From: Planctomycetia bacterium
Lineage (GTDB): Bacteria; Planctomycetota; Phycisphaerae; UBA1845; UTPLA1
DNA: 64,000 nt
Reading direction: 5' to 3'
Assembly: GCA_015200345.1 (NCBI GenBank)
Contig: CP054187.1
Coordinates: 1,348,470-1,412,469, forward strand
A program made the translations under genes and the position numbers. The notes beneath the pieces were generated by a model that did no database searches, was not told where the DNA came from, and saw nothing but the letters and a program-made list of their open reading frames with translations. The stretch's first letter is position 1, and each line of letters opens with the position of its first letter. Shown in pieces: positions 1 through 64,000 of the stretch.

Positions 1-924
1 CGAGATCGACACGGCCAGCCCATCGAGTTCCTCGACCTGGCCCGGCAGTCGCGCGGCGCACCCATGCTCGGCGTGCTCAAAGCCGACGCAGACTCACTCG
101 GCACCGTGGTATCCGCGGCGCTTCGCGACTCCGACGGCGACGGCCTCACCGCCATGCGGAGGCTGAGCCAGTCGCTGGACCGCTTCTTCGCGGAGACGCT
201 CGAAGCCGAAAAGCGGCGCAAGCCGTGGGATCTCATCTACACCGTCTTCTCCGGCGGCGATGACATGCTCGCCGTCGGCCCGTGGGACGTCATGCTCGAC
301 TTCGCCGCTCACATGTGCCAACTCTTTGACCAGCACTTCGGCACCGCAGCGCGCGAACGCCCCTGCTCAATACCGCTGACGATCAGCGCCGGCGCGGCGA
401 TCGTCAAGTCAAGGTATCCCGTCCATCTGGCCGTTCGGCAGGCTGAAGAACTGCTTGAAGAAGCCAAGAGCCACATCGCGCCGCATGCCGCACAGCCCAA
501 GGACCAATGCGCCGCGCTGGGCGGCCTCTGGAAATGGGCCAACCACGATGCCATCATCGGCGCCGGAAAACAACTGGCCGACTGGGTGGATGCGGGCATC
601 ATCCAGCGCGGCTGGCTGCACACGCTGCTGCAACTGGCCCTCCTGCGCCGCGGACAGGCCGGACCCGAATACGCCGACGTACACCCAGCCGTCGGCACCT
701 CGCGACTGGCGTATCACGTCGCCCGGAACTGGCCGGGCAAGCGCAACAATCCCCGCAACGACGGAGATCGCGCGGCCAACGCCGCACGCGACTGGATCGA
801 CGCCGTCCTGCGCGAGTTTGATCAGTTCGATACCACAGCACACGTGCATACGATTCACCTGCCGGCCATCGTGCGATACGCTATGCTCGCCACGCGATCC
901 GGCGGTTCGGAGGACAAGCCATGA
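1..924 (+). CDS. csm1: Csm1/Cas10, C-terminal part (cut by window edge)
   Basis: Large subunit of the type III-A Csm complex. The reading frame is open from the first base and no start is seen, so about 307 residues of a usually 700-900 residue protein are visible. What remains is the second palm (GGDEF-like) domain and the C-terminal helical D4 domain. The visible part begins with a KADADSLG stretch, typical of the strand that opens the cyclase palm, and carries the catalytic GGDD motif at about nt 253-264 (context VFSGGDDMLAV). Intact GGDD predicts synthesis of cyclic oligoadenylates from ATP when target RNA is bound, which would activate the CARF-HEPN protein encoded at 3125. The HD nuclease domain, if present, lies outside the window. 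The stop overlaps the csm2 start by 4 bp (ATGA), indicating translational coupling. An internal ATG at nt 64 is not the real start because homology runs upstream of it. Confidence 0.93.
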   Translation, partial: RDRHGQPIEFLDLARQSRGAPMLGVLKADADSLGTVVSAALRDSDGDGLTAMRRLSQSLDRFFAETLEAEKRRKPWDLIYTVFSGGDDMLAVGPWDVMLDFAAHMCQLFDQHFGTAARERPCSIPLTISAGAAIVKSRYPVHLAVRQAEELLEEAKSHIAPHAAQPKDQCAALGGLWKWANHDAIIGAGKQLADWVDAGIIQRGWLHTLLQLALLRRGQAGPEYADVHPAVGTSRLAYHVARNWPGKRNNPRNDGDRAANAARDWIDAVLREFDQFDTTAHVHTIHLPAIVRYAMLATRSGGSEDKP

Positions 925-1430
925 ATCAATACAACCGTGCCGGTTACGGCGGAGGCGGCCAACAGGGCGGCCGTCAACAGGGGTACGCTGGCGGTCGGGA
1001 TCTACCACGTGATGACAGGGTCACGAATTACTGGCCCGACTACCTCAAGGGCGGCTACTTCGACGACGACGGCTGCCTGAAGATCGAATACGTCAGCCGC
1101 GAAAAAGTCGAGCCGCTCGTGAAGAAAATGGCGAGCCTCACCTCGCACCAGGTTCGCCGCTACTTCGGCCACTGCCGTGCGCTCGAAACCCGTCTGAAAT
1201 CCGGCGGGACCTCCTGGACCGCCGTCTGGCCCGAGGTCAAGAAGCTGGCCATCGCCGCCTCCGACGGTGTTTCCAAGTCTCCTCCGAAGATTCCCACGCT
1301 CTTCCACGACTTCATCCAGCGCAATGTCGACGCGATCAAATCCGAAAAAGACTTTCTGAAGGGATTCCTGCCCCACTTCGAGGCTCTCGTCGGCTTCGGA
1401 CAAGCCCATTTCAAGAAGGAAAGGAGTTGA
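921..1430 (+). CDS. csm2: Csm2, small subunit of type III-A effector
   Basis: A 169-residue protein in the csm2 position. Csm2 forms the inner helical filament of the Csm complex and contacts the crRNA:target duplex. Residues about 30-165 are mainly alpha-helical and hold the family-like region from YWPDYLKGGYFDDDG through HQVRRYFGHCRALE to the C-terminal FLPHFEALVGF segment. The first ~28 residues are an unusual Gly/Gln/Arg/Tyr-rich tail that looks disordered and is longer than the short N-termini of most Csm2 proteins. The start is supported by a GGAGG sequence at about 908-912 and by the 4-bp overlap with csm1. Assignment rests on family pattern and operon position, since Csm2 sequences diverge strongly. 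Confidence 0.85.
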   Translation: MNQYNRAGYGGGGQQGGRQQGYAGGRDLPRDDRVTNYWPDYLKGGYFDDDGCLKIEYVSREKVEPLVKKMASLTSHQVRRYFGHCRALETRLKSGGTSWTAVWPEVKKLAIAASDGVSKSPPKIPTLFHDFIQRNVDAIKSEKDFLKGFLPHFEALVGFGQAHFKKERS

Positions 1431-1434
1431 TGAA

Positions 1435-2148
1435 ATGAAGAAAGTCGACCACTACGTCATCCGCCCCGAGATCGAACTGCTCTCCGGAACACGCATCGGC
1501 GGGTCCGACGACATCCTCCAGATCGGCGGCACCGATCTCACCTGCATCAAAGACCCCGTCACCGGTCGCCCCTATATCCCCGGCTCATCCATCAAAGGCA
1601 AAATGCGCTCCAGCCTGGAGAAGGCCCTCGGCAAGACGACTTACGGACGCGAACCCTGCGGCTGCGCCGACGCCAAGTGCCCCATCTGTCGTGTCTTCGG
1701 CCCGCACAAGCAAACCAACCACCAGCTCGGCCCCACGCGCATCATCCTCCGCGACGCCCCGCTGATCAGCGGCGAATTCGCGATCGAGAACAAGACCGAA
1801 TCCACCAATCGCCGCGACACCGGCGCCGCCGAGCACCCCCGCACCGTCGAACGCGTCGCCCCCGGGGCCAAGTTCGCCCTCGAAATCGGCGTTCAGGTAT
1901 TCGATATCGACGCGCAGTTCAAGTACAAGAACGCCGACGGCAACGAGCTGACCGGCGCCAACGCGTTGCTCGAAGTCGTCGATCACGCCCTTTGGGAAAT
2001 GGAGCAGACCGGCATCGGCGCCGGAACCAGCAAGGGTTACGGCAAGGTCAAGATCCACTGGGACGGCAGCGTCGAGAAGTGCAAACGCACCAGCCGAGCC
2101 AGGAACATTTCCGCCGGTCCCTGCATCACTCCTGGCGCAACCTCATGA
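1435..2148 (+). CDS. csm3: Csm3, RNA-cleaving backbone subunit
   Basis: A 237-residue RAMP (Cas7-like) protein that polymerises along the crRNA and cuts target RNA every 6 nt. Recognised by SGTRIGGSDD near the N-terminus, followed by IGGTD and the RAMP signature YIPGSSIKGKMRS. Asp34 in IGGTD aligns with the catalytic Asp33 of Streptococcus thermophilus Csm3, so target RNA cleavage should be intact. Residues about 74-85 hold four cysteines spaced C-x-C-x4-C-x2-C (EPCGCADAKCPICRVFG), which look like a metal-binding knuckle in the thumb region. The C-terminal glycine-rich motif IGAGTSKGYGKV is also typical. A strong AAGGAG lies 8-13 nt upstream of the ATG. It is 4 bp from csm2 and overlaps csm4 by ATGA. 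Confidence 0.95.
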   Translation: MKKVDHYVIRPEIELLSGTRIGGSDDILQIGGTDLTCIKDPVTGRPYIPGSSIKGKMRSSLEKALGKTTYGREPCGCADAKCPICRVFGPHKQTNHQLGPTRIILRDAPLISGEFAIENKTESTNRRDTGAAEHPRTVERVAPGAKFALEIGVQVFDIDAQFKYKNADGNELTGANALLEVVDHALWEMEQTGIGAGTSKGYGKVKIHWDGSVEKCKRTSRARNISAGPCITPGATS

Positions 2149-3128
2149 AGCTCTACCGCCTCAAACTCTGCCCCCGTTCCCCATGGCGCACGCCTTGGCA
2201 GGCCGACACCCTCATCGGCGCGCTCTGCGCTACCGCCGCCCGCGTCCACGGCGCTGCCTTCCTCCGCCAGCGCCTCATCGAACCCATGCTCGCCGGTTCC
2301 CCGCCGTGCGTCCTCTCCGACGCCTTTCCCGGCGATCTGCTGCCGGTGCCCGTCACCGTGCGCCTGGCCCAACCGCCGCCCGACGCGGACCGCAAGGCCG
2401 TCAAGCGCGGCCGCTGGCTATCTCGTGACGATTTCTTGACACTCCGCGCCGCGACTCCCGACGCCGATGTGCCATGGGATCGCTTCCTGCCCGACTCCGC
2501 CGTCTTCCTCGACGAAACCACCCGCCACAACACGCTCGCCCGCGACTCCGACGCATCCCTCGAAGAAGGCGGCCTCTTCTCCAGACCGGACACGCACCTG
2601 CGCACCGGGCACAACGGCCGAACCGCGCTCACGCTTTACTTCCGCGCCGCGGACGACGCAGCCGCCGACCTCCTCCGCGACCTGCTGCACGAACTTTCAC
2701 TCACCGGCTTCGGTGCAGACGTCGCCACTGGCCGCGGCCAGTTCGAGATCGCCGGAGACCCCGAACCTGCTACCGACCTGGACGCTGCGCCGCAGGACGC
2801 CGACGGTCTGATCGTGCTTTCCACGTTTCAACCGGCCCCCGGCGACCCGACCGACGGCTGCTGGGAGGCCTTCCCCAAGTTCGGCAAGCTCGGCCCCGAC
2901 CTCGGCCTTGCCGACGTCCGCAAGCATACGCTCATCATGTTCCGACCCGGCGCTTGCTTCCGCACCGATCCGGCTCGCCCGTTTCTCGGAAGGGCTCTGC
3001 CGATGGACCTCGTGCTCCCGCAGGCATCTGCGTCCGAACTCCGCGCAAGAAGCATCGAGCTCGTCCATCCGGCATTCGGTTTGGCCGTCCCTGCGAGGCT
3101 GAACCTGGCGGCAGAAATGGAGTCATGA
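2145..3128 (+). CDS. csm4: Csm4, crRNA 5'-handle-binding RAMP subunit
   Basis: A 327-residue RAMP (Cas5-like) protein that caps the Csm complex at the crRNA 5' handle and contacts Csm1. The start is set by ATGA overlap with csm3; the open frame extends further upstream inside csm3, but only from here does the protein look right, opening MKLYRLKLCPRSPWRTPWQADTL with the usual beta strand and TLIGALCA helix. Around residues 180-205 the motif GFGADVATGRGQFEI matches the glycine-rich loop of Csm4. The segment HNTLARDSDAS near residue 130 corresponds to the RN-hx-hD-R region of the family. The stop overlaps the next gene (ATGA). csm5 normally follows here but does not. Confidence 0.88.
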   Translation: MKLYRLKLCPRSPWRTPWQADTLIGALCATAARVHGAAFLRQRLIEPMLAGSPPCVLSDAFPGDLLPVPVTVRLAQPPPDADRKAVKRGRWLSRDDFLTLRAATPDADVPWDRFLPDSAVFLDETTRHNTLARDSDASLEEGGLFSRPDTHLRTGHNGRTALTLYFRAADDAAADLLRDLLHELSLTGFGADVATGRGQFEIAGDPEPATDLDAAPQDADGLIVLSTFQPAPGDPTDGCWEAFPKFGKLGPDLGLADVRKHTLIMFRPGACFRTDPARPFLGRALPMDLVLPQASASELRARSIELVHPAFGLAVPARLNLAAEMES

Positions 3129-4432
3129 CGAAGATGGATCAGGAATCGATGTCACAAACCCTCCTCATCTGCTCCGTCGGCGGTACGCCCGATCCGATTG
3201 TCAAGTCCCTTCTGCACTGGCGACCGGCGCGCGTCATCTTTATCCCCTCCAACCAGACGCGCGCCCATGTCGACGCCGTCCTCCGCGCCTTCGCCGAGGC
3301 CGCTGGCGATCCGCTCAGTCCCGGCCAGTACACCGTCAAACCGGTCCCCGACGCCGAAAACCTCCTCTCCGGCGTCGCAGCCCTCCGCACGCTCGATTCC
3401 GAAGTGGCCGACTGGCTCACCCGCGACGGCGCCGACTTCCGCGTCGTCGTCGACTTCACCGCCGGCACCAAGTGCATGACCGCCACACTCGCCCTCGTCG
3501 CCCGCCGCTGGCCGTGCCAGTTCTCCTACGTCGGCGGCCAGCAGCGCACCAAGGGCGGCGTCGGCGTCGTCGAAACGGGCACCGAGCGCGTCGTCTATTC
3601 TGCCAAACCCTGGGACGCCCTCGGCTACCAGGCCGTCGAAGACGCCGTCACAGTCTTCAATCACGGCGGATACGCCGCCGCCGCTCATCTGCTCGACGGC
3701 GCGGTGAAAAACGCCGGCAAACCGGAGGTCAAGCGCGAGCTGGCCACGCTCAAGGCCGTCATCGACGCCTACGCCGCTTGGGACCGCTTCGCGCATCGGA
3801 AGGCCGAGCATCACTTCGCCGACGCGTTGAAGAACCGCAACGACCTCGCTGCCATTTTCCCTCACGAAGCTTCCGCGCTGTTGACGCGCCTTCAGCAGCA
3901 TCGTGACCGCGTTGCGAAATTGACCGAGCTGAATGAACCGACTGTTGAATGGGTCGTTGACCTCATGGACAACGCCCGCCGCCGCGCCGCCGAGCAACGT
4001 TTCGACGACGCCGTCGCCCGCCTTTACCGCGCCTGCGAAGCCCTCGCCCAGGTCCGACTGCGCGAGAATCATGACATCCCCGACACGAAGGCCGTTTCTC
4101 TGGCACAGTTGCCCGACGTACTCCGTACGGAGTGGGCCAACCGTGGACGCGACAACGGCTGCTTTGCCATCGGATTGCAGGACGCCTACCGACTCCTGAA
4201 GGAGCGCGGCGACGAGCTGGGCCGGAAATTCTTCGAACTCGGGCTGGCCGACGAAGAGTCACCACTCGCCGCCCGCAACCAGTCCATCCTGGCCCACGGC
4301 TTCGAGCCGGTCAACGAGACTGTTTATAAAAAATTGCTCCGGTGCCTGCTCCAAATCGCGCCATTTGACCAGCGCACCGACGCCGACGATTGGCGCTTCC
4401 CCGCCGCTGGCCTGGTTCCGAGGGAAAGCTGA
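3125..4432 (+). CDS. csm6: Csm6-type CARF-HEPN ribonuclease (TIGR02710-like)
   Basis: A 435-residue protein expected to be a cyclic-oligoadenylate-activated RNase. The N-terminal half is a CARF sensor fold: a first strand and loop LLICSVGGTPDPIVKSL (about residues 13-29), and a second conserved loop DFTAGTKCMTATL (about 112-124), which together would bind the signal made by Csm1. The C-terminal half is helical and contains R-x6-H (RNQSILAH, about residues 384-391), the catalytic HEPN motif. This layout matches the TIGR02710 subgroup of Csm6/Csx1 proteins. The start overlaps csm4 by ATGA; a second ATG four codons on is possible. It occupies the place where csm5 would normally sit. The frame is open far upstream inside csm4, but that part is spurious. 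Confidence 0.88.
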   Translation: MTKMDQESMSQTLLICSVGGTPDPIVKSLLHWRPARVIFIPSNQTRAHVDAVLRAFAEAAGDPLSPGQYTVKPVPDAENLLSGVAALRTLDSEVADWLTRDGADFRVVVDFTAGTKCMTATLALVARRWPCQFSYVGGQQRTKGGVGVVETGTERVVYSAKPWDALGYQAVEDAVTVFNHGGYAAAAHLLDGAVKNAGKPEVKRELATLKAVIDAYAAWDRFAHRKAEHHFADALKNRNDLAAIFPHEASALLTRLQQHRDRVAKLTELNEPTVEWVVDLMDNARRRAAEQRFDDAVARLYRACEALAQVRLRENHDIPDTKAVSLAQLPDVLRTEWANRGRDNGCFAIGLQDAYRLLKERGDELGRKFFELGLADEESPLAARNQSILAHGFEPVNETVYKKLLRCLLQIAPFDQRTDADDWRFPAAGLVPRES

Positions 4433-4620
4433 TCGTCATGGAGCGCCTCACGACCACACCATGCCCCCTCGCGACGCCGCTGAATCGCGGCATTCGCCCC
4501 CGTCGTGGCGGGGCCGCGCGTCGTGGGTCCGATCATCTCACCCGCGCCGGTGAGAACTGAAGGCGGCCGCACCGCGCGCCGATCTTTGACAAGTGAATAC
4601 CACTTCCAGGGCTGGTGCAG

Positions 4621-6510
4621 ATGTCCCTACCGGACCAGCGAGCGACATGCGATTCAGCTTCACCCGGCGGCGCGGCGGTGAGTGCCTCCACCGCCCCGCC
4701 GGCCGGGTCGGCTGATTCGCCCCCTCCGCTTTCAAACACCGACGCTGATCTCGGCCTGCCCATCCTCGGCCCCGGCGTCCCGGACCTCATACCCGCGCGG
4801 ATGCTCAACGAGTTCGCGTACTGTCCGCGGCTCTACTACCTTGAGTTCGTCCAGGGACAGTTCGCAGACTCCGCCGACACGATCGAGGGCCGCCTTCGCC
4901 ACAGACGGGCCGATCAGGAATCCGGTGACCTCCCTGTTCCCGAACCCGACGACGCTCGCACGGCGGGCGCGGAACCACTGATCGACGAGTCGGTTCCCGC
5001 CTCTGGTGTCGGCGCCGGCCCCGCCGACCGGGAAATTCACGCCCGGTCCCTCATGATGTCGGCACCGACGCTGGGCCTCATCGCCCGAATCGATGTCATC
5101 GAAGCCCAAGGCCGCCGCGTGACGCCCGTCGACTACAAAAAAGGCGCAGCGCCGGATCACCTCCCGGAACGGGCATGGGAGCCGGATCGCGTCCAGATTT
5201 GTGCGCAGGCCCTGATCCTCCGTGAGAATGGTTTCGACTGCGACGAGGGAGTTATCTATTACGCCGCCGGCAAGACCCGCGTTACGGTTCCCATCACCGA
5301 CGATCTCGTCCGCCGCACTCTCGAGCTGCGCGACCAGGCCCACGCAGTGGCCGCCGTAGGGCAAATCCCGCCGCCGCTGGTGGACAGTCCCAAGTGTCCA
5401 GGTTGCTCGCTCGTCGGCATCTGCCTGCCCGATGAGACCAACGCCCTGCTGGATCAGGAGCGCGGCGCGGCCCGCGAAGTTCGTCGTCTCCTTCCCGCTC
5501 GCATCGAGGCCGCCCCCGTCTATGTTCAAAAACAAGGTGCTTCCGTGGGCAAGTCGGGCGACCAGCTCCGCATTGTCGCCAAAGACGATCCCCCTCGTTC
5601 CATCCGGTTGCTCGACGTCTCGCAGCTCAATCTCATCGGCAACGTCCAGGTCTCCTCCCAGGCTCTCCGAGAACTGGTCGCCCGTGGTATTCCCGTCTGT
5701 TACTTTACCTTCGGCGGCTCGTTCTCGGCCATCACCACCGGCATGCCGCACAAGAACGTCGAGCTGCGTATTCGCCAATACGCGGCCGCCTCGAACGCCG
5801 ACACCTCCCTTGCCTTCGCCAAGGCCATCGTCATCGGAAAAATCCGCAACTGCCGCACCCTCCTGCGGAGGAACTATTCCGACCGCCCGCATCTCGCACT
5901 TCGAGACCTTAACGACCTCCGCAAGCGCGTCCCCGCTGCCGACTCGCTTGACTCTCTGCTGGGCCTCGAAGGCAGCGCCGCTCGAATCTATTTTCAGCAC
6001 TTTGCCGGTATGCTCAAATCCTCTTACGGACCGCCGTTCGCCTTTGACTTCGCCGGCCGCAACCGACGCCCCCCTCGTGACCCCGTCAATGCCCTGCTTT
6101 CCTTCGCCTACGCCCTTCTGGTCAAGGAGCTGACAGCCGCACTGGTCGGTGTCGGCTTCGACCCGTTCCTAGGCCTGTACCACCGGCCCCGCTACGGCCG
6201 TCCTGCCTTGGCCCTGGACCTCGCCGAGGAGTTTCGGCCGATCATCGCTGACAGCGTCGTCATCCAGGTCATTAACACCGGCGAGATCAGGCCGGCCGAT
6301 TTCGTCATCCGCGCCAATGCCGCTGCCCTTCGCCCGGCGGGCCGCCGGGCCTTCCTCGACGCCTATGAACGCCGCCTCGATTCGCTCGTCACCCATCCCA
6401 TGTTCGGATACACGATCAGCTACCGCCGCGTCCTCGAGGTCCAGGCACGCATCCTCGCCGCACACCTCGCAGGTGAGTTGCCCCATTACGTCCCCTTCTG
6501 TACCCGCTAA
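4621..6510 (+). CDS. cas4-cas1: Cas4-Cas1 fusion, spacer-acquisition protein
   Basis: A 629-residue fusion of the two adaptation nucleases. Residues about 60-270 are Cas4: Cys68 (in EFAYCPRLYYLEF) plus Cys259, Cys262 and Cys268 (CPGCSLVGIC) form the 4Fe-4S set; ARIDVIE and PVDYKKG give the RecB-type D...D-x-K active site; QICAQALILRE is the Q motif. Residues from about 290 are Cas1: catalytic Glu in LGLEGSAARIYF, His in LGLYHRPRYG and the acidic residues of LDLAEEFRP. Cas4 trims and orients prespacers and Cas1 integrates them. The first ~55 residues are Pro/Ser/Ala-rich and look disordered. ATG 4621 is preferred because AGGG lies 9 nt upstream; an in-frame GTG at 4615 is possible. A TTGACA at 4586-4591 in the 188-bp gap after csm6 could be part of a separate promoter. 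Such fusions are best known from type I-G (formerly I-U) loci. Confidence 0.95.
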   Translation: MSLPDQRATCDSASPGGAAVSASTAPPAGSADSPPPLSNTDADLGLPILGPGVPDLIPARMLNEFAYCPRLYYLEFVQGQFADSADTIEGRLRHRRADQESGDLPVPEPDDARTAGAEPLIDESVPASGVGAGPADREIHARSLMMSAPTLGLIARIDVIEAQGRRVTPVDYKKGAAPDHLPERAWEPDRVQICAQALILRENGFDCDEGVIYYAAGKTRVTVPITDDLVRRTLELRDQAHAVAAVGQIPPPLVDSPKCPGCSLVGICLPDETNALLDQERGAAREVRRLLPARIEAAPVYVQKQGASVGKSGDQLRIVAKDDPPRSIRLLDVSQLNLIGNVQVSSQALRELVARGIPVCYFTFGGSFSAITTGMPHKNVELRIRQYAAASNADTSLAFAKAIVIGKIRNCRTLLRRNYSDRPHLALRDLNDLRKRVPAADSLDSLLGLEGSAARIYFQHFAGMLKSSYGPPFAFDFAGRNRRPPRDPVNALLSFAYALLVKELTAALVGVGFDPFLGLYHRPRYGRPALALDLAEEFRPIIADSVVIQVINTGEIRPADFVIRANAAALRPAGRRAFLDAYERRLDSLVTHPMFGYTISYRRVLEVQARILAAHLAGELPHYVPFCTR

Positions 6511-6515
6511 ACGCC

Positions 6516-6809
6516 ATGCGCCATCGCTATCTCGTCTGCTATGACATTGCCGACCCCAAGCGACTCAAGGCCGTGTTCAAAAAGGTGCAGGGCTTTGGCG
6601 ACCCCATCCAGTTCTCGGTTTTCAAGTGCGATCTCTCCCGCGCCGAAAAGGCCCTCATGATCGGCGCCCTCACCGAACTTGTGAACACCCGCACCGACCG
6701 CGTCATGATCGTCCGCCTCGGACCTGTTGACGGCCGCTCCGATGATCAGGTAGAATTCCTCGGTAGTCCGTTGATGTCTTGGGAGCGCCAACGCGTCGTG
6801 ATTGTCTGA
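6516..6809 (+). CDS. cas2: Cas2, adaptation-complex subunit
   Basis: A 97-residue protein of normal Cas2 length. It opens MRHRYLVCYDIADPKRLKAV, where YDIAD carries the Asp at the end of the first ferredoxin-fold strand. The rest (GFGDPIQFSVFKCDLSRAEKALM and TDRVMIVRLGP) follows the second and third strand pattern of the family. Cas2 dimers bridge two Cas1 dimers during spacer insertion. It starts 5 nt after the cas4-cas1 stop and is the last gene before the leader and array, all on the same strand. Confidence 0.95.
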   Translation: MRHRYLVCYDIADPKRLKAVFKKVQGFGDPIQFSVFKCDLSRAEKALMIGALTELVNTRTDRVMIVRLGPVDGRSDDQVEFLGSPLMSWERQRVVIV

Positions 6810-7195
6810 ACGCTCGTATTGAGCCCGCCTCCCGCAACGGAGATCTCCGCTCACAGGCCAGCGACCCCGGACGACGGTGGGCAGGGCGGACCGTAGCATG
6901 ATGTTCGCAGGGAGCAACGGCTTCGGAACCAGGCCGACCAGGAAGCACCGGCCAGAATATCGGGCCCACGCCTGCCACGTCGTCCCAGGCTACCGGACCC
7001 GTCTAAGACTTGATTTCGCCTTCGAGCGAGGAGGTGATGACAAAACGTTGGGAGTCGCTCGAATTCGTAAGGGCCCGAACCCACTGGACTTGCAATCCGA
7101 CCTCCGCCATCGGCCACGGCCGGCGGTCCCGGATCGCCAGTCGCTCGAAATGCCCACGGCAAACTACGGCCGTCAATCGACTTGCGCGGTCGGCG
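6810..7195 (+). promoter_or_regulatory. CRISPR leader
   Basis: A 386-bp gene-free stretch between cas2 and the first repeat, in the position of the leader that holds the array promoter and the integration signal. Unlike many leaders it is not AT-rich. I see no convincing -35/-10 pair; TTGATT near 7010 and TTGCAA near 7092 are only weak candidates. Direction follows from the repeat: its ATTGAAGC end, the position of the crRNA 5' handle, points away from this region. Short open frames here (for example 6877-7239) run into repeats and are not genes. Confidence 0.7.
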
Positions 7196-10100
7196 ATTTC
7201 CACGACCGAAAGGTCGTGGCCCCATTGAAGCCAGATTGATGATGATCGGATCAGCAAAGCCCGCGAATTTCCACGACCGAAAGGTCGTGGCCCCATTGAA
7301 GCGTCTAAATCCGCGCCCAATTCTTCTGGCGTATAGCAGATTTCCACGACCGAAAGGTCGTGGCCCCATTGAAGCCAGACCATCCACGCGGGCAACACCT
7401 TTTCGATAGTATTTCCACGACCGAAAGGTCGTGGCCCCATTGAAGCAATTACTCGCCGGATCAGGCGTTGGCCGAGCGGCAATTTCCACGACCGAAAGGT
7501 CGTGGCCCCATTGAAGCTTCCGGCCAGCCGCGGGGTGTTGAAAGGTTCCCATATTTCCACGACCGAAAGGTCGTGGCCCCATTGAAGCACTTCCGGCGGA
7601 AGATGAGCCGGTAATCGTCGCGAAATTTCCACGACCGAAAGGTCGTGGCCCCATTGAAGCGTCTGAATGCCAATGTTGACAGGATTGCCGGATGAATTTC
7701 CACGACCGAAAGGTCGTGGCCCCATTGAAGCACGCTCCTGCTCTCCAATCCCGGCAACTTCTTCCATATTTCCACGACCGAAAGGTCGTGGCCCCATTGA
7801 AGCAACCAAAACGCTGGCAATCCTTACGCCGGTGTCGATATTTCCACGACCGAAAGGTCGTGGCCCCATTGAAGCACAAAGAGCGCCTGAAGTTTTTGAG
7901 GGTCGAAGTCGGATTTCCACGACCGAAAGGTCGTGGCCCCATTGAAGCGATATACCTATCCGCTTCGCGGCCTCGGTCTGCGTGATTTCCACGACCGAAA
8001 GGTCGTGGCCCCATTGAAGCGCCGCGTAGTTTGCGTTGGCCGAGCCGATCGCTCCGATTTCCACGACCGAAAGGTCGTGGCCCCATTGAAGCGTAAGCGG
8101 AAACAACGGAGTGGGCGAACTGCTCTGGTATTTCCACGACCGAAAGGTCGTGGCCCCATTGAAGCATCATTGCGTTTCCTTTCTATAAATGGCGAGAACT
8201 TAATTTCCACGACCGAAAGGTCGTGGCCCCATTGAAGCGTTCTGCGGGATGGTGGCGATGGCTGAATCGTCCGGGATTTCCACGACCGAAAGGTCGTGGC
8301 CCCATTGAAGCAGCGTTCCGACGTTTCGACTTCTTGACGTTCTTCAATTTCCACGACCGAAAGGTCGTGGCCCCATTGAAGCGTCGCGTCCGGCAGCCAC
8401 CATCGGCTCGCAAACCACATTTCCACGACCGAAAGGTCGTGGCCCCATTGAAGCGCATGTCAACTTTTCGCATACGGGGCAAAAGTCGCCATTTCCACGA
8501 CCGAAAGGTCGTGGCCCCATTGAAGCATAGCGGGCCACGGTTCGGATGGGCGCGCTGGAGTATTTCCACGACCGAAAGGTCGTGGCCCCATTGAAGCACG
8601 ATCAGGTCGCCGCGTGCAAGGGTCTGGTTGTTATTTCCACGACCGAAAGGTCGTGGCCCCATTGAAGCGTACCCCTTGCGATGAGCCTTGCGTGCAGGTT
8701 CAGATTTCCACGACCGAAAGGTCGTGGCCCCATTGAAGCGCATATTCCCGAACGTCGTTGGCGGTGTGAACAATGACATTTCCACGACCGAAAGGTCGTG
8801 GCCCCATTGAAGCCGGCAGTAAGAGGGGCCGTCGTCAAATAGACGCGAATTTCCACGACCGAAAGGTCGTGGCCCCATTGAAGCATTTCTGGAAGCTGTG
8901 GGAAAAAGCCGGAAAGACGATTTCCACGACCGAAAGGTCGTGGCCCCATTGAAGCCAGGTCTCCGGCGAATCACCGCGTAGGCATTATTATTTCCACGAC
9001 CGAAAGGTCGTGGCCCCATTGAAGCCCGCCTTCCTCCTTCTTCTCGATTCCCAGCGCTGACGATTTCCACGACCGAAAGGTCGTGGCCCCATTGAAGCGA
9101 CCCCTACTTCGCCAACTGGGAAGGCGGCAAGCATATTTCCACGACCGAAAGGTCGTGGCCCCATTGAAGCCCTGAAATCGGCTATCGCAGTTCCGACCGC
9201 AGCGCATTTCCACGACCGAAAGGTCGTGGCCCCATTGAAGCCAATCTGCACGCGAAGTAGCCTCTCCACAACGAATGATTTCCACGACCGAAAGGTCGTG
9301 GCCCCATTGAAGCCCGCAAGCTACTTGCCTGCTAGCAGTAGTGTATCCATTTCCACGACCGAAAGGTCGTGGCCCCATTGAAGCAGACATGCTCCCAGAT
9401 GTATCGACAATTATCGAGATATTTCCACGACCGAAAGGTCGTGGCCCCATTGAAGCTTGCCTTCGTCAGGGTCTGGCAGCGCTCGCGCGAACATTTCCAC
9501 GACCGAAAGGTCGTGGCCCCATTGAAGCGGCGTGTTTGCCGCCTTCCCAATTATGGAGGTAGGCATTTCCACGACCGAAAGGTCGTGGCCCCATTGAAGC
9601 TCGCGGCGTCTGTCGCAATCAGCCAGCGCGGATCGGATTTCCACGACCGAAAGGTCGTGGCCCCATTGAAGCCTTCGCGTCATCCACGAGCGCACCGCTG
9701 GCGGTGCATTTCCACGACCGAAAGGTCGTGGCCCCATTGAAGCGTTTCCTCAAGCGCCGACAACACCAAAGTACACACATTTCCACGACCGAAAGGTCGT
9801 GGCCCCATTGAAGCGCTTCTTCCAACGAAATCAAAACGAGACTACAAAAATTTCCACGACCGAAAGGTCGTGGCCCCATTGAAGCGCTAACTTCGTAGGC
9901 AGCAACAAAGCGCTGCCCGAATTTCCACGACCGAAAGGTCGTGGCCCCATTGAAGCGAGACAACCGCAGCGATACGCCCGTCTAATTCAACTGGATTTCC
10001 ACGACCGAAAGGTCGTGGCCCCATTGAAGCACTGGTGAAGTTGCGGCAGACTCCGGCATCTTGCCATTTCCACGACCGAAAGGTCGTGGCCCCATTGAAG

Positions 10101-13100
10101 CGAGAAGTCGGGCCGCGACCGCATGAATCCTCGTTCATTTCCACGACCGAAAGGTCGTGGCCCCATTGAAGCATCCGCTGCGTGGAGGCCCTGGGCGGCG
10201 TGGCAATATTTCCACGACCGAAAGGTCGTGGCCCCATTGAAGCCATAAACGAAGGGGTCCATTTGTGTCTCCATTCTCCCGATTTCCACGACCGAAAGGT
10301 CGTGGCCCCATTGAAGCAAGGCTGGCTGCGTCGCGCCGACCGCTGGAATGAAAATTTCCACGACCGAAAGGTCGTGGCCCCATTGAAGCCTGTCAGAAAC
10401 GTGGCACAACTCATAATCTGTCTCCATTTCCACGACCGAAAGGTCGTGGCCCCATTGAAGCTCGAGGGCCTCGGCCTCCAGCTCGGCGATGCCCGCGATT
10501 TCCACGACCGAAAGGTCGTGGCCCCATTGAAGCACGAAAGCAAGCGTGTCGGCATAGACCGCGTGAATAGATTTCCACGACCGAAAGGTCGTGGCCCCAT
10601 TGAAGCAGCGGAACCCGAACTTCAAACTGCCGGAGCGCGGAGATTTCCACGACCGAAAGGTCGTGGCCCCATTGAAGCTCTTCGCCCGAATCGTCGACAG
10701 TTGTCTGGCCCTTATTTCCACGACCGAAAGGTCGTGGCCCCATTGAAGCGCCAATTGGGCGGGGGGCATCCACGAGCAATTCGCATTTCCACGACCGAAA
10801 GGTCGTGGCCCCATTGAAGCTTTTCCGCGCCGGGCGGATACGGCGGCGGCTCCGGCATTTCCACGACCGAAAGGTCGTGGCCCCATTGAAGCCGAAATGC
10901 CGCCGAATACTGTTCCAGATCAAGACGGATTTCCACGACCGAAAGGTCGTGGCCCCATTGAAGCTCTCGTTGACGCCACGCAGCTGCGCCGGTACGCCGA
11001 TTTCCACGACCGAAAGGTCGTGGCCCCATTGAAGCCGATTCGAGTGTACATAGTTGTCTCCATTCTCTCATTTCCACGACCGAAAGGTCGTGGCCCCATT
11101 GAAGCGTAAGACGGCTGCTCTCGCGCGCGGCGGTATCCTTTATTTCCACGACCGAAAGGTCGTGGCCCCATTGAAGCGCGACGGCACAGCCGCTTGACGC
11201 ACGCAAGCAGGCATTTCCACGACCGAAAGGTCGTGGCCCCATTGAAGCCTGTTCCGAATTGAGCGCGCAGTGGGTAGTTTGGTTATTTCCACGACCGAAA
11301 GGTCGTGGCCCCATTGAAGCGCTGTCATTAACGTGTCACTCATACTCTCATCCTTTATTTCCACGACCGAAAGGTCGTGGCCCCATTGAAGCAGGACATG
11401 CCTCGCGCGAATGAGTTTCAGTACATGAATTTCCACGACCGAAAGGTCGTGGCCCCATTGAAGCGCGGCGAGCCTTCCTTCGCCTCCTCCCGGTTTTCGT
11501 AATTTCCACGACCGAAAGGTCGTGGCCCCATTGAAGCACATCAACCGTGCCCGCGCCTCGGATCGCCTCCGAGATTTCCACGACCGAAAGGTCGTGGCCC
11601 CATTGAAGCGCGTTCGGCGACGGGCCGCCGTTGTGGCAGCGGGCATTTCCACGACCGAAAGGTCGTGGCCCCATTGAAGCTTCCAACCAGCCTACCAATC
11701 GGTAGAGGATGGTTAATTTCCACGACCGAAAGGTCGTGGCCCCATTGAAGCGTCGCCACACCACGCCGCGCGTCTTTTTGTCGGCCATATTTCCACGACC
11801 GAAAGGTCGTGGCCCCATTGAAGCGCGCCAACACTAGTGTGCATACTGTGCGGACGTTTGATTTCCACGACCGAAAGGTCGTGGCCCCATTGAAGCAAAT
11901 TAGCCATTTTTCGATCTCTCCTTTTCTGCTATATTTCCACGACCGAAAGGTCGTGGCCCCATTGAAGCACACTAGACGGTGCAGCACTGTTCGGGGCCTT
12001 GCCCATTTCCACGACCGAAAGGTCGTGGCCCCATTGAAGCGCGCAGCAGGCGCGGGGCCTCGGATTCAGAGATTCCGATTTCCACGACCGAAAGGTCGTG
12101 GCCCCATTGAAGCAACAATTCTTGCAGCTTGCGGGCAAACATCTGCCTCATTTCCACGACCGAAAGGTCGTGGCCCCATTGAAGCGGCCTGGACCGACAC
12201 ATGGGGAACCGGCCTGACGTAATTTCCACGACCGAAAGGTCGTGGCCCCATTGAAGCAGGAAAAGCCCGTTCGCGCCGGGTGGCGGCGGTGGATTTCCAC
12301 GACCGAAAGGTCGTGGCCCCATTGAAGCCGCTGCTTTGTTTTTGCTTGCCGCGGCGGCGCTGGATTTCCACGACCGAAAGGTCGTGGCCCCATTGAAGCC
12401 GGCGAGCATGGCGTCCGACGGCGGGGGGGCAACGATTTCCACGACCGAAAGGTCGTGGCCCCATTGAAGCTGGGCCGTCGTCCTCGAGGCGAAAACTTTC
12501 CACCGCATTTCCACGACCGAAAGGTCGTGGCCCCATTGAAGCAGTTCGACCGGCAACTTGGCATCCTCCATAGCCAGATTTCCACGACCGAAAGGTCGTG
12601 GCCCCATTGAAGCTCCATTTGTCTCTCTCTCTTTCTCCCGCAAGCGCGGGAATTTCCACGACCGAAAGGTCGTGGCCCCATTGAAGCGAGGCCATCTGCC
12701 CGCGCTTCGTTCAGGCGCGTTGATTTCCACGACCGAAAGGTCGTGGCCCCATTGAAGCACACTAGAAGGCGCTGCTGATTCGAGCGCTTTACCCCATTTC
12801 CACGACCGAAAGGTCGTGGCCCCATTGAAGCCCGCTTGCCGCCAGCTCAGCGATCTCCGAGATTCGCTATTTCCACGACCGAAAGGTCGTGGCCCCATTG
12901 AAGCCAGAGCCAGCAAAACAAGCGAACACACCGCCTTCAATTTCCACGACCGAAAGGTCGTGGCCCCATTGAAGCTGGACGCACCGTGCGAGCCGTGCAT
13001 CCGCGCGTGCCATTTCCACGACCGAAAGGTCGTGGCCCCATTGAAGCGGTGCTCATCCTGGCGATGCTGCGGATTTTGGATTTATTTCCACGACCGAAAG

Positions 13101-16100
13101 GTCGTGGCCCCATTGAAGCGGCGACGACCCAGAGCCGCCCCGGTGGTCAGCGTGGTATTTCCACGACCGAAAGGTCGTGGCCCCATTGAAGCTCGTGGAC
13201 TTCAAAACGCAAGGCGCGGAAAACGACATTTCCACGACCGAAAGGTCGTGGCCCCATTGAAGCGGCTTGAATCCGTCGGCCAGACCGCGGATACGGTCTG
13301 ATTTCCACGACCGAAAGGTCGTGGCCCCATTGAAGCGGTTAACTCGCCACCCTCATCCAAATCGGAAGCCTCATTTCCACGACCGAAAGGTCGTGGCCCC
13401 ATTGAAGCACATTTTGTCTACCCTTTCCTTGTGCCGCGTTCACGATTTCCACGACCGAAAGGTCGTGGCCCCATTGAAGCTCGACCGCGCGTCCGCGGCC
13501 ATCAGCGCGGGCATCGCCATTTCCACGACCGAAAGGTCGTGGCCCCATTGAAGCGCACCGGCGCGACGCACAACTGGGAGCGGTTGCTGATTTCCACGAC
13601 CGAAAGGTCGTGGCCCCATTGAAGCCTACTCACGCACGACGGCCCAGGCGAACGCCCTGCGATTTCCACGACCGAAAGGTCGTGGCCCCATTGAAGCCTG
13701 CCAGCTTCTTGGCAGTCAGCGTCACCACGTCAAATTTCCACGACCGAAAGGTCGTGGCCCCATTGAAGCCCAACTGCGTGCGGCGTCCTCGTCGGACCAT
13801 ATATATTTCCACGACCGAAAGGTCGTGGCCCCATTGAAGCCAGCAGCGCCAGCGTGCCCGTGCCGTTCCACAGCAATTTCCACGACCGAAAGGTCGTGGC
13901 CCCATTGAAGCACCGGCTGGTTCACAGCGAACCGAACGCGGACATGAAATTTCCACGACCGAAAGGTCGTGGCCCCATTGAAGCTTTTACGTTACGAGAA
14001 AAGGGGGCTGGAAGGGCTAATTTCCACGACCGAAAGGTCGTGGCCCCATTGAAGCGGAAGCGAAGGCGCGCCGCTGTCAGCGCTCTACGCCGATTTCCAC
14101 GACCGAAAGGTCGTGGCCCCATTGAAGCTTCTTGCTGGAAGTAGTATTGCCTTCGTCAGGCAATTTCCACGACCGAAAGGTCGTGGCCCCATTGAAGCGC
14201 TAACGAATTGGCCGCGCTAGGCGGAGACGCCGAAATTTCCACGACCGAAAGGTCGTGGCCCCATTGAAGCGACCCCTACTTCGCCAACTGGGAAGGCGGG
14301 CGTCACGATTTCCACGACCGAAAGGTCGTGGCCCCATTGAAGCCATCAACACCCCACGTCCGGTACATAGCGTGAGTTGGATTTCCACGACCGAAAGGTC
14401 GTGGCCCCATTGAAGCTACGTTTTTATCGCATGCCCAACAACTTACAGTCGCATTTCCACGACCGAAAGGTCGTGGCCCCATTGAAGCATTAGGCGCCTT
14501 ACTCCACAGACTAAGGCCGTGGTATTTCCACGACCGAAAGGTCGTGGCCCCATTGAAGCCACAATTGGGCGGGGGGCGAGCACGCTCAATTCGCATTTCC
14601 ACGACCGAAAGGTCGTGGCCCCATTGAAGCTTTGGTTTCCACGTCGCAGATTCGCCGGTACGCGGCAATTTCCACGACCGAAAGGTCGTGGCCCCATTGA
14701 AGCTGAAAAATATGACCATACAGCAAGCGTGCCACAAGATTTCCACGACCGAAAGGTCGTGGCCCCATTGAAGCTCCCGCACAAGCGCGGGCCGTTGGGC
14801 GTGCCGTGAATTTCCACGACCGAAAGGTCGTGGCCCCATTGAAGCCGTTCGGACTGCTCCACGAAGGCATGGCCGGCCAGATTTCCACGACCGAAAGGTC
14901 GTGGCCCCATTGAAGCGAGGAGGCAAAGCTTCCTCCAAAACTGGATAAGCAGGATTTCCACGACCGAAAGGTCGTGGCCCCATTGAAGCATTTAGCGCGT
15001 CGACCAAGGCGTCTAGTGTCCACGCATTTCCACGACCGAAAGGTCGTGGCCCCATTGAAGCCGATCCCGGCGCCGGACGTCATGCTCGCCGGTATGCCCA
15101 TTTCCACGACCGAAAGGTCGTGGCCCCATTGAAGCCACTAGCTGCAGGCCCAAAAGCCGAAGTCAGCACCAATTTCCACGACCGAAAGGTCGTGGCCCCA
15201 TTGAAGCAAGCCGGTCGCGCGCATGCAACTAAATCCACGCTCTGATTTCCACGACCGAAAGGTCGTGGCCCCATTGAAGCTTCTTTAGAGGGCGTTTTGC
15301 CTTCGCGCCGCGCTCATTTCCACGACCGAAAGGTCGTGGCCCCATTGAAGCTCGTCGGCTTCGCGCTCAAGGTCGGCGATGCCGGCATTTCCACGACCGA
15401 AAGGTCGTGGCCCCATTGAAGCAAAACAACCGCCATCTGCGGCGAAATCTTCTCTTCATTTCCACGACCGAAAGGTCGTGGCCCCATTGAAGCTCCAGCT
15501 TTGGCGGCAATTCCACCTCCTGCTGCGCTATTTCCACGACCGAAAGGTCGTGGCCCCATTGAAGCTAACGCCAACGGGGGTGCCCCACCCGGACGATGCC
15601 GAATTTCCACGACCGAAAGGTCGTGGCCCCATTGAAGCTTGGCGATTTCCAGCGCGATCTCCTGTGTCACCAGATTTCCACGACCGAAAGGTCGTGGCCC
15701 CATTGAAGCGGATCGGCGGACCGGCGGCTCGGACCGGCGGCTCGGACATTTCCACGACCGAAAGGTCGTGGCCCCATTGAAGCAAAACGAACGGGTCCAT
15801 ATTCTCAATCCTTTCCGATTTCCACGACCGAAAGGTCGTGGCCCCATTGAAGCGTCCAGCCGCTCAGCCGACAGGCCGTACCAGCCGTGGAATTTCCACG
15901 ACCGAAAGGTCGTGGCCCCATTGAAGCCGCGCGTGCCGTGTTCGCGGCTCGCGCGTTTGGCTTAATTTCCACGACCGAAAGGTCGTGGCCCCATTGAAGC
16001 CACTTGAACATGCGGACCGAGTCGGCGGTGCGCTATTTCCACGACCGAAAGGTCGTGGCCCCATTGAAGCGCCGCGCTCCAGCGCCGCTTCGGCGGCCCA

Positions 16101-19100
16101 TCGCCATTTCCACGACCGAAAGGTCGTGGCCCCATTGAAGCTAAGACAAAGGGCTTAATGACGGTGGCCTCTCATGATTTCCACGACCGAAAGGTCGTGG
16201 CCCCATTGAAGCGCCGATGCGGCGATCGAAGGTGTGCGTGCGCTTGTATTTCCACGACCGAAAGGTCGTGGCCCCATTGAAGCGCAGACCATCGCGAGCC
16301 TGCCGCGGTTCGTGTTCCGATTTCCACGACCGAAAGGTCGTGGCCCCATTGAAGCGGGGGCGGCGCGAAGATCACGGGCGGGACGTATACGAATTTCCAC
16401 GACCGAAAGGTCGTGGCCCCATTGAAGCTATATATTCTATGCTATATTACATACATACACACGGATTTCCACGACCGAAAGGTCGTGGCCCCATTGAAGC
16501 ACCCCATGCGCTCAATCCATGGTTAGTCCATCCGCGGATTTCCACGACCGAAAGGTCGTGGCCCCATTGAAGCCTTCGATCCGGAGGTTTCGCCCTCGGC
16601 CACCGCGCCGAATTTCCACGACCGAAAGGTCGTGGCCCCATTGAAGCCATATCTTGTCTCCGTTTCTCTCGCACAAGCGCGAGCATTTCCACGACCGAAA
16701 GGTCGTGGCCCCATTGAAGCCATGCTCCGTGCTCACTTTCTCCGAGAACTCTCGAATTTCCACGACCGAAAGGTCGTGGCCCCATTGAAGCGCGGACCTG
16801 CGAGACTTCGGCGTGGCGGCATACGTATTTCCACGACCGAAAGGTCGTGGCCCCATTGAAGCCTAGTGTGTGGATTAATACGCATACCTTTTAACTCATT
16901 TCCACGACCGAAAGGTCGTGGCCCCATTGAAGCCAAGACATCTGTGTTCGTGCTGGGACAAGATATGACAATTTCCACGACCGAAAGGTCGTGGCCCCAT
17001 TGAAGCGCGAACAACTCCACCACCGCGGGCACGCGCTGATAGATTTCCACGACCGAAAGGTCGTGGCCCCATTGAAGCTGTCAAGTGTCGTGATTCCGCG
17101 CGCCCGCTGCATACATTTCCACGACCGAAAGGTCGTGGCCCCATTGAAGCCTCTCGCAAGCGCGAGCCGTCAGGCGCGCTCGAGCGATTTCCACGACCGA
17201 AAGGTCGTGGCCCCATTGAAGCGATTTCAGCGCGAGACAGCAGGCTCGGCTCCGCCTCATTTCCACGACCGAAAGGTCGTGGCCCCATTGAAGCTTTTTC
17301 GCCGTCCGGTCCGCCGCAGCGCGCCGGTGATTTCCACGACCGAAAGGTCGTGGCCCCATTGAAGCGATTGCCACAAATGGCGACATTGCTAGCTGGTTGG
17401 GATTTCACGACCGAAAGGTCGTGGCCCCATTGAAGCGACAGCATATTTTGACATTTGTAGTCTCCATTTCTCATTTCCACGACCGAAAGGTCGTGGCCCC
17501 ATTGAAGCGCGTGCGTGGCCGCCGAGCCGACCGAATGCGATGGACATTTCCACGACCGAAAGGTCGTGGCCCCATTGAAGCAGTTCCAGCACGCGGCCGG
17601 CTCCGTCCAGCAGCGTCGGCATTTCCACGACCGAAAGGTCGTGGCCCCATTGAAGCGGCGGGCAGGACATTTGGTTCGGCGGCCAGAAGAACCATTTCCA
17701 CGACCGAAAGGTCGTGGCCCCATTGAAGCGCCTGCACTGTCGCCGGGTCGGTGATTCGCCGCCGGATTTCCACGACCGAAAGGTCGTGGCCCCATTGAAG
17801 CGAGAAAACGAACGGATCCATCTCTGTCTCCCTTTCCATTTCCACGACCGAAAGGTCGTGGCCCCATTGAAGCTTGGCGTCCGGTTCGTGATTTGCGCGA
17901 ACCACGAAATTTCCACGACCGAAAGGTCGTGGCCCCATTGAAGCCCGTCAACGTGTCACTCACAACGGCGGCGATTTGCCGGATTTCCACGACCGAAAGG
18001 TCGTGGCCCCATTGAAGCGAGACCGCCCTTTGCGAGATTCACAAAGGTTTCAGATATTTCCACGACCGAAAGGTCGTGGCCCCATTGAAGCAAGCCGGTA
18101 ATGGTCACACTGGTGCCGGTTCCGTTATTTCCACGACCGAAAGGTCGTGGCCCCATTGAAGCACACGGCGCGTGGCGTGGTGTACATTTTCTACAGCATT
18201 TCCACGACCGAAAGGTCGTGGCCCCATTGAAGCTACGCCTCATTGACGCGATTTACCAGCTCCGGCGTATTTCCACGACCGAAAGGTCGTGGCCCCATTG
18301 AAGCTTCATCCAGAGAACTTCGCTGCGAAGGGTTTTTGATTTCCACGACCGAAAGGTCGTGGCCCCATTGAAGCTGCTCGAACCACGAGCACTTGGGCCT
18401 GTCGCAGACATTTCCACGACCGAAAGGTCGTGGCCCCATTGAAGCACCGCTGCCGATGACAAAGAAGCACGGGCCAAAATATTTCCACGACCGAAAGGTC
18501 GTGGCCCCATTGAAGCAGCAGCGCCGACGGATGTCGATTTATGAAGCCTGCATTTCCACGACCGAAAGGTCGTGGCCCCATTGAAGCCGATCCTTATGCG
18601 TCTGCCTGTTTTGTGGCCGAACATTTCCACGACCGAAAGGTCGTGGCCCCATTGAAGCCGTTCCCGTTCAAGCCAGTGCCCATATCAGAAATCATTTCCA
18701 CGACCGAAAGGTCGTGGCCCCATTGAAGCTCCGAACCACGAGTATATACGTCGGTCTGGAAACGCATTTCCACGACCGAAAGGTCGTGGCCCCATTGAAG
18801 CGGGGCAACTGGCGATACGTTCATGCTCGAGACATCCCCATTTCCACGACCGAAAGGTCGTGGCCCCATTGAAGCCGATGTAGGTGCAGCGCCGCAGGCG
18901 CAGCCAGGCCGATTTCCACGACCGAAAGGTCGTGGCCCCATTGAAGCCTCCCGCTCAAGCGCGGGCCGTCAGGCGTGCCGCTATTTCCACGACCGAAAGG
19001 TCGTGGCCCCATTGAAGCCTCAAGTGAGGAAGTGACCAGTGTGCACACCGTTTATTTCCACGACCGAAAGGTCGTGGCCCCATTGAAGCTAGTCTGTCTG

Positions 19101-21102
19101 TCGGCGGCGACTTTTTCGTCGCCAGCATTTCCACGACCGAAAGGTCGTGGCCCCATTGAAGCTACCGCGCTGCGAGATCAGCGGCGGTGCCGTTGATATT
19201 TCCACGACCGAAAGGTCGTGGCCCCATTGAAGCTTCAATAGCAAGGTTGATTGGACCGTTAGGTAATATTTCCACGACCGAAAGGTCGTGGCCCCATTGA
19301 AGCAAGCGCGGCGGACAGGCGAATGAGCATGTGCCATGCATTTCCACGACCGAAAGGTCGTGGCCCCATTGAAGCTGCATCGGGTCAACGGGGCAGGGTG
19401 GGGGTTTCATATTTCCACGACCGAAAGGTCGTGGCCCCATTGAAGCTCGATCTGATGCCTCCAGAGTGGCTGGCGGTTTGCATATTTCCACGACCGAAAG
19501 GTCGTGGCCCCATTGAAGCTCCGCGGCTTCGGCTTCCAGGTCGGCGATGCCCGCGATTTCCACGACCGAAAGGTCGTGGCCCCATTGAAGCGCACGCCCT
19601 CCGGTTCGCGCTCGCACTAGCCCGCCTATTTCCACGACCGAAAGGTCGTGGCCCCATTGAAGCCATCCGATATCCCGACGCCATGACCGCCTCGCCGCCA
19701 TTTCCACGACCGAAAGGTCGTGGCCCCATTGAAGCCGTCAATTTTCCCAGAGCTTGCGTCTTTTGCAGGCCATTTCCACGACCGAAAGGTCGTGGCCCCA
19801 TTGAAGCTGCTATCTGCTCTGTCCCGCAGGCGGCGAGGCCCGCATTTCCACGACCGAAAGGTCGTGGCCCCATTGAAGCGCTGTGCGCCGGTGTTCTGCG
19901 TATGCTTGCGCATAATTTCCACGACCGAAAGGTCGTGGCCCCATTGAAGCATATCCGAACCAACCGTATGGACGACGGCCTGGAAACGATTTCCACGACC
20001 GAAAGGTCGTGGCCCCATTGAAGCCGCATAACCCGATCCTGCTCAGCCAAACCGGCGCGATTTCCACGACCGAAAGGTCGTGGCCCCATTGAAGCTCAAT
20101 GTACGCCGACAAATCAGGGTCCGCATTGCGATTTCCACGACCGAAAGGTCGTGGCCCCATTGAAGCCAGCCCGGGCGGCACCAGAGTGAGAAGTTTCGCG
20201 CGAATTTCCACGACCGAAAGGTCGTGGCCCCATTGAAGCGTCCATCGCTCGAGCGTGTCATCCGCCTGACACGGGAATTTCCACGACCGAAAGGTCGTGG
20301 CCCCATTGAAGCGACGGGCCTGGCACGTATGAGATACCCTGCCTTAATTTCCACGACCGAAAGGTCGTGGCCCCATTGAAGCGCCGTCCTGGTGCGCGCC
20401 CCGGTCCGCCGATCCGGTCATTTCCACGACCGAAAGGTCGTGGCCCCATTGAAGCGCCAACTCCGGCGTCAAAGAGCTAGCCGAGAGTGCGATTTCCACG
20501 ACCGAAAGGTCGTGGCCCCATTGAAGCGTGCAAATGACGAAGCGGACTCCAAACGAGGGGTCAATTTCCACGACCGAAAGGTCGTGGCCCCATTGAAGCT
20601 CCCGCTTGCAAGCGCGGGCCGTCAGGCGTGACACGAAATTTCCACGACCGAAAGGTCGTGGCCCCATTGAAGCCGGAGGATATGCCCGCCCGCGTCCACC
20701 GCGGCGAGATTTCCACGACCGAAAGGTCGTGGCCCCATTGAAGCTCTAAAAGACAAAGTGAATAGTGACCAATGGTACGATTTCCACGACCGAAAGGTCG
20801 TGGCCCCATTGAAGCACGATCTGCGCGAACGCCGAGCACCTCGGACTGTCGCATTTCCACGACCGAAAGGTCGTGGCCCCATTGAAGCCGGCAGATCACG
20901 AAGCGCACGCCGAAAGAAGGGTTGATTTCCACGACCGAAAGGTCGTGGCCCCATTGAAGCGAGGTTGAGGATGGCGAAATGGTCTGGGGGAAGTGATTTC
21001 CACGACCGAAAGGTCGTGGCCCCATTGAAGCGCCGTCCTCGTCGATAAGCGAGTCGCGTCGCTGAAATTTCCACGACCGAAAGGTCGTGGCCCCATTGAA
21101 GC
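7196..21102 (+). CRISPR. CRISPR array, 194 repeats of 36 bp and 193 spacers
   Basis: Counting by hand gives 194 repeats at a mean spacing near 71.9 bp, with spacers of 34-39 bp. The repeat starts ATTTCCACGACC and ends CCCCATTGAAGC. Its centre is a perfect 8-bp stem, CCACGACC with GGTCGTGG, closed by a GAAA tetraloop, giving a strong hairpin for crRNA processing. The terminal ATTGAAGC would be the 8-nt crRNA 5' handle used by type III systems, so the array is read on the + strand like the cas genes. Every copy, including the leader-distal one at 21067, appears identical, except the copy at 17402 which lacks one C. Because repeat and typical spacer are both about 36 bp, long false reading frames run through the array on both strands; none is a gene. 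Many spacers are related to one another (see findings). Confidence 0.99.
17402..17436 (+). repeat. Variant CRISPR repeat (number 143), one C deleted
   Basis: This copy reads ATTTCACGACC instead of ATTTCCACGACC and is 35 bp. The deletion removes the outer C:G pair of the hairpin, leaving seven pairs and the GAAA loop. The handle end is intact. It is the only departure from the consensus I found. Confidence 0.93.
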
Positions 21103-21489
21103 GGCAAATCAGAGCGCAGGCCGCCGCACGGGCGGCGGCTTCGTCGCCCCGGGCGAAGGCGGTGTAGATGCGGCAGTCCTGCGGGAATTGCTCCGGCAGC
21201 CCGAGGCGGTTCTTGGCGACATGCGCCGGCCGGCGGCGTCGCGGTAGTACTCGCGCGCGTGGCACCAGTAACGCGCGAGCAGTTCTTTGACGGTCACGTC
21301 GCAGAGTTGGAACTTAGGCTGCTGGCCGGCTGCCAACCACTCGGCGATCACCTGGTGGTAGCGGCGCTCGGTTACGAGCAGGCCGGTGCGGCCGAGGTAG
21401 ATCGCGCGGCCGTTGAGCACGACGTAGCCCTGGCCGGTGGCTTTGTGGGTGCGGAGCTTGGGGACGCGGGGTGGTTTCTCGACGGGCAT
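21103..21489 (-). pseudogene. Truncated, frameshifted phage-type integrase (N-terminal part)
   Basis: From an ATG at 21487-21489 the minus strand encodes about 86 residues resembling the N-terminus of planctomycete tyrosine recombinases: THKATGQGYVVLNGRAIYLGR, then TERRYHQVIAEWLAAGQQ, then VKELLARYWCHAREYYRD. After YYRDAAG (about 21230) the frame drifts into low-complexity Arg/Ser/Pro sequence, suggesting a frameshift; an alternative frame continues to the edge of the last repeat. The catalytic domain is absent because the CRISPR array begins there. It lies about 115 bp from the 3' end of tRNA-Ala, the usual target of such integrases. Family assignment is by pattern only. Confidence 0.6.
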
Positions 21490-21605
21490 CGGCCGTCCTC
21501 CTGGCGGCGCGAGTAGTACTACTCGCGTTTAGGCCTCGGATTACGGCCGCTCCGCCCGCAGGCGGGTCTCCGCAAGATCGCGGAATCGGCGTTAGTTACG
21601 ATCAC

Positions 21606-21678
<73 letters not shown>

Positions 21679-21714
21679 GGGATGTCTTCCATTTATTCCG
21701 TAAACGCCCATCTG

Positions 21715-22794
21715 TCAAGCCGACGGCCGGTCCGCACCCAGCGCGTGCAAGACCGCTCGAACCGCCGCCGCCGGGTCTGGTGCACCAATTGCACCCTGGC
21801 AAACCGCTACGCTAAACCGACCGCCGCCGCGGCACGATTCCGCCAGGGACGCGGCGTTGGTTGCGTTGACGCCGCCGATTGCCACGACGGGCATTTTTGA
21901 CCCGCTCGCCGATCCAACGATCTCCAGTGACCGCTTCAACAAGCCCGGTCCATTAACAGACACGGCCGGCTTGGTCGGCGAACTGAACATCGGCCCCACG
22001 CCGAGGTAGTCTGCCCCGGCCGTCAACGCATCGGCGATTTCGCGCTCGTCGTGCGCCGTCGCGCCAATCATCACGGTCGGCCCGGCGATGGCCCGCGCGG
22101 CCGGCACCGGCAGATCGTCCCGCCCGAGGTGTACCCCGTCGGCCCCGGACAATCGCGCGATGTCGGGCCGGTCATTGATAATCAGCAACGCGCCGCGCGC
22201 TTGCGTCAGCTCGCGCAACGCAACCGCCCGTTCAAGCAGCGCCGCATCGGGCATGGCCTTCTCGCGAAGTTGAATCGCCCCCGCACCGGCCTCGAGCACG
22301 GCCACCGCCACGTCGCGCCACGGCCGACGGCACAGCGACGCGGTCAGGAGGACGTGCAATTTCGCCTCGGCAAGCTTTCGCCGGCGCGGGCCGGTCAGAA
22401 GCAGCGACTGCTCGGCCGTGTAAACGCGATAGCGAATCGCCTCCACGCGCGCCGCCACGTCCACGGCGAGCGTCTTGCCATATTCCTCCATGCAGCGGAG
22501 CGATTCCGCCGCGCGCTTGCACGCCGCCGCCGCGACGGCCTCGGCGCTGTCACGCACGCCTTCGCTCGCGGTGGTGATCGTCGTGCCGACATCGCCGGGC
22601 GTGTCGCGCGACGCCAGCAATTGCGACGATCCGATTAATCGGCCGACCTCCGCGAGCTCGTGGCGGAGTTGCTTGATCTCGGCCGTGAGCCGCGCGTCGT
22701 TCAGCACCATCCGCGCGTGCTCTTCCATCACGCGCAACCCCTCGCGGGCACGGTTGAGATTGGCATCCAGAATTCGCAGGATCGCGGCGTCCAT
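21715..22794 (-). CDS. thiE: Thiamine-phosphate synthase with N-terminal extension
   Basis: A 359-residue two-domain protein. The C-terminal ~200 residues are ThiE, which joins hydroxymethylpyrimidine diphosphate and thiazole phosphate to make thiamine phosphate: motifs IQLREK, LIINDRPDIARLSGADGVHLGRDDLP, IGATAHDEREI and DYLGVGPMFSSPTK with VVAIGGVN. The N-terminal ~145 residues (MDAAILRILDANLNRAREGLRVMEEHAR) form a helical domain found fused to ThiE in planctomycetes and cyanobacteria, of unclear role. The ATG directly abuts the upstream gene's stop (TGA-ATG), so the two are translationally coupled. No TPP riboswitch is visible because the upstream gene fills that space. Confidence 0.93.
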   Translation of the reverse strand: MDAAILRILDANLNRAREGLRVMEEHARMVLNDARLTAEIKQLRHELAEVGRLIGSSQLLASRDTPGDVGTTITTASEGVRDSAEAVAAAACKRAAESLRCMEEYGKTLAVDVAARVEAIRYRVYTAEQSLLLTGPRRRKLAEAKLHVLLTASLCRRPWRDVAVAVLEAGAGAIQLREKAMPDAALLERAVALRELTQARGALLIINDRPDIARLSGADGVHLGRDDLPVPAARAIAGPTVMIGATAHDEREIADALTAGADYLGVGPMFSSPTKPAVSVNGPGLLKRSLEIVGSASGSKMPVVAIGGVNATNAASLAESCRGGGRFSVAVCQGAIGAPDPAAAVRAVLHALGADRPSA

Positions 22795-23901
22795 TCAGGG
22801 GGATTGTAATCGCCCGGTCGCCCCCTCGTGCAACATCTCAAACACGCCTTGCACGAGCAGCTCATCGCCGGGTTCGACTTTCGTCTCCACCGGAGGGAAC
22901 AACTTCGCCGCGCCGCCACGCGGGCGATGCTCCACCACGCCCACGCCGCGCGTGCTGATGATCTGACCGATCGTCCGCCCCGCCAGCCCGCCGGCCGCGT
23001 CAATCTTCCATCGCTGCATCACCACCAGTTGGTCGCCCACGGCGAAGCTGTTCTCGATCTCCGCGCCGATCGCCGCCGTGGCGAAGGCCGGCGCCGACAT
23101 GGCGGATTGCGACATGGCCATGGGAATATTGAAGCCCTCGCGGATCTTGTCGGCCATGTTCTGATCGAACATGCGCAGAACGACGCGGATGCTCGGATTG
23201 ATCTTGCGGGCGTCCAGCGCGATTTCGAGATTGGCGAGATCGTTGTCGGTCGCGAGGATGATGCTGCGGGCATGTGCGACGTTGGCGTCGGCAAGGAGCA
23301 ATTCGCGCCGGGCATCGCCGATCAGCACGGGCACGCCGTCGCGCCGCGCTTCTTCGAGGAACTGACAACCGGTGTTGCTTTCGATGATGACGACCGACTC
23401 GTTGAGTTGATGCAGGAGCTTGTAGGTCCGAAAGCCGAGCTTGCCGAAGCCGACGAGCACGATGTGATTCTTGTAGGCCGCCGCCATGATCGCGCACCAC
23501 CTCCGTTCGGATCGCCGCCGGTCGCCCACGAGCAGCGACAAATCGACAATTCCCTCGATGATGACCGTCAGCCCCAGCACCGGCACGATGAAGAACAGTG
23601 ATTGCAGGAACAAATGATCGGGGAACTCCTCCGGCGACTCGCCGAAGACCAGCGCCCAGGTGAAATAACACGCGCGGATGAAACCATGCTGCCGCTCCGG
23701 CTCGAACAGCTTGAAACTCACGCCGCCCATCACGACGATGGCGACCATCAGCCCCAGCCGCACCCCGAGGTGCCCGATCGTCGCCTTGAGAAAGCACCAT
23801 TCGCGCCAGACCCGCGCGCGCAGCCGATTCCGCCGCGTTGAGCGAACTTGAAAAGAGCGAACAGCTAACAGGTCGTTCGGGTCCACGGCGCGATCGATCA
23901 T
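22795..23901 (-). CDS. Potassium channel / TrkA-N domain membrane protein
   Basis: A 368-residue protein with an N-terminal membrane part and cytoplasmic ligand-binding domains. Two hydrophobic segments (about residues 45-65 and 105-130) flank a pore-like region around CYFTWALVFGESPEEFPD; a canonical TVGYG filter is not evident. Residues from about 150 (IVLVGFGKLGFRTYKLL) form a Rossmann TrkA-N (RCK) domain with GxGxxG-like binding and Glu in VVIIESN, followed by a TrkA-C domain (GRTIGQIISTRGVGVVEHRP). The likely role is regulated K+ or other cation flux. Its stop touches the thiE start, an unusual pairing. Confidence 0.8.
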   Translation of the reverse strand: MIDRAVDPNDLLAVRSFQVRSTRRNRLRARVWREWCFLKATIGHLGVRLGLMVAIVVMGGVSFKLFEPERQHGFIRACYFTWALVFGESPEEFPDHLFLQSLFFIVPVLGLTVIIEGIVDLSLLVGDRRRSERRWCAIMAAAYKNHIVLVGFGKLGFRTYKLLHQLNESVVIIESNTGCQFLEEARRDGVPVLIGDARRELLLADANVAHARSIILATDNDLANLEIALDARKINPSIRVVLRMFDQNMADKIREGFNIPMAMSQSAMSAPAFATAAIGAEIENSFAVGDQLVVMQRWKIDAAGGLAGRTIGQIISTRGVGVVEHRPRGGAAKLFPPVETKVEPGDELLVQGVFEMLHEGATGRLQSP

Positions 23902-24210
23902 CAGAGGTCCGGTCGCTTCAAGGCTTTACCCGAGGCCCTGCGCTCCCGGGCGGTGGCCTGACGCTACCATAGGCCTCGCGTCACGGTCAATTCACAGGGA
24001 CGGAGGCGTAGGATGGCGCTTGACGCTAAGGTTATGAATGGCTTAAGCTAGCACGTTCCGAATCGGCGGATCGCCGATGGCCGAAGCGATTGCACCCTGA
24101 ACAGCCTTTTGGACCAACCCGCACAGCCGTCGGGGCAGGAGGGGAACCCGGCGGCATTTTTTCTGCGCGCGGAGAGGCCGACGGGGAAGCTCCCGCGCCC
24201 GGCGATGGCG
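23902..24210. other. Intergenic, no gene; one short hairpin
   Basis: No supported reading frame. A 7-bp perfect stem ATCGGCG-GAT-CGCCGAT at 24062-24078 lies 130 bp beyond the end of the minus-strand gene at 24211. Without a T-tract it is a weak terminator candidate. I see no clear promoter for the gene at 23901. Confidence 0.4.
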
Positions 24211-25602
24211 TCAGGATTTCTTTTGGCATTTCTTACAGATCACTTGCCCCTGGCCCTTGCAGGCGGGACAAGTTTTTTGGCCGTTATTGCACTTATCGCA
24301 ATCAACCAGTTCGGACGTATGGCCTGTGGTCGCGCCGCCGCTCGGTCCTTTCGACCTGACGTGGATGCGCTTCCCGCTGCCTTTGCATGCCTGACAAGAG
24401 ATGCTCGTCGTGCCCAGGCAATGCAGACATTTGCGCAGGCGCGTGTCCTGGCAATCCGCGCAGGGCGGCGGCGGCTCAACCGCGAGCGAGACAATTCGCA
24501 CCGACGGCTCGGCATCCTTGATCTTCCAATCACAAGTCTTGGTCCGTTCCCGCCCCGGCGCCACGTCGGACATCGCCAGGGGAACCGGCTTGAGACGGGC
24601 CGGTTTGCTGGTCAACTCCACATTCACATCCCGCATGAGGAAATCGGTCTTGTTCTTGGCCTTCACCACGCACTTGCCGTCCCGCAGTTTGGTGCTGATC
24701 TGAACCATTTCCCTGTAAAAGCGTGACGCTTCCGTGTCCGTCGCCTTCTTCTCGGCGGCGCGATAGTCGTTCCAGTATTGCCGGACTGCCGGCACGGCAT
24801 CGCTCAAGTCGATCGGCACGACGGACAGCAGTTCCTTCTTGGGCCCCAGGAGCTTGACCACGCGGTCTTCCTCGAATTCGTGCGTCTGATCCGCTTCACT
24901 CTTCTGCTGGCCCTTTTTCTTCTTGGCATTCTCGGTCGAGACGCGCTCGGTCTCCTCCTGTTCGACCTCGCCGGCCTGGCGGCTGCCGATGCGCTCCTGC
25001 GCCTCGCTGGACGTCTCTTCGCTCTCCACTTTCTGGGACAGGGTGACTTTGTCCTTCCGTACGCCGGAACCGATCACGCGGCGCTCGCCAATCACACGAT
25101 CGTATTTCTCATTTCCCTTGATCTGAACCGAATGCAGCTCCAGCGGGCAATCGTTGCACACCGTCGTCACGCCGGCCAAACCGCGCACGAGCACCAGGAA
25201 CTCCCGTCCTTGGAAATACGTGGTCACGACGGCCATGTCGTCGTTGATGGCGTCGATGATCGTCGCCTTGCCGAGGGAGCCGATCTTGCCGAGTTCCTGC
25301 TTCCCGCCGTCCATGAGGTGCGGCTGGGCCGGCGTGAAATCCTGCTCCTTGCGAATCTCTTCCAGGACCTGCGCTGCCTGGAGGTACTGCCGGTCCACGC
25401 GCAAATCCTTGAACTTCCTCAACAATTGTTCGCGAACCGCTTCATGCGGACGCGCCTGGGCCTTCAAGTGATTCATCACGGCGGGATCGAGCGGCGCGGC
25501 GGTCGGCGTCGCGCGATTCTGCCCCCACGCCGCGTTGCACGCGACTAAGATCAAGACGTTTGCATAAACCATTCGCAGCCCAGTAACGAATCGTGCTTGC
25601 AT
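24211..25602 (-). CDS. Secreted protein with C-terminal CxxC zinc-ribbon cluster
   Basis: A 463-residue protein with an N-terminal signal peptide (hydrophobic run VYANVLILVACNAAWGQ). The middle is charged and partly low-complexity (Glu/Lys-rich about residues 195-240), suggesting coiled or disordered structure. The last ~90 residues carry repeated CxxC pairs (CADC, CLHC, CQACKGSGKR, CDKC, CPACKGQGQ, CKKC), the pattern of the DnaJ-type cysteine-rich domain. Such domains bind zinc and often unfolded proteins. AAGGTG precedes the ATG. Function is unknown; a role in envelope protein handling is only a guess from the zinc domain and export signal. Confidence 0.7.
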   Translation of the reverse strand: MQARFVTGLRMVYANVLILVACNAAWGQNRATPTAAPLDPAVMNHLKAQARPHEAVREQLLRKFKDLRVDRQYLQAAQVLEEIRKEQDFTPAQPHLMDGGKQELGKIGSLGKATIIDAINDDMAVVTTYFQGREFLVLVRGLAGVTTVCNDCPLELHSVQIKGNEKYDRVIGERRVIGSGVRKDKVTLSQKVESEETSSEAQERIGSRQAGEVEQEETERVSTENAKKKKGQQKSEADQTHEFEEDRVVKLLGPKKELLSVVPIDLSDAVPAVRQYWNDYRAAEKKATDTEASRFYREMVQISTKLRDGKCVVKAKNKTDFLMRDVNVELTSKPARLKPVPLAMSDVAPGRERTKTCDWKIKDAEPSVRIVSLAVEPPPPCADCQDTRLRKCLHCLGTTSISCQACKGSGKRIHVRSKGPSGGATTGHTSELVDCDKCNNGQKTCPACKGQGQVICKKCQKKS

Positions 25603-26226
25603 GGTGTCACCTTGTGTTGAAGGGGTCTGGCCGACCCGGCCCGTGCCTCGTGCGGTACATCCAACCTCTTGCCAAACGGATGAAGGATCGGTGCGAAAAC
25701 TACAAACGTGATGGCCGTCAACCCACTGCGAATTTACTCATCTGCCTTTCTCGAAGCAAGCCCACATCGGCCATCCACTCCCCGCGCACCGACGAAAATC
25801 CCTGCCGGGAATGCGAACGACTCCCATCCTTAATGGGGATCCGGTGACAGTTCCTGACACCGGCCGCGGAATACGCCCCGGGCCGGCCTTCGCTCGCACC
25901 CCGTCTAGGGAAGAATCCCCATTTTTGCAGTCGCTTGGACAACCTTCGTGGACGATGCTTTCTCCGCCATCCCGATGCAGGATTGCCAAGGCGGCCCAAG
26001 TCGTACGACAGGCAAGAGGCGCGAAAACGCGAGCAAACACGGCACGATCCGGCCTTCCGAACAGAACCTAACTTTTTCCGAAAATCCCCCTTGCCAAGGC
26101 CCCGCTGCGCGCCCATGATATCTCCGCCGCGCGATGCTTCGGCGATGGATGCCGTGGCGCGCGGCGCATGCGAGAATCTGACCACGCGGCTCGCGCCGCA
26201 TCGACCCCTGACCGGAGAAACCACCG
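25603..26226. other. Intergenic region upstream of recA, no supported gene
   Basis: About 620 bp. Overlapping frames exist on both strands (for example minus 25718-26224) but their products are Arg/Ser/Gly-rich and do not resemble known proteins. It should contain the divergent promoters of the gene at 25602 and of recA. A GGAG at about 26214 is the recA ribosome-binding site. I could not identify an SOS box. Confidence 0.5.
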
Positions 26227-27447
26227 ATGATTCCTTCCACGACCGACAGCAAGCGGCAGCAGGCCCTCGACCGGGCGCTTCAGCAGATCGAGAAGGCCTA
26301 CGGCAAGGGCGCCATCATGCAGATGGACAGCGATTTGAGCGCGGCCCGCGACGGCATCAGCACCGGAGCGCTGTCACTGGACCTGTGCCTGGGCGGGTTC
26401 GGGCTGCCGCGCGGGCGGATCGTGGAGATCTTCGGACCGGAGTCCAGCGGCAAGACGACGCTGGCGTTGCACGTGATCGCGGCGGCGCAGCGGGCCGGGG
26501 GCGTGGCGGCCTGCGTCGATGCCGAGCACGCGCTGGACCCGTCGTGGATGAAGCGCTGTGGTGTCAATCCGGAGACACTGCTGGTGAGCCAGCCCGATTG
26601 CGGCGAGCAGGCGCTGGAGATCACCGACATGCTGGTGCGGTCCAATGCGGTGGATGTGATCGTCGTGGACTCGGTGGCGGCGCTGATCCCCAAGAGCGAG
26701 CTGGAGGGTGAAATGGGCCAGTCCACCGTCGGCGTGCAGGCCCGGCTGATGAGCCAGGCCATGCGCAAACTGACGGCGGCCATCGCCAAGAGCCGCGTCA
26801 TCGTCATTTTCATCAACCAGATTCGCGAGAAGATCGGTGTGATGTTCGGCAACCCGGAGACGACGCCGGGCGGGCGAGCGCTGAAGTTTTACTCCTCCAT
26901 TCGCATCGACGTGCGACGGATCGCATCGATCAAGGAGGGCGACAAGGTGACCGGCAGCCAGGTCAAGGCCCGCGTCGTGAAGAACAAGGTTGCCCCGCCC
27001 TTCCGCGAGACGACGTTCGACATCATGTTCGACAGCGGCATCAGTCGCTCGTCGGACCTGATCGACCTCGGCACGAAGCTGAACATCATTGAGAAGCAGG
27101 GCGCGTGGCTGCGTTACGGCGACGTGCAGCTCGGCCAGGGGCGCGAGAACGCGAAGGTCTTTCTCGACGACAACAAGGCTCTCTTCGAGGAGATTCGTAT
27201 GAAGATTCTCGAAATCAGCGGCGTGCTGGCGGCGAGCAAGTCGACCGGCAAAGACGCGGCGGGCACGGCGGCGAAGGGCGGTGGCGCGGTCAAACCCGAC
27301 CCCAAGGACAAGTCGGTGGCCGAATCAGACAACACGGATAAATCCAGGGCGGCCGCGCCCGTGAGCAAGTCGGCCCCGCTGGTGAAGGGGCGAACGGCAG
27401 TGGCAACGGGCAGCGCAGCGGCTCGCAAGCCGGCGTCGGCGCGATAG
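26227..27447 (+). CDS. recA: Recombinase RecA
   Basis: A 406-residue RecA. Walker A is [11 protein letters not shown] (about residues 70-80); Walker B is the [12 protein letters not shown] segment; the L1/L2 region includes [19 protein letters not shown] and [22 protein letters not shown]; the C-terminal core has [10 protein letters not shown]. It forms filaments on single-stranded DNA for recombination and LexA-type co-protease activity. The last ~65 residues are a Lys/Ala/Asp-rich tail longer than in E. coli RecA (353 residues). GGAG lies 9 nt before the ATG. Adjacent genes are unrelated; no recX is seen. A LexA-like S24 repressor encoded at 62270 is a possible partner, though not shown to be one. 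Confidence 0.97.
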
Positions 27448-27484
27448 GAGGATCAGCCGGTGCGAGTTCGCCTACAATAGGCGT

Positions 27485-28903
27485 ATGGCCATTCAACACT
27501 CGACTCGACACGCCGGAATCAGATCGTGGGCGCTTTGCGCGTTCATCGCATTAGCCTTCGGCATGCCCGTTCGGGCGGACGACGCACCGAAAAAGGCCGA
27601 CGTTCGCGATGCCGTCGAAGTTTGCGGCAAACTGGAGACGATTGACGGCGCGCGGGTGCTGACGCTGTGGGGCAAACCGCACGAGCGCGGCTTCGCGCAC
27701 GGCTATCTGCTCGCGCCGGACATCGTCTCGCTATTAGACGGTTATCTGCGCGAGACGGTGACCGACCCGGCGGAGTTTGAGCAGCGCGTGCAGGCGTTCC
27801 TGCGGATGATGAGCCTGCTGCCGCGGTATCAGGACGAAGTGCGCGGGATGCTCGAAGGCATCCAGAAGCGGCTGGGGGACGCGGCCCGCATTGCGACGCT
27901 CGATCGCGCAATCACGTATGACGATTTGTTCACCGTCGCCTGCATTCCCGAATTATCGCGCCTCGCCTGTTCGTCGTTCGCCGCCTGGGGCAGCCTGACC
28001 GGCGACGGCGGCACGATCTGCGGGCGCAATCTCGACTGGCACGGCATCAAGGCATTGCACGGCACAGAGCTGATCATCGCGCATCTGCCGGATGATTCGA
28101 CGCGATCGCGCGGCTGGGTCTCGGTCACGTGGCCGGGCTTTTCCGGCGCGCTCACCGCGATGAACGATGCGGGCGTCTGCGGGAGCCTGCACGACGTGCC
28201 CGCGCTGCGACCGACCATGCCCTTCGGCTTCACGCCGCGAGCCATGGCCCTGCGCGAAGCATTGGAGGCGGCCGGCGCCGACGCGGCGATTGAAAAGTTT
28301 ACAATCGTCTTTAAGAAGCGCCTCGTCCTGGTCGGGAACAACATCCCCGTGGCCTGGCCTTACAAGCCGGAAGGCGGCAAGCCCTTCGCGGTGATCGAGT
28401 ACGACGGCAATCTCGCGATGGATCGGGGCGTCACGGTGCGGCAGGACGAGTACCCCCCGGGCGACGGCGAAGCCAACCAGGCCACCATGAAGCGTCACGC
28501 GCGCAAGGTTTTGATTGATCCGCCGCCGCCTTACACCGACAAACCGGCGCAGCGAACGGAGAGGTACTCAAAACAGGAATTTCTCATCTGCACGAACCAC
28601 TACTGCCTGCGGGCCGCGCCGCCATCCTGCGATCGCTACGAGAAGCTCTACGATCAATTGGTCGTCTGCTCGCAACGAGGCATCCCGGTCGATCCGCCCC
28701 GTGCGTGGGAACTGCTTCGCAGCGTCGCCTGCGACGGGTCTCGCCTGGAAACGCATCACAGCGTCGTCTTCGAACCAAACCGCCGCCGCCTGCACGTCGC
28801 GTTCGCGAGGGAGGGCAAGCCGGCCCCGGCCTGCAAGCCCGTCTCGCTCAACGTGGACGCGCTGACGGCCCGCGGACTGGTCAAGCCCGCCGCTTCCCCC
28901 TAA
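27485..28903 (+). CDS. Secreted C45-type N-terminal nucleophile acyltransferase/hydrolase
   Basis: A 472-residue exported protein (signal peptide with core WALCAFIALAFGMPVRA). The segment LACSSFAAWGSLTGDGGTICGRNLDW (about residues 161-186) is the hallmark of peptidase family C45 / acyl-CoA:6-aminopenicillanate acyltransferase-like proteins; the Cys of ACSS would be the N-terminal nucleophile after self-cleavage. GVCGSLHDVP and the C-terminal SVVFEPNRRRLHVAF are further family-like pieces. Substrate unknown; C45-family hydrolases act on amide bonds. A small inverted repeat CGCCTA-CAA-TAGGCG (27469-27483) sits one base before the ATG. Confidence 0.75.
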   Translation: MAIQHSTRHAGIRSWALCAFIALAFGMPVRADDAPKKADVRDAVEVCGKLETIDGARVLTLWGKPHERGFAHGYLLAPDIVSLLDGYLRETVTDPAEFEQRVQAFLRMMSLLPRYQDEVRGMLEGIQKRLGDAARIATLDRAITYDDLFTVACIPELSRLACSSFAAWGSLTGDGGTICGRNLDWHGIKALHGTELIIAHLPDDSTRSRGWVSVTWPGFSGALTAMNDAGVCGSLHDVPALRPTMPFGFTPRAMALREALEAAGADAAIEKFTIVFKKRLVLVGNNIPVAWPYKPEGGKPFAVIEYDGNLAMDRGVTVRQDEYPPGDGEANQATMKRHARKVLIDPPPPYTDKPAQRTERYSKQEFLICTNHYCLRAAPPSCDRYEKLYDQLVVCSQRGIPVDPPRAWELLRSVACDGSRLETHHSVVFEPNRRRLHVAFAREGKPAPACKPVSLNVDALTARGLVKPAASP

Positions 28904-28912
28904 CTTGCCCGA

Positions 28913-29818
28913 ATGCTCCGTCACCGATTGTTTTTCGGCGCTTTGCTCATCGCGGCCCTGGCCGGACTCTTCATCGCCGACGCCCGTTTGAGCGCGGCGG
29001 CGGCCCTGCCGCGGGCCGACGGTCTCATCGTCACGCTCATCGTCGCGGCAATTGTGATCACCGGCGGCATCGAACTGACTGCGCTGCTCCGCGGCGCGGG
29101 ACTGGCCCCCCGACGCACGTGGCCAATTGCCATGTGTGTGGCACTCTCGCTCGCGCCGTTTGCCGCGCACAACCGCTGGCTGAATCTGGAAAGCCCGCCC
29201 GCGACCGTCGATTACCAGCTCACGGTCGGACTGCTCGTGGCCGCGTTCGCCGGTGCGTTCCTCTTCATCGGCCATCGCCGCCGCACCGAGCGGGCGTCGG
29301 CCGATCTCGCCGCCACGATGTTCGTCGTGCTGTATCTCGGCCTCTTTCCCGCCTTCCTCGTGCGGCTGCGCGTGGAATCGCCCGACGGCTCGGTCTGGCC
29401 GCTGGTCTTTTTCGTCGCCACGGCCAAGGCCTGTGACATCGGCGCGTATTTCACCGGGCTGGCCATCGGCCGCACAAAGCTGATCCCGTGGCTTAGCCCC
29501 AAAAAGACATATGAAGGTTTGCTGGGCGGCATCGCGTTCTCGATCGGCGCGGCGTTTCTGATCGCCCATTTCGTGCGCGAATCGCTCGGGCCGTTTGTCG
29601 TGGCCGACGACGGCTCGCTCCAGATCGGCCCGATCGTCGCGTTCGGCGCGATCCTGGCCCTGCTGGGCCAGGCCGGCGACCTGCTCGAATCGCTCATCAA
29701 GCGTGATGCACAGGCGAAGGACTCTGCGACCGCGATCCCCGCGTTCGGCGGCGTGTTGGACCTGATCGATTCGCTGATCCTGTCGGCTCCCGCGGCCAGC
29801 TGGATGCTGTTAAGATAG
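28913..29818 (+). CDS. cdsA: Phosphatidate cytidylyltransferase
   Basis: A 301-residue polytopic membrane enzyme making CDP-diacylglycerol from phosphatidate and CTP, the entry point for phospholipid synthesis. About eight hydrophobic segments are visible. The C-terminal signature reads SLIKRDAQAKDSATAIPAFGGVLDLIDS, matching the CdsA consensus S-x-K-R-x4-K-D-x(4)-P-x-G-G-x-D, with the last Arg of the consensus replaced. KACDIGAYFTG and the LSPKKTYEG segment are also typical. It starts 9 nt after the preceding stop and is followed by phoH after a 26-bp gap. Confidence 0.93.
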   Translation: MLRHRLFFGALLIAALAGLFIADARLSAAAALPRADGLIVTLIVAAIVITGGIELTALLRGAGLAPRRTWPIAMCVALSLAPFAAHNRWLNLESPPATVDYQLTVGLLVAAFAGAFLFIGHRRRTERASADLAATMFVVLYLGLFPAFLVRLRVESPDGSVWPLVFFVATAKACDIGAYFTGLAIGRTKLIPWLSPKKTYEGLLGGIAFSIGAAFLIAHFVRESLGPFVVADDGSLQIGPIVAFGAILALLGQAGDLLESLIKRDAQAKDSATAIPAFGGVLDLIDSLILSAPAASWMLLR

Positions 29819-29844
29819 GTCTCCCAGGAGGAGTCGCCCCCCGC

Positions 29845-30798
29845 GTGGAACTGGTCATCACACTCGACGGAGCCGTCGATCAAAGCGAGCTGTTTGGCCC
29901 GGCCGACGCCAATCTTCGCGCGGTGCGCGATGCGTTCGGCGTGAAGCTCGTTGCGCGCGACAGCGTGCTGAAAATCACGGGCGAATCCGAATCCGTCTCA
30001 AAAGCCGCCTCGGTGATCGAAGTCCTCCAGACCCGCCTCCGCCAGCACGGCCACCTCGGCAGGGAATCCGCCGCAGAGGTGATCGGCGAGTTGGCCGTCG
30101 CCGAGAAGCATCGCGATCGGCCGCACAGCCTGATGGCGCACGCACGGTTCCTGCGGCCCAAGACGGCCGGCCAGGAGGCGTACATTCGAGCGGTGGAAGA
30201 AAACGATCTTTGTCTATGTTTTGGCCCCGCCGGCACGGGCAAGACCTATCTCGCCGTCGCCATGGCCTTGGCCCTGCTGAAGGCCAATCGCATCAAGCGG
30301 ATCGTCCTCGCGCGACCGGCCGTCGAGGCCGGCGAGAAGCTCGGCTTCCTCCCGGGCGACATGCAGGCGAAGGTGAATCCGTACCTGCGGCCGCTGTTCG
30401 ACGCCATGCACGACATGATGGACTTCGAGCAGATCCGCCGGTTCATGATGAACGACGTGATCGAAGTGATCCCGCTGGCGTTTATGCGCGGGCGAACGCT
30501 GAACAACGCGGCGATCATCCTCGACGAAGCGCAAAATGCAACGCCCCAGCAGATGCTGATGTTCCTGACGCGCATGGGCCATCACAGCAAGATGATCGTC
30601 ACCGGCGACGCCAGCCAGTCCGATCTTGAAGAGGGCTACGACAGCGGGCTGGTCGATGCCATCCGCCGGTTGGAGGGCAAAGACGGCATCGGCGTGGTGC
30701 ACCTGACAAACGAGGACATCGTGCGGCACAAACTGGTGACGCGGATCGTGCAGGCGTACAACGACCTGCCGCCCGGCGCGGCGCGGAAGAAGCGTTAG
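29845..30798 (+). CDS. phoH: PhoH-like ATPase
   Basis: A 317-residue PhoH (YbeZ-type) protein. The N-terminal ~100 residues form a KH-like domain; Walker A is GPAGTGKTYLA, and IILDEAQN is the Walker B of the family, followed by VTGDASQSDL. PhoH proteins are RNA-associated ATPases often linked to YbeY in rRNA maturation, but ybeY does not follow here. GTG start supported by AGGAGGAG about 12 nt upstream. Likely co-transcribed with cdsA. Confidence 0.93.
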   Translation: MELVITLDGAVDQSELFGPADANLRAVRDAFGVKLVARDSVLKITGESESVSKAASVIEVLQTRLRQHGHLGRESAAEVIGELAVAEKHRDRPHSLMAHARFLRPKTAGQEAYIRAVEENDLCLCFGPAGTGKTYLAVAMALALLKANRIKRIVLARPAVEAGEKLGFLPGDMQAKVNPYLRPLFDAMHDMMDFEQIRRFMMNDVIEVIPLAFMRGRTLNNAAIILDEAQNATPQQMLMFLTRMGHHSKMIVTGDASQSDLEEGYDSGLVDAIRRLEGKDGIGVVHLTNEDIVRHKLVTRIVQAYNDLPPGAARKKR

Positions 30799-30819
30799 CG
30801 CTCAACAACAGGTGACGGA

Positions 30820-31044
30820 TTAGAGCCGCCGGGTGATGCGGCCGCGGGTGAGGTCGTAGGGGCTTAGCTCCAGGCGGACGTTGTCGCCCGGGAGAATGCG
30901 AATGAAATTCTTTCGGAGCCGCCCCGCGATGTGGGTCAGCACCGTGTGCTTCTTGCCGCCCAGTTCGAACTCGCAGCGAAACATGGTGTTCGGCAGCGCC
31001 TGGACGACCTGGGCCTCGACTTCGATCACTTCCGACTTGGACAT
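30820..31044 (-). CDS. infA: Translation initiation factor IF-1
   Basis: 74 residues, normal IF-1 size, a single OB fold. It begins [19 protein letters not shown] and has [35 protein letters not shown] and [18 protein letters not shown], the standard IF-1 motifs. IF-1 binds the A site of the 30S subunit. The frame is open 37 codons further upstream, but the start chosen here has AAAGGAG 5 nt before it and matches the family. It is convergent with phoH. Confidence 0.95.
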
Positions 31045-31232
31045 AAACTCCTTTGGCATCCGGAGCGAGCGTCGGCTCGCCGGTGTTGTGCTGGATCCGC
31101 GGGAATTCATGCTAACCGCCCTCCGTGGCGCCGACAAGCCGCACGGCTTTGACAAGCTCCGGCGCGGGGACTAGCTTGATGCCGTGCGGCGGATGGTCCG
31201 CTCTGCGTTTTTCTTCATGCGAGGGTCCTGAC

Positions 31233-31595
31233 ATGTCGAGTTCACGAATCATCAAGGGATGGATGCAAGGCGCGATGGCGGCGCTGGGGTTCCTCGTCCT
31301 CGCCAGCGGTTGCAGCCAGGCGATCGTTGGAACCTGGAAGACCGATCCCGAGCCGAAGGACGAGCCGTTCTACATTACCAATGCCCAATTCAAGGAAGAC
31401 GGCAGCTACACGGCGGTCGCCAAACAGGGCAATGAGAACGTGCGTCTGGCCGGCACCTATCAATTCGACGGCATGAACCTGAAGCTTGTCACGCCCGGCA
31501 AGCCGGAGCGCAAGTACGGCGCGACCTACCTGATGATGGGGCCGAAACTCGAACTGCGTCAGGATGGCAAGAAGATCACGATGAAGAAGCAATAG
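31233..31595 (+). CDS. Small lipoprotein
   Basis: 120 residues with a lipoprotein signal (MAALGFLVLASGC, lipobox LASGC) and a mature part that reads like a small beta-barrel: IVGTWKTDP, then ITNAQFKEDGSYTA, then LAGTYQFDGMNLKL. This resembles short lipocalin-like domains that begin with a GTW motif. GAGGG precedes the ATG by 8 nt. The frame is open upstream, but the signal peptide fixes this start. No known function. Confidence 0.75.
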   Translation: MSSSRIIKGWMQGAMAALGFLVLASGCSQAIVGTWKTDPEPKDEPFYITNAQFKEDGSYTAVAKQGNENVRLAGTYQFDGMNLKLVTPGKPERKYGATYLMMGPKLELRQDGKKITMKKQ

Positions 31596-31637
31596 GACGC
31601 GCGGGCGATCAGCGCCTGCCGGTTCGCGGCCGAACCG

Positions 31638-32387
31638 TTAGTCGTTGTCGTCTTCGTCTTCGATCTCTTCCATTTCGCGCACGCGCCGTTCGGACTCGCC
31701 GGCGCAGGCCAGGCACCGCCGCGCGAACGGAAGGACTTCAAGCCGCTTTCGCGGGATCGCCTTGCCGCAATCGATGCACAGACCGTAACTGCCGTCGTCG
31801 ATTCGTTTGATCGCGGCCTCGATGTCATCGAGCTTGGCGGCCTCAATGGCGATCAGCCCGACTGCCAGTTCGTCTTCAAACCCTTCCGATGCGCGATCGC
31901 TGACATCAGGGAGATCGCCGGCCTTCTCCGCCATCTGCGCTTGCGTGGACGACACGACCGACAGAAGCTCGTGGCGCTGCTGCACCATGGCCTCGCGGAT
32001 TGTTGCCATCCACTCGGCATCGACCGCGGGCTTCTGCAGTTTGGCCGGCGTCCCTTCCACGGCAACGCCGGCGGCAGCCGATTCGCGCGACGCGGGCCGC
32101 AGGTCTTCCGGCCCATATTGAGCCACCGCCACGCGGCGCGACTCGGTTTTCCGCGGCGCTTTCGGCGCGGGCGCCGGTTTCTCCACGGCGACGGCCTTGG
32201 TCGCTGCCACGGGCTTTGGCTCGATGCGCGTTTCGGGTTTCGATCGGGCCGCCGGTTTCGAAGGCTTGACCACTTTCGCGGGTTTCGGTCTTGTTGCCGC
32301 TTTGGGTTCTGCCGACTTGGCGCGTGCCGCCGGCTTGACAGCCTTTGCCGTCGGCGTTTTCTTCTTCGTGGGTTTCTTCGTTGCCAT
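31638..32387 (-). CDS. DksA/TraR-family zinc-finger protein with basic tail
   Basis: 249 residues. The C-terminal ~120 residues are DksA/TraR-like: a coiled-coil region (MATIREAMVQQRHELLSVVSSTQAQM), then LDDIEAAIKRIDDGSYGLCIDCGKAIPRKRLEVLPFARRCLAC, a C4 zinc finger (C-x2-C-x17-C-x2-C). The N-terminal ~110 residues are a Lys/Ala/Pro-rich tail like histone H1, not found in E. coli DksA. It may act on RNA polymerase secondary-channel regulation, or bind DNA through the tail. The start at 32387 (MATKKPTKKK) is preferred over an in-frame ATG seven codons upstream. Confidence 0.8.
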   Translation of the reverse strand: MATKKPTKKKTPTAKAVKPAARAKSAEPKAATRPKPAKVVKPSKPAARSKPETRIEPKPVAATKAVAVEKPAPAPKAPRKTESRRVAVAQYGPEDLRPASRESAAAGVAVEGTPAKLQKPAVDAEWMATIREAMVQQRHELLSVVSSTQAQMAEKAGDLPDVSDRASEGFEDELAVGLIAIEAAKLDDIEAAIKRIDDGSYGLCIDCGKAIPRKRLEVLPFARRCLACAGESERRVREMEEIEDEDDND

Positions 32388-32998
32388 GCTACCGCTCGAT
32401 TCCGCCATCCCGGCCCAGATCGACGGGCGGAAGACGCTCGCTTACCCGAACCCCCATGGAACTAATACCCCGTTCGACGTCCCCGCCGGTCGCTCGCACG
32501 CCTGCCCGAGCGCACGGCGCATCAAGCCGGCGCCCCCTGGCAGTCCGAGAGTGTAGTCGCCCGAAAACGGGACGCAAAAGAATCCTATCCAAGCCCTTCC
32601 AAGTCAAGTGCTTATTTTGTACCCAGTTATGACGCCACGTTGGACGGCTGCGGCAGCGTGCCCGGCCTCGCCTGCGCGCCCATTCCGTACCCATTCGTCG
32701 GAAGGTGCGATAAGCCTTCGCACGGAACCATCAGGATAAAAGCTTGCAAAGAACCGGTTTAGCCGATATTCGGGCAAGCGATTTCTTGCCGCGCTGCGCG
32801 GCAACTCATAGAATTGAGGCGGGTCAGGAACGGGAAGAGGCAATGGGCGCCGGCGAATGCTGACGAGGCCTGACTGCGTCAATTCGCGCTGCGTTGCGCA
32901 CTCGGCCCCCGGTCCAGCCAACTTGAGAAACCCGTCAGTCGGTTCGCGACCGACGCGGCCTGTTGTGAATTCTCCGACGGCGGTCAGGAAAGAACGTC
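32388..32998. other. Intergenic, no supported gene
   Basis: About 610 bp between divergent genes. A minus-strand frame at 32604-32921 (105 residues) has no family resemblance and no good start signal, so it is not called. On the minus strand a TTGACT followed by TAGGAT about 14 bp later (near 32600) could be a poor promoter for the DksA-like gene. Confidence 0.4.
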
Positions 32999-34351
32999 GT
33001 GACTCGTTGGAGGGGTGAGGCGGGCGGCATGATTGCGCACAAAGATGACATCGGAAGAGGAACCGGCGCCGCGGCGCGCTCGGGCCTAGGGACGCGGCTC
33101 AACCCGATCCGCCTGTTGCAGCGCGTGGCCAAGCGTGGCGCCTACATGCATCAGATGATCCATGGTGCGCTGCGGCGCAGCGGCTGGTTCGTCGAGCAGC
33201 TCACGTTCCGCCGCTTGATGAACATGGCGACGACCGGCGTGCAGTTTTTCCTCAAGAGCGAGCGGATGCACGCCCTGCCGGTCATCGTGAAGATCGACAT
33301 CTCGCCGATGTGCAATTTGAGTTGCACGACCTGCGTCCACGCCGATCCGCACGGCGATCCGCAACTGGAGAAACAGGAATTCAAGCCGCAGCATCGCATG
33401 AGCGTCGAGCAGTTCCGGCGAATCATCGACGAAATCCGCGGCAAGGCGTCGGCCGTTTCGCTGTACTACGTGGGCGACCCGCTCGTTCATCCGGACCTGG
33501 ACGAGATGTGCTCGATCGCGCGTGACGCGAAGCTGAACGTACACATCAGCACGAATTTCAGCTTCTCGCTGACCGACGCGCGGCTCAAGCGCATGATCGA
33601 CAGCGGCCTGACGCACCTGACTGTCTGCGTGGACGGCCTGTCGCAGAAGAAGTACGAGTTGACGCGGGTCGGCGGGCGGATCGAGCGCGTGCTGAATAAC
33701 CTCGAACGGATGTGCAGGTTCCGCCGCGAATTGGGCCGCACATACCCGAAAATCGAAGTGCAATACATCAAGTTTCAACACAACGTGGATGAGCTGGAGC
33801 CGGCTCGCAATCTGCTGCTTGGCTGGGGCATCGATCAGTTCACCGATTTTTGGGGCGACTTGGGAAATTACGTCGATCGCGACCCCGGCACGTTCCGAAT
33901 CATCGGTCCGCGCGAGAACAAACGCATCCCGCAATGCTACTGGCCGCACGGGAACATCGTCATCAAGTACAACGGCGACGTGATTCCGTGCTGCACGTAC
34001 CGCATCGGTCAGCAATACACGGCGAGCGACGACGCGCGGGTGCTGGGCAACGTCTTCCAGACCAGCGTGCGCGAAGTCTGGAACAACGAAAAATATCGCC
34101 AGGCCCGGCGGATGGTTTCGAACCCGCAATCGGTGCTGCACGACCCGGCGCTGAAGGATCACTTCTGTTACGGATGCCCGGCCATTTTTGAAACCACGTC
34201 GGACACGCCGTTCAAGATGGCCAACCATCTCAAATGGGAAGAGCATTACGAACTGGGCGCCGACGGCCGGCCGATCCCCAAGCATCCGCACTTCCGGCCT
34301 GTCTCGGTCACGCAGGTGGGCCTGCCCAGCGGCGAGATGGCCTCGGTGTGA
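32999..34351 (+). CDS. Radical SAM / SPASM domain enzyme
   Basis: 450 residues. The radical SAM 4Fe-4S motif is CNLSCTTCV (C-x3-C-x2-C, about residue 105), followed by YYVGDPLVHPDLDEM (GGEP-like) and HISTNFS. A C-terminal auxiliary cluster region shows CYWP, GDVIPCCTYRIG, GNVFQTSVREVWNNEKYRQARR and CYGCP, typical of SPASM domains. SPASM enzymes modify peptides or small molecules by radical chemistry; the substrate cannot be told, and no precursor-peptide gene is obvious next door. The translation start is uncertain: a GTG at 32999 gives the longest form, while an ATG at 33029 or 33167 would fit the conserved part equally well. Confidence 0.82.
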   Translation: MTRWRGEAGGMIAHKDDIGRGTGAAARSGLGTRLNPIRLLQRVAKRGAYMHQMIHGALRRSGWFVEQLTFRRLMNMATTGVQFFLKSERMHALPVIVKIDISPMCNLSCTTCVHADPHGDPQLEKQEFKPQHRMSVEQFRRIIDEIRGKASAVSLYYVGDPLVHPDLDEMCSIARDAKLNVHISTNFSFSLTDARLKRMIDSGLTHLTVCVDGLSQKKYELTRVGGRIERVLNNLERMCRFRRELGRTYPKIEVQYIKFQHNVDELEPARNLLLGWGIDQFTDFWGDLGNYVDRDPGTFRIIGPRENKRIPQCYWPHGNIVIKYNGDVIPCCTYRIGQQYTASDDARVLGNVFQTSVREVWNNEKYRQARRMVSNPQSVLHDPALKDHFCYGCPAIFETTSDTPFKMANHLKWEEHYELGADGRPIPKHPHFRPVSVTQVGLPSGEMASV

Positions 34352-34355
34352 GGCG

Positions 34356-34700
34356 TCAGTATCGCGGCACCGATGGATCGATCTCCAGCGACCACGCATC
34401 GATGCCGCCGGCCATGCTCTTGACCGGTCCCAGACCGGCTTCGCGCAGCATGGCCGCAGCCTTCAGACTGCGCACGCCGTGGTGGCAATGCACGATGACC
34501 GTCTTTCCCGATGCAAGGTCGCGCAGCTCATCCAGCCGATTCGCCAGGTCCGGCAGCGGCATCGGCACGGCCCCTTGGATGCGGCACGTCGCGTGCTCAT
34601 CCGGATTGCGCACGTCGAGCAGCACACATCCGTCACCGGCATCAAGCATCTGCCGGGCCTGCTGGACGCTGATTTCCCACTCCGCGTTGATTCCGCGCAT
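34356..34700 (-). CDS. Rhodanese-domain protein
   Basis: 114 residues, a single rhodanese domain. CVLLDVRNPDEHATCRIQGAVPMPL is the N-terminal signature and VIVHCHHGVRSLKAA carries the active-site Cys loop (C-H-H-G-V-R). It transfers sulfur or senses it; a GlpE-like role is possible. The start at 34700 is preceded by GGAGGCGGAGGG; an upstream in-frame ATG at 34772 lies inside the neighbouring gene and is unlikely. Confidence 0.85.
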   Translation of the reverse strand: MRGINAEWEISVQQARQMLDAGDGCVLLDVRNPDEHATCRIQGAVPMPLPDLANRLDELRDLASGKTVIVHCHHGVRSLKAAAMLREAGLGPVKSMAGGIDAWSLEIDPSVPRY

Positions 34701-34759
34701 CCCTCCGCCTCCGTACCATGCTCGCGCCCTGGTCGCAGCGTGCCCCGTCCTCCGACGCG

Positions 34760-35425
34760 TCACGCGCTGCACAAGCGCAGCACCTCGTTCACCGTCTTGC
34801 GAATCCCCTCGAACACTTCGGCCGGACCCTTGCCAAGCATGTAGGCCGGCGTGCTCACGATCTTATGCCGCTCATCGACGACGATTTCCCGCGCGGCGCA
34901 AACCACATGCTCGCAGCCCATTTCACCAATGGCGGCGGCCGTGCCGGCGTCGTTGCCGATCGTAAGCTTCGCGTGAAGGTCCCGTCCGCCGAGGACGCGC
35001 GCCAGCGCGGCCGGCGCGATGCAGATCGCGCCGATCGGTTTCCTCGCGGCCAGCATCTCGCCGACGAGTCGTTCGACCTCGGGGTTGACGCGGCATTTCG
35101 GGCCGTCGACGGCGAAAGTGCAAAGGTTCTTCGCCACCCCGAAGCCCCCGGGGAAAATCAGCGCGTCAATCTCTGCCGCATGAACGTCCTTAAGATTCCT
35201 GATGTCGCCGCGTGCAATCCGCGCCGACTCAACCAACACGTTCCGTGAACCTTCGCCGGGCTTGTTCGTCAGATGATTCACGACGCCGGCCTGGGGGACG
35301 TCGGGCGCGCAGCAGATCGCCTTCGCGCCGGACTGGTCAATGGCCAGCAGCGTCAGGACGGATTCGTGAATCTCGGCGCCGTCGAAGACGCCGCAGCCAC
35401 TTAGACAAACAGCAATTTTATTCAT
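34760..35425 (-). CDS. elbB: ElbB/ES1 family DJ-1-like protein
   Basis: 221 residues of the ElbB (isoprenoid biosynthesis with amidotransferase-like domain) family. It opens MNKIAVCLSGCGVFDGAEIHESV; the nucleophile elbow is IGAICIAPAAL; ALIFPGGFGVAKNLC and CEHVVCAAREIVVDERHKIVSTPAYM complete the family pattern. E. coli ElbB has glyoxalase activity in vitro. GGAGAGG before the ATG at 35425 supports this start over one five codons upstream. It precedes the rhodanese gene on the same strand with a 59-bp gap. Confidence 0.88.
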   Translation of the reverse strand: MNKIAVCLSGCGVFDGAEIHESVLTLLAIDQSGAKAICCAPDVPQAGVVNHLTNKPGEGSRNVLVESARIARGDIRNLKDVHAAEIDALIFPGGFGVAKNLCTFAVDGPKCRVNPEVERLVGEMLAARKPIGAICIAPAALARVLGGRDLHAKLTIGNDAGTAAAIGEMGCEHVVCAAREIVVDERHKIVSTPAYMLGKGPAEVFEGIRKTVNEVLRLCSA

Positions 35426-35488
35426 GACGCCTCTCCACATGCCTCTTACGGTGCGTTCGGGCGCACCTGCAACTCAATGGTGAGCGGC

Positions 35489-35515
35489 GCCCACGACGCC
35501 CACGACGCCCACGAC
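35489..35515. repeat. Short tandem repeat, 9-bp unit GCCCACGAC x3
   Basis: Three perfect copies of GCCCACGAC in the gap between elbB and the GTPase gene. Such units can expand or contract; no gene is affected. Confidence 0.8.
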
Positions 35516-35576
35516 GCCCCGCTCCCATTTCTCTGTTCCCTCCATGCCTTCGTGCCTCCGCGACGCGGCCTCCAAC

Positions 35577-36584
35577 TTACTTCTCGTGCAATTCTACCAC
35601 GTTCTTGTCCGTCAACACATGCGTTGCGGTCACAAGTTGCCCATCGTGAACCGTGCCGCCCCAGATTCTCGCGCCGCTTAACTTCTCCGCAAGATCCTTA
35701 TGAATATGCACCGCCAAATCGTGGATTGTCGCGCCGACCGGAAGAATGAACGGCGACGACTTGTCCACCGGTTTGCCCGGCTTCTTCGCATAGACGCGAA
35801 TGACGTTGAGAAGTTCAAACACCGCCGCCATCATCTCCGGCAGACCCTCGCCGCTCGTCGCCGACACCGGCACGATCTTCAGCGGGCAGCCGGTCAATTC
35901 TCGAAATCCGTCGAGATTATCCCGCGCCCCCGGCGTATCCAGCTTGTTCGCCGCAAGGATCGCCCGTTTCGGCACCGCCGCCGATTCGTCCTCGTCGAAC
36001 TCCAGAATCGCCTCCGACACCGGCCGCACCCCATGCGACGCCAGCAACGTCAGGCACTGCTCATATTGCTCGATCAACTCGATCGCAGACAAATCCACCG
36101 TGATCAGCAATACGTCCGCCGCACGAAATGCCCCCATCATCCCCGGCTGCACATGCCCCGCCATGATCGGCGGCATGTCCACCAACTGGATCGGAACATC
36201 CTCGTGATGCGCCATGCCCGGCACGGCCGCATGCGTCGAGAACGGGTAATCGGCGATTTCCACTTTCGCACTGGTCAGCGCCCCCACGATCGAACTCTTT
36301 CCGACGTTGGCCGCACCCATCAACACGACCTGGCCGGCCCCCTGTTTTGGCACGCTGAACGCGTCGTGCTGCCCGCCGCCGGACTTGTGTTTATGAGCCG
36401 ATGCGGCCGCTTCGCGCGCCGCCGAGAGTTTCTGTTTCAACGCGGCCTGGAGTTTCTCGCTGGCCTTGTGCTTGGGCACCAGCCGGAGCATTTCCTCCAG
36501 CGCGGCCACCTTCTCCGCCGGCGAGGACGCATTGCGATAACGCTCCTCGGCCTTGTTGTACATCGGTGATTGATTGACGGCCAT
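35577..36584 (-). CDS. DRG/Obg-type GTPase with TGS domain
   Basis: 335 residues. After a helical N-terminal ~75 residues comes a G domain: G1 GAANVGKSS, G3 DMPP (VDMPPIMAG, in place of DxxG), G4 ANKLD, G5-like VSATSG. The switch I region contains YPFSTHAAVPGM, like DRG/OBG proteins. The last ~65 residues are a TGS domain (FILPVGATIHDLAVHIHKDLAEKLSGARIWG). DRG relatives act with ribosomes. The start at MAVNQSPMYNKAEERY is chosen because the region upstream (frame open to 36788) overlaps the divergent phosphodiesterase gene and has no family character. Confidence 0.88.
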   Translation of the reverse strand: MAVNQSPMYNKAEERYRNASSPAEKVAALEEMLRLVPKHKASEKLQAALKQKLSAAREAAASAHKHKSGGGQHDAFSVPKQGAGQVVLMGAANVGKSSIVGALTSAKVEIADYPFSTHAAVPGMAHHEDVPIQLVDMPPIMAGHVQPGMMGAFRAADVLLITVDLSAIELIEQYEQCLTLLASHGVRPVSEAILEFDEDESAAVPKRAILAANKLDTPGARDNLDGFRELTGCPLKIVPVSATSGEGLPEMMAAVFELLNVIRVYAKKPGKPVDKSSPFILPVGATIHDLAVHIHKDLAEKLSGARIWGGTVHDGQLVTATHVLTDKNVVELHEK

Positions 36585-36693
36585 GCATGCATCGTACCCC
36601 GTGCTGTACGCGTGCAAAAGCGAGGCACGCGCCATTAGAATGGTTGTACCGTCCGAATGGCGTTCCATCCACCGGGGGGAAAGCAGCGGCGAA

Positions 36694-37191
36694 ATGATTC
36701 TGGGAATCCTGTCTGACAGCCACGGCGACGTCCACGCCACGCAACGCGCCATCGAATTGCTGCGCGAAAGCGGCGCGACGCGATTCATTCACTGCGGCGA
36801 TCTGTGCGGCACGGGCGTCCTCGACGCGCTCGCCGGACTGGATTGCTACTTCGTCTGGGGAAATTGCGACCACCCCGATGCCGCGATGAACAAGTACGTC
36901 CGCGACATCGGTCTGCCGGTCCCCAACGGCCGACTCACGCTCTACATCGCCGGCAAATCAATTGCAGCCTTTCACGGACACGAGGAAGAATTTCACGCTG
37001 CCGCCGGGAGCGACCATTTCGATTACATCCTCTACGGCCACACCCATCGCTACGCCGACACGCGCATCGGCCGCACGCGGCTGATCAACCCCGGCGCGCT
37101 CTACCGCGCCCGGCCGCATACGGTGGCCACGCTCGATCCATCGACGGACAAGTTGACGGTATTGCGGCTGGACACCGGACGGCCGGTTTGA
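36694..37191 (+). CDS. YfcE/MJ0936-family metallophosphoesterase
   Basis: 165 residues. Metal-binding motifs in order: ILSDSHGD, FIHCGDL, VWGNCDHP, FHGHE, and YGHTHR with LINPGA. This is the complete set for the small YfcE/MJ0936 phosphodiesterases, which hydrolyse phosphodiesters with a two-metal centre. The ATG at 36694 is chosen because MILGILSDSHGD is the usual N-terminus; an in-frame ATG at 36574 would overlap the divergent gene. Confidence 0.92.
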   Translation: MILGILSDSHGDVHATQRAIELLRESGATRFIHCGDLCGTGVLDALAGLDCYFVWGNCDHPDAAMNKYVRDIGLPVPNGRLTLYIAGKSIAAFHGHEEEFHAAAGSDHFDYILYGHTHRYADTRIGRTRLINPGALYRARPHTVATLDPSTDKLTVLRLDTGRPV

Positions 37192-37216
37192 ACCTTCGTC
37201 CGCAGCAGTTCATTCT

Positions 37217-38965
37217 TCATGGTCCGGTCAAAGCGGTGATGAACCCTTGCGTATCACGCCCATTTGCCAAGCCATCGGAGTTCATGTCCGCTCGCAGGAC
37301 GTCGCAGTTTGGCTGTCCCGTGGTGTAGGCCGCCGGATCGACCAACGCCAGAACAAACAGCGGCACATCCTGCATGTTTATCACGCCGTCGCAGTTCAAA
37401 TCGCCCAGAAGAAGCGATGGACGCTCGTAGGCGCCCATGTCCACGATCGGCGGCGTGCCCACGCCGGTATCGGGAACGCTTGCCACGTCGCTGAAGCGCG
37501 GTGCTCCGTCGAGATCGGTGACAACGCCCACCGGCACAAACGCGTTCTTGCCCGCATCAATGCACGGGGAGACGGCGGCCAGGCGAAGGTTCCCAGTTGC
37601 CACGCTGACAAGTTGCGGATTCGTGTCAAGGCAGCCGGGATAATTCGCCGGATCAGGCGGATCCTCGCCGGGGATCGGTTCAAGCAGATGCTGGATGCAA
37701 CTGTATTGAGAATTCAAATTGCCCTTGATTTGTCCGTCGATCGGGGCAATGTCTTCTCCATTAGCTATGTTGCCCCAGACGATTGTGTTTCGCAGATTGG
37801 CGTTCATGGCATTGTACGTAATCAAGCCGACGCCCTCTCTGCCGGTGTTGGCCGCGATCGTGCAGTTGATGACGTTGATCGTAGCGGGACTGAACGTCAA
37901 GCCGCCCACCGCCGCGCCCTCGCCGCCGGCGCTGATAAAGTCATTCACGCACATGACCGTCGCGGTATTGTGGTGGAACACCGAGTTGATGATTGTGGTG
38001 TTTCCCCAGGCGAAGATACCCGCCCCATAGTGCGCCTGGTTGTTGCGAAACACGCAGTCGCGGACCGTCAGCCCGCTGGATACACTGTCGATTCCGCCTC
38101 CGTATGCGTATTGGGAGGAATTCTGGCAGACAAAAAACGGCCGTCCGATGTTCCCGTCGAACGTGCAACGCGTCACACTGACCGGCAGACTCGATTCGTT
38201 ATAAATCCCGGCCCCCTGTCCCTCGCCTCCGCTGCCGGCGGTTACAACGGTATTACCAGAAAAAACGCAATCCGTGATCGTGGCCGCGGTCGCGCCGGTC
38301 AGGGCCATCCCTCCGCCACTTCCCAGATGGCTGTAGTTGCCGGAAAAAATACAATTTTCAACTATTAGCGTCGCATTCGTAGCACACAGACCGGCTCCGT
38401 ACGACCAGCCGAGGTAATTATTCTGAAACACGCAATGGCGGACCGTCATCCATCCACCGTTTACGTACAAACCCCCGCCGGGTGCGAAAACCGGGTAGCC
38501 GTCCGTGATGGTGAACCCGTCCAGGATCGTTCCCGAAGCCGTTCCGGTCGCGATCAGCACGCTGCCGTCGTTCCCGGGGAAGCCCGGCCCCGCGATGGTC
38601 GTGATGTGAACATTCCAGTTGCGCTGATTGGCGGCGGACTCGTTCCCGGCAAAGCCGCCATAAAGTACCACACCGCTCGGCAACGTGATCCCACCGCCGG
38701 ATAAATACGTCCCCTCTGCCACCCAGACTTCGTCTCCCGCCGCGGCCGTGCCCAGCGCCGCCGACAGATTGACGTAGGCATCCGTCCAGTTCTGGCCGGA
38801 ATTCGCGCCCGTCGCCGAGTCGTCCACGTAGATTACACTCGCCATGGCATCGCGCACGCCGAGGGTTGAAACAACCAGCAGGCCGCCCAGGAGGAGGAAG
38901 CGAGAACCCCGGGATGATCCCTTCTCTCGTTTGCTTCCGCCAAGAATTGGGCTTCTCAACACCAT
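37217..38965 (-). CDS. Secreted parallel beta-helix protein with dockerin-like C-terminus
   Basis: 582 residues. An N-terminal signal peptide (FLLLGGLLVVSTLGVRDAMA) is followed by VIYVDDSATGANSGQNWTDAY, typical of planctomycete choice-of-anchor/right-handed beta-helix proteins. The middle is many Asn/Gly-rich coils such as TVRHCVFQNN, VENCIFSGN, ITDCVFSGNT, VTRCTFDGN. The last ~65 residues contain GDLNCDGVINMQDV and RADMNSDGLANGRD, two dockerin-like calcium loops. It is exported and probably binds or cleaves polysaccharide, or is a cell-surface component; no catalytic residues can be pinned down. AAAGGAG supports the start. Confidence 0.8.
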   Translation of the reverse strand: MVLRSPILGGSKREKGSSRGSRFLLLGGLLVVSTLGVRDAMASVIYVDDSATGANSGQNWTDAYVNLSAALGTAAAGDEVWVAEGTYLSGGGITLPSGVVLYGGFAGNESAANQRNWNVHITTIAGPGFPGNDGSVLIATGTASGTILDGFTITDGYPVFAPGGGLYVNGGWMTVRHCVFQNNYLGWSYGAGLCATNATLIVENCIFSGNYSHLGSGGGMALTGATAATITDCVFSGNTVVTAGSGGEGQGAGIYNESSLPVSVTRCTFDGNIGRPFFVCQNSSQYAYGGGIDSVSSGLTVRDCVFRNNQAHYGAGIFAWGNTTIINSVFHHNTATVMCVNDFISAGGEGAAVGGLTFSPATINVINCTIAANTGREGVGLITYNAMNANLRNTIVWGNIANGEDIAPIDGQIKGNLNSQYSCIQHLLEPIPGEDPPDPANYPGCLDTNPQLVSVATGNLRLAAVSPCIDAGKNAFVPVGVVTDLDGAPRFSDVASVPDTGVGTPPIVDMGAYERPSLLLGDLNCDGVINMQDVPLFVLALVDPAAYTTGQPNCDVLRADMNSDGLANGRDTQGFITALTGP

Positions 38966-39005
38966 CTCGATTTCGCTCCTTTCGATAGAGGATTCCCGCC
39001 GGGGG

Positions 39006-40043
39006 CTACGATTGCAGCAAGAGCGTCACCAGGCCGGGAACGTCTTCCACATCCACCGCACCGCTCGCATTGGTGTCGCCGTTTGACGAATCGCAGTATG
39101 GGAATTGGGCGTCGTAACCTGCGGCATCGATCAGCTTCAGGATGAAGGCATTCACATCGGAGCCGTTCACCTTCCCGTCGCAGTTGAGGTCGCCGGCCCG
39201 AGGCGGCAGGGGCACGACCGTGAAGCCGGTGATCGAGTAGTTGTCGAAGCGAGCCGGGAGGGCGTCCCCGCCGGGATAGACGTAGATGCCGACGGCATCA
39301 ATGCAGGACAGCTCCTGCGTCGTGAGCTCACGCGCCAGAGAGTCGTTCGGAATCAATCGCGCGTCCGGGTTGAAGGAATTGCTCGGCTCATAAATGAGCG
39401 GGATGAAGGTGAACGTGTTGTCGAGCGGGTCGGTGGACATCATGGCGTGGGTGACCATCGCCGTCGTCATGCCCAGCTTCGGGGTTTCGTAGACGTACCA
39501 CGCCCCCCCGCACAATCGGAACGCGAATTGAAAGGATGGCCCGCTGGCCGTCGGACTGCCGTGGGAGTAGTCGATGGCCACGTAGGCGCCGTTGAGGTTG
39601 ATCGCCGCGATGCCGTTTTGCGTGATCGGCTCCGTCGTCCAGAGAAGGGCGTCGCCGCGGCCGAAGTTGTTGGGATCATTTCCGTTGTCCCCCGGAGCGC
39701 CTGTCCAATAGTCGTGTTCCAGGAATACGTGGCCCGACGTGAACTGCGAGCCGAAGTCATTCAGAGCGGTGATCTTATTGACGTTCTGATTGTTGTTGAT
39801 CGTGAAATCCGTCGAAACGGTCGTCGGGTTGTTCGTGCCGGTAACCAGCGACCATCCGGCCATCGAAAGGGCGGCAGGTTCAGGGAAACCGTCAAAGGTC
39901 TCGTGGTAGTCCTCCGCCCACGCAGAGACGACAAGCAAGCCCAGGATTGAAAGAGCCGCTGCGAAGTTGGCGGGCCGCACCCTGCTAGCCGACCCTCCAG
40001 ACGAATCGGACCGTGCCCGCAAGCCCATCTCGACTTTTGTCAT
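39006..40043 (-). CDS. Secreted protein with dockerin-like C-terminus
   Basis: 345 residues, exported (FAAALSILGLLVVSAWA). The body is a beta-rich domain without a recognised family (DYHETFDGFPEPAALSMAGW). A GDLNCDGKVNGSDVNAF loop and a second GDTNASGAVDVEDVPGL loop near the C-terminus form a dockerin-like type I pair, as in the protein encoded at 37217. The two genes are adjacent on the same strand, 40 bp apart. Function unknown. Confidence 0.7.
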   Translation of the reverse strand: MTKVEMGLRARSDSSGGSASRVRPANFAAALSILGLLVVSAWAEDYHETFDGFPEPAALSMAGWSLVTGTNNPTTVSTDFTINNNQNVNKITALNDFGSQFTSGHVFLEHDYWTGAPGDNGNDPNNFGRGDALLWTTEPITQNGIAAINLNGAYVAIDYSHGSPTASGPSFQFAFRLCGGAWYVYETPKLGMTTAMVTHAMMSTDPLDNTFTFIPLIYEPSNSFNPDARLIPNDSLARELTTQELSCIDAVGIYVYPGGDALPARFDNYSITGFTVVPLPPRAGDLNCDGKVNGSDVNAFILKLIDAAGYDAQFPYCDSSNGDTNASGAVDVEDVPGLVTLLLQS

Positions 40044-40113
40044 ACTTCGACTGCCGAATCAGATGCAAGTGCAAGTGATTACGGCTTTATCCTACCGCGC
40101 CGCCCCCCCCCCG

Positions 40114-41715
40114 TCAACCTTGTCCTTTATCGGACCCGCGCTCGAACCTCGCCGATTCCGGCGAATGGCCCTCGACGCGTCGTGCCAATCCGCGCGCCGC
40201 AAGGTGCTCCAATATCAAATAAATTGTTTCCAGATCGCCCGCAGCGTCGGAAGGATTCAACGTCCGGGCGAGTTCCTCCGCCGTCCGCGGTTCGCCCTTC
40301 AGCGACGCGAAAACCCGCCCCTGCAACGCCAGCACCGTGGCCGCCGCCTTCTTGCCCGCTTCGACGCCCGGCTGATCGTATGCGTTAATGTTCACCAGGC
40401 TCGCGTATAGACCCACCGCTCGCTCGAACAGGGCGATGAGCGCCCCCAGGCTGCGCGCTTCCACGCGCGGCAGCGTGATCATCATCGACGGCCGACCGCG
40501 ATCCGACAGCGCCTCGCGCGTGCCGAGCAGGAAGCCGTGCAAATAGTCGCCGCTCGTCGCGCCGGGCTGCACTTCGAGCGAATCCCCGCCGCTGTCCAGC
40601 ACGCGCACAAACGTCACGAAGAAATTCGCCACGCCGTCGCGAAGCTGCTGCACATACGCGTGCTGATCGGTCGAACCCTTGTTGCCGTAAACCGTCAACC
40701 CCTGTTCGACCGTCTTCCCGTCGCGGTCCAGCCGCTTGCCCAGCGACTCCATGATGAGCTGCTGCAAATAGCGCCCCAATAGCAGCAGCCGATCCTTGTA
40801 CGGAAGCACGACCATGTCCCGCGACCCGCGGCCGTCGGTCGCCGCGTGCCAGGCTAGTGCCATGAGCGCGGCAGGGTTCTTCATCGGGTCGCTGATGCGC
40901 GTCGCGGCATCGCAAAGCCTCGCGCCTTCCAGCATTGCCGTGATGTCCAGCCCCTGAAGCGCCGCGGGCAGCAGGCCCACCGCCGACGTGACGCTTGTCC
41001 GCCCGCCGACCCAATCGAACATCTCAAACCGCGCCAGCCATTGCTGCTGCTTGGCGTGCTGGTCCATCGCCGAGCCGGGCATCGTGATGGCGACGGCATG
41101 TTGTGCGAATGACAATCCCGCCGCGCGATAGGCCGCGTCCACCAGCAACATCGCGTTGCGCGTTTCGGGCGTGCCGCCGCTCTTGGACGTGACGATGCAG
41201 AGCGTCTCCCCAAGGCGGCCGCTCAAGCCTGCCAGCACACGCGCGATGCCGTCGGGATCGGTGTTGTCGAGGAAGTGCGGCGTTAGCTTGTCGCGCGATG
41301 GGTGACCCAGCGCATCGGCGACGAGCATCGGACCCAGCGCCGAGCCGCCGATCCCGATGCAAAGCAGTTGCGCAAAGCGCGGCGCACCGGCCGGTCGAAC
41401 GCGCCCTGCATGAACGTCCTCGGCGAACTTCTGCACCGCGACGATCGACGCGCGAATGACGCGGGCGATCTCCGCCGACGGCGCGAGGTCCGGCGCGCGC
41501 AGCCAGTAATGGCCTACCATGCGATTCTCATCGCGGTTGGCGATCGTGCCGGACTCCAGCGCCGCCATTTCATCGAACGCACGGGTCATCGCCGGACCCA
41601 TCCGCCGAACGAACGCTTCGTCCATCGGCATTCGACTGACGTCGAGCGAAATATCCAGGCCTGGGATGCAGCACCAGAATTGATTGAACCGTCGCCAGCG
41701 ATCGCGCGCGTCCAT
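40114..41715 (-). CDS. pgi: Glucose-6-phosphate isomerase
   Basis: 533 residues, the long Pgi form. Motifs in order: [32 protein letters not shown] (SIS sugar-phosphate loop), [20 protein letters not shown], and in the C-terminal half [34 protein letters not shown] with [15 protein letters not shown]. It interconverts glucose 6-phosphate and fructose 6-phosphate. GAGGTG before the ATG at 41715 supports the start; an in-frame GTG or ATG 13 codons upstream overlaps the next gene. Confidence 0.95.
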
Positions 41716-41760
41716 ATCGCACCTCGTGATCGAAAAGCCTACCTGCGCGGGCAAGGGGCG

Positions 41761-42954
41761 TCACGCCGCGCGCAAACGCCGCGTCAACAGCGTGCAACCG
41801 ACGCCAGCGAACGCCGCGGCCATGCCGACCAGCACGGCCGCTTCGGGCAGAATCCCACCCAGTCCCTCGTTGCGAATCAGCGCGATGAAGCCGTCGTAGG
41901 ACCAGCCGTTGATCGTGAGCAGCCCGAGCTTCTGCATGAAGTCGGGCATGATCCAGCGCGGAACCATGCTGCCGCCGATGGCGCTCATGGCGAGGTTCAC
42001 CATCGTGCCGATGGAGTCGAGCTGCTCGTAGGTGCGCGAGATCGCGCCGAGCAGCAGCCCGAACGCCGTCGTCGCCATGCACGTGGCAAGCGTCAACACA
42101 AACAGACCGCCGGTCATGTCCCAGATGGCGACGCCGAACACCGCCCACGCGTAAAGGTACATGACGTAACAATGCACGAGACCGAGCGTGACCGCGAACA
42201 GTTGCTGCCCCATGACGATGTGCACCGGATGGATCGGCGCAGCCAGTTGCCGGCGGATCGTGCCGCTGGTGATTTCTTCCAACAACCCCCGCCCCGCACC
42301 GGTCGAGAGAAACAGCAGGAACATCGGCACGATGCCCGCGAGAAACGTATGCTTCGACGCGACCACCATCCGCTGAATCGCCACGCCGCGCCGGTCGACC
42401 TGAATCAGCGCTTGCGGCCGGGCCGGCCCGGTCGTTGCGGACTCACCTTCTTTGCGACGAACACCGAACAACTGCTCGAAGACATTTCGCCCCGCCGCCA
42501 TCTGCACGAGGCCGATGACAATGTCCGCCTCGCTGTCCTGCGTTTCGTCGTAGTACATCACGATGCCGCGATGCGCCGGGCCGGACAGCACGTTCGGCGC
42601 CAGGCCGTAGCCTTTGGGAATGACCAGCGCCACGCGAAACTTGCCCTCGCGGCGGATCGCCTCCTGCACACTCTGCTCCGTGAGCGGCTCGCCGTCGGGC
42701 GCTTCGTTTCGCGTCGTGATGACTTTCACACGCTCTTCCTTCAAGGTGTCTAAGAGCAACTGCGACTGCGGCGTGCGGTCGTGGTCGATCACGGCGACCT
42801 TGAACGGGCGACCCGCCGGCCCGGCGAAAATCTGCGTGAAGATCGAATACAGCACGATGCCCGGCAGGAAGATGACCGCCAGCGTCGCGCGCGAGCGCGA
42901 AAGAATCCGAAAATGTTTCCAAGCGATCGTCCCGATGATCCGTGCGTGTGACAT
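41761..42954 (-). CDS. ABC-2 type exporter permease
   Basis: 397 residues. One N-terminal transmembrane segment (TLAVIFLPGIVLYSIFTQIF) is followed by a ~150-residue extracytoplasmic domain (FKVAVIDHDRTPQSQLLLDTL), then about five transmembrane segments (FLAGIVPMFLLFLSTGAG, ITSGTIRRQLAAPIHP, FAVTLGLVHCYVMYLYAWAVFG, and others), the NatB/YhhJ-type ABC-2 layout. EEITSGTIRRQLAAPI is the conserved coupling segment. It starts 3 nt after the stop of the ATPase gene, so both form one transporter. Substrate unknown; the neighbouring nucleotide-sugar dehydrogenase is suggestive of polysaccharide but not proof. Confidence 0.87.
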   Translation of the reverse strand: MSHARIIGTIAWKHFRILSRSRATLAVIFLPGIVLYSIFTQIFAGPAGRPFKVAVIDHDRTPQSQLLLDTLKEERVKVITTRNEAPDGEPLTEQSVQEAIRREGKFRVALVIPKGYGLAPNVLSGPAHRGIVMYYDETQDSEADIVIGLVQMAAGRNVFEQLFGVRRKEGESATTGPARPQALIQVDRRGVAIQRMVVASKHTFLAGIVPMFLLFLSTGAGRGLLEEITSGTIRRQLAAPIHPVHIVMGQQLFAVTLGLVHCYVMYLYAWAVFGVAIWDMTGGLFVLTLATCMATTAFGLLLGAISRTYEQLDSIGTMVNLAMSAIGGSMVPRWIMPDFMQKLGLLTINGWSYDGFIALIRNEGLGGILPEAAVLVGMAAAFAGVGCTLLTRRLRAA

Positions 42955-42957
42955 GAG

Positions 42958-43947
42958 TTAATCGCGCAGCGCGCGGCCGGTCAGTTCGAGGAACACCGTC
43001 TCCAGATTCGGCTCGCGCAGGCTGATCGACGTCGGATGAATGCCCAGCTCATCCGCGCAGCGCGCCGCCAGCGCGATGGTCTGACCTGCGTCGCGAACGA
43101 CAATGTGCGCGGTGTCCGATTCCAGCGTCCAGGCCACGTCGCCGAGGCGCCGCGCCAGTTCGCCCATCCGCGCCGCCGTCAGGTCCGGCGCGCACAGCTC
43201 CAGGTCCCGCTTGATCCCACTGCCGCGCGTCAGCTCCGCCAGCGTCCCCTGCGCCAGCAGCTTTCCGTGATCGATGATCGCCGTGCGGTGACACAATCGC
43301 TGCGCTTCTTCCATGTAATGCGTCGTGTACAACACCGCACGGCCCGACGACGCCAGACCCTCCACAATCTCAAAAATGTATGCCCGCGCCTGCGGATCGA
43401 CGCCCGCCGTCGGCTCGTCGAGCAGCACCAGACGCGGATCGTGCAGCAGCGCCGCCGCGATGTTCAGCCGCCGCTTCATCCCGCCCGACCACGTGCCCAC
43501 CAGATCGTCGCCGCGATCGATCAGACCCACGGCTTCGAGAAGCTCATCGATGCGCCGAGCCAGCGCCGCGCCATGCAGATCGTACAACCGCCCGACGAAC
43601 CAGAGATTCTCCCGACCGGTCATGCGATCGGCGAGGCTGATCTCCTGCTGCACGTAGCCGATGCGGCGCTTGTAGGCCGCGCCGCCAAGCGGAACCCGAT
43701 CCTCCGCCGACGCGCTGCCGAGCGTGACCGTCCCGCCGTCAGGCCGGAGCAGGCCGGCAATTATGTTGATTGTTGTCGATTTACCAGCCCCGTTGGGGCC
43801 GAGCAGGCCGAAGACCTCCCCGGCGGCGATCTCAAACGACAGGCCGTCGACCGCGCGGTTCGATCCGTACGATTTGACAAGCTGCGATACGGTGAGAACG
43901 CTCAACCGGGTAATCCGCGCGAGCGGCTCCTTGATATCTCCGGCCAC
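42958..43947 (-). CDS. ABC transporter ATP-binding protein
   Basis: 329 residues. Walker A GPNGAGKSTTINI, Q-loop YVQQE, signature WSGGMKRRL, Walker B LVLLDEPTAGVDPQ and H-loop TTHYMEEAQ are all present. Length and the C-terminal ~90-residue extension match the drug/polysaccharide-export (CcmA/NatA-like) subfamily. It pairs with the permease immediately downstream. GTG start. Confidence 0.95.
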   Translation of the reverse strand: MAGDIKEPLARITRLSVLTVSQLVKSYGSNRAVDGLSFEIAAGEVFGLLGPNGAGKSTTINIIAGLLRPDGGTVTLGSASAEDRVPLGGAAYKRRIGYVQQEISLADRMTGRENLWFVGRLYDLHGAALARRIDELLEAVGLIDRGDDLVGTWSGGMKRRLNIAAALLHDPRLVLLDEPTAGVDPQARAYIFEIVEGLASSGRAVLYTTHYMEEAQRLCHRTAIIDHGKLLAQGTLAELTRGSGIKRDLELCAPDLTAARMGELARRLGDVAWTLESDTAHIVVRDAGQTIALAARCADELGIHPTSISLREPNLETVFLELTGRALRD

Positions 43948-43966
43948 TGGTCACTGACCACTGACC

Positions 43967-45319
43967 CTATGCTTTCACGATCTTCTCACGACCCCTGCGC
44001 ACCTTCGCCGTTGCGTTGCGGCTGTCGATCACCAGTTTCGAATGCCGCACGATCGCATCGTAGTCATAGGCCGAGTGATCGGTGGAAATCAGCACCGCGT
44101 CATAGCGCTTCAAATTCGCCGGTGTCAACGGCACCGATTTCATGCGCAGATCGTGCTCGCGGCCGCGATGCGTGCGCGGAATGTGCGGATCGTTGTAATC
44201 AACCTTCGCGCCGGCATGCCGCAGCAGCTCGATCAACTCGATGCTCGGGCTTTCCCGCAGATCATCAACGTCCTTCTTGTACGCGAGCCCCAGCACGAGG
44301 ATTCGAGATCCGCGAAGCGGCTTGCCCCGATCGTTCAACGCATCGGACAACCGATTAATCACATACCGCGGCATGTGCGTGTTGATCTCGCCGGCCAGTT
44401 CGATGAACCGCGTCGGCTCGCCGTACTGCCGCGCCTTCCACGTCAGGTAAAACGGATCGATCGGGATGCAGTGCCCGCCCAGACCAGGCCCGGGATAAAA
44501 CGCCGAATACCCGAACGGCTTGGTCTTTGCCGCGTTGATCACGTCCCAAACGTCGATGCCCATCCGGTCAAAGAGCATCTTCAACTCGTTGACCATCGCG
44601 ATGTTCACGCAGCGGTAGACGTTCTCGACGATCTTGGCCGCCTCCGCCACTTCGCAACTCGACACGGGCACGACCTGCGCGATCGCTCCGGCGTACAGCT
44701 TCACCGCCAGCCGCTTGCTCGTCGGATCATTCCCGCCGACCACCTTCGGTATCGTTTCGGTGCTGTAGTCCTTGCGGCCGGGGTCTTCGCGCTCGGGACT
44801 GAACGCGAGGAAAAAATCACGTCCCGCCTTCAGACCACTGCCTGCTTCGAGGATCGGCTTGACCAATTCACGCGTCGTGCCGGGATACGTCGTCGACTCC
44901 AGCACGACGAGCTGCCCCTTGCGAAGCTGCGCCGCGATCGCCCGCGACGTCGATTCGATGTAACTCATGTCCGGATCACGGCTCTTCGAAAGCGGCGTCG
45001 GCACGCAGATGATGATCGCGTCGGGCTTGCTCAACTCCCGAAAATCCGCCGTCGCGCGAAACCGACCGGCGCGAACCAGTGAACTGATCGTCGACGACGG
45101 GATATGCTTGATGTAGCTCTTGCCCGCGTTGAGCTGCTTCACCTTCGACCCGTCTATATCAAAGCCCAGACACTTGTACCCCGCCGATCCGAACGTCCGC
45201 ACCAGCGGAAGACCGACGTAACCCATGCCCATGACGCCGACCAGCGCGCGGCGCGAGTCAATTCGCTTCTCTAGATCCTTGCTGTTCAAGGAAGTTGTCT
45301 CCTGTGAATTCTTCGCCAT
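43967..45319 (-). CDS. Nucleotide-sugar 6-dehydrogenase (UDP-GlcNAc/UDP-Glc type)
   Basis: 450 residues. NAD-binding GMGYVGLPL (about residue 30), SFSPERxDPG-like LAFSPEREDPG, and the catalytic Cys in GPGLGGHCIPIDPFYL. It oxidises the C6 alcohol of a UDP-sugar to a carboxylate for surface polysaccharide. The AFSPER and GHCIP wording suggests the WbpA/UDP-N-acetylglucosamine dehydrogenase group rather than Ugd, but this is not certain. The start at 45319 is chosen because the frame upstream has no family resemblance. No other sugar genes are next door. Confidence 0.88.
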   Translation of the reverse strand: MAKNSQETTSLNSKDLEKRIDSRRALVGVMGMGYVGLPLVRTFGSAGYKCLGFDIDGSKVKQLNAGKSYIKHIPSSTISSLVRAGRFRATADFRELSKPDAIIICVPTPLSKSRDPDMSYIESTSRAIAAQLRKGQLVVLESTTYPGTTRELVKPILEAGSGLKAGRDFFLAFSPEREDPGRKDYSTETIPKVVGGNDPTSKRLAVKLYAGAIAQVVPVSSCEVAEAAKIVENVYRCVNIAMVNELKMLFDRMGIDVWDVINAAKTKPFGYSAFYPGPGLGGHCIPIDPFYLTWKARQYGEPTRFIELAGEINTHMPRYVINRLSDALNDRGKPLRGSRILVLGLAYKKDVDDLRESPSIELIELLRHAGAKVDYNDPHIPRTHRGREHDLRMKSVPLTPANLKRYDAVLISTDHSAYDYDAIVRHSKLVIDSRNATAKVRRGREKIVKA

Positions 45320-45586
45320 CCGACGACCCCTCCGCTTCCGGAAGGGCCGACCGAACGGAGCATTAGAAGGGCTGCCGCATGGACAGACAAGCGACGCGAA
45401 GCATCCGCCCATGCGGACCGACCACCTTAATCGGACTTGATCGGACTGAACCCACGCCCCCTTTGAACCGTAGTGATAGCGACGTTCGGCGCATCCGATA
45501 ATCTGGTTTCACGCCCACCCGGCAACCCAATAGCAGCCTGCTTGCCCTCGGCTGTGACCCCGATACACTGCGCCGCACCGACAACC

Positions 45587-46765
45587 ATGCTCCCAACCTC
45601 GCCCCTCATGCTTGGCGGAATCTGGACAGCCATCTCCCACAACTGGGCGCTGTTCTCCATTTTGCTTACGTTGCTCCTCCTGGTCATCGTGCCGGCGCTG
45701 GTTCTCGCCAAGTACGTCCGCATCAGCCTCAACATCATGAAGGACACGGTGCCGCCGCTCTCGGTGCCGCAGCTCTGCTTCGACCGCATCCCCGGCGAGG
45801 AGCGCGACGTCTTCGCCGCCGACGGCATCCGCCTGCGCGGCGTCTTCATGCACCCCCCGCCCGGTGTCCCGCGCCGCGGCCTCATCATCTTCGCGCCGGA
45901 GTTCATGAGCGACCGCAACAGTTGCGCACGGTACTGCCGCCCGCTGATCGAGGCCGGTTACGATGTGTTCTCCTTCGACTTCCGCGGACACGGAGAAAGT
46001 GCGAAAGAGGATGGCTACAACCCGCGCCAATGGGCCAGCGACCGCGAGATCTCCGACATGACCGGCGTCATCAGTTTCGCCGAACAATGGCTGGAGAAAA
46101 TGGGCTACCCCCTCGAGATCGGTCTTTTCGGCATTTCACGCGGCGCGTGCACGTCGATCCTCGTCGCGGCCCAGAACCCCGTCGTGAAGGCCATCGTCGT
46201 CGACGGGGCCTTCTCCTCCGACCATACGCTCGAACACCTCATGAAACGCTGGGCCAAGATCTTCGCCAAAGTGAAGTTCGTCTATGAAAACCACCCGCCC
46301 GAGTTCTGGCGGTTCCTGCGTTGGTGCCTCTTTGTCACCTGCCGATTCAAGTTCGGCTGCACCTACCCGTCGGTCAAAAAGGCCCTCAAACGCATGCCGC
46401 CCCGACCGCTCCTCTTCGTCCACGGCCAACGCGACAGCTACATCCCCGTCGAGCAGTCGCGCATGCTTTATGCCCTCGCCCCACAGCCCAAGTACCTGTG
46501 GATCGTTCCCGGAGCGAAGCACAACCAATCGGTGGACATGGCACCGGCCGAGTACGCACGCCGCACGGTGGAGTTCTTCGATCAGTACCTCTGGCGCAAG
46601 GCCGAGCCGCACAACATGTACCACCCGGATCGCTTCGCTCGCATGGCACGCTCGGCGCGGGATGGTGACACGCGCTCGGCGCCTGACCGAAGCGATGGCG
46701 AGTCGCGCGTTCCCGCCTCCAACGCTAACGGGACGATCGAAGTCGCAAGCAAATCTCAAAACTGA
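45587..46765 (+). CDS. Membrane-anchored alpha/beta hydrolase
   Basis: 392 residues. An N-terminal transmembrane helix (WALFSILLTLLLLVIVPALVLAKYV) anchors an alpha/beta hydrolase domain: FDFRGHGES oxyanion-type loop, nucleophile elbow GISRGACTS, and the C-terminal catalytic pieces FVHGQRDSYIP (Asp) and GAKHNQSVD (His). Substrate unknown; serine esterase or peptidase-like. A Ser/Arg/Asn-rich tail of ~45 residues follows. The ATG at 45587 is preferred; upstream in-frame ATGs lack a plausible protein. Confidence 0.83.
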   Translation: MLPTSPLMLGGIWTAISHNWALFSILLTLLLLVIVPALVLAKYVRISLNIMKDTVPPLSVPQLCFDRIPGEERDVFAADGIRLRGVFMHPPPGVPRRGLIIFAPEFMSDRNSCARYCRPLIEAGYDVFSFDFRGHGESAKEDGYNPRQWASDREISDMTGVISFAEQWLEKMGYPLEIGLFGISRGACTSILVAAQNPVVKAIVVDGAFSSDHTLEHLMKRWAKIFAKVKFVYENHPPEFWRFLRWCLFVTCRFKFGCTYPSVKKALKRMPPRPLLFVHGQRDSYIPVEQSRMLYALAPQPKYLWIVPGAKHNQSVDMAPAEYARRTVEFFDQYLWRKAEPHNMYHPDRFARMARSARDGDTRSAPDRSDGESRVPASNANGTIEVASKSQN

Positions 46766-46800
46766 CGGCGGAGGCCCGCGACAAAGCCACAGTCTCAACG

Positions 46801-46841
46801 ATTCCCTCTCCCTTCCAGGGAGAGGGCCGGGGTGAGGGTAA
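46801..46841. repeat. Single CTCTCCC...GGGAGAGG palindromic element
   Basis: A short inverted repeat (CCCTCTCCC-ttcca-GGGAGAGGG) followed by GGTGAGGGTAAG in the intergenic gap after the hydrolase gene. The same core occurs in tandem at 63050-63750, so it is a dispersed element of this genome. Confidence 0.75.
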
Positions 46842-47029
46842 GCCGTTGAACGCGCCCGGAATCGTCTTCTCTGCTCAACCGCTACACGCCAACGCCTGCT
46901 GCCCTGCCCGACAGCCCAGACCATCCTTAATTCCGAAAGGCAAACTGTCTCACTTTGAGTGAAACATTTCACTGTCGCTTATCACCGGTCCTCATTGGCT
47001 GTTGACATGAGAAACTAATCGTAGCACCC

Positions 47030-47899
47030 CTACAACCGCACAATCTCCCCATAGCTCTCCGGCCGGCGGTCGCGGAAAAACTGCCACGTGTTCCGCACCT
47101 CGCGGATCATGTCCAGATTCAAATCCGCCACCACCACGTCATCCTCCACGCGCTTGCCCATCGCCAGCATCTGCCCGCGCGGGTCGCAGAAATAACTCTG
47201 CCCGTAGAACTCGCCGATCCGCCACGGCTCTTCCACGCCAGGCCGATTGATCGCCCCGACAAAATACTGATTCGCCACCGCGTGGGCCGGCTGCTCCAGC
47301 TTCCACAAATACTCGCTCAACCCCGCCACCGTCGCCGACGGATTAAAAACTATCTCCGCACCGTTCAATCCCAGACACCGCGCCCCCTCCGGAAAATGAC
47401 GATCGTAGCAAATGTAGACGCCCACCTTGCCGACGGCCGTATCAAACACCGGGTAGCCCAGATTGCCCGGCCGGAAGAAGAACTTCTCCCAGAATCCCGG
47501 CGCGACGTGCGGAATATGCATCTTGCGATATTTGCCGAGGTACTTTCCGTCAGCGTCGATCACGGCGGCCGAGTTGTAATACACGCCGGGCAGGTCTTCC
47601 TCGTACATCGGCACCACCAGCACGATCTTCAGCCGCTTTGCCAGATCGCACATCAGCTTCACGGTCGGCCCGTCGGGAATCTTCTCCACGAGGCTGTACC
47701 ACTTCGTGTCCTGATCGCAGCAGAAATACGGCCCGTAAAACAATTCCTGCAAGCAGACGACCTGCGCCCCCTGCTTGGCGGCGCTTTCGATCAACCCGAC
47801 GTGCTTGTCGATCATCGACTTCTTGATCTTCTCAATCGGGCTGGTTCCCGGCTCGGACAACGTCGCCTGAATCAATCCGCCTCGTACAATGCGTGGCAT
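47030..47899 (-). CDS. Nitrilase-superfamily amidohydrolase (carbamoylputrescine/ureidopropionate type)
   Basis: 289 residues. The catalytic triad is visible: Glu in VCLQELFYGPYF, Lys in KYRKMHIP and Cys in YICYDRHFPEGAR. YFVGAINRPG and QSYFCDPRGQ follow the AguB / beta-ureidopropionase / hydantoin-related pattern. It probably hydrolyses an N-carbamoyl compound in polyamine or pyrimidine breakdown. The ATG at 47899 is the usual N-terminus (MPRIVRGGLIQATLSE); the open frame upstream is unrelated. Divergent from the TPR gene at 48058. Confidence 0.88.
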   Translation of the reverse strand: MPRIVRGGLIQATLSEPGTSPIEKIKKSMIDKHVGLIESAAKQGAQVVCLQELFYGPYFCCDQDTKWYSLVEKIPDGPTVKLMCDLAKRLKIVLVVPMYEEDLPGVYYNSAAVIDADGKYLGKYRKMHIPHVAPGFWEKFFFRPGNLGYPVFDTAVGKVGVYICYDRHFPEGARCLGLNGAEIVFNPSATVAGLSEYLWKLEQPAHAVANQYFVGAINRPGVEEPWRIGEFYGQSYFCDPRGQMLAMGKRVEDDVVVADLNLDMIREVRNTWQFFRDRRPESYGEIVRL

Positions 47900-48057
47900 G
47901 TGCGTGCTCCTGCTGATAGGTTGGTTCACCCCATTATGCCGCCCAATCGCAAACCGCGAAACCGAATGACGCTCAATCGTTCGACCGCTCCCTGCCCAAT
48001 CGCTCCTGCATCGCCACCTTAACACCACGCCGCTTTTCGCCGACAATCCCACCTATC

Positions 48058-49026
48058 ATGACCACCTCTCGCCTCGCCATCGGCCTTTCCCTCATCTGCC
48101 TCGCCCCACCATCCTGCTCGCAGCCCAAACATCCCGGCACCGCGGCAACCGCTGCCAGCCGCTGGCAGCACCCCACCACCCCGGAGTGCACTTCCCTCCT
48201 CGGCAAGCCGCTCTTCGCAACGCCACCCGGCAACTTGGACAACCTCCTCGGCGATCTCGCCGACGCTGAAGCCTTCGCCGCACAACAGCCCGACAACCCC
48301 GACGGCCGAATCTGGATCGGCCGTCGGCTCGGTTACCTCTGGCGCATGAACGACGCCATCGCCGTCTTCACCGAAGGCGCCCGCCGCTGGCCGGACGACG
48401 CCCGTTTCCTGCGACACCGGGGCCATCGCTATATCGCCATCCGCCGCTTTGATGACGCCATCGCCGATCTGGAGGCCGCCGCGAAGCTCATCGACGGCCG
48501 CGCCGACGCCGTCGAACCGGACGGCATGCCCAACGAACAAAACATCCCGCTGACCACGACCGGCTTCAACGTGTGGTACCACCTCGCCCTGGCGCGGTAC
48601 CTCAAGGGAGACTTTGAGGGGGCATTGGCCGGCTGGCGACGGGCGAAAGGCTTCGGCCGCGGATTCGATGACAATACAGTGGCACTCGCCGATTGGGAAT
48701 ACATGACCCTGCGCCGGCTGGGCCGCACCGCCGAAGCCGCCGCCGTGATCGCGCCGATCCACGCGAAGATGATCATCATCGAGAACCACGCCTACCTGCG
48801 CCGCGTGCTCATGTACAAGGGCGAATTGAAGCCTGACGATCTGTTGAGCGAGCGCGACGCCCGCCCGCTCGACATCGCGACCCAGGGCTACGGCGTCGGC
48901 AACTGGTACCTCTACAACGGCGACACGGAAAAAGCCCGCGCGATCTTCCGACGCGTCGTCGAAGGCCCCTATTGGCCGGCCTTCGGCCACATCGCCGCCG
49001 AGGCCGACCTGGCACGACTGCATTGA
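48058..49026 (+). CDS. TPR-type lipoprotein
   Basis: 322 residues with a lipoprotein-like signal peptide (LAIGLSLICLAPPSC). The mature protein has helical pairs of the tetratricopeptide type, for example RLGYLWRMNDAIAVFTEGARRWPDDARFLRHRGHRYIAIRRFDDAIADLEAAAKL and WYHLALARYLKGDFEGALAGWRRA. TPRs are protein-interaction scaffolds. No catalytic motif. Adjacent to icd on the same strand. Confidence 0.8.
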   Translation: MTTSRLAIGLSLICLAPPSCSQPKHPGTAATAASRWQHPTTPECTSLLGKPLFATPPGNLDNLLGDLADAEAFAAQQPDNPDGRIWIGRRLGYLWRMNDAIAVFTEGARRWPDDARFLRHRGHRYIAIRRFDDAIADLEAAAKLIDGRADAVEPDGMPNEQNIPLTTTGFNVWYHLALARYLKGDFEGALAGWRRAKGFGRGFDDNTVALADWEYMTLRRLGRTAEAAAVIAPIHAKMIIIENHAYLRRVLMYKGELKPDDLLSERDARPLDIATQGYGVGNWYLYNGDTEKARAIFRRVVEGPYWPAFGHIAAEADLARLH

Positions 49027-49254
49027 GCCAATCTGCGGATTGACTGTTAGCAAGCTGGCAGCCAATACGGTGGACGGCCTGTTTGGACGGCCTCGACCGG
49101 CGGCGCCCTTTCATTCTTTGCGCCGGCATCCACAGGTCTGCCCGCGTTTGCACGTTCGCGCGCCCTCAACTACCATCCCCCCTTTTCGCGGCCGCTCTTT
49201 TTTCGCGCCGCCAGCGCCGACATCGAACAACCGCCATCACCACGGAGCCTCACC

Positions 49255-50751
49255 ATGACCGCGCAAGCCATCACCATGTCCGGCGGACGCCTCAACGTGC
49301 CCGATGAACCGATCATCCCCTTCATCGAGGGCGACGGCACCGGGCCGGACATCTGGCGCGCTTCCGTCCGCGTACTCGACGCAGCCGTCGCCAAGGCCTA
49401 CGACGGCAAACGCAAGATCGCCTGGAAGGAAGTCTTCGCCGGCGAGAAAGCCTTCAACCTGTTCCGCAAAACCCTCGGCGACAAAAAAGCCTGGCTGCCC
49501 GACGAAACCGTCGACGCCTTCCGAACCTACCTCGTCGGCATCAAAGGCCCCCTCACGACGCCGGTCGGCGGCGGCATCCGCTCGCTGAACGTCGCGCTGC
49601 GCCAGATGCTCGATCTGTACGTTTGCCTAAGACCCGTCCGCTGGTTCAAGGGCGTCCCCAGCCCCGTCAAGCGACCCGGCGACTGCGACATGGTCATCTT
49701 CCGCGAGAACACCGAGGACATCTACGCCGGCATCGAGTACGCCGCCGGCTCGCCCGAGGCGAAGAAACTCCTCGACTTCCTCGCCGCCGAGTTCCCCAAG
49801 GACCACGAAAAAATTCGCTTCGGCACCGCGGCCAAGGCCGTCGAATGGCAACAACTGCTCGAATCCATCGGCGCGCCCAAACGCGACATCACCGGCGGAC
49901 CCGGCGGCGGCGTCTTCGTCGGACTCGGCATCAAGCCCGTCAGCTACCTCGGCACCGAGCGCCTGGTCCACTCCGCCATCGGCTACGCCCTCAAGTTCGG
50001 CCGAAAATCCGTCACGCTCGTCCACAAGGGCAACATCATGAAGTTCACCGAGGGCGGCTTCCGCGACTGGGGTTACCAGGTCGCCACGCAGTTCTATCGC
50101 GGGCAGATCGTCACCGAGCGCGAGTCATGGATCCTCGGCAACAAGGAAGCCAACCCCGACCTCACGCCCCAGGCCAACGCAAAGCTGATCGACCCAGGTT
50201 ACGACATGATGGACGCCGACAAGCAGCAGAAGATCGTCGCCGAAGTCGAAGCCGCGCTGAAGCTCTGGCCCACCCACGGCGACGGCAAGTGGAAGAAGAT
50301 GCTGCTCATCAAGGACGCCATCGCCGACATCGTCCTGCAACAGGTGCTCACCCGCCCGCGCGATTTCGATGTTGTCGCTACGCTCAACCTCAACGGCGAT
50401 TACCTCTCCGACGCCCTCGCCGCACAGGTCGGCGGCATCGGCATCGCTCCCGGCGGAAACATCAACTACCTCACCGGCCACGCCGTCTTCGAAGCCACCC
50501 ACGGCACCGCCCCCAAATACGCCGGCCTCGACAAGGTCAACCCCGGCAGCGTCATCCTCTCCGGCGAGATGATGCTGCGCTACCTCGGCTGGACCGAAGC
50601 GGCCGATTTAATCATCAAGGGAATGGACGGCGCGATCTCGGCCAAAACCGTGACCTACGACTTCCACCGGCTCATGAAGGCCGAAGGCGACGACACCGCG
50701 AAGGAGTTGAAGTGCAGCGAGTTCGCCGATGCGGTGATTAGGCACATGTAG
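49255..50751 (+). CDS. icd: Isocitrate dehydrogenase (NADP type)
   Basis: 498 residues. [14 protein letters not shown] at the N-terminus, the phosphorylation/substrate loop [81 protein letters not shown] and [11 protein letters not shown] are the full IDH set. It decarboxylates isocitrate to 2-oxoglutarate in the citric acid cycle. The protein is ~80 residues longer than the E. coli enzyme (416), with extra sequence around residues 160-210. CGGAGCC precedes the ATG. Confidence 0.94.
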
Positions 50752-50866
50752 AAGAGTAGCTGCTATGAACGGCGACGCTATTTGCGGCTTAACCGTTTGA
50801 GAAACAGTTTGCGTCGGCTGACTATCTCGATCGCGTTGCAGCAATGCGGTTCAGGCAGAGTCCGGC

Positions 50867-52453
50867 TCACTCCCCAAACTTAATCCCCTGCGCCAGCGGC
50901 AGCTCCGTCGTGTAATTGATCGTATTCGTCTGCCGCCGCATGTACGCCTTCCAACTGTCCGAGCCGCTCTCGCGGCCGCCGCCGGTCTCCTTCTCCCCAC
51001 CGAAGGCCCCGCCGATCTCCGCACCGCTCGTGCCGATGTTCACGTTCGCGATCCCGCAATCGCTTCCCACGGCCGACAGGAACCGCTCGGCCTCCAGCAG
51101 GTTGCGCGTGAAAATCGCACTGCTCAACCCCTGCGGCACGTTGTTATGCAGACGAATGGCTTCATCAAGATCATCCAGACCGCAGCGAGCAGCGGGCTTC
51201 AGCCCGCGCGGCGCCGCTTCCGCCGCGCCCGCCTTGCCGTATCCGATGATGTACAGAATCGGCGCGAAGGTTTCCTCCTGAACGATCTTGAACTCGTTCT
51301 TCGCGTTGGCGATGCACGGCGACACGTAGCACCCGCCGGGGTAGTCCGCGCCCGTCAACACCTGTCCGCCGCACAGGATCTCGCCACCCTCTTCCTTCAG
51401 CCGCTTCAACGCGTTCTGCATGTCCGTCACTGCGCCCGCATCGATCAACGGCCCCATCAGCGTCCCCTCGGACAGCGGATTGCCGATCTTCACCTGCTTG
51501 TACGCCGCGACCAGCCGATCCGTCAGCTCCTTCCGCACGCTTTCGTGCACGATCAGCCGCCTCGTGCTGGTGCAACGCTGACCGGCCGTGCCGACCGCGC
51601 CGAACACGATCGCCCGCAACGCCAGATCAAGATCGGCCTCGGGTGTTACAATAATGGCATTGTTACCGCCCAGCTCCAGAATCGTCCGCCCCAGCCGCTT
51701 GCCGACGACCTCCCCGATGCGATAGCCCATCCGGCACGATCCCGTTGCCGAGATCAGCGGTATCCGCCGGTCGTTGATCAACTGCTCGCCGATCGTCGAT
51801 CCCCTGCCGATCACGAGGCTGAATATCGCCGGATCGACCTTGTTCGCACGGCAGACACGCTCGGCGATCTTCGTCACCGCCACGGCCGTCAGCGGCGTCT
51901 TGCTGCTCGGCTTCCACAACGTCGCGTTGCCACAGACCGCCGACAACGCCGAGTTCCACGCCCACACCGCCACAGGAAAATTAAACGCGCTGATCACCCC
52001 CACAATCCCCAGCGGATGCCACTGCTCATACATCCGATGCCCCGGCCGCTCGCTGTGCATGCTCAATCCATACAACTGGCGCGACAACCCGCAGGCAAAA
52101 TCGCAGATGTCGATCATCTCCTGCACTTCGCCCTCGCCCTCGGCGCGAATCTTCCCCATCTCCAGCGTCACCAGCGCGCCCAGATCGCGCTTGTGCTCGC
52201 GCAACGCATTGCCCAACTGCCGCACGACCTCCCCGCGCACCGGCGCCGGCGTCACCCGCCACGACTCAAACGCCCTGGCCGCCGCCTCCATGATCTGTTC
52301 GTACTCGGCCGAATTGACCTGCGACACCGCACCGATCACCTTGCCGTCGATCGGCGACGCGCTTTCCAGCTTCGCGTCGCTGCCGAGCCACCTCCCGCAG
52401 AACCCGCCGGGATTGACCGACTCGATGCCCAACCGCTTGAGAATCTCTTGCAT
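50867..52453 (-). CDS. ALDH7-type aldehyde dehydrogenase with in-frame palindromic insertion
   Basis: 528 residues of the ALDH7 (antiquitin, aminoadipate-semialdehyde dehydrogenase) group: HPLGIVGVISAFNFPVAVWAWN, ISATGSCRMG, catalytic Glu in LELGGNNAII, catalytic Cys in GTAGQRCTSTRR, QEETFAPILY and GTSGAEIGGAFGGEKETGGGRESGSD. It oxidises an aldehyde, probably in lysine or related catabolism. Between PILYIIGYG and LDDLDEAIRLHN there is an extra ~19 residues (KAGAAEAAPRGLKPAARCG) not expected in the family; its DNA contains the perfect palindrome GCGGGCT-TC-AGCCCGC at 51192-51207. Confidence 0.93.
   Translation of the reverse strand: MQEILKRLGIESVNPGGFCGRWLGSDAKLESASPIDGKVIGAVSQVNSAEYEQIMEAAARAFESWRVTPAPVRGEVVRQLGNALREHKRDLGALVTLEMGKIRAEGEGEVQEMIDICDFACGLSRQLYGLSMHSERPGHRMYEQWHPLGIVGVISAFNFPVAVWAWNSALSAVCGNATLWKPSSKTPLTAVAVTKIAERVCRANKVDPAIFSLVIGRGSTIGEQLINDRRIPLISATGSCRMGYRIGEVVGKRLGRTILELGGNNAIIVTPEADLDLALRAIVFGAVGTAGQRCTSTRRLIVHESVRKELTDRLVAAYKQVKIGNPLSEGTLMGPLIDAGAVTDMQNALKRLKEEGGEILCGGQVLTGADYPGGCYVSPCIANAKNEFKIVQEETFAPILYIIGYGKAGAAEAAPRGLKPAARCGLDDLDEAIRLHNNVPQGLSSAIFTRNLLEAERFLSAVGSDCGIANVNIGTSGAEIGGAFGGEKETGGGRESGSDSWKAYMRRQTNTINYTTELPLAQGIKFGE
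51174..51235. repeat. REP-like palindrome inserted in frame in the ALDH gene
   Basis: About 57-60 bp encode residues absent from the ALDH7 pattern. The core GCGGGCT-TC-AGCCCGC (51192-51207) is a perfect 7-bp stem with a 2-nt centre, flanked by further GC-rich sequence. The reading frame stays open, so the enzyme is not obviously broken. The limits are estimated from where family-like sequence resumes. Confidence 0.6.
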
Positions 52454-52642
52454 GCGATTACCTTCGTTCTTCTTATTTCCGGGATTGGAGAACCTCGACG
52501 ACGCGGAGAAAGCTCGCGCGACGAGCCGTTCACGACGGTTCGCGGGAATCGCTTCGCACGTCCGCGCTTTCCGGATACCCGCCAGCCAGCGCGATCGAAC
52601 TGATCGTCTGACTGCCGCGGTCGCGCGCCTTTCTACCGCTGA

Positions 52643-53485
52643 TCAGATTCCTTTCGGCCTCGGCTTCGGTTTGCCTTTCGGCGCCGCCTTGGGAGCATCC
52701 GCCGGCTCCTCGCCCCCGGCGCGCACCAGCACCACGGACACCTTGACCTCCGGCTCCGCCGCCACCTTGCTGCCCACCGCGCCGGGCTTGCCTTCGATGC
52801 CGAACTCTTTCAGCGGCACCTTGAAGGTGCCTTTGATGCCCAATGCCTCCTTCGTCTTCGCCGATTTGGAAACATAGGAAAGCGTGACCGGAATGGTCAT
52901 TTCCACGTCACGACCGTTCAACGACATCGTGCCGACCAGCTTGGTCTTGAACAACGTCGGCTTCGTGTTCTTCTTTTGAAGATTGCTTTCCTCGACGCCG
53001 GTGACCTTGAAGACAATCTCCGGATACGTTCCCGCGTTGACCCACGGATCGGCTCGCATGTGTTCATCGCGCATCTTGTTGCCCGTCGATACCTCGCTCC
53101 ACGGCACCTTGAACTCCCCCGTCGCCCCCTCCGCCACGTTCCGCGGGTTCAGTTCCAGCCACCCCTCGATCTTCTTCGCCGTCCCCTTGATCGTCTCACC
53201 GGGCGCTTTGGACGTGAACGAAATCTGATTCCGCGCCGACTCCGAATCAAACTCATACCGCGTCTTCTCATTCGGGCCTTTGTTCAAGCCCGTCGCCGAT
53301 GCGGATTTCTTCTCGCCCTTCTCCGTCGGACCGGCCGCCGCGCCCTCGCCCCCCTCTTCTTCTGACGCCTTCGCCTTGATCTTCCGACCCGTGGCGACCG
53401 GCGGCTCATAGGCCTTCAGCAACTCCACCCCAAACGCCGCCAACAGGAACGCCGCTGAAAAATATACAATCGACTTTCGTATCAT
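52643..53485 (-). CDS. YceI-family secreted lipid-binding-type protein
   Basis: 280 residues with an N-terminal hydrophobic signal (IVYFSAAFLLAAFGVELLKA), then a charged Glu/Lys/Gly linker (about residues 38-72), then a YceI-like lipocalin domain: YEFDSESARNQISFTSKAP, GWLELNPRNVAEGATGEFKVPWSEVSTGNKMRDEHMRADPWVNAGTYPEIVFKVT, TMSLNGRDVEMTIPVTLSY and LKEFGIEG. YceI proteins bind isoprenoid-like lipids in the envelope. The C-terminal tail is Pro/Lys-rich. Confidence 0.83.
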   Translation of the reverse strand: MIRKSIVYFSAAFLLAAFGVELLKAYEPPVATGRKIKAKASEEEGGEGAAAGPTEKGEKKSASATGLNKGPNEKTRYEFDSESARNQISFTSKAPGETIKGTAKKIEGWLELNPRNVAEGATGEFKVPWSEVSTGNKMRDEHMRADPWVNAGTYPEIVFKVTGVEESNLQKKNTKPTLFKTKLVGTMSLNGRDVEMTIPVTLSYVSKSAKTKEALGIKGTFKVPLKEFGIEGKPGAVGSKVAAEPEVKVSVVLVRAGGEEPADAPKAAPKGKPKPRPKGI

Positions 53486-53521
53486 AATGCACCACTCCCG
53501 GCAGGCTGAACAATCGACCCG

Positions 53522-54076
53522 TCAGCGGCCGACGCACCGCTCATTCGGGACACTCCGTTCGAGACGCTCCATGATACCCGCTCGGCACCCGGCCACAAAG
53601 CCGGTTTCGCCTCGCATCCCGTCGCTTTCGGCTCTGGACGAGCCGGCGCGCGCCGACGGCGCGGGCACCAGGTCGACGCCGTCACGGTCGAGCGCTGCGG
53701 GCGAACCCCCTCCCGAGCGTGGTCTCGCCAGCGGCCAGGAGTCCGTCCCGCCACGCCGTAGTCGATCGCCGCCCAGCTTCGTCCAGACCAGCTTCCCCAC
53801 GGGATAACTCAAGCCCAGCAGCAACAACCCCGCGCCAAGCAGCCGCAGCGTCCACGGATCGTTGGTCTGAATGTCTCGCCCGGCCTTCAGATCGGTTCGC
53901 ATCTGCACCAGCGCCGCGCTGACGCCCTTCAGCTCCATTCGTAGTGCCGAGATGCTGGCATCCGCTTCGCCGCCGGCCACCGCGGCGGGGTGAACGCATC
54001 CCACCGCCGGCTGGCAGGCCGCGATCAGAACCCCCGCACGAAAGGCCGCCTTCCGAACCGCGCGGCGATCACTCAT
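53522..54076 (-). CDS. Small membrane protein of unknown function
   Basis: 184 residues. A signal-like start (AAFRAGVLIAACQPAVGC) with a Cys that could be lipidated, a helical stretch (ISALRMELKGVSAALVQMRTDLKAG), then one clear transmembrane segment (LRLLGAGLLLLGLSYPVGKLVW). The last ~80 residues are Arg/Gly/Ser-rich and disordered-looking. Its start overlaps the stop of the gene at 54069 by 8 bp. I do not recognise the family. Confidence 0.5.
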   Translation of the reverse strand: MSDRRAVRKAAFRAGVLIAACQPAVGCVHPAAVAGGEADASISALRMELKGVSAALVQMRTDLKAGRDIQTNDPWTLRLLGAGLLLLGLSYPVGKLVWTKLGGDRLRRGGTDSWPLARPRSGGGSPAALDRDGVDLVPAPSARAGSSRAESDGMRGETGFVAGCRAGIMERLERSVPNERCVGR

Positions 54077-54530
54077 CGAGCGACTCCCGCGCGCCGGATG
54101 GCTTGCATGAAGATTCTTGTATCATTTCACGGCCCTGAATCAACGCACGCAGCAGCTCCAGCTTTCGCTCCGCCGACGCCGACGCATCTCGCCAGATCGC
54201 ATCGGCCGCCGCCTGAACCTCCGGCGACACCCGCCGATCGAGCGACCCCGCCATCGACGCCTGCACCTGACCGCCGACGCCCTCGTAGCGCGCGACTGCG
54301 AAATACTCCACGCCGCCGCTCACGCGAATCCCGGGGTTAACCACGTGCCCACCCGCTGCAATCTGCCCGTTGCCCGACTCCCCAAGACGCGAGGCCGCGT
54401 CTTTCATCACGCCGCGCATCGCGTCCATCATCTGCGCGTGCTGATTGAATGCATAGCCGCAACCACCCGCGCAACCCGACATCGCACCCAGCGCGGCGAA
54501 CAATCCTTTGCACAATCCATGCTGTTTCAT
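54069..54530 (-). CDS. Small exported protein of unknown function
   Basis: 153 residues starting MKQHGLCKGLFAALGAMSGCAGGCG, which reads as a lipoprotein-type signal (MSGC). The rest is helical, ending in ADAIWRDASASAERKLELLRALIQGREMI. A purine-rich AAGGGGAAT precedes the ATG. It overlaps and is probably co-expressed with the gene at 53522. The open frame extends upstream to 54629, but the signal peptide marks this start. Family not recognised. Confidence 0.5.
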   Translation of the reverse strand: MKQHGLCKGLFAALGAMSGCAGGCGYAFNQHAQMMDAMRGVMKDAASRLGESGNGQIAAGGHVVNPGIRVSGGVEYFAVARYEGVGGQVQASMAGSLDRRVSPEVQAAADAIWRDASASAERKLELLRALIQGREMIQESSCKPSGARESLDE

Positions 54531-54723
54531 AGTTGATTCCCCTTGGCAGAATGAGCACGCTCCAGCGCCGAACCGGCCCGCGGCCGAATCGGCCTCGGCG
54601 GATTTCAAGCTTGCCCACCGACCCGGCACCGGAATCGGGAACCTCCGTCCGAATATGCACGCGCTGCACTTGGCCGCGACATACGATCACGACCCGGCTA
54701 CAATTGGACATTCCCTCGCCCAG

Positions 54724-55548
54724 ATGAATCACCTGATTGCTTCCATGATGATCCGAACTTTCCGCATTCGCTCCGGCCGATTTCGTTCCACGTACGCGTT
54801 AATCGCCATGCTCCTGCCGGCCCTCGGCATGTCCGGCGGACAGTGCGGCGGCTTCCCGTTCCCTCCGACCGGCGAATGCCCCGGCGACCCGGTCCCTTCC
54901 GTCGTCCTCAAGGTCACCAACGGCGCGGGGCAGGTTCTGCCGACCGCGACGGTTTCCTTTCGCGTCAATAACGTCGGGCCGTTCTCCGGCGTTTGTGCCA
55001 ACGGAACGTGCAACGGTCTGGTCCTCGCGCTCGACACGCTCGGCACTTTTACAATACAAGTGTCTGCACCAGGGTATCTGACCGCCAACCAGACCGTCAC
55101 CGTCGTCGCCGCCGCCGACGGGTGCCACCCCGTCACGCAGAACATCACCATTCCACTGCAACTCGATAACACGGTCGCCGTTCTGGCCGGCGCGTGGGAA
55201 TCCGTCAACGCCTACGGACGCACCATCATCCGATTCGGCAGCAACGGGCAGGTGATCGGCGCGATCCTGTTCGATCGAACCATCGCCGGTGACGGAAACT
55301 TTTACGTGGCGTACAACAACCGGCCGATCCGCGGCGCACCGGGGCAGTCGATCGTGCTGGCAACCGCCAACGAACCGACGCGCACCCTGAACACAGTCAA
55401 CTTCGTGACGACGACGCTGGGGTATCCGGTGGGATTCGAAAACGCCGCGCTGGCGGCGGACTTTCTGTCGTTGCAGGGAATGTTGGCCGGCGTGCCGGTC
55501 ACGTATACACGTCTGTCGAGTATTCCCGGCCCCCTGATGGACCCCTAG
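54724..55548 (+). CDS. Secreted beta-rich protein (carboxypeptidase-regulatory-like fold)
   Basis: 274 residues. A hydrophobic signal (YALIAMLLPALGMSGG) is followed by a Cys-containing loop and then an Ig/CNA-B-like repeat: VVLKVTNGAGQVLPTATVSFRVN ... FTIQVSAPGYLTANQTVTVVA, the pattern of carboxypeptidase-regulatory-like domains. The second half (AVLAGAWESVNAYGRTIIRFGSNGQVIGAILFD) looks like a small beta-barrel. Several ATGs are possible (54724, 54745, 54748) and no strong ribosome-binding site separates them. Function unknown. Confidence 0.6.
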   Translation: MNHLIASMMIRTFRIRSGRFRSTYALIAMLLPALGMSGGQCGGFPFPPTGECPGDPVPSVVLKVTNGAGQVLPTATVSFRVNNVGPFSGVCANGTCNGLVLALDTLGTFTIQVSAPGYLTANQTVTVVAAADGCHPVTQNITIPLQLDNTVAVLAGAWESVNAYGRTIIRFGSNGQVIGAILFDRTIAGDGNFYVAYNNRPIRGAPGQSIVLATANEPTRTLNTVNFVTTTLGYPVGFENAALAADFLSLQGMLAGVPVTYTRLSSIPGPLMDP

Positions 55549-56297
55549 CGGCGACGACGCAGAAGCGAACCGCCCGCGCCCGCGAGCAGCAGCATCGCCG
55601 TGCCCGGCTCCGGCGCGGCTTCGCCATACAGCGTGAACGACATATCAAGGACCGAGCCGTTTGGCTCCCAGAACGGAACGCCCAGCAGCGTGTCGCCCAG
55701 ATGCGGGATGCCGCCCTGTCCGCCGATGACCGGCTGCCAGGTCCAGTACGGCAGAAAACCGATAACCGCCTGCACTTCCAGCCAGTAGGGAACATCCGGA
55801 TCGAGCATCACGCCGGCCGGAAACTGGGCGGAGTAATCCCAGAAACGCTCGCCGTTCTCATTCTGAACCGACACCGTCGGCACGTCCTCGAAATAGTAAA
55901 TTGCCTTGGTGTAGTCCGGCCCGCCCAACGGCGTGCTGCCGGCCGGTTTCGTCGCGTTCGCATCCTGCGGCCAGATGATGATGTTGAACAGCCCCACCGG
56001 CGCGGGTTGGCCGCCGCCGAGGGGAAACGCGCCGGACCACGACAGCTCCGTGAGTTTCCATTTCCCCGACGGATCCGCACTCGGCATGAGAATGAAATCA
56101 TCGGCCACACCGGAATCAAACGGGAACGCGTACCCGTCCTGCGAGTTCGGCCCGGTGCAGAAATAGCAGTTGCCGCCCAGCGAATTGAAATTGTCGAAAA
56201 CGATCTCATCACCGCGAGCCATGCCGCACGCCGCAATGGAAAGCGCACACGCCAATTTCATCGTGAGGACGAATTCACCCTCCGTTTGGTTTGACAT
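55545..56297 (-). CDS. PEP-CTERM-type secreted protein
   Basis: 250 residues. An N-terminal signal (MKLACALSIAACGMARG, so the true start may be the ATG at 56261) and a C-terminal sorting signal APEPGTAMLLLAGAGGSLLRRRR: a PEP motif, hydrophobic helix and basic tail. Such proteins are cut by an exosortase and are common in planctomycetes. The body (VFDNFNSLGGNCYFCTGPN ... VADDFILMPSADPSGKWKLTELSW) is beta-rich and resembles structural surface proteins. No exosortase gene is in view. It is convergent with the gene at 54724, overlapping by 4 bp. Confidence 0.8.
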   Translation of the reverse strand: MSNQTEGEFVLTMKLACALSIAACGMARGDEIVFDNFNSLGGNCYFCTGPNSQDGYAFPFDSGVADDFILMPSADPSGKWKLTELSWSGAFPLGGGQPAPVGLFNIIIWPQDANATKPAGSTPLGGPDYTKAIYYFEDVPTVSVQNENGERFWDYSAQFPAGVMLDPDVPYWLEVQAVIGFLPYWTWQPVIGGQGGIPHLGDTLLGVPFWEPNGSVLDMSFTLYGEAAPEPGTAMLLLAGAGGSLLRRRR

Positions 56298-56397
56298 GGC
56301 CGGGTTCCCGTGCGCCCTCGTTATTATACACGCGCGCCGGCAAATCGCCCGGTTTCACGGTCCATAAACCTGCTGATGATTGAATAAACCGCCGCCG

Positions 56398-57027
56398 CTA
56401 CTTCAGCTCGACCGACCAGTAGGCGTTGTCCAGAAAGGCCTTCCAGCTCGAGTACCGCCCGTCCGACAGCTTCACCGTCAGCACCGGGTTGCGCTTGGGC
56501 TTCTTCGGAACGGTCGTCAGGTGCATGCCGGCCTGCTCGGGGGTTCGACCGCCCTTGCGGATGTTGCATTTCAAGCAGGCGCAGACGATGTTTTCCCACG
56601 TCGTCTTGCCGCCGAGGCTCTTGGGCACGACGTGATCCAGCGACAGCTCCGTCGTCGGGAATCGTTTGCCGCAATATTGACAACTGTTGCCATCGCGCGC
56701 GTAGATGTTCCGCCGGTTGAACTTCACCGCCTGACGCGGCAGCCGGTCATACACCGCCAGCCGAATGATCCGCGGCACGGCGATGTGCAGCCGCACCGTG
56801 CGAATCCAGTCGTGCGCATCCGGCTCGAACTCCCGCGCCAGCGAGCTTAACTCGCACCACTCGGAAAAATCGTATGAAAGGTACTGACCGCTCTCGAGGT
56901 GCACCACCTCCGCCAGCTCGCGACAAAGCAGGCTGAACGCCCGCTTCACGTTCACGACGCGAATCGCCAAGTAGTGCCGGTTCAGCACCAGGACGTTGCA
57001 CGTTGTCCCTGTCGCTTGAGCGTTCAC
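56398..57027 (-). CDS. HNH endonuclease
   Basis: 209 residues. The C-terminal half is an HNH domain with two CxxC zinc pairs: NIYARDGNSCQYCGKRFPTTELSLDHVVPKSLGGKTTWENIVCACLKCNIRKG, with the catalytic His in LDHVVP and Asn in WENIV. The N-terminal ~100 residues (CNVLVLNRHYLAIRVVNVKRAFSLL) match the group of stand-alone HNH proteins common in many bacteria, usually of unclear role. GTG start. No partner methyltransferase adjoins, so it is not an obvious restriction enzyme. Confidence 0.85.
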   Translation of the reverse strand: MNAQATGTTCNVLVLNRHYLAIRVVNVKRAFSLLCRELAEVVHLESGQYLSYDFSEWCELSSLAREFEPDAHDWIRTVRLHIAVPRIIRLAVYDRLPRQAVKFNRRNIYARDGNSCQYCGKRFPTTELSLDHVVPKSLGGKTTWENIVCACLKCNIRKGGRTPEQAGMHLTTVPKKPKRNPVLTVKLSDGRYSSWKAFLDNAYWSVELK

Positions 57028-57270
57028 GCTGCACTTCCATCCCGGCGCTTATCGGGAACCCGATCTCGTGGGTGTTGCTCCCCAGCCGCGGCGCCTCACG
57101 CGTTCGCCCGCGCCGTCAGCGCTCCCTAGCCGTTGCTACCACCTAATCTTACGACTCCGTACGGCCCATCGCAAGCGTCCGGTAAATGCGCCGCGCCCCG
57201 CTCGCTGTCCGATCCCGCGACCCATCGTCCGGCGGTTCGGTCAACCTGCCGCACAAGCTATCATGCACAC

Positions 57271-58314
57271 ATGATCTCCCCGGTCGATGCCCGCCTCTTC
57301 AACGCCGCGCTCGCACGCCGCAAGTCGCTCATTGAATCCGGCGCAACCACCGCTTATCGAATTCTTAACGGAGCGCCCGACGGGCTGGACGGCGTCGTCA
57401 TGGAGCGCTTCGGTCCCGTGCTCATCGTCCAATGGCACGAGGGGCGGGCCGATGTCTCACCCGGACGAGTGCAAACCTTTGCCCAGGCAGCTCACGATGC
57501 CCTTGGTACGACGGGGGTTTATCTCAAGCGATTCGTGAAGGACCGGGCCGCCGCCGGAACCGACATCGACGCCCGCCATCGCGATGCGACACCGTGGATC
57601 GGGCAACCTGTGCCGCCCGAAATCACCATCGAAGAGCACGGCCTGCGATTTCTTATCCGCCCCTATGACGGCTTCTCCGTCGGGCTTTTCCTCGAGCATC
57701 GCGACAATCGACGATTGATCCGCGAACTGGCGGCGGGCCGGCGCGTGTTGAACCTGTTCGCCTACACCTGCGGCTTCGGCGTCGCAGCCGCGTGCGGCGG
57801 AGCGAGCCTCGTCGCCAACGTGGACCTCTCGCGCCGCTACCTCGAATGGGGGCGCGACAATTTCGCGCTCAACGGGATCGAAACGCGCGCAACCAGTGAA
57901 GCGGCAGCCCCCGAATCGGAGGCCGGTCTGATAACCCGATTCTATGCATCGGATACGTTTGACTTCTTCGCCCGCGCCGCCCGGCAGGGCCTGGCGTACG
58001 ACCTGATCGTGCTGGACCCGCCGACGTTCTCCCGCACCCGCCGACCGGCGCGTGTTTTCGAGCTGGATGCCGATCTTCATCGGCTGCTCGCGGGCGCAAT
58101 CAGCCTGTTGGCCCCCGGCGGGCATCTGTTCTTCGCCACCAATTACCGACAAATGTCAATGAAACGCATCGAAGCTCAACTGCACGCCGCCGCCGAAGCA
58201 CGCGACGCCCCCCGCCCGCCCCGCCGCGTGAAGATCCTCAAACGCCCCGCGCTGCCCGCCGACTTCGCCGGCGACGCGGATTATTCCAAGTCGATTCTCG
58301 TACGCATTGATTAG
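57271..58314 (+). CDS. RlmI-type class I rRNA (cytosine-C5) methyltransferase
   Basis: 347 residues. An N-terminal PUA-like/EEHEAD region (GAPDGLDGVVMERFGPVLIVQWHEG) is followed by a SAM-binding Rossmann fold: GLFLEHRDNRRLI, VLNLFAYTCGFGVAAACGGASLVANVDLS, and catalytic-loop DLIVLDPPTFSR. This matches the RlmI/RlmK family that methylates 23S rRNA. The start at 57271 is the first codon at which the family-like part begins; an ATG at 57133 is in frame but its product is low-complexity. Confidence 0.85.
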   Translation: MISPVDARLFNAALARRKSLIESGATTAYRILNGAPDGLDGVVMERFGPVLIVQWHEGRADVSPGRVQTFAQAAHDALGTTGVYLKRFVKDRAAAGTDIDARHRDATPWIGQPVPPEITIEEHGLRFLIRPYDGFSVGLFLEHRDNRRLIRELAAGRRVLNLFAYTCGFGVAAACGGASLVANVDLSRRYLEWGRDNFALNGIETRATSEAAAPESEAGLITRFYASDTFDFFARAARQGLAYDLIVLDPPTFSRTRRPARVFELDADLHRLLAGAISLLAPGGHLFFATNYRQMSMKRIEAQLHAAAEARDAPRPPRRVKILKRPALPADFAGDADYSKSILVRID

Positions 58315-58423
58315 CACTGTGTCGCGGCGCGGCGCCTCGATGAACCAAGGCGCCGAACGATTTCACCGGCTCGCCTCCTGACGGATCGGTTTGGTTGTTC
58401 GGTTCGACTTCCAAACTCACGAG

Positions 58424-59206
58424 TTATTTCGGTAACCCCTCAATGATCGCGATCACATCCTTCGGATCGGGCCGATCGTGCGTCTTCCGCGCGATCCAGC
58501 GCCACGCAACCCGCCCGTTGCGATCGATCAAATAGTGCGCCGGGATCGTCGTGTCCTTGTCCATGGTCGATTCGTGAAAGAACAACCCCAGCCTGCGGAT
58601 CACCTCCACCTTTTCATCGCTAAGAAGATCGTAACTCAACTTCTGCCGCGTCGTGACGCCCTTGGCCTCTTTGACCGGGTCCGACGAAATGGCGACCAGC
58701 TTGCCGCCGACCGATTCCAGCTTCTTGCTTACAGCTTCGAGACCTCGAAGCTCGGACATGCACACCGGTCACCAGTGCCCGCGATAAAAAACCAGCAACG
58801 CCGGACCGTTCGCATGAAGCGATGCCAGCGACACCGGCCGACCTTCCTGATTGGGCAGCGTGAAATCGGCGATCCGCTCGCCCACGGCCGGTGCGTTCGG
58901 CGCTTCCGGCTGGACTGACATCACAAACATGAAATACATGAAGAAACCGCCCAGCAGCACGCTGGCCGCGCCGGTCGGCACCGTCCACCACGAACGGCAG
59001 CGCGCCATCGCCCACACCGAAATCGCCATCCCGATCAACGCGACCACGATGTTCGGCAGCGCCGTCGAGCGAATCCACGGCACATCCATCAGCGGCATGT
59101 ACGAAACCATGCCGACCAGTGTGACCGGCAGGCCGATCAGCGCGGCGCGCTTGGCGGACGCTGCACGCGACGGCGCCCGGGGATCCGGCGCGGTTGACCT
59201 TGACAT
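58424..59206 (-). CDS. Membrane-anchored redoxin, probable selenoprotein (TGA = Sec146)
   Basis: A 260-residue AhpC/TSA-like redoxin if the in-frame TGA at 58769-58771 is read as selenocysteine. Residues 1-115 hold three hydrophobic segments (AALIGLPVTLVGMVSYMPL, IVVALIGMAISVWAMA, AASVLLGGFFMYFMFVMSV), then the redoxin domain: VGERIADFTLPNQEGRPVSLASL, then LLVFYRGHW-U-PVCMSELRGLE, where cysteine homologues have C in the U position (UxxC motif, resolving Cys149). The frame continues without break to the C-terminal YLIDRNGRVAWRWIA. A hairpin with loop AGGTCT starts 16 nt after the TGA (see the SECIS feature). AAGGAG precedes the ATG. No SelA/B/C genes are in the window. The alternative is two separate ORFs, which would cut the fold at its active site. 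Confidence 0.82.
58733..58752 (-). promoter_or_regulatory. Bacterial SECIS hairpin
   Basis: In the mRNA sense, AGCUUCG-AGGUCU-CGAAGCU: a perfect 7-bp stem with a six-base loop, 23 nt between the UGA and the loop. The AGGUCU loop is the same as in the E. coli fdhF SECIS, with the conserved GU bound by SelB. It lies in the coding region just downstream of the UGA, as expected for bacteria. Confidence 0.8.
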
Positions 59207-59302
59207 GAATTAGACTCCTTACGATTTCACCGGCACGACGCAAGCCGGCCCTGATGACCGAATCCGATTCGACACGAGACGCCTCGCCGGACGCGCTGGA
59301 GA

Positions 59303-60415
59303 TTATATCGCCCGTTTCAGCGAATCCACCGCCTTCTCCTCCAGCTTCAGCGCCTGCCCCAGCACGCCGATCTGCTGCTGGCGCATCTGGTACGGCGGCA
59401 CCGAGTCGCCCGACTCCTTCGCCGACGGCACATACCGCAGATTCTGAATCAACAAGCGCACTTCCTGATCGTACCAGTCGGCCGCCATCAACCAGTGCAT
59501 CTCCTTGCTGGAGAACGACCGCGCCTGGTCGCGCAGGTACCGCACCGCCGCCGCCCGCGCGTCAATCAGATTCACATACAGCCAGAAGTTCGCATGCACG
59601 TACGACGCATCGCGCGGCGCGCGAAGCTGCCCCATCCACGTCTCGAACGCCTTGCGACCCGTCACGTACGCTCCCGCCGGCCGCACCCGCTCGAACAACT
59701 CGATCCCGCGACGCACGCCGTCCACATGCACCTGCAAACTCGCCGGTCGCGCCCGCGCGCCGGTCAGCAGAATCACCCCCGTCGGCCAGCCCTTCGCCAC
59801 GCGATCGACGGACTCCGCTCCGTCGTTGTACGCCCGGCAGAGCCACGTGCGATCCGGGCGATACCCCACGATCAGCCCCCAGTCCTCCGGCGGCATGATG
59901 TTCGCCGCCAGCACCGGAACGCGCCGGTCGATGCTGTCGCGAACGGCCTGAAGCAGCGCGTCGCTCGCCGTCAGATCCTCACGCAACACGGCACGAAAAT
60001 CGTAACTCCAGCCGATCGCCGAGAACAGCGTATCAAGACATCCGTCACCAACCGCCGGATCGGCCGCCCCGGCGTCCCAGCCGTCCGCGCGCACTTGCAG
60101 CCGAAACGCGTGCCCGCTCATGCCCATCAGATCGTCGTACGGTATCGAACGGCCCAGCCCCTCCAGCGCCACTTCGAGGCAGTGCATCAGCGAGCAGTCT
60201 TTGCCCCGCGCGAAGCCGACCAGCGGCGAAAGACCCACCAGCTTCGCGCTGTTCGCCCCCTCGCGCTCCAGACGCAAGCGCGGCAAATCCGATTGTGCGG
60301 GCGCGGACATGGCGCCCGGGGCCGGCATGCCGCACGAAGCGCAAGTCATCGCCGTGAACAGCAGCATCCCGCGTGCCAGCGCGCGGATCGGTTTGAACGG
60401 TCGTGGGGTCGCCAT
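59303..60415 (-). CDS. Lipoprotein, BtrH/C39-like N-terminal domain
   Basis: 370 residues with a lipobox-like signal (LLFTAMTCASCG). The segment GKDCSLMHCLEVALEGLGRSIPYDDLMGMSGHAFRLQVR (about residues 71-109) resembles the N-terminal Cys-containing part of BtrH/peptidase-C39-like folds, with WGLIVGYRPDRTWLCRAYND further on as a possible His-less partner strand. A helical C-terminal half (ARAAAVRYLRDQARSFSSKEMHWLMAADWYDQEV) follows. Function unknown. It starts 12 nt after the TrkH-like gene, so likely the same operon. Confidence 0.55.
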   Translation of the reverse strand: MATPRPFKPIRALARGMLLFTAMTCASCGMPAPGAMSAPAQSDLPRLRLEREGANSAKLVGLSPLVGFARGKDCSLMHCLEVALEGLGRSIPYDDLMGMSGHAFRLQVRADGWDAGAADPAVGDGCLDTLFSAIGWSYDFRAVLREDLTASDALLQAVRDSIDRRVPVLAANIMPPEDWGLIVGYRPDRTWLCRAYNDGAESVDRVAKGWPTGVILLTGARARPASLQVHVDGVRRGIELFERVRPAGAYVTGRKAFETWMGQLRAPRDASYVHANFWLYVNLIDARAAAVRYLRDQARSFSSKEMHWLMAADWYDQEVRLLIQNLRYVPSAKESGDSVPPYQMRQQQIGVLGQALKLEEKAVDSLKRAI

Positions 60416-60427
60416 GTCGGACCTACG

Positions 60428-62155
60428 CTACCGCGCCGCCCCGCGCGCTTCCAGCTTCGACCATTGCGACATCGCACGCGCCCACAGCCATATCGGAAGC
60501 AAGCGGCCCAATACCATGAATGCGATCAGCAGCAGTCGCCCGGCCCACGGAAGATGCGTCGTCAGTCCGGTTGACATCCCGACGTTATTCGCCGCCGCAA
60601 CCGCGTCAAACGCGATTTCATAGAGCGTTCCATCGCAACACCCGCGCAGCGCGAGGATCGCCAGCGCGGTAAACCCCATTGATCCGATCGGAATCAGCGC
60701 GAGTCGCCCGAAAACGCGCCGGCGCGCCGAGCGATCCCACCCGGCCGCCGATCCCGACAGCCAGAGCATCGCCATCAGCGGCAACACCGTGAGTCGAAAT
60801 CCGCCGGTCACGCCGCCGACGGACCCGCCGAGCATCGCTCCTGCCATGATCGTGGCATACCCCGGCCAGGAAATGCCTCCCTGCGAAACCGTGAAGCTCT
60901 GCAAACCCGCCGACCGCGTCGCCGCCGCATACACGCAGAACGACCACCGCTCGCCGTGCGACATCTGATCGTGCAGCGACGGCAGCGCGCCGCCAAACTC
61001 GACCGGCCGCGTCGGCGTCAGGCGCGCCGGCAGGAATCGCGGCGTCTCGCAGAAGAACAGCGTGAGCGCCACGACGGCCAGCGCGCCGCCAAACACACCC
61101 GTCTCCCACATCGCCCACGCCCCGCCGCGCGGCGAGTCGATCCCCTCCCCACCGCCGCCCGCGCCCGGCGACGGCCGCAGCAGCGCCATCACCACGGGCA
61201 AGCCCAGCGACCCCAGCACTGCCAGAATCGTGACACCAGCGAACGCCAGCGGGTTGCGAAGCTCCGCCGCCAGACCCGACGCCTTCAACGTCCAGCCCGC
61301 GTTGAACAGCGCGCTCGCCGCGTGCAACACGCTCCAGCCCGCGCGCACGTCGGCCGTCGGCGCATCCGTCGACGACCACACCGGGTACAGCAGCGCCGCG
61401 CCAGCCAGCAACACCGCCGCCGCAGCCTTCAACACCGTCGCCACACGCAACGCCCGGCCAATCAACGGCTGCACGAGCGACGTCCCCACCGCCAGCCACG
61501 CCAGCCCAGACAGCACCGTCACCCCGAAGACGACCGTCTGCCCCACGCGCGAAAAATCCTCGCCCAGGCTGTAGATCGTCTGACCCGACAAACATCCGGC
61601 CGACACCGACGTCACCGCGCTGCTTAACACGTGCGACCAGAAATTGTGACGGTAATCCGGCACTCCGCTGCGCGTGGCGATCGGCAGCGCCAGCACCAGC
61701 GTCGCCGCGACAATCAGCACGCACCAACCGGGCAGCACGCGCGCCAGCACGCGCCGCGCATCGCTCACGTCGCCCTCGATGCCCGCCAGCACCCGCGACA
61801 GCCACGCCAACACCGCCGACCCTGCCAAAAACAGCGTCGGCCCCAGCAGCATGAACTCCACGCGCCGAGCGCGCAACGCCAGGACCGCTCCCAGCACGCT
61901 GACCATCGCGAACAACGCACGATCCAGTCCACTCGCGATCGCTCGATGCCGTCCGAATGCCGCGCGGACCCAAACCACGCACGACGGCAATTGCAGCAGC
62001 GGCGCCAGCCACGCCACCGGCCACGGCGAACCATCGGCCCGCAACATGAGAGCCCCCGCCAGCCCAACAAAGAGGAACGCCGCAAACGGTCGGCCCAAGG
62101 GGGGGGTGACAATCTCTGTCACCGTCGAACCCGGTTTTGAATGCTCTCGCGGCAT
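60428..62155 (-). CDS. TrkH-like cation transporter
   Basis: 575 residues with about ten to twelve transmembrane segments. Sequence resembling the four pore-loop repeats of TrkH/KtrB is visible: SAVTSVSAGCLSGQT, ASALFNAGWTLKAS, AATRSAGLQSFTV and AAANNVGMSTGLTT, followed by a GRLLPIWLW helix close to the GR.LP ending of Trk proteins. It would take up K+ (or Na+) with a TrkA-type partner; a TrkA-N protein is encoded far away at 22795. Pore glycines are partly replaced, so activity is uncertain. It is divergent from the regulator at 62270. Confidence 0.68.
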   Translation of the reverse strand: MPREHSKPGSTVTEIVTPPLGRPFAAFLFVGLAGALMLRADGSPWPVAWLAPLLQLPSCVVWVRAAFGRHRAIASGLDRALFAMVSVLGAVLALRARRVEFMLLGPTLFLAGSAVLAWLSRVLAGIEGDVSDARRVLARVLPGWCVLIVAATLVLALPIATRSGVPDYRHNFWSHVLSSAVTSVSAGCLSGQTIYSLGEDFSRVGQTVVFGVTVLSGLAWLAVGTSLVQPLIGRALRVATVLKAAAAVLLAGAALLYPVWSSTDAPTADVRAGWSVLHAASALFNAGWTLKASGLAAELRNPLAFAGVTILAVLGSLGLPVVMALLRPSPGAGGGGEGIDSPRGGAWAMWETGVFGGALAVVALTLFFCETPRFLPARLTPTRPVEFGGALPSLHDQMSHGERWSFCVYAAATRSAGLQSFTVSQGGISWPGYATIMAGAMLGGSVGGVTGGFRLTVLPLMAMLWLSGSAAGWDRSARRRVFGRLALIPIGSMGFTALAILALRGCCDGTLYEIAFDAVAAANNVGMSTGLTTHLPWAGRLLLIAFMVLGRLLPIWLWARAMSQWSKLEARGAAR

Positions 62156-62183
62156 TTGGGCAGACTATCGCTCTGCTCGGCGC

Positions 62184-62211
62184 TTGACAATGAGCAACGA
62201 GGCGATTGTAT
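62184..62211 (+). promoter_or_regulatory. Possible promoter of the XRE-S24 regulator
   Basis: TTGACA at 62184-62189 and TTGTAT at 62206-62211 with a 16-bp spacer. The -35 is perfect, the -10 matches only three of six bases. Transcription from it would start upstream of the ATG at 62270. Confidence 0.35.
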
Positions 62212-62269
62212 GGAGGTGGATGCGGCGGGCATCGTATCGGGGGCCCCATCAATACAGTTGAGCGGAATC

Positions 62270-62935
62270 ATGGCTGGCACTCGCACACGCACGGACTCGA
62301 ACTCACATCGTAACAGCGTCGGTGCGCGCATCCGCAGCCAACGACTGCAACAGGGAATCTCCCAGTGCGGCCTTGCCCAGCGCGCCAACGTCAACCAGGG
62401 CTATCTCTCCTCCATTGAACGCGGCGACCGCAACCCGCGACCCGACACCCTCCGCGCCATCGCCGTCGCGCTCGGCGTGCCCGAATCCGTCCTCCTCGGC
62501 GACGGCGACGGCCACGACGCACCGCAGCAACTCGACACCCGCGGCCTGCCGCTCTTCGGCACCATTCCCAATGGCGCCCCGACCGACACGCAGGAGCAGC
62601 TCGAAATCTTCCCCGTCCTGCGACACCTCTGGCGGCCCGACCGTTACTGCCTCCGCTGCGAATTCGACTCCATGGAGCCGACCCTCAAACGCGGCGACAT
62701 CATCCTCGTCGACTACCGCCCCGGCGTCGATCCCGAGTTCGTGCAGGGACGCATCTGCGCCTGCCTCGTCGACGGCCGCTCCACGCTGAAGCGCGTCAGC
62801 GTCGAGCTACAGACTCGCCAGCGCGTCGTGATCCTCCGGGGTGACAATCCGGCGACGCCGCCCATGCTGATCGACGACTCGCGCGAGTTCGCCATCCAGG
62901 GCGTGGCGGTGTGCCTCGTCAGCCGGGAGTTGTAG
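62270..62935 (+). CDS. XRE helix-turn-helix repressor with S24 (LexA-like) peptidase
   Basis: 221 residues. Residues about 15-70 are a lambda-repressor-like helix-turn-helix (VGARIRSQRLQQGISQCGLAQRANVNQGYLSSIERGDRNPRPDTLRAIAVALGV). The C-terminal half is an S24 peptidase: catalytic Ser in CEFDSMEPTLKRGDIILVDY and Lys in RSTLKRVSVE. Such proteins self-cleave when RecA filaments form, releasing their operators. I see no clear Ala-Gly cleavage pair; GTIPNGAPTD is the nearest candidate. Starts at 62141 and 62210 are in frame; 62270 is chosen because a possible promoter lies just upstream and the conserved part begins soon after. Confidence 0.82.
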   Translation: MAGTRTRTDSNSHRNSVGARIRSQRLQQGISQCGLAQRANVNQGYLSSIERGDRNPRPDTLRAIAVALGVPESVLLGDGDGHDAPQQLDTRGLPLFGTIPNGAPTDTQEQLEIFPVLRHLWRPDRYCLRCEFDSMEPTLKRGDIILVDYRPGVDPEFVQGRICACLVDGRSTLKRVSVELQTRQRVVILRGDNPATPPMLIDDSREFAIQGVAVCLVSREL

Positions 62936-64000
62936 AAGCGATCCTGCTCTGTTGAAACCCACATCGAACCGGCCGATCCTAGCCCCGAGCGCAAGCGAGC
63001 GGGCACCATTCGGTTGCCCACCGGGGCGCGCAGCGTCGCAAAGCCCCGTAGGCTTGCCACCGCCCACCAACACACGCCGCGCGACTGCAACACCTCTCCC
63101 CCTTGGGGGAGAGGCCGGGTGAGGGGGAGAACTCGGAAGTGAAGATCATCTACCCTCACCCCAACCCTCTCCCTGAAAAGGAGAGGGTGTTTTGAATCAG
63201 CGCGTAACCTGGCCACCGCCCACCAACACTCGCCGCGCGACTGCAACACCTCTCCCCCTTGGGGGAGAGGCCGGGTGAGGGGAGAACTCGGAGTGAAGAT
63301 CATCTACCACTCACAACCTCTCCCTGAAAAGGAGGGTGTTTTGAATCAGCCGTAACCGCCACCGCCCACCAACACTCGCCGCGCGATCAGCACCTCTCCC
63401 TGGGGAGAGGCCGGTGAGGGGAGAACTCGGAAGTGAAGATCATCTACCCTCACCCCAACCCTCTCCCTGAAAAGGAGAGGGTGTTTTGAATCAGCGCGTA
63501 ACCTGGCCACCGCCCACCAACACTCGCCGCGCGACTGCAACACCTCTCCCCCTTGGGGGAGAGGCCGGGTGAGGGGGAGAACTCGGAAGTGAAGATCATC
63601 TACCCTCACCCCAACCCTCTCCCTGAAAAGGAGAGGGTGTTTTGAATCAGCGCGTAACCTGGCCACCGCCCACCAACACTCGCCGCGCGACTGCAACACC
63701 TCTCCCCCTTGGAGGAGAGGCCGGGTGAGGGGGGAGTCCCGTAGGATGGGCACCGCCCACCACGATAGAGGTAGGGTGGGTCGGCCGTCTCAACCCGCCG
63801 GCTCAATGCGTGGCACAGCCGACCAGCAGGTGCCAGCCGTTTGGTGGTTTGCCATCCCCGCCGGGCCTTGCTTAAACTCCGCCGCCATGGCACGAAGACG
63901 CGCTGAAAAAAAGCAGATGCCGCGAGCCGCCGAACCAGCATGGCCCGCGTGACACCGAAGAAAGCAATGCCGACGCAAGCTCGAGTTGTGCAGAGTAAGC
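62936..64000. other. Gene-free right end with tandem palindromic units
   Basis: No protein-coding region can be supported. Most of it is tandem units built on CTCTCCC palindromes (63050-63750). The last ~50 bases could be the start of a gene on the + strand (GTGACACCGAAGAAAGC onwards, open to the edge), but too little is visible to call it. Confidence 0.6.
63050..63750. repeat. Tandem ~150-bp repeat, about four and a half copies
   Basis: The marker CACCTCTCCC occurs at 63091, 63247, 63391, 63541 and 63697, giving periods of 156, 144, 150 and 156 bp. Each full unit holds an inverted repeat CTCTCCCCC-tt-GGGGGAGAG, then GGTGAGGG, an AACTCGGAAGTGAAG stretch, a second palindrome CCTCTCCCTG-aa-AAGGAGAGG and a CACCGCCCACCAACACTCG stretch. 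The copy at about 63285-63425 has lost many single bases, while the others are near-identical. No protein is encoded. Confidence 0.9.

Follow-up and report, generated by a model that had tools for sequence, protein, structure and literature searches.

A composite type I-G/III-A CRISPR locus of a Planctomycetia bacterium and the strand bias of its spacers with start-like motifs

The stretch of DNA analyzed here (the window, 64,000 nucleotides of contig CP054187.1 of a Planctomycetia bacterium) opens within a CRISPR locus that is a single composite of type I-G and type III-A, with one adaptation module (Cas4g-Cas1g and Cas2g) and one I-G-type array (Table 1). A complete type I-G effector operon lies directly upstream of the window, in the stretch L010, where Cas3g, Cas8g (Csx17), Cas7g (Csb1) and Cas5-6g (Csb2) match PADLOC models with E-values of 2.8e-40 to 4e-255. 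A Dehalococcoidia genome has the same gene order, cas3g-cas8g-cas7g-cas56g-cas10-csm2-csm3-csm4-csx1-cas4/1-cas2-array, which is also conserved, largely or in part, in one Planctomycetota and two Acidobacteriota-group genomes. Searches with Csm4 for more composite arrays (331, 392, 366, and 363 genomes) yielded extra loci in which the I-G array was missing or tiny. The initial annotation had read the locus as type III; the Csm genes are indeed present, but the Cas4g-Cas1g/Cas2g adaptation module and the full DNA-targeting I-G effector upstream had been missed.

The locus resembles type I-G systems in its full gene set (Csb1, Csb2, Csx17, Cas3g, and the Cas4-Cas1 fusion) and in the length and layout of its repeat, but differs from them by the III-A module located between csb2 and cas4/1. 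Similarly, it shares with type III-A (Csm) systems a Cas10 with GGDD, Csm2, Csm3, Csm4, and a CARF-HEPN protein, whereas no ORF of the cas10-to-cas2 run could be assigned to csm5 or to a separate cas6, cas1 is not separate, and the Cas6-like domain of the locus is carried by Csb2. Csm3 scores above its NCBIfam cut-off, and Csm2 and the truncated Cas10 below theirs. The Cas10 protein (543 aa) has an intact GGDD palm and lacks the N-terminal HD domain; its N-terminus is formed by the first palm (SGIQDFLF), and the HD motif is absent. HD is likewise absent from the Cas10s of composite loci and present in the two ordinary III-A loci compared.

The repeat, ATTTCCACGACCGAAAGGTCGTGGCCCCATTGAAGC, follows a consensus common to Cas4g-Cas1g loci of many phyla and folds into a hairpin followed by 4 nt and the 8-nt handle AUUGAAGC, a layout that corresponds to the geometry of cleavage by Csb2, the Cas6-like protein of I-G (PMC9638904). 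The plus strand is the crRNA strand, as both this fold and a leader side directed toward cas2 indicate.

Table 1. Features of the composite locus and spacers discussed in the text (positions in the window).
Feature	Position	Strand	Remarks
cas10, C-terminal part	1..924	+	gene start upstream at L010:11763
csm2	921..1430	+	score below NCBIfam cut-off
csm3, backbone RNase subunit	1435..2148	+	score above NCBIfam cut-off
csm4	2145..3128	+	-
csx1-type CARF-HEPN protein	3150..4432 (start approximate)	+	-
cas4g-cas1g fusion	4615..6510	+	NF049935, 768.8 bits vs cut-off 560; PDLC01747
cas2g	6516..6809	+	PDLC01756 Cas2g, 6e-27
CRISPR array, I-G-type	7196..21102	+	194 repeats of 36 nt, 193 spacers of 34-39 nt
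spacer 14	8166..8202	-	AAGG, 7 nt, ATG
spacer 43	10244..10281	-	GGAGACACAAATGGACCC; gene common to 43, 120, 148
spacer 45	10390..10425	-	GGAGACAGATTATG
spacer 54	11036..11069	-	GGAGACAACTATG
spacer 58	11321..11356	-	AAAGGATGAGAGTATG; gene common to 58, 150
spacer 66	11897..11932	-	GGAGAGATCGAAAAATG
spacer 76	12614..12651	-	hairpin arm, then GAGAGAGAGACAAATG
spacer 87	13409..13444	-	AAGGAAAGGGTAGACAAAATG
spacer 106	14775..14809	-	hairpin element like 76/132, same orientation; inferred PAM TTC
spacer 120	15784..15817	-	AAAGGATTGAGAATATG; gene common to 43, 120, 148
spacer 132	16648..16684	-	hairpin, then GGAGACAAGATATG
spacer 139	17151..17186	-	hairpin element of 76/132; inferred PAM TTT from spacer 76, TCC/TCT from other pairs
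spacer 143	17437..17472	-	GGAGACTACAAATG
spacer 148	17802..17837	-	GGAGACAGAGATG; gene common to 43, 120, 148
spacer 164	18948..18982	-	hairpin element of 76/132; inferred PAM TTT
spacer 187	20600..20637	-	hairpin element of 76/132

Independent extraction agreed with the initial annotation on the 193 spacers, their numbering and their coordinates. A mechanical scan of all 193 for GGAG, AAGG, or GAGAG 5-10 nt before an ATG returned, on the reverse complements, exactly the twelve spacers that had been described as antisense to a start region (14, 43, 45, 54, 58, 66, 76, 87, 120, 132, 143, and 148), and on the forward (sense) strand spacers 114 and 125 only. These ATGs are start-like sites read from spacer sequence, and the phage gene starts are putative. 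Spacer 150, listed before among weaker cases, has its gene in common with spacer 58. The phage gene length of about 1 kb assumed in that annotation was too long, as three annotated high-GC phages carry one gene per ~0.5-0.6 kb. With a strict motif (5-mer SD), 11 antisense matches were found vs 1 sense, compared to 2.9 vs 1.4 in dinucleotide shuffles; base composition as the cause was rejected, the shuffles falling short of the observed strand bias. Purine tracts followed by ATG gave 14:2, and a looser scan 16 antisense vs 5 sense (shuffles 7.2 vs 4.8), an only moderate excess. The window array is the discovery set of the bias and its spacers are redundant; taken alone, its shuffle-corrected p is 0.015-0.16. 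Loose motifs, being dominated by chance matches, had suggested no overall enrichment of spacers with starts, which the strict motif overturns for the antisense class.

A general antisense bias across the array was also considered and is not seen. A coding-strand model (classifier accuracy 0.73) gave antisense fractions of 0.45 (0.31-0.60) and 0.52 (0.40-0.65) over all spacers of the composite arrays, and the bias therefore appears to sit at start regions. Gene-body spacer families of the window occur on both strands, several of them being sense (27, 99, 50, 103, 149, 156, and 190).

Comparison with other arrays, as proposed in the initial annotation, showed the antisense excess at start-like sites again in a second composite locus, but not in type I-G arrays that lack local type III genes. 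In the Dehalococcoidia locus (another phylum, 259 spacers), the one informative confirmatory array, the strict motif is found 14 times antisense and once sense, compared to 37:36 among 1,686 spacers of the I-G-only arrays; purine tracts with ATG give 30:6 and 74:70, respectively. The strict antisense rate thus amounts to 5.7% in the window and 5.4% in the Dehalococcoidia array vs 2.2% in I-G-only arrays, about 2.5 times higher (Fisher p = 7e-5 for composite vs I-G-only; 2e-4 with spacers 43, 120, and 148 collapsed). A third composite array, of 48 spacers, has the SD motif in neither orientation (0:0). By rate difference, the window comes only seventh of 30 arrays when the loose motif is used. 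The earlier suggestion of selection on RNA-targeting spacers gains from the recurrence in a second Csm-bearing locus and from the absence of bias in I-G-only arrays, but most spacers need not target RNA, because a full I-G DNA-targeting effector lies upstream.

Among the alternatives, redundancy of phage lineages combined with chance survives best, and we consider it somewhat unlikely. In this reading, the array would have sampled repeatedly from a single phage family whose leader has a stereotyped hairpin-GGAGAC-ATG form, the antisense excess would be accidental, and the second locus would be a lesser coincidence, favored by a background rich in purines. The start-motif spacers are indeed partly redundant: spacers 43, 120, and 148 are homologous and represent one gene (ATGGAYCCSTTCG...), 58 and 150 represent another, and the leader GGAGAC is common to six of the twelve (43, 45, 54, 132, 143, and 148). 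Moreover, the loose antisense count of the window exceeds that of shuffles by only ~3 SD, the shuffle-corrected p of the Dehalococcoidia array is only 0.004-0.03, and its spacers 126, 146, and 165 resemble one repetitive gene. However, the start spacers of that array are otherwise diverse, the composite strict count is still 23:2 once homologous spacers are collapsed, the strict ratios of the two loci rank first and second by p-value among the 30 arrays, and the window gene-body spacers include both strands.

It is improbable that the bias arose at acquisition, by an adaptation complex that would sample single-stranded or hairpin DNA bared by transcription near gene starts and fix the orientation there. 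For a Streptococcus III-A system, a strand-biased enrichment of spacers has been reported at structured 5' regions and at 10-50 bp downstream of start codons (PMC9048733), and a single hairpin leader element is covered by six window spacers. Yet the bias given in that review concerns the encoding strand and may have the opposite orientation, and the same Cas4g-Cas1g family serves the unbiased I-G-only loci. A preference for hairpins or secondary structure was rejected, as composite spacers did not exceed those of I-G-only arrays in structure (mean z -0.15 and -0.21 vs -0.19).

Very improbable, and largely refuted as sole cause, is an effect of PAM and composition, in which TTN on the crRNA strand would require the protospacer to be followed by AA in the mRNA and A-rich early codons would supply it, yielding more antisense start spacers: the I-G PAM is TTN (PMC9638904) and flanks inferred from overlapping homologous window spacers are TTN in 5/18 vs 0.9 expected, but simulated TTN-flanked 36-mers of phage DNA with at least 50% GC were 2.42% antisense vs only 1.92% sense (~1.26:1), the I-G-only arrays, which presumably share this PAM, are unbiased, and the only protospacer found is flanked by ATT. 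This protospacer, of spacer 147, was the one real match when the array was compared with 114 genomes of the order. A search of 50,697 phage genomes with the array gave two chance-level matches only, six pattern scans of IMG/VR gave chance matches or none, and a 21-aa peptide read off overlapping spacers had no match.

The explanation that we prefer, as a possible rather than a probable one, is selection for crRNAs that let the HD-less Csm complex reach ribosome-free mRNA starts. The operon-like run couples the complete I-G DNA-targeting effector to the Csm module, and both effectors probably take crRNAs from one array filled by the PAM-selecting Cas4g-Cas1g/Cas2g, since the locus has a single array and a single adaptation module. 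For the DNA arm, any PAM-flanked spacer would serve on either strand, which may account for gene-body spacers on both strands, whereas the RNA arm would work only with crRNAs antisense to mRNA. As the HD DNase is absent, the latter would rely on RNA cleavage, on cyclic-oligoadenylate signaling via the CARF-HEPN protein, or on plain occlusion. If ribosome-free translation start sites are the reachable part of phage mRNA, antisense start spacers would add protection and be retained, whereas the RNA arm would have no use for sense start spacers. The benefit may rest on accessibility or, as the initial annotation proposed, on a block of translation. Csm-driven selection should act inside genes as well and favor antisense spacers there; that no such bias is seen array-wide counts against this explanation.

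Type I spacers are known to lean to RNA-compatible strands where type III is present (Vink et al., 2021; PMC8482600). The multi-effector compatible type I/III arrays of that study are alike in that one array with PAM-selecting type I adaptation can be used, here probably, by a type III effector. Their bias, however, extends over whole ORFs (55-65%), whereas here it is found at start-like sites and is not seen across genes; the passages available from that study name other type I subtypes than I-G, and here I-G is involved with all genes in one operon-like run. In Thermus, transcript-complementary spacers of type III are favored via selection and not acquisition (PMC7515739); the position bias described is toward early genes, start codons and ribosomes going unmentioned there, whereas here it concerns start-like sites.

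It is conceivable, though we hold it unlikely, that composite I-G/III-A loci with HD-less Cas10 represent a distinct mode of RNA silencing, in which Csm would act mainly against phage translation initiation regions, leaving an imprint in the spacers, and the I-G arm would use the others. If the preference is confined to start sites, it would tell which stretches of phage mRNA are within reach of a Csm complex, and natural spacer records could serve to test directly how accessible the targets of RNA-targeting CRISPR are. The composite operon of I-G and III-A genes, with its HD-less Cas10, occurs in three bacterial groups and would be a natural division of labor between DNA cutting and RNA sensing.

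The array of the window and the genes 5' of it form a composite type I-G and III-A locus with a single adaptation module and a single array. The array is preceded on its own strand by cas10, csm2, csm3, csm4, a CARF-HEPN csx1, a Cas4g-Cas1g fusion and cas2g, and Cas3g, Cas8g, Cas7g and Cas5-6g directly precede cas10 (13.5 kb left of the window, L010, the adjoining genome stretch). This assignment follows from the position of the I-G genes, from the single Cas10 recovered by a palm search of the genome and from the repeats being in one array, as every repeat match in the genome, among the matches listed, belongs to it; the I-G effector genes directly before cas10 also rule out a plain type III locus. 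The repeats follow the I-G pattern, with a hairpin followed by 4 nt and an 8-nt handle (PMC9638904), and this identifies the + strand as that of the crRNAs. The operon order is conserved in a Dehalococcoidia (G505), and the operon recurs largely or in part in one Planctomycetota (G174) and two Acidobacteriota-group genomes (G506, G1103).

Coordinates of the composite locus, its array and the protospacer of spacer 147
Feature	Position	Remarks
Composite I-G + III-A operon	L010:3812-11769 and window 1-6809	Cas10 HD-less; no csm5 found
Array	window 7196-21102	194 near-identical 36-nt repeats, 193 spacers
Deviating repeat	window 17401-17436	differs at 5' end (GATTTCACGACC...); remaining 193 repeats identical
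Spacer 119	window 15710-15747	short tandem repeat in itself (ACCGGCGGCTCGG)
Protospacer of spacer 147	congener G001 C1:3417657-3417692 (L049:19658-19693)	34/36 identity; flank ATT

The initial annotation had listed twelve spacers antisense to a Shine-Dalgarno (SD) sequence plus ATG and a single doubtful sense case; rerunning its motif returned exactly these twelve and two sense spacers. With a strict 5-mer SD motif, the antisense to sense ratio was 11:1 vs 2.9:1.4 in dinucleotide shuffles, with a 4-mer motif 16:5 vs about 7.5:4.5, and with a purine-tract motif 14:2 vs 8.2:5.7, counts that all contain chance matches; p-values for the window itself are optimistic, because the bias was first noticed there. 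The antisense start-like set is real, yet corresponds to fewer than twelve independent events, since spacers 43, 120 and 148 match one gene in related phages, six spacers of the set have the leader GGAGAC in common, and a hairpin element (TCCCGCnnAAGCGCGGGCCGTCAGGCGTG) is shared. This element is matched six times in one orientation, together with the ATG in spacers 76 and 132 and stopping short of it in 106, 139, 164 and 187; in the target phages it precedes a putative ribosome-binding site.

The bias, a hypothesis that the initial annotation had put forward in advance, recurred in an independent composite array, L066 (uncultured Dehalococcoidia, genome G505, OY282441.1), found among the fetched I-G loci (80 Cas4g-Cas1g loci obtained by protein and 40 regions from the window's own phylum) and exhibiting the same gene run. 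Its array, completed to 259 spacers, gave 14:1 (strict), 22:5 (4-mer) and 30:6 (purine-tract). By p-value, the two composite arrays ranked first and second of 30 for the strict and purine-tract motifs, and first (G505) and sixth (window) for the 4-mer; by rate difference, they ranked 2-3 of 30 for the former and 5 and 7 for the latter, with small arrays ahead. Pooled against arrays of I-G loci lacking III genes in the fetched stretch (the rest of the genome may differ), they yielded Fisher p-values of 7e-5, 4e-4 and 3e-5 for the three motifs. The replication comes from one confirmatory array, with a shuffle-corrected p of 0.004-0.03; a third composite array, of Pyrinomonas (48 spacers), is uninformative owing to too few matches (no SD-ATG on either strand, purine motif 1:0). 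Spacer secondary structure did not differ between array classes.

When all spacers were scored with a 3-periodic Markov model that had been trained on host genes (73% accuracy on held-out 36-mers), the antisense fraction came to 0.45 [0.31-0.60] for the window and to 0.52 [0.40-0.65] for the array from Dehalococcoidia, which suggests that the bias sits at start-like sites. Frames that we read from synonymous differences in gene families agree, with 27, 99, 50, 103, 149, 156 and 190 sense and 33, 186, 191, 46, 114 and 172 antisense. Many spacers belong to families (27, 33, 50, 99, 103; 149, 156, 186, 190, 191; 46, 114, 172; 161, 178; 53, 104) whose members target a single site of one gene across related phages, on both strands and frequently with a common register, and these families appear to represent one phage group sampled repeatedly. 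When phages, IMG/VR and 114 genomes from the window's order were searched, a single convincing protospacer emerged, that of spacer 147, antisense to an ORF that by our reading adjoins ParB-like and transposase-like ORFs; the ATGs in spacers are thus inferred starts.

A strand bias at start-like sites is on balance probably real, and it is likely tied to the III-A module. The main mechanistic rival is an acquisition bias near start codons, as reported for III-A (PMC9048733); however, in loci lacking csm genes the Cas4g-Cas1g adaptation family showed no bias here (strict motif, 37 antisense vs 36 sense among 1,686 distinct spacers of I-G-only arrays). The type I-G PAM, TTN (PMC9638904), was found in 5/18 recipients vs 0.9 expected (flanks read from overlapping homologous spacers), but is rejected as the full cause: TTN-flanked 36-mers of phage DNA with at least 50% GC carried the strict motif in 2.42% (antisense) and 1.92% (sense), about 1.26:1 vs the observed 25:2.

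For type III strand bias, the accepted cause is selection of antisense spacers (PMC7515739), which is also proposed for type I arrays in hosts encoding type III as well (PMC8482600). The HD motif is absent from composite-locus Cas10s and present in two ordinary III-A Cas10s retrieved with the same query; together with the intact GGDD palm and the failure to find csm5 or a separate cas6 in the gene run, this suggests an arm for RNA cleavage and signalling. From the known biochemistry of these families, the RNA arm would cleave RNA and signal via cyclic oligoadenylates to Csx1, DNA cutting being left to Cas3g. The DNA arm would use spacers of either strand and the RNA arm only antisense ones, and the apparent restriction of the bias to start sites rather than gene interiors may reflect ribosome-free accessibility or the block of translation proposed in the initial annotation.
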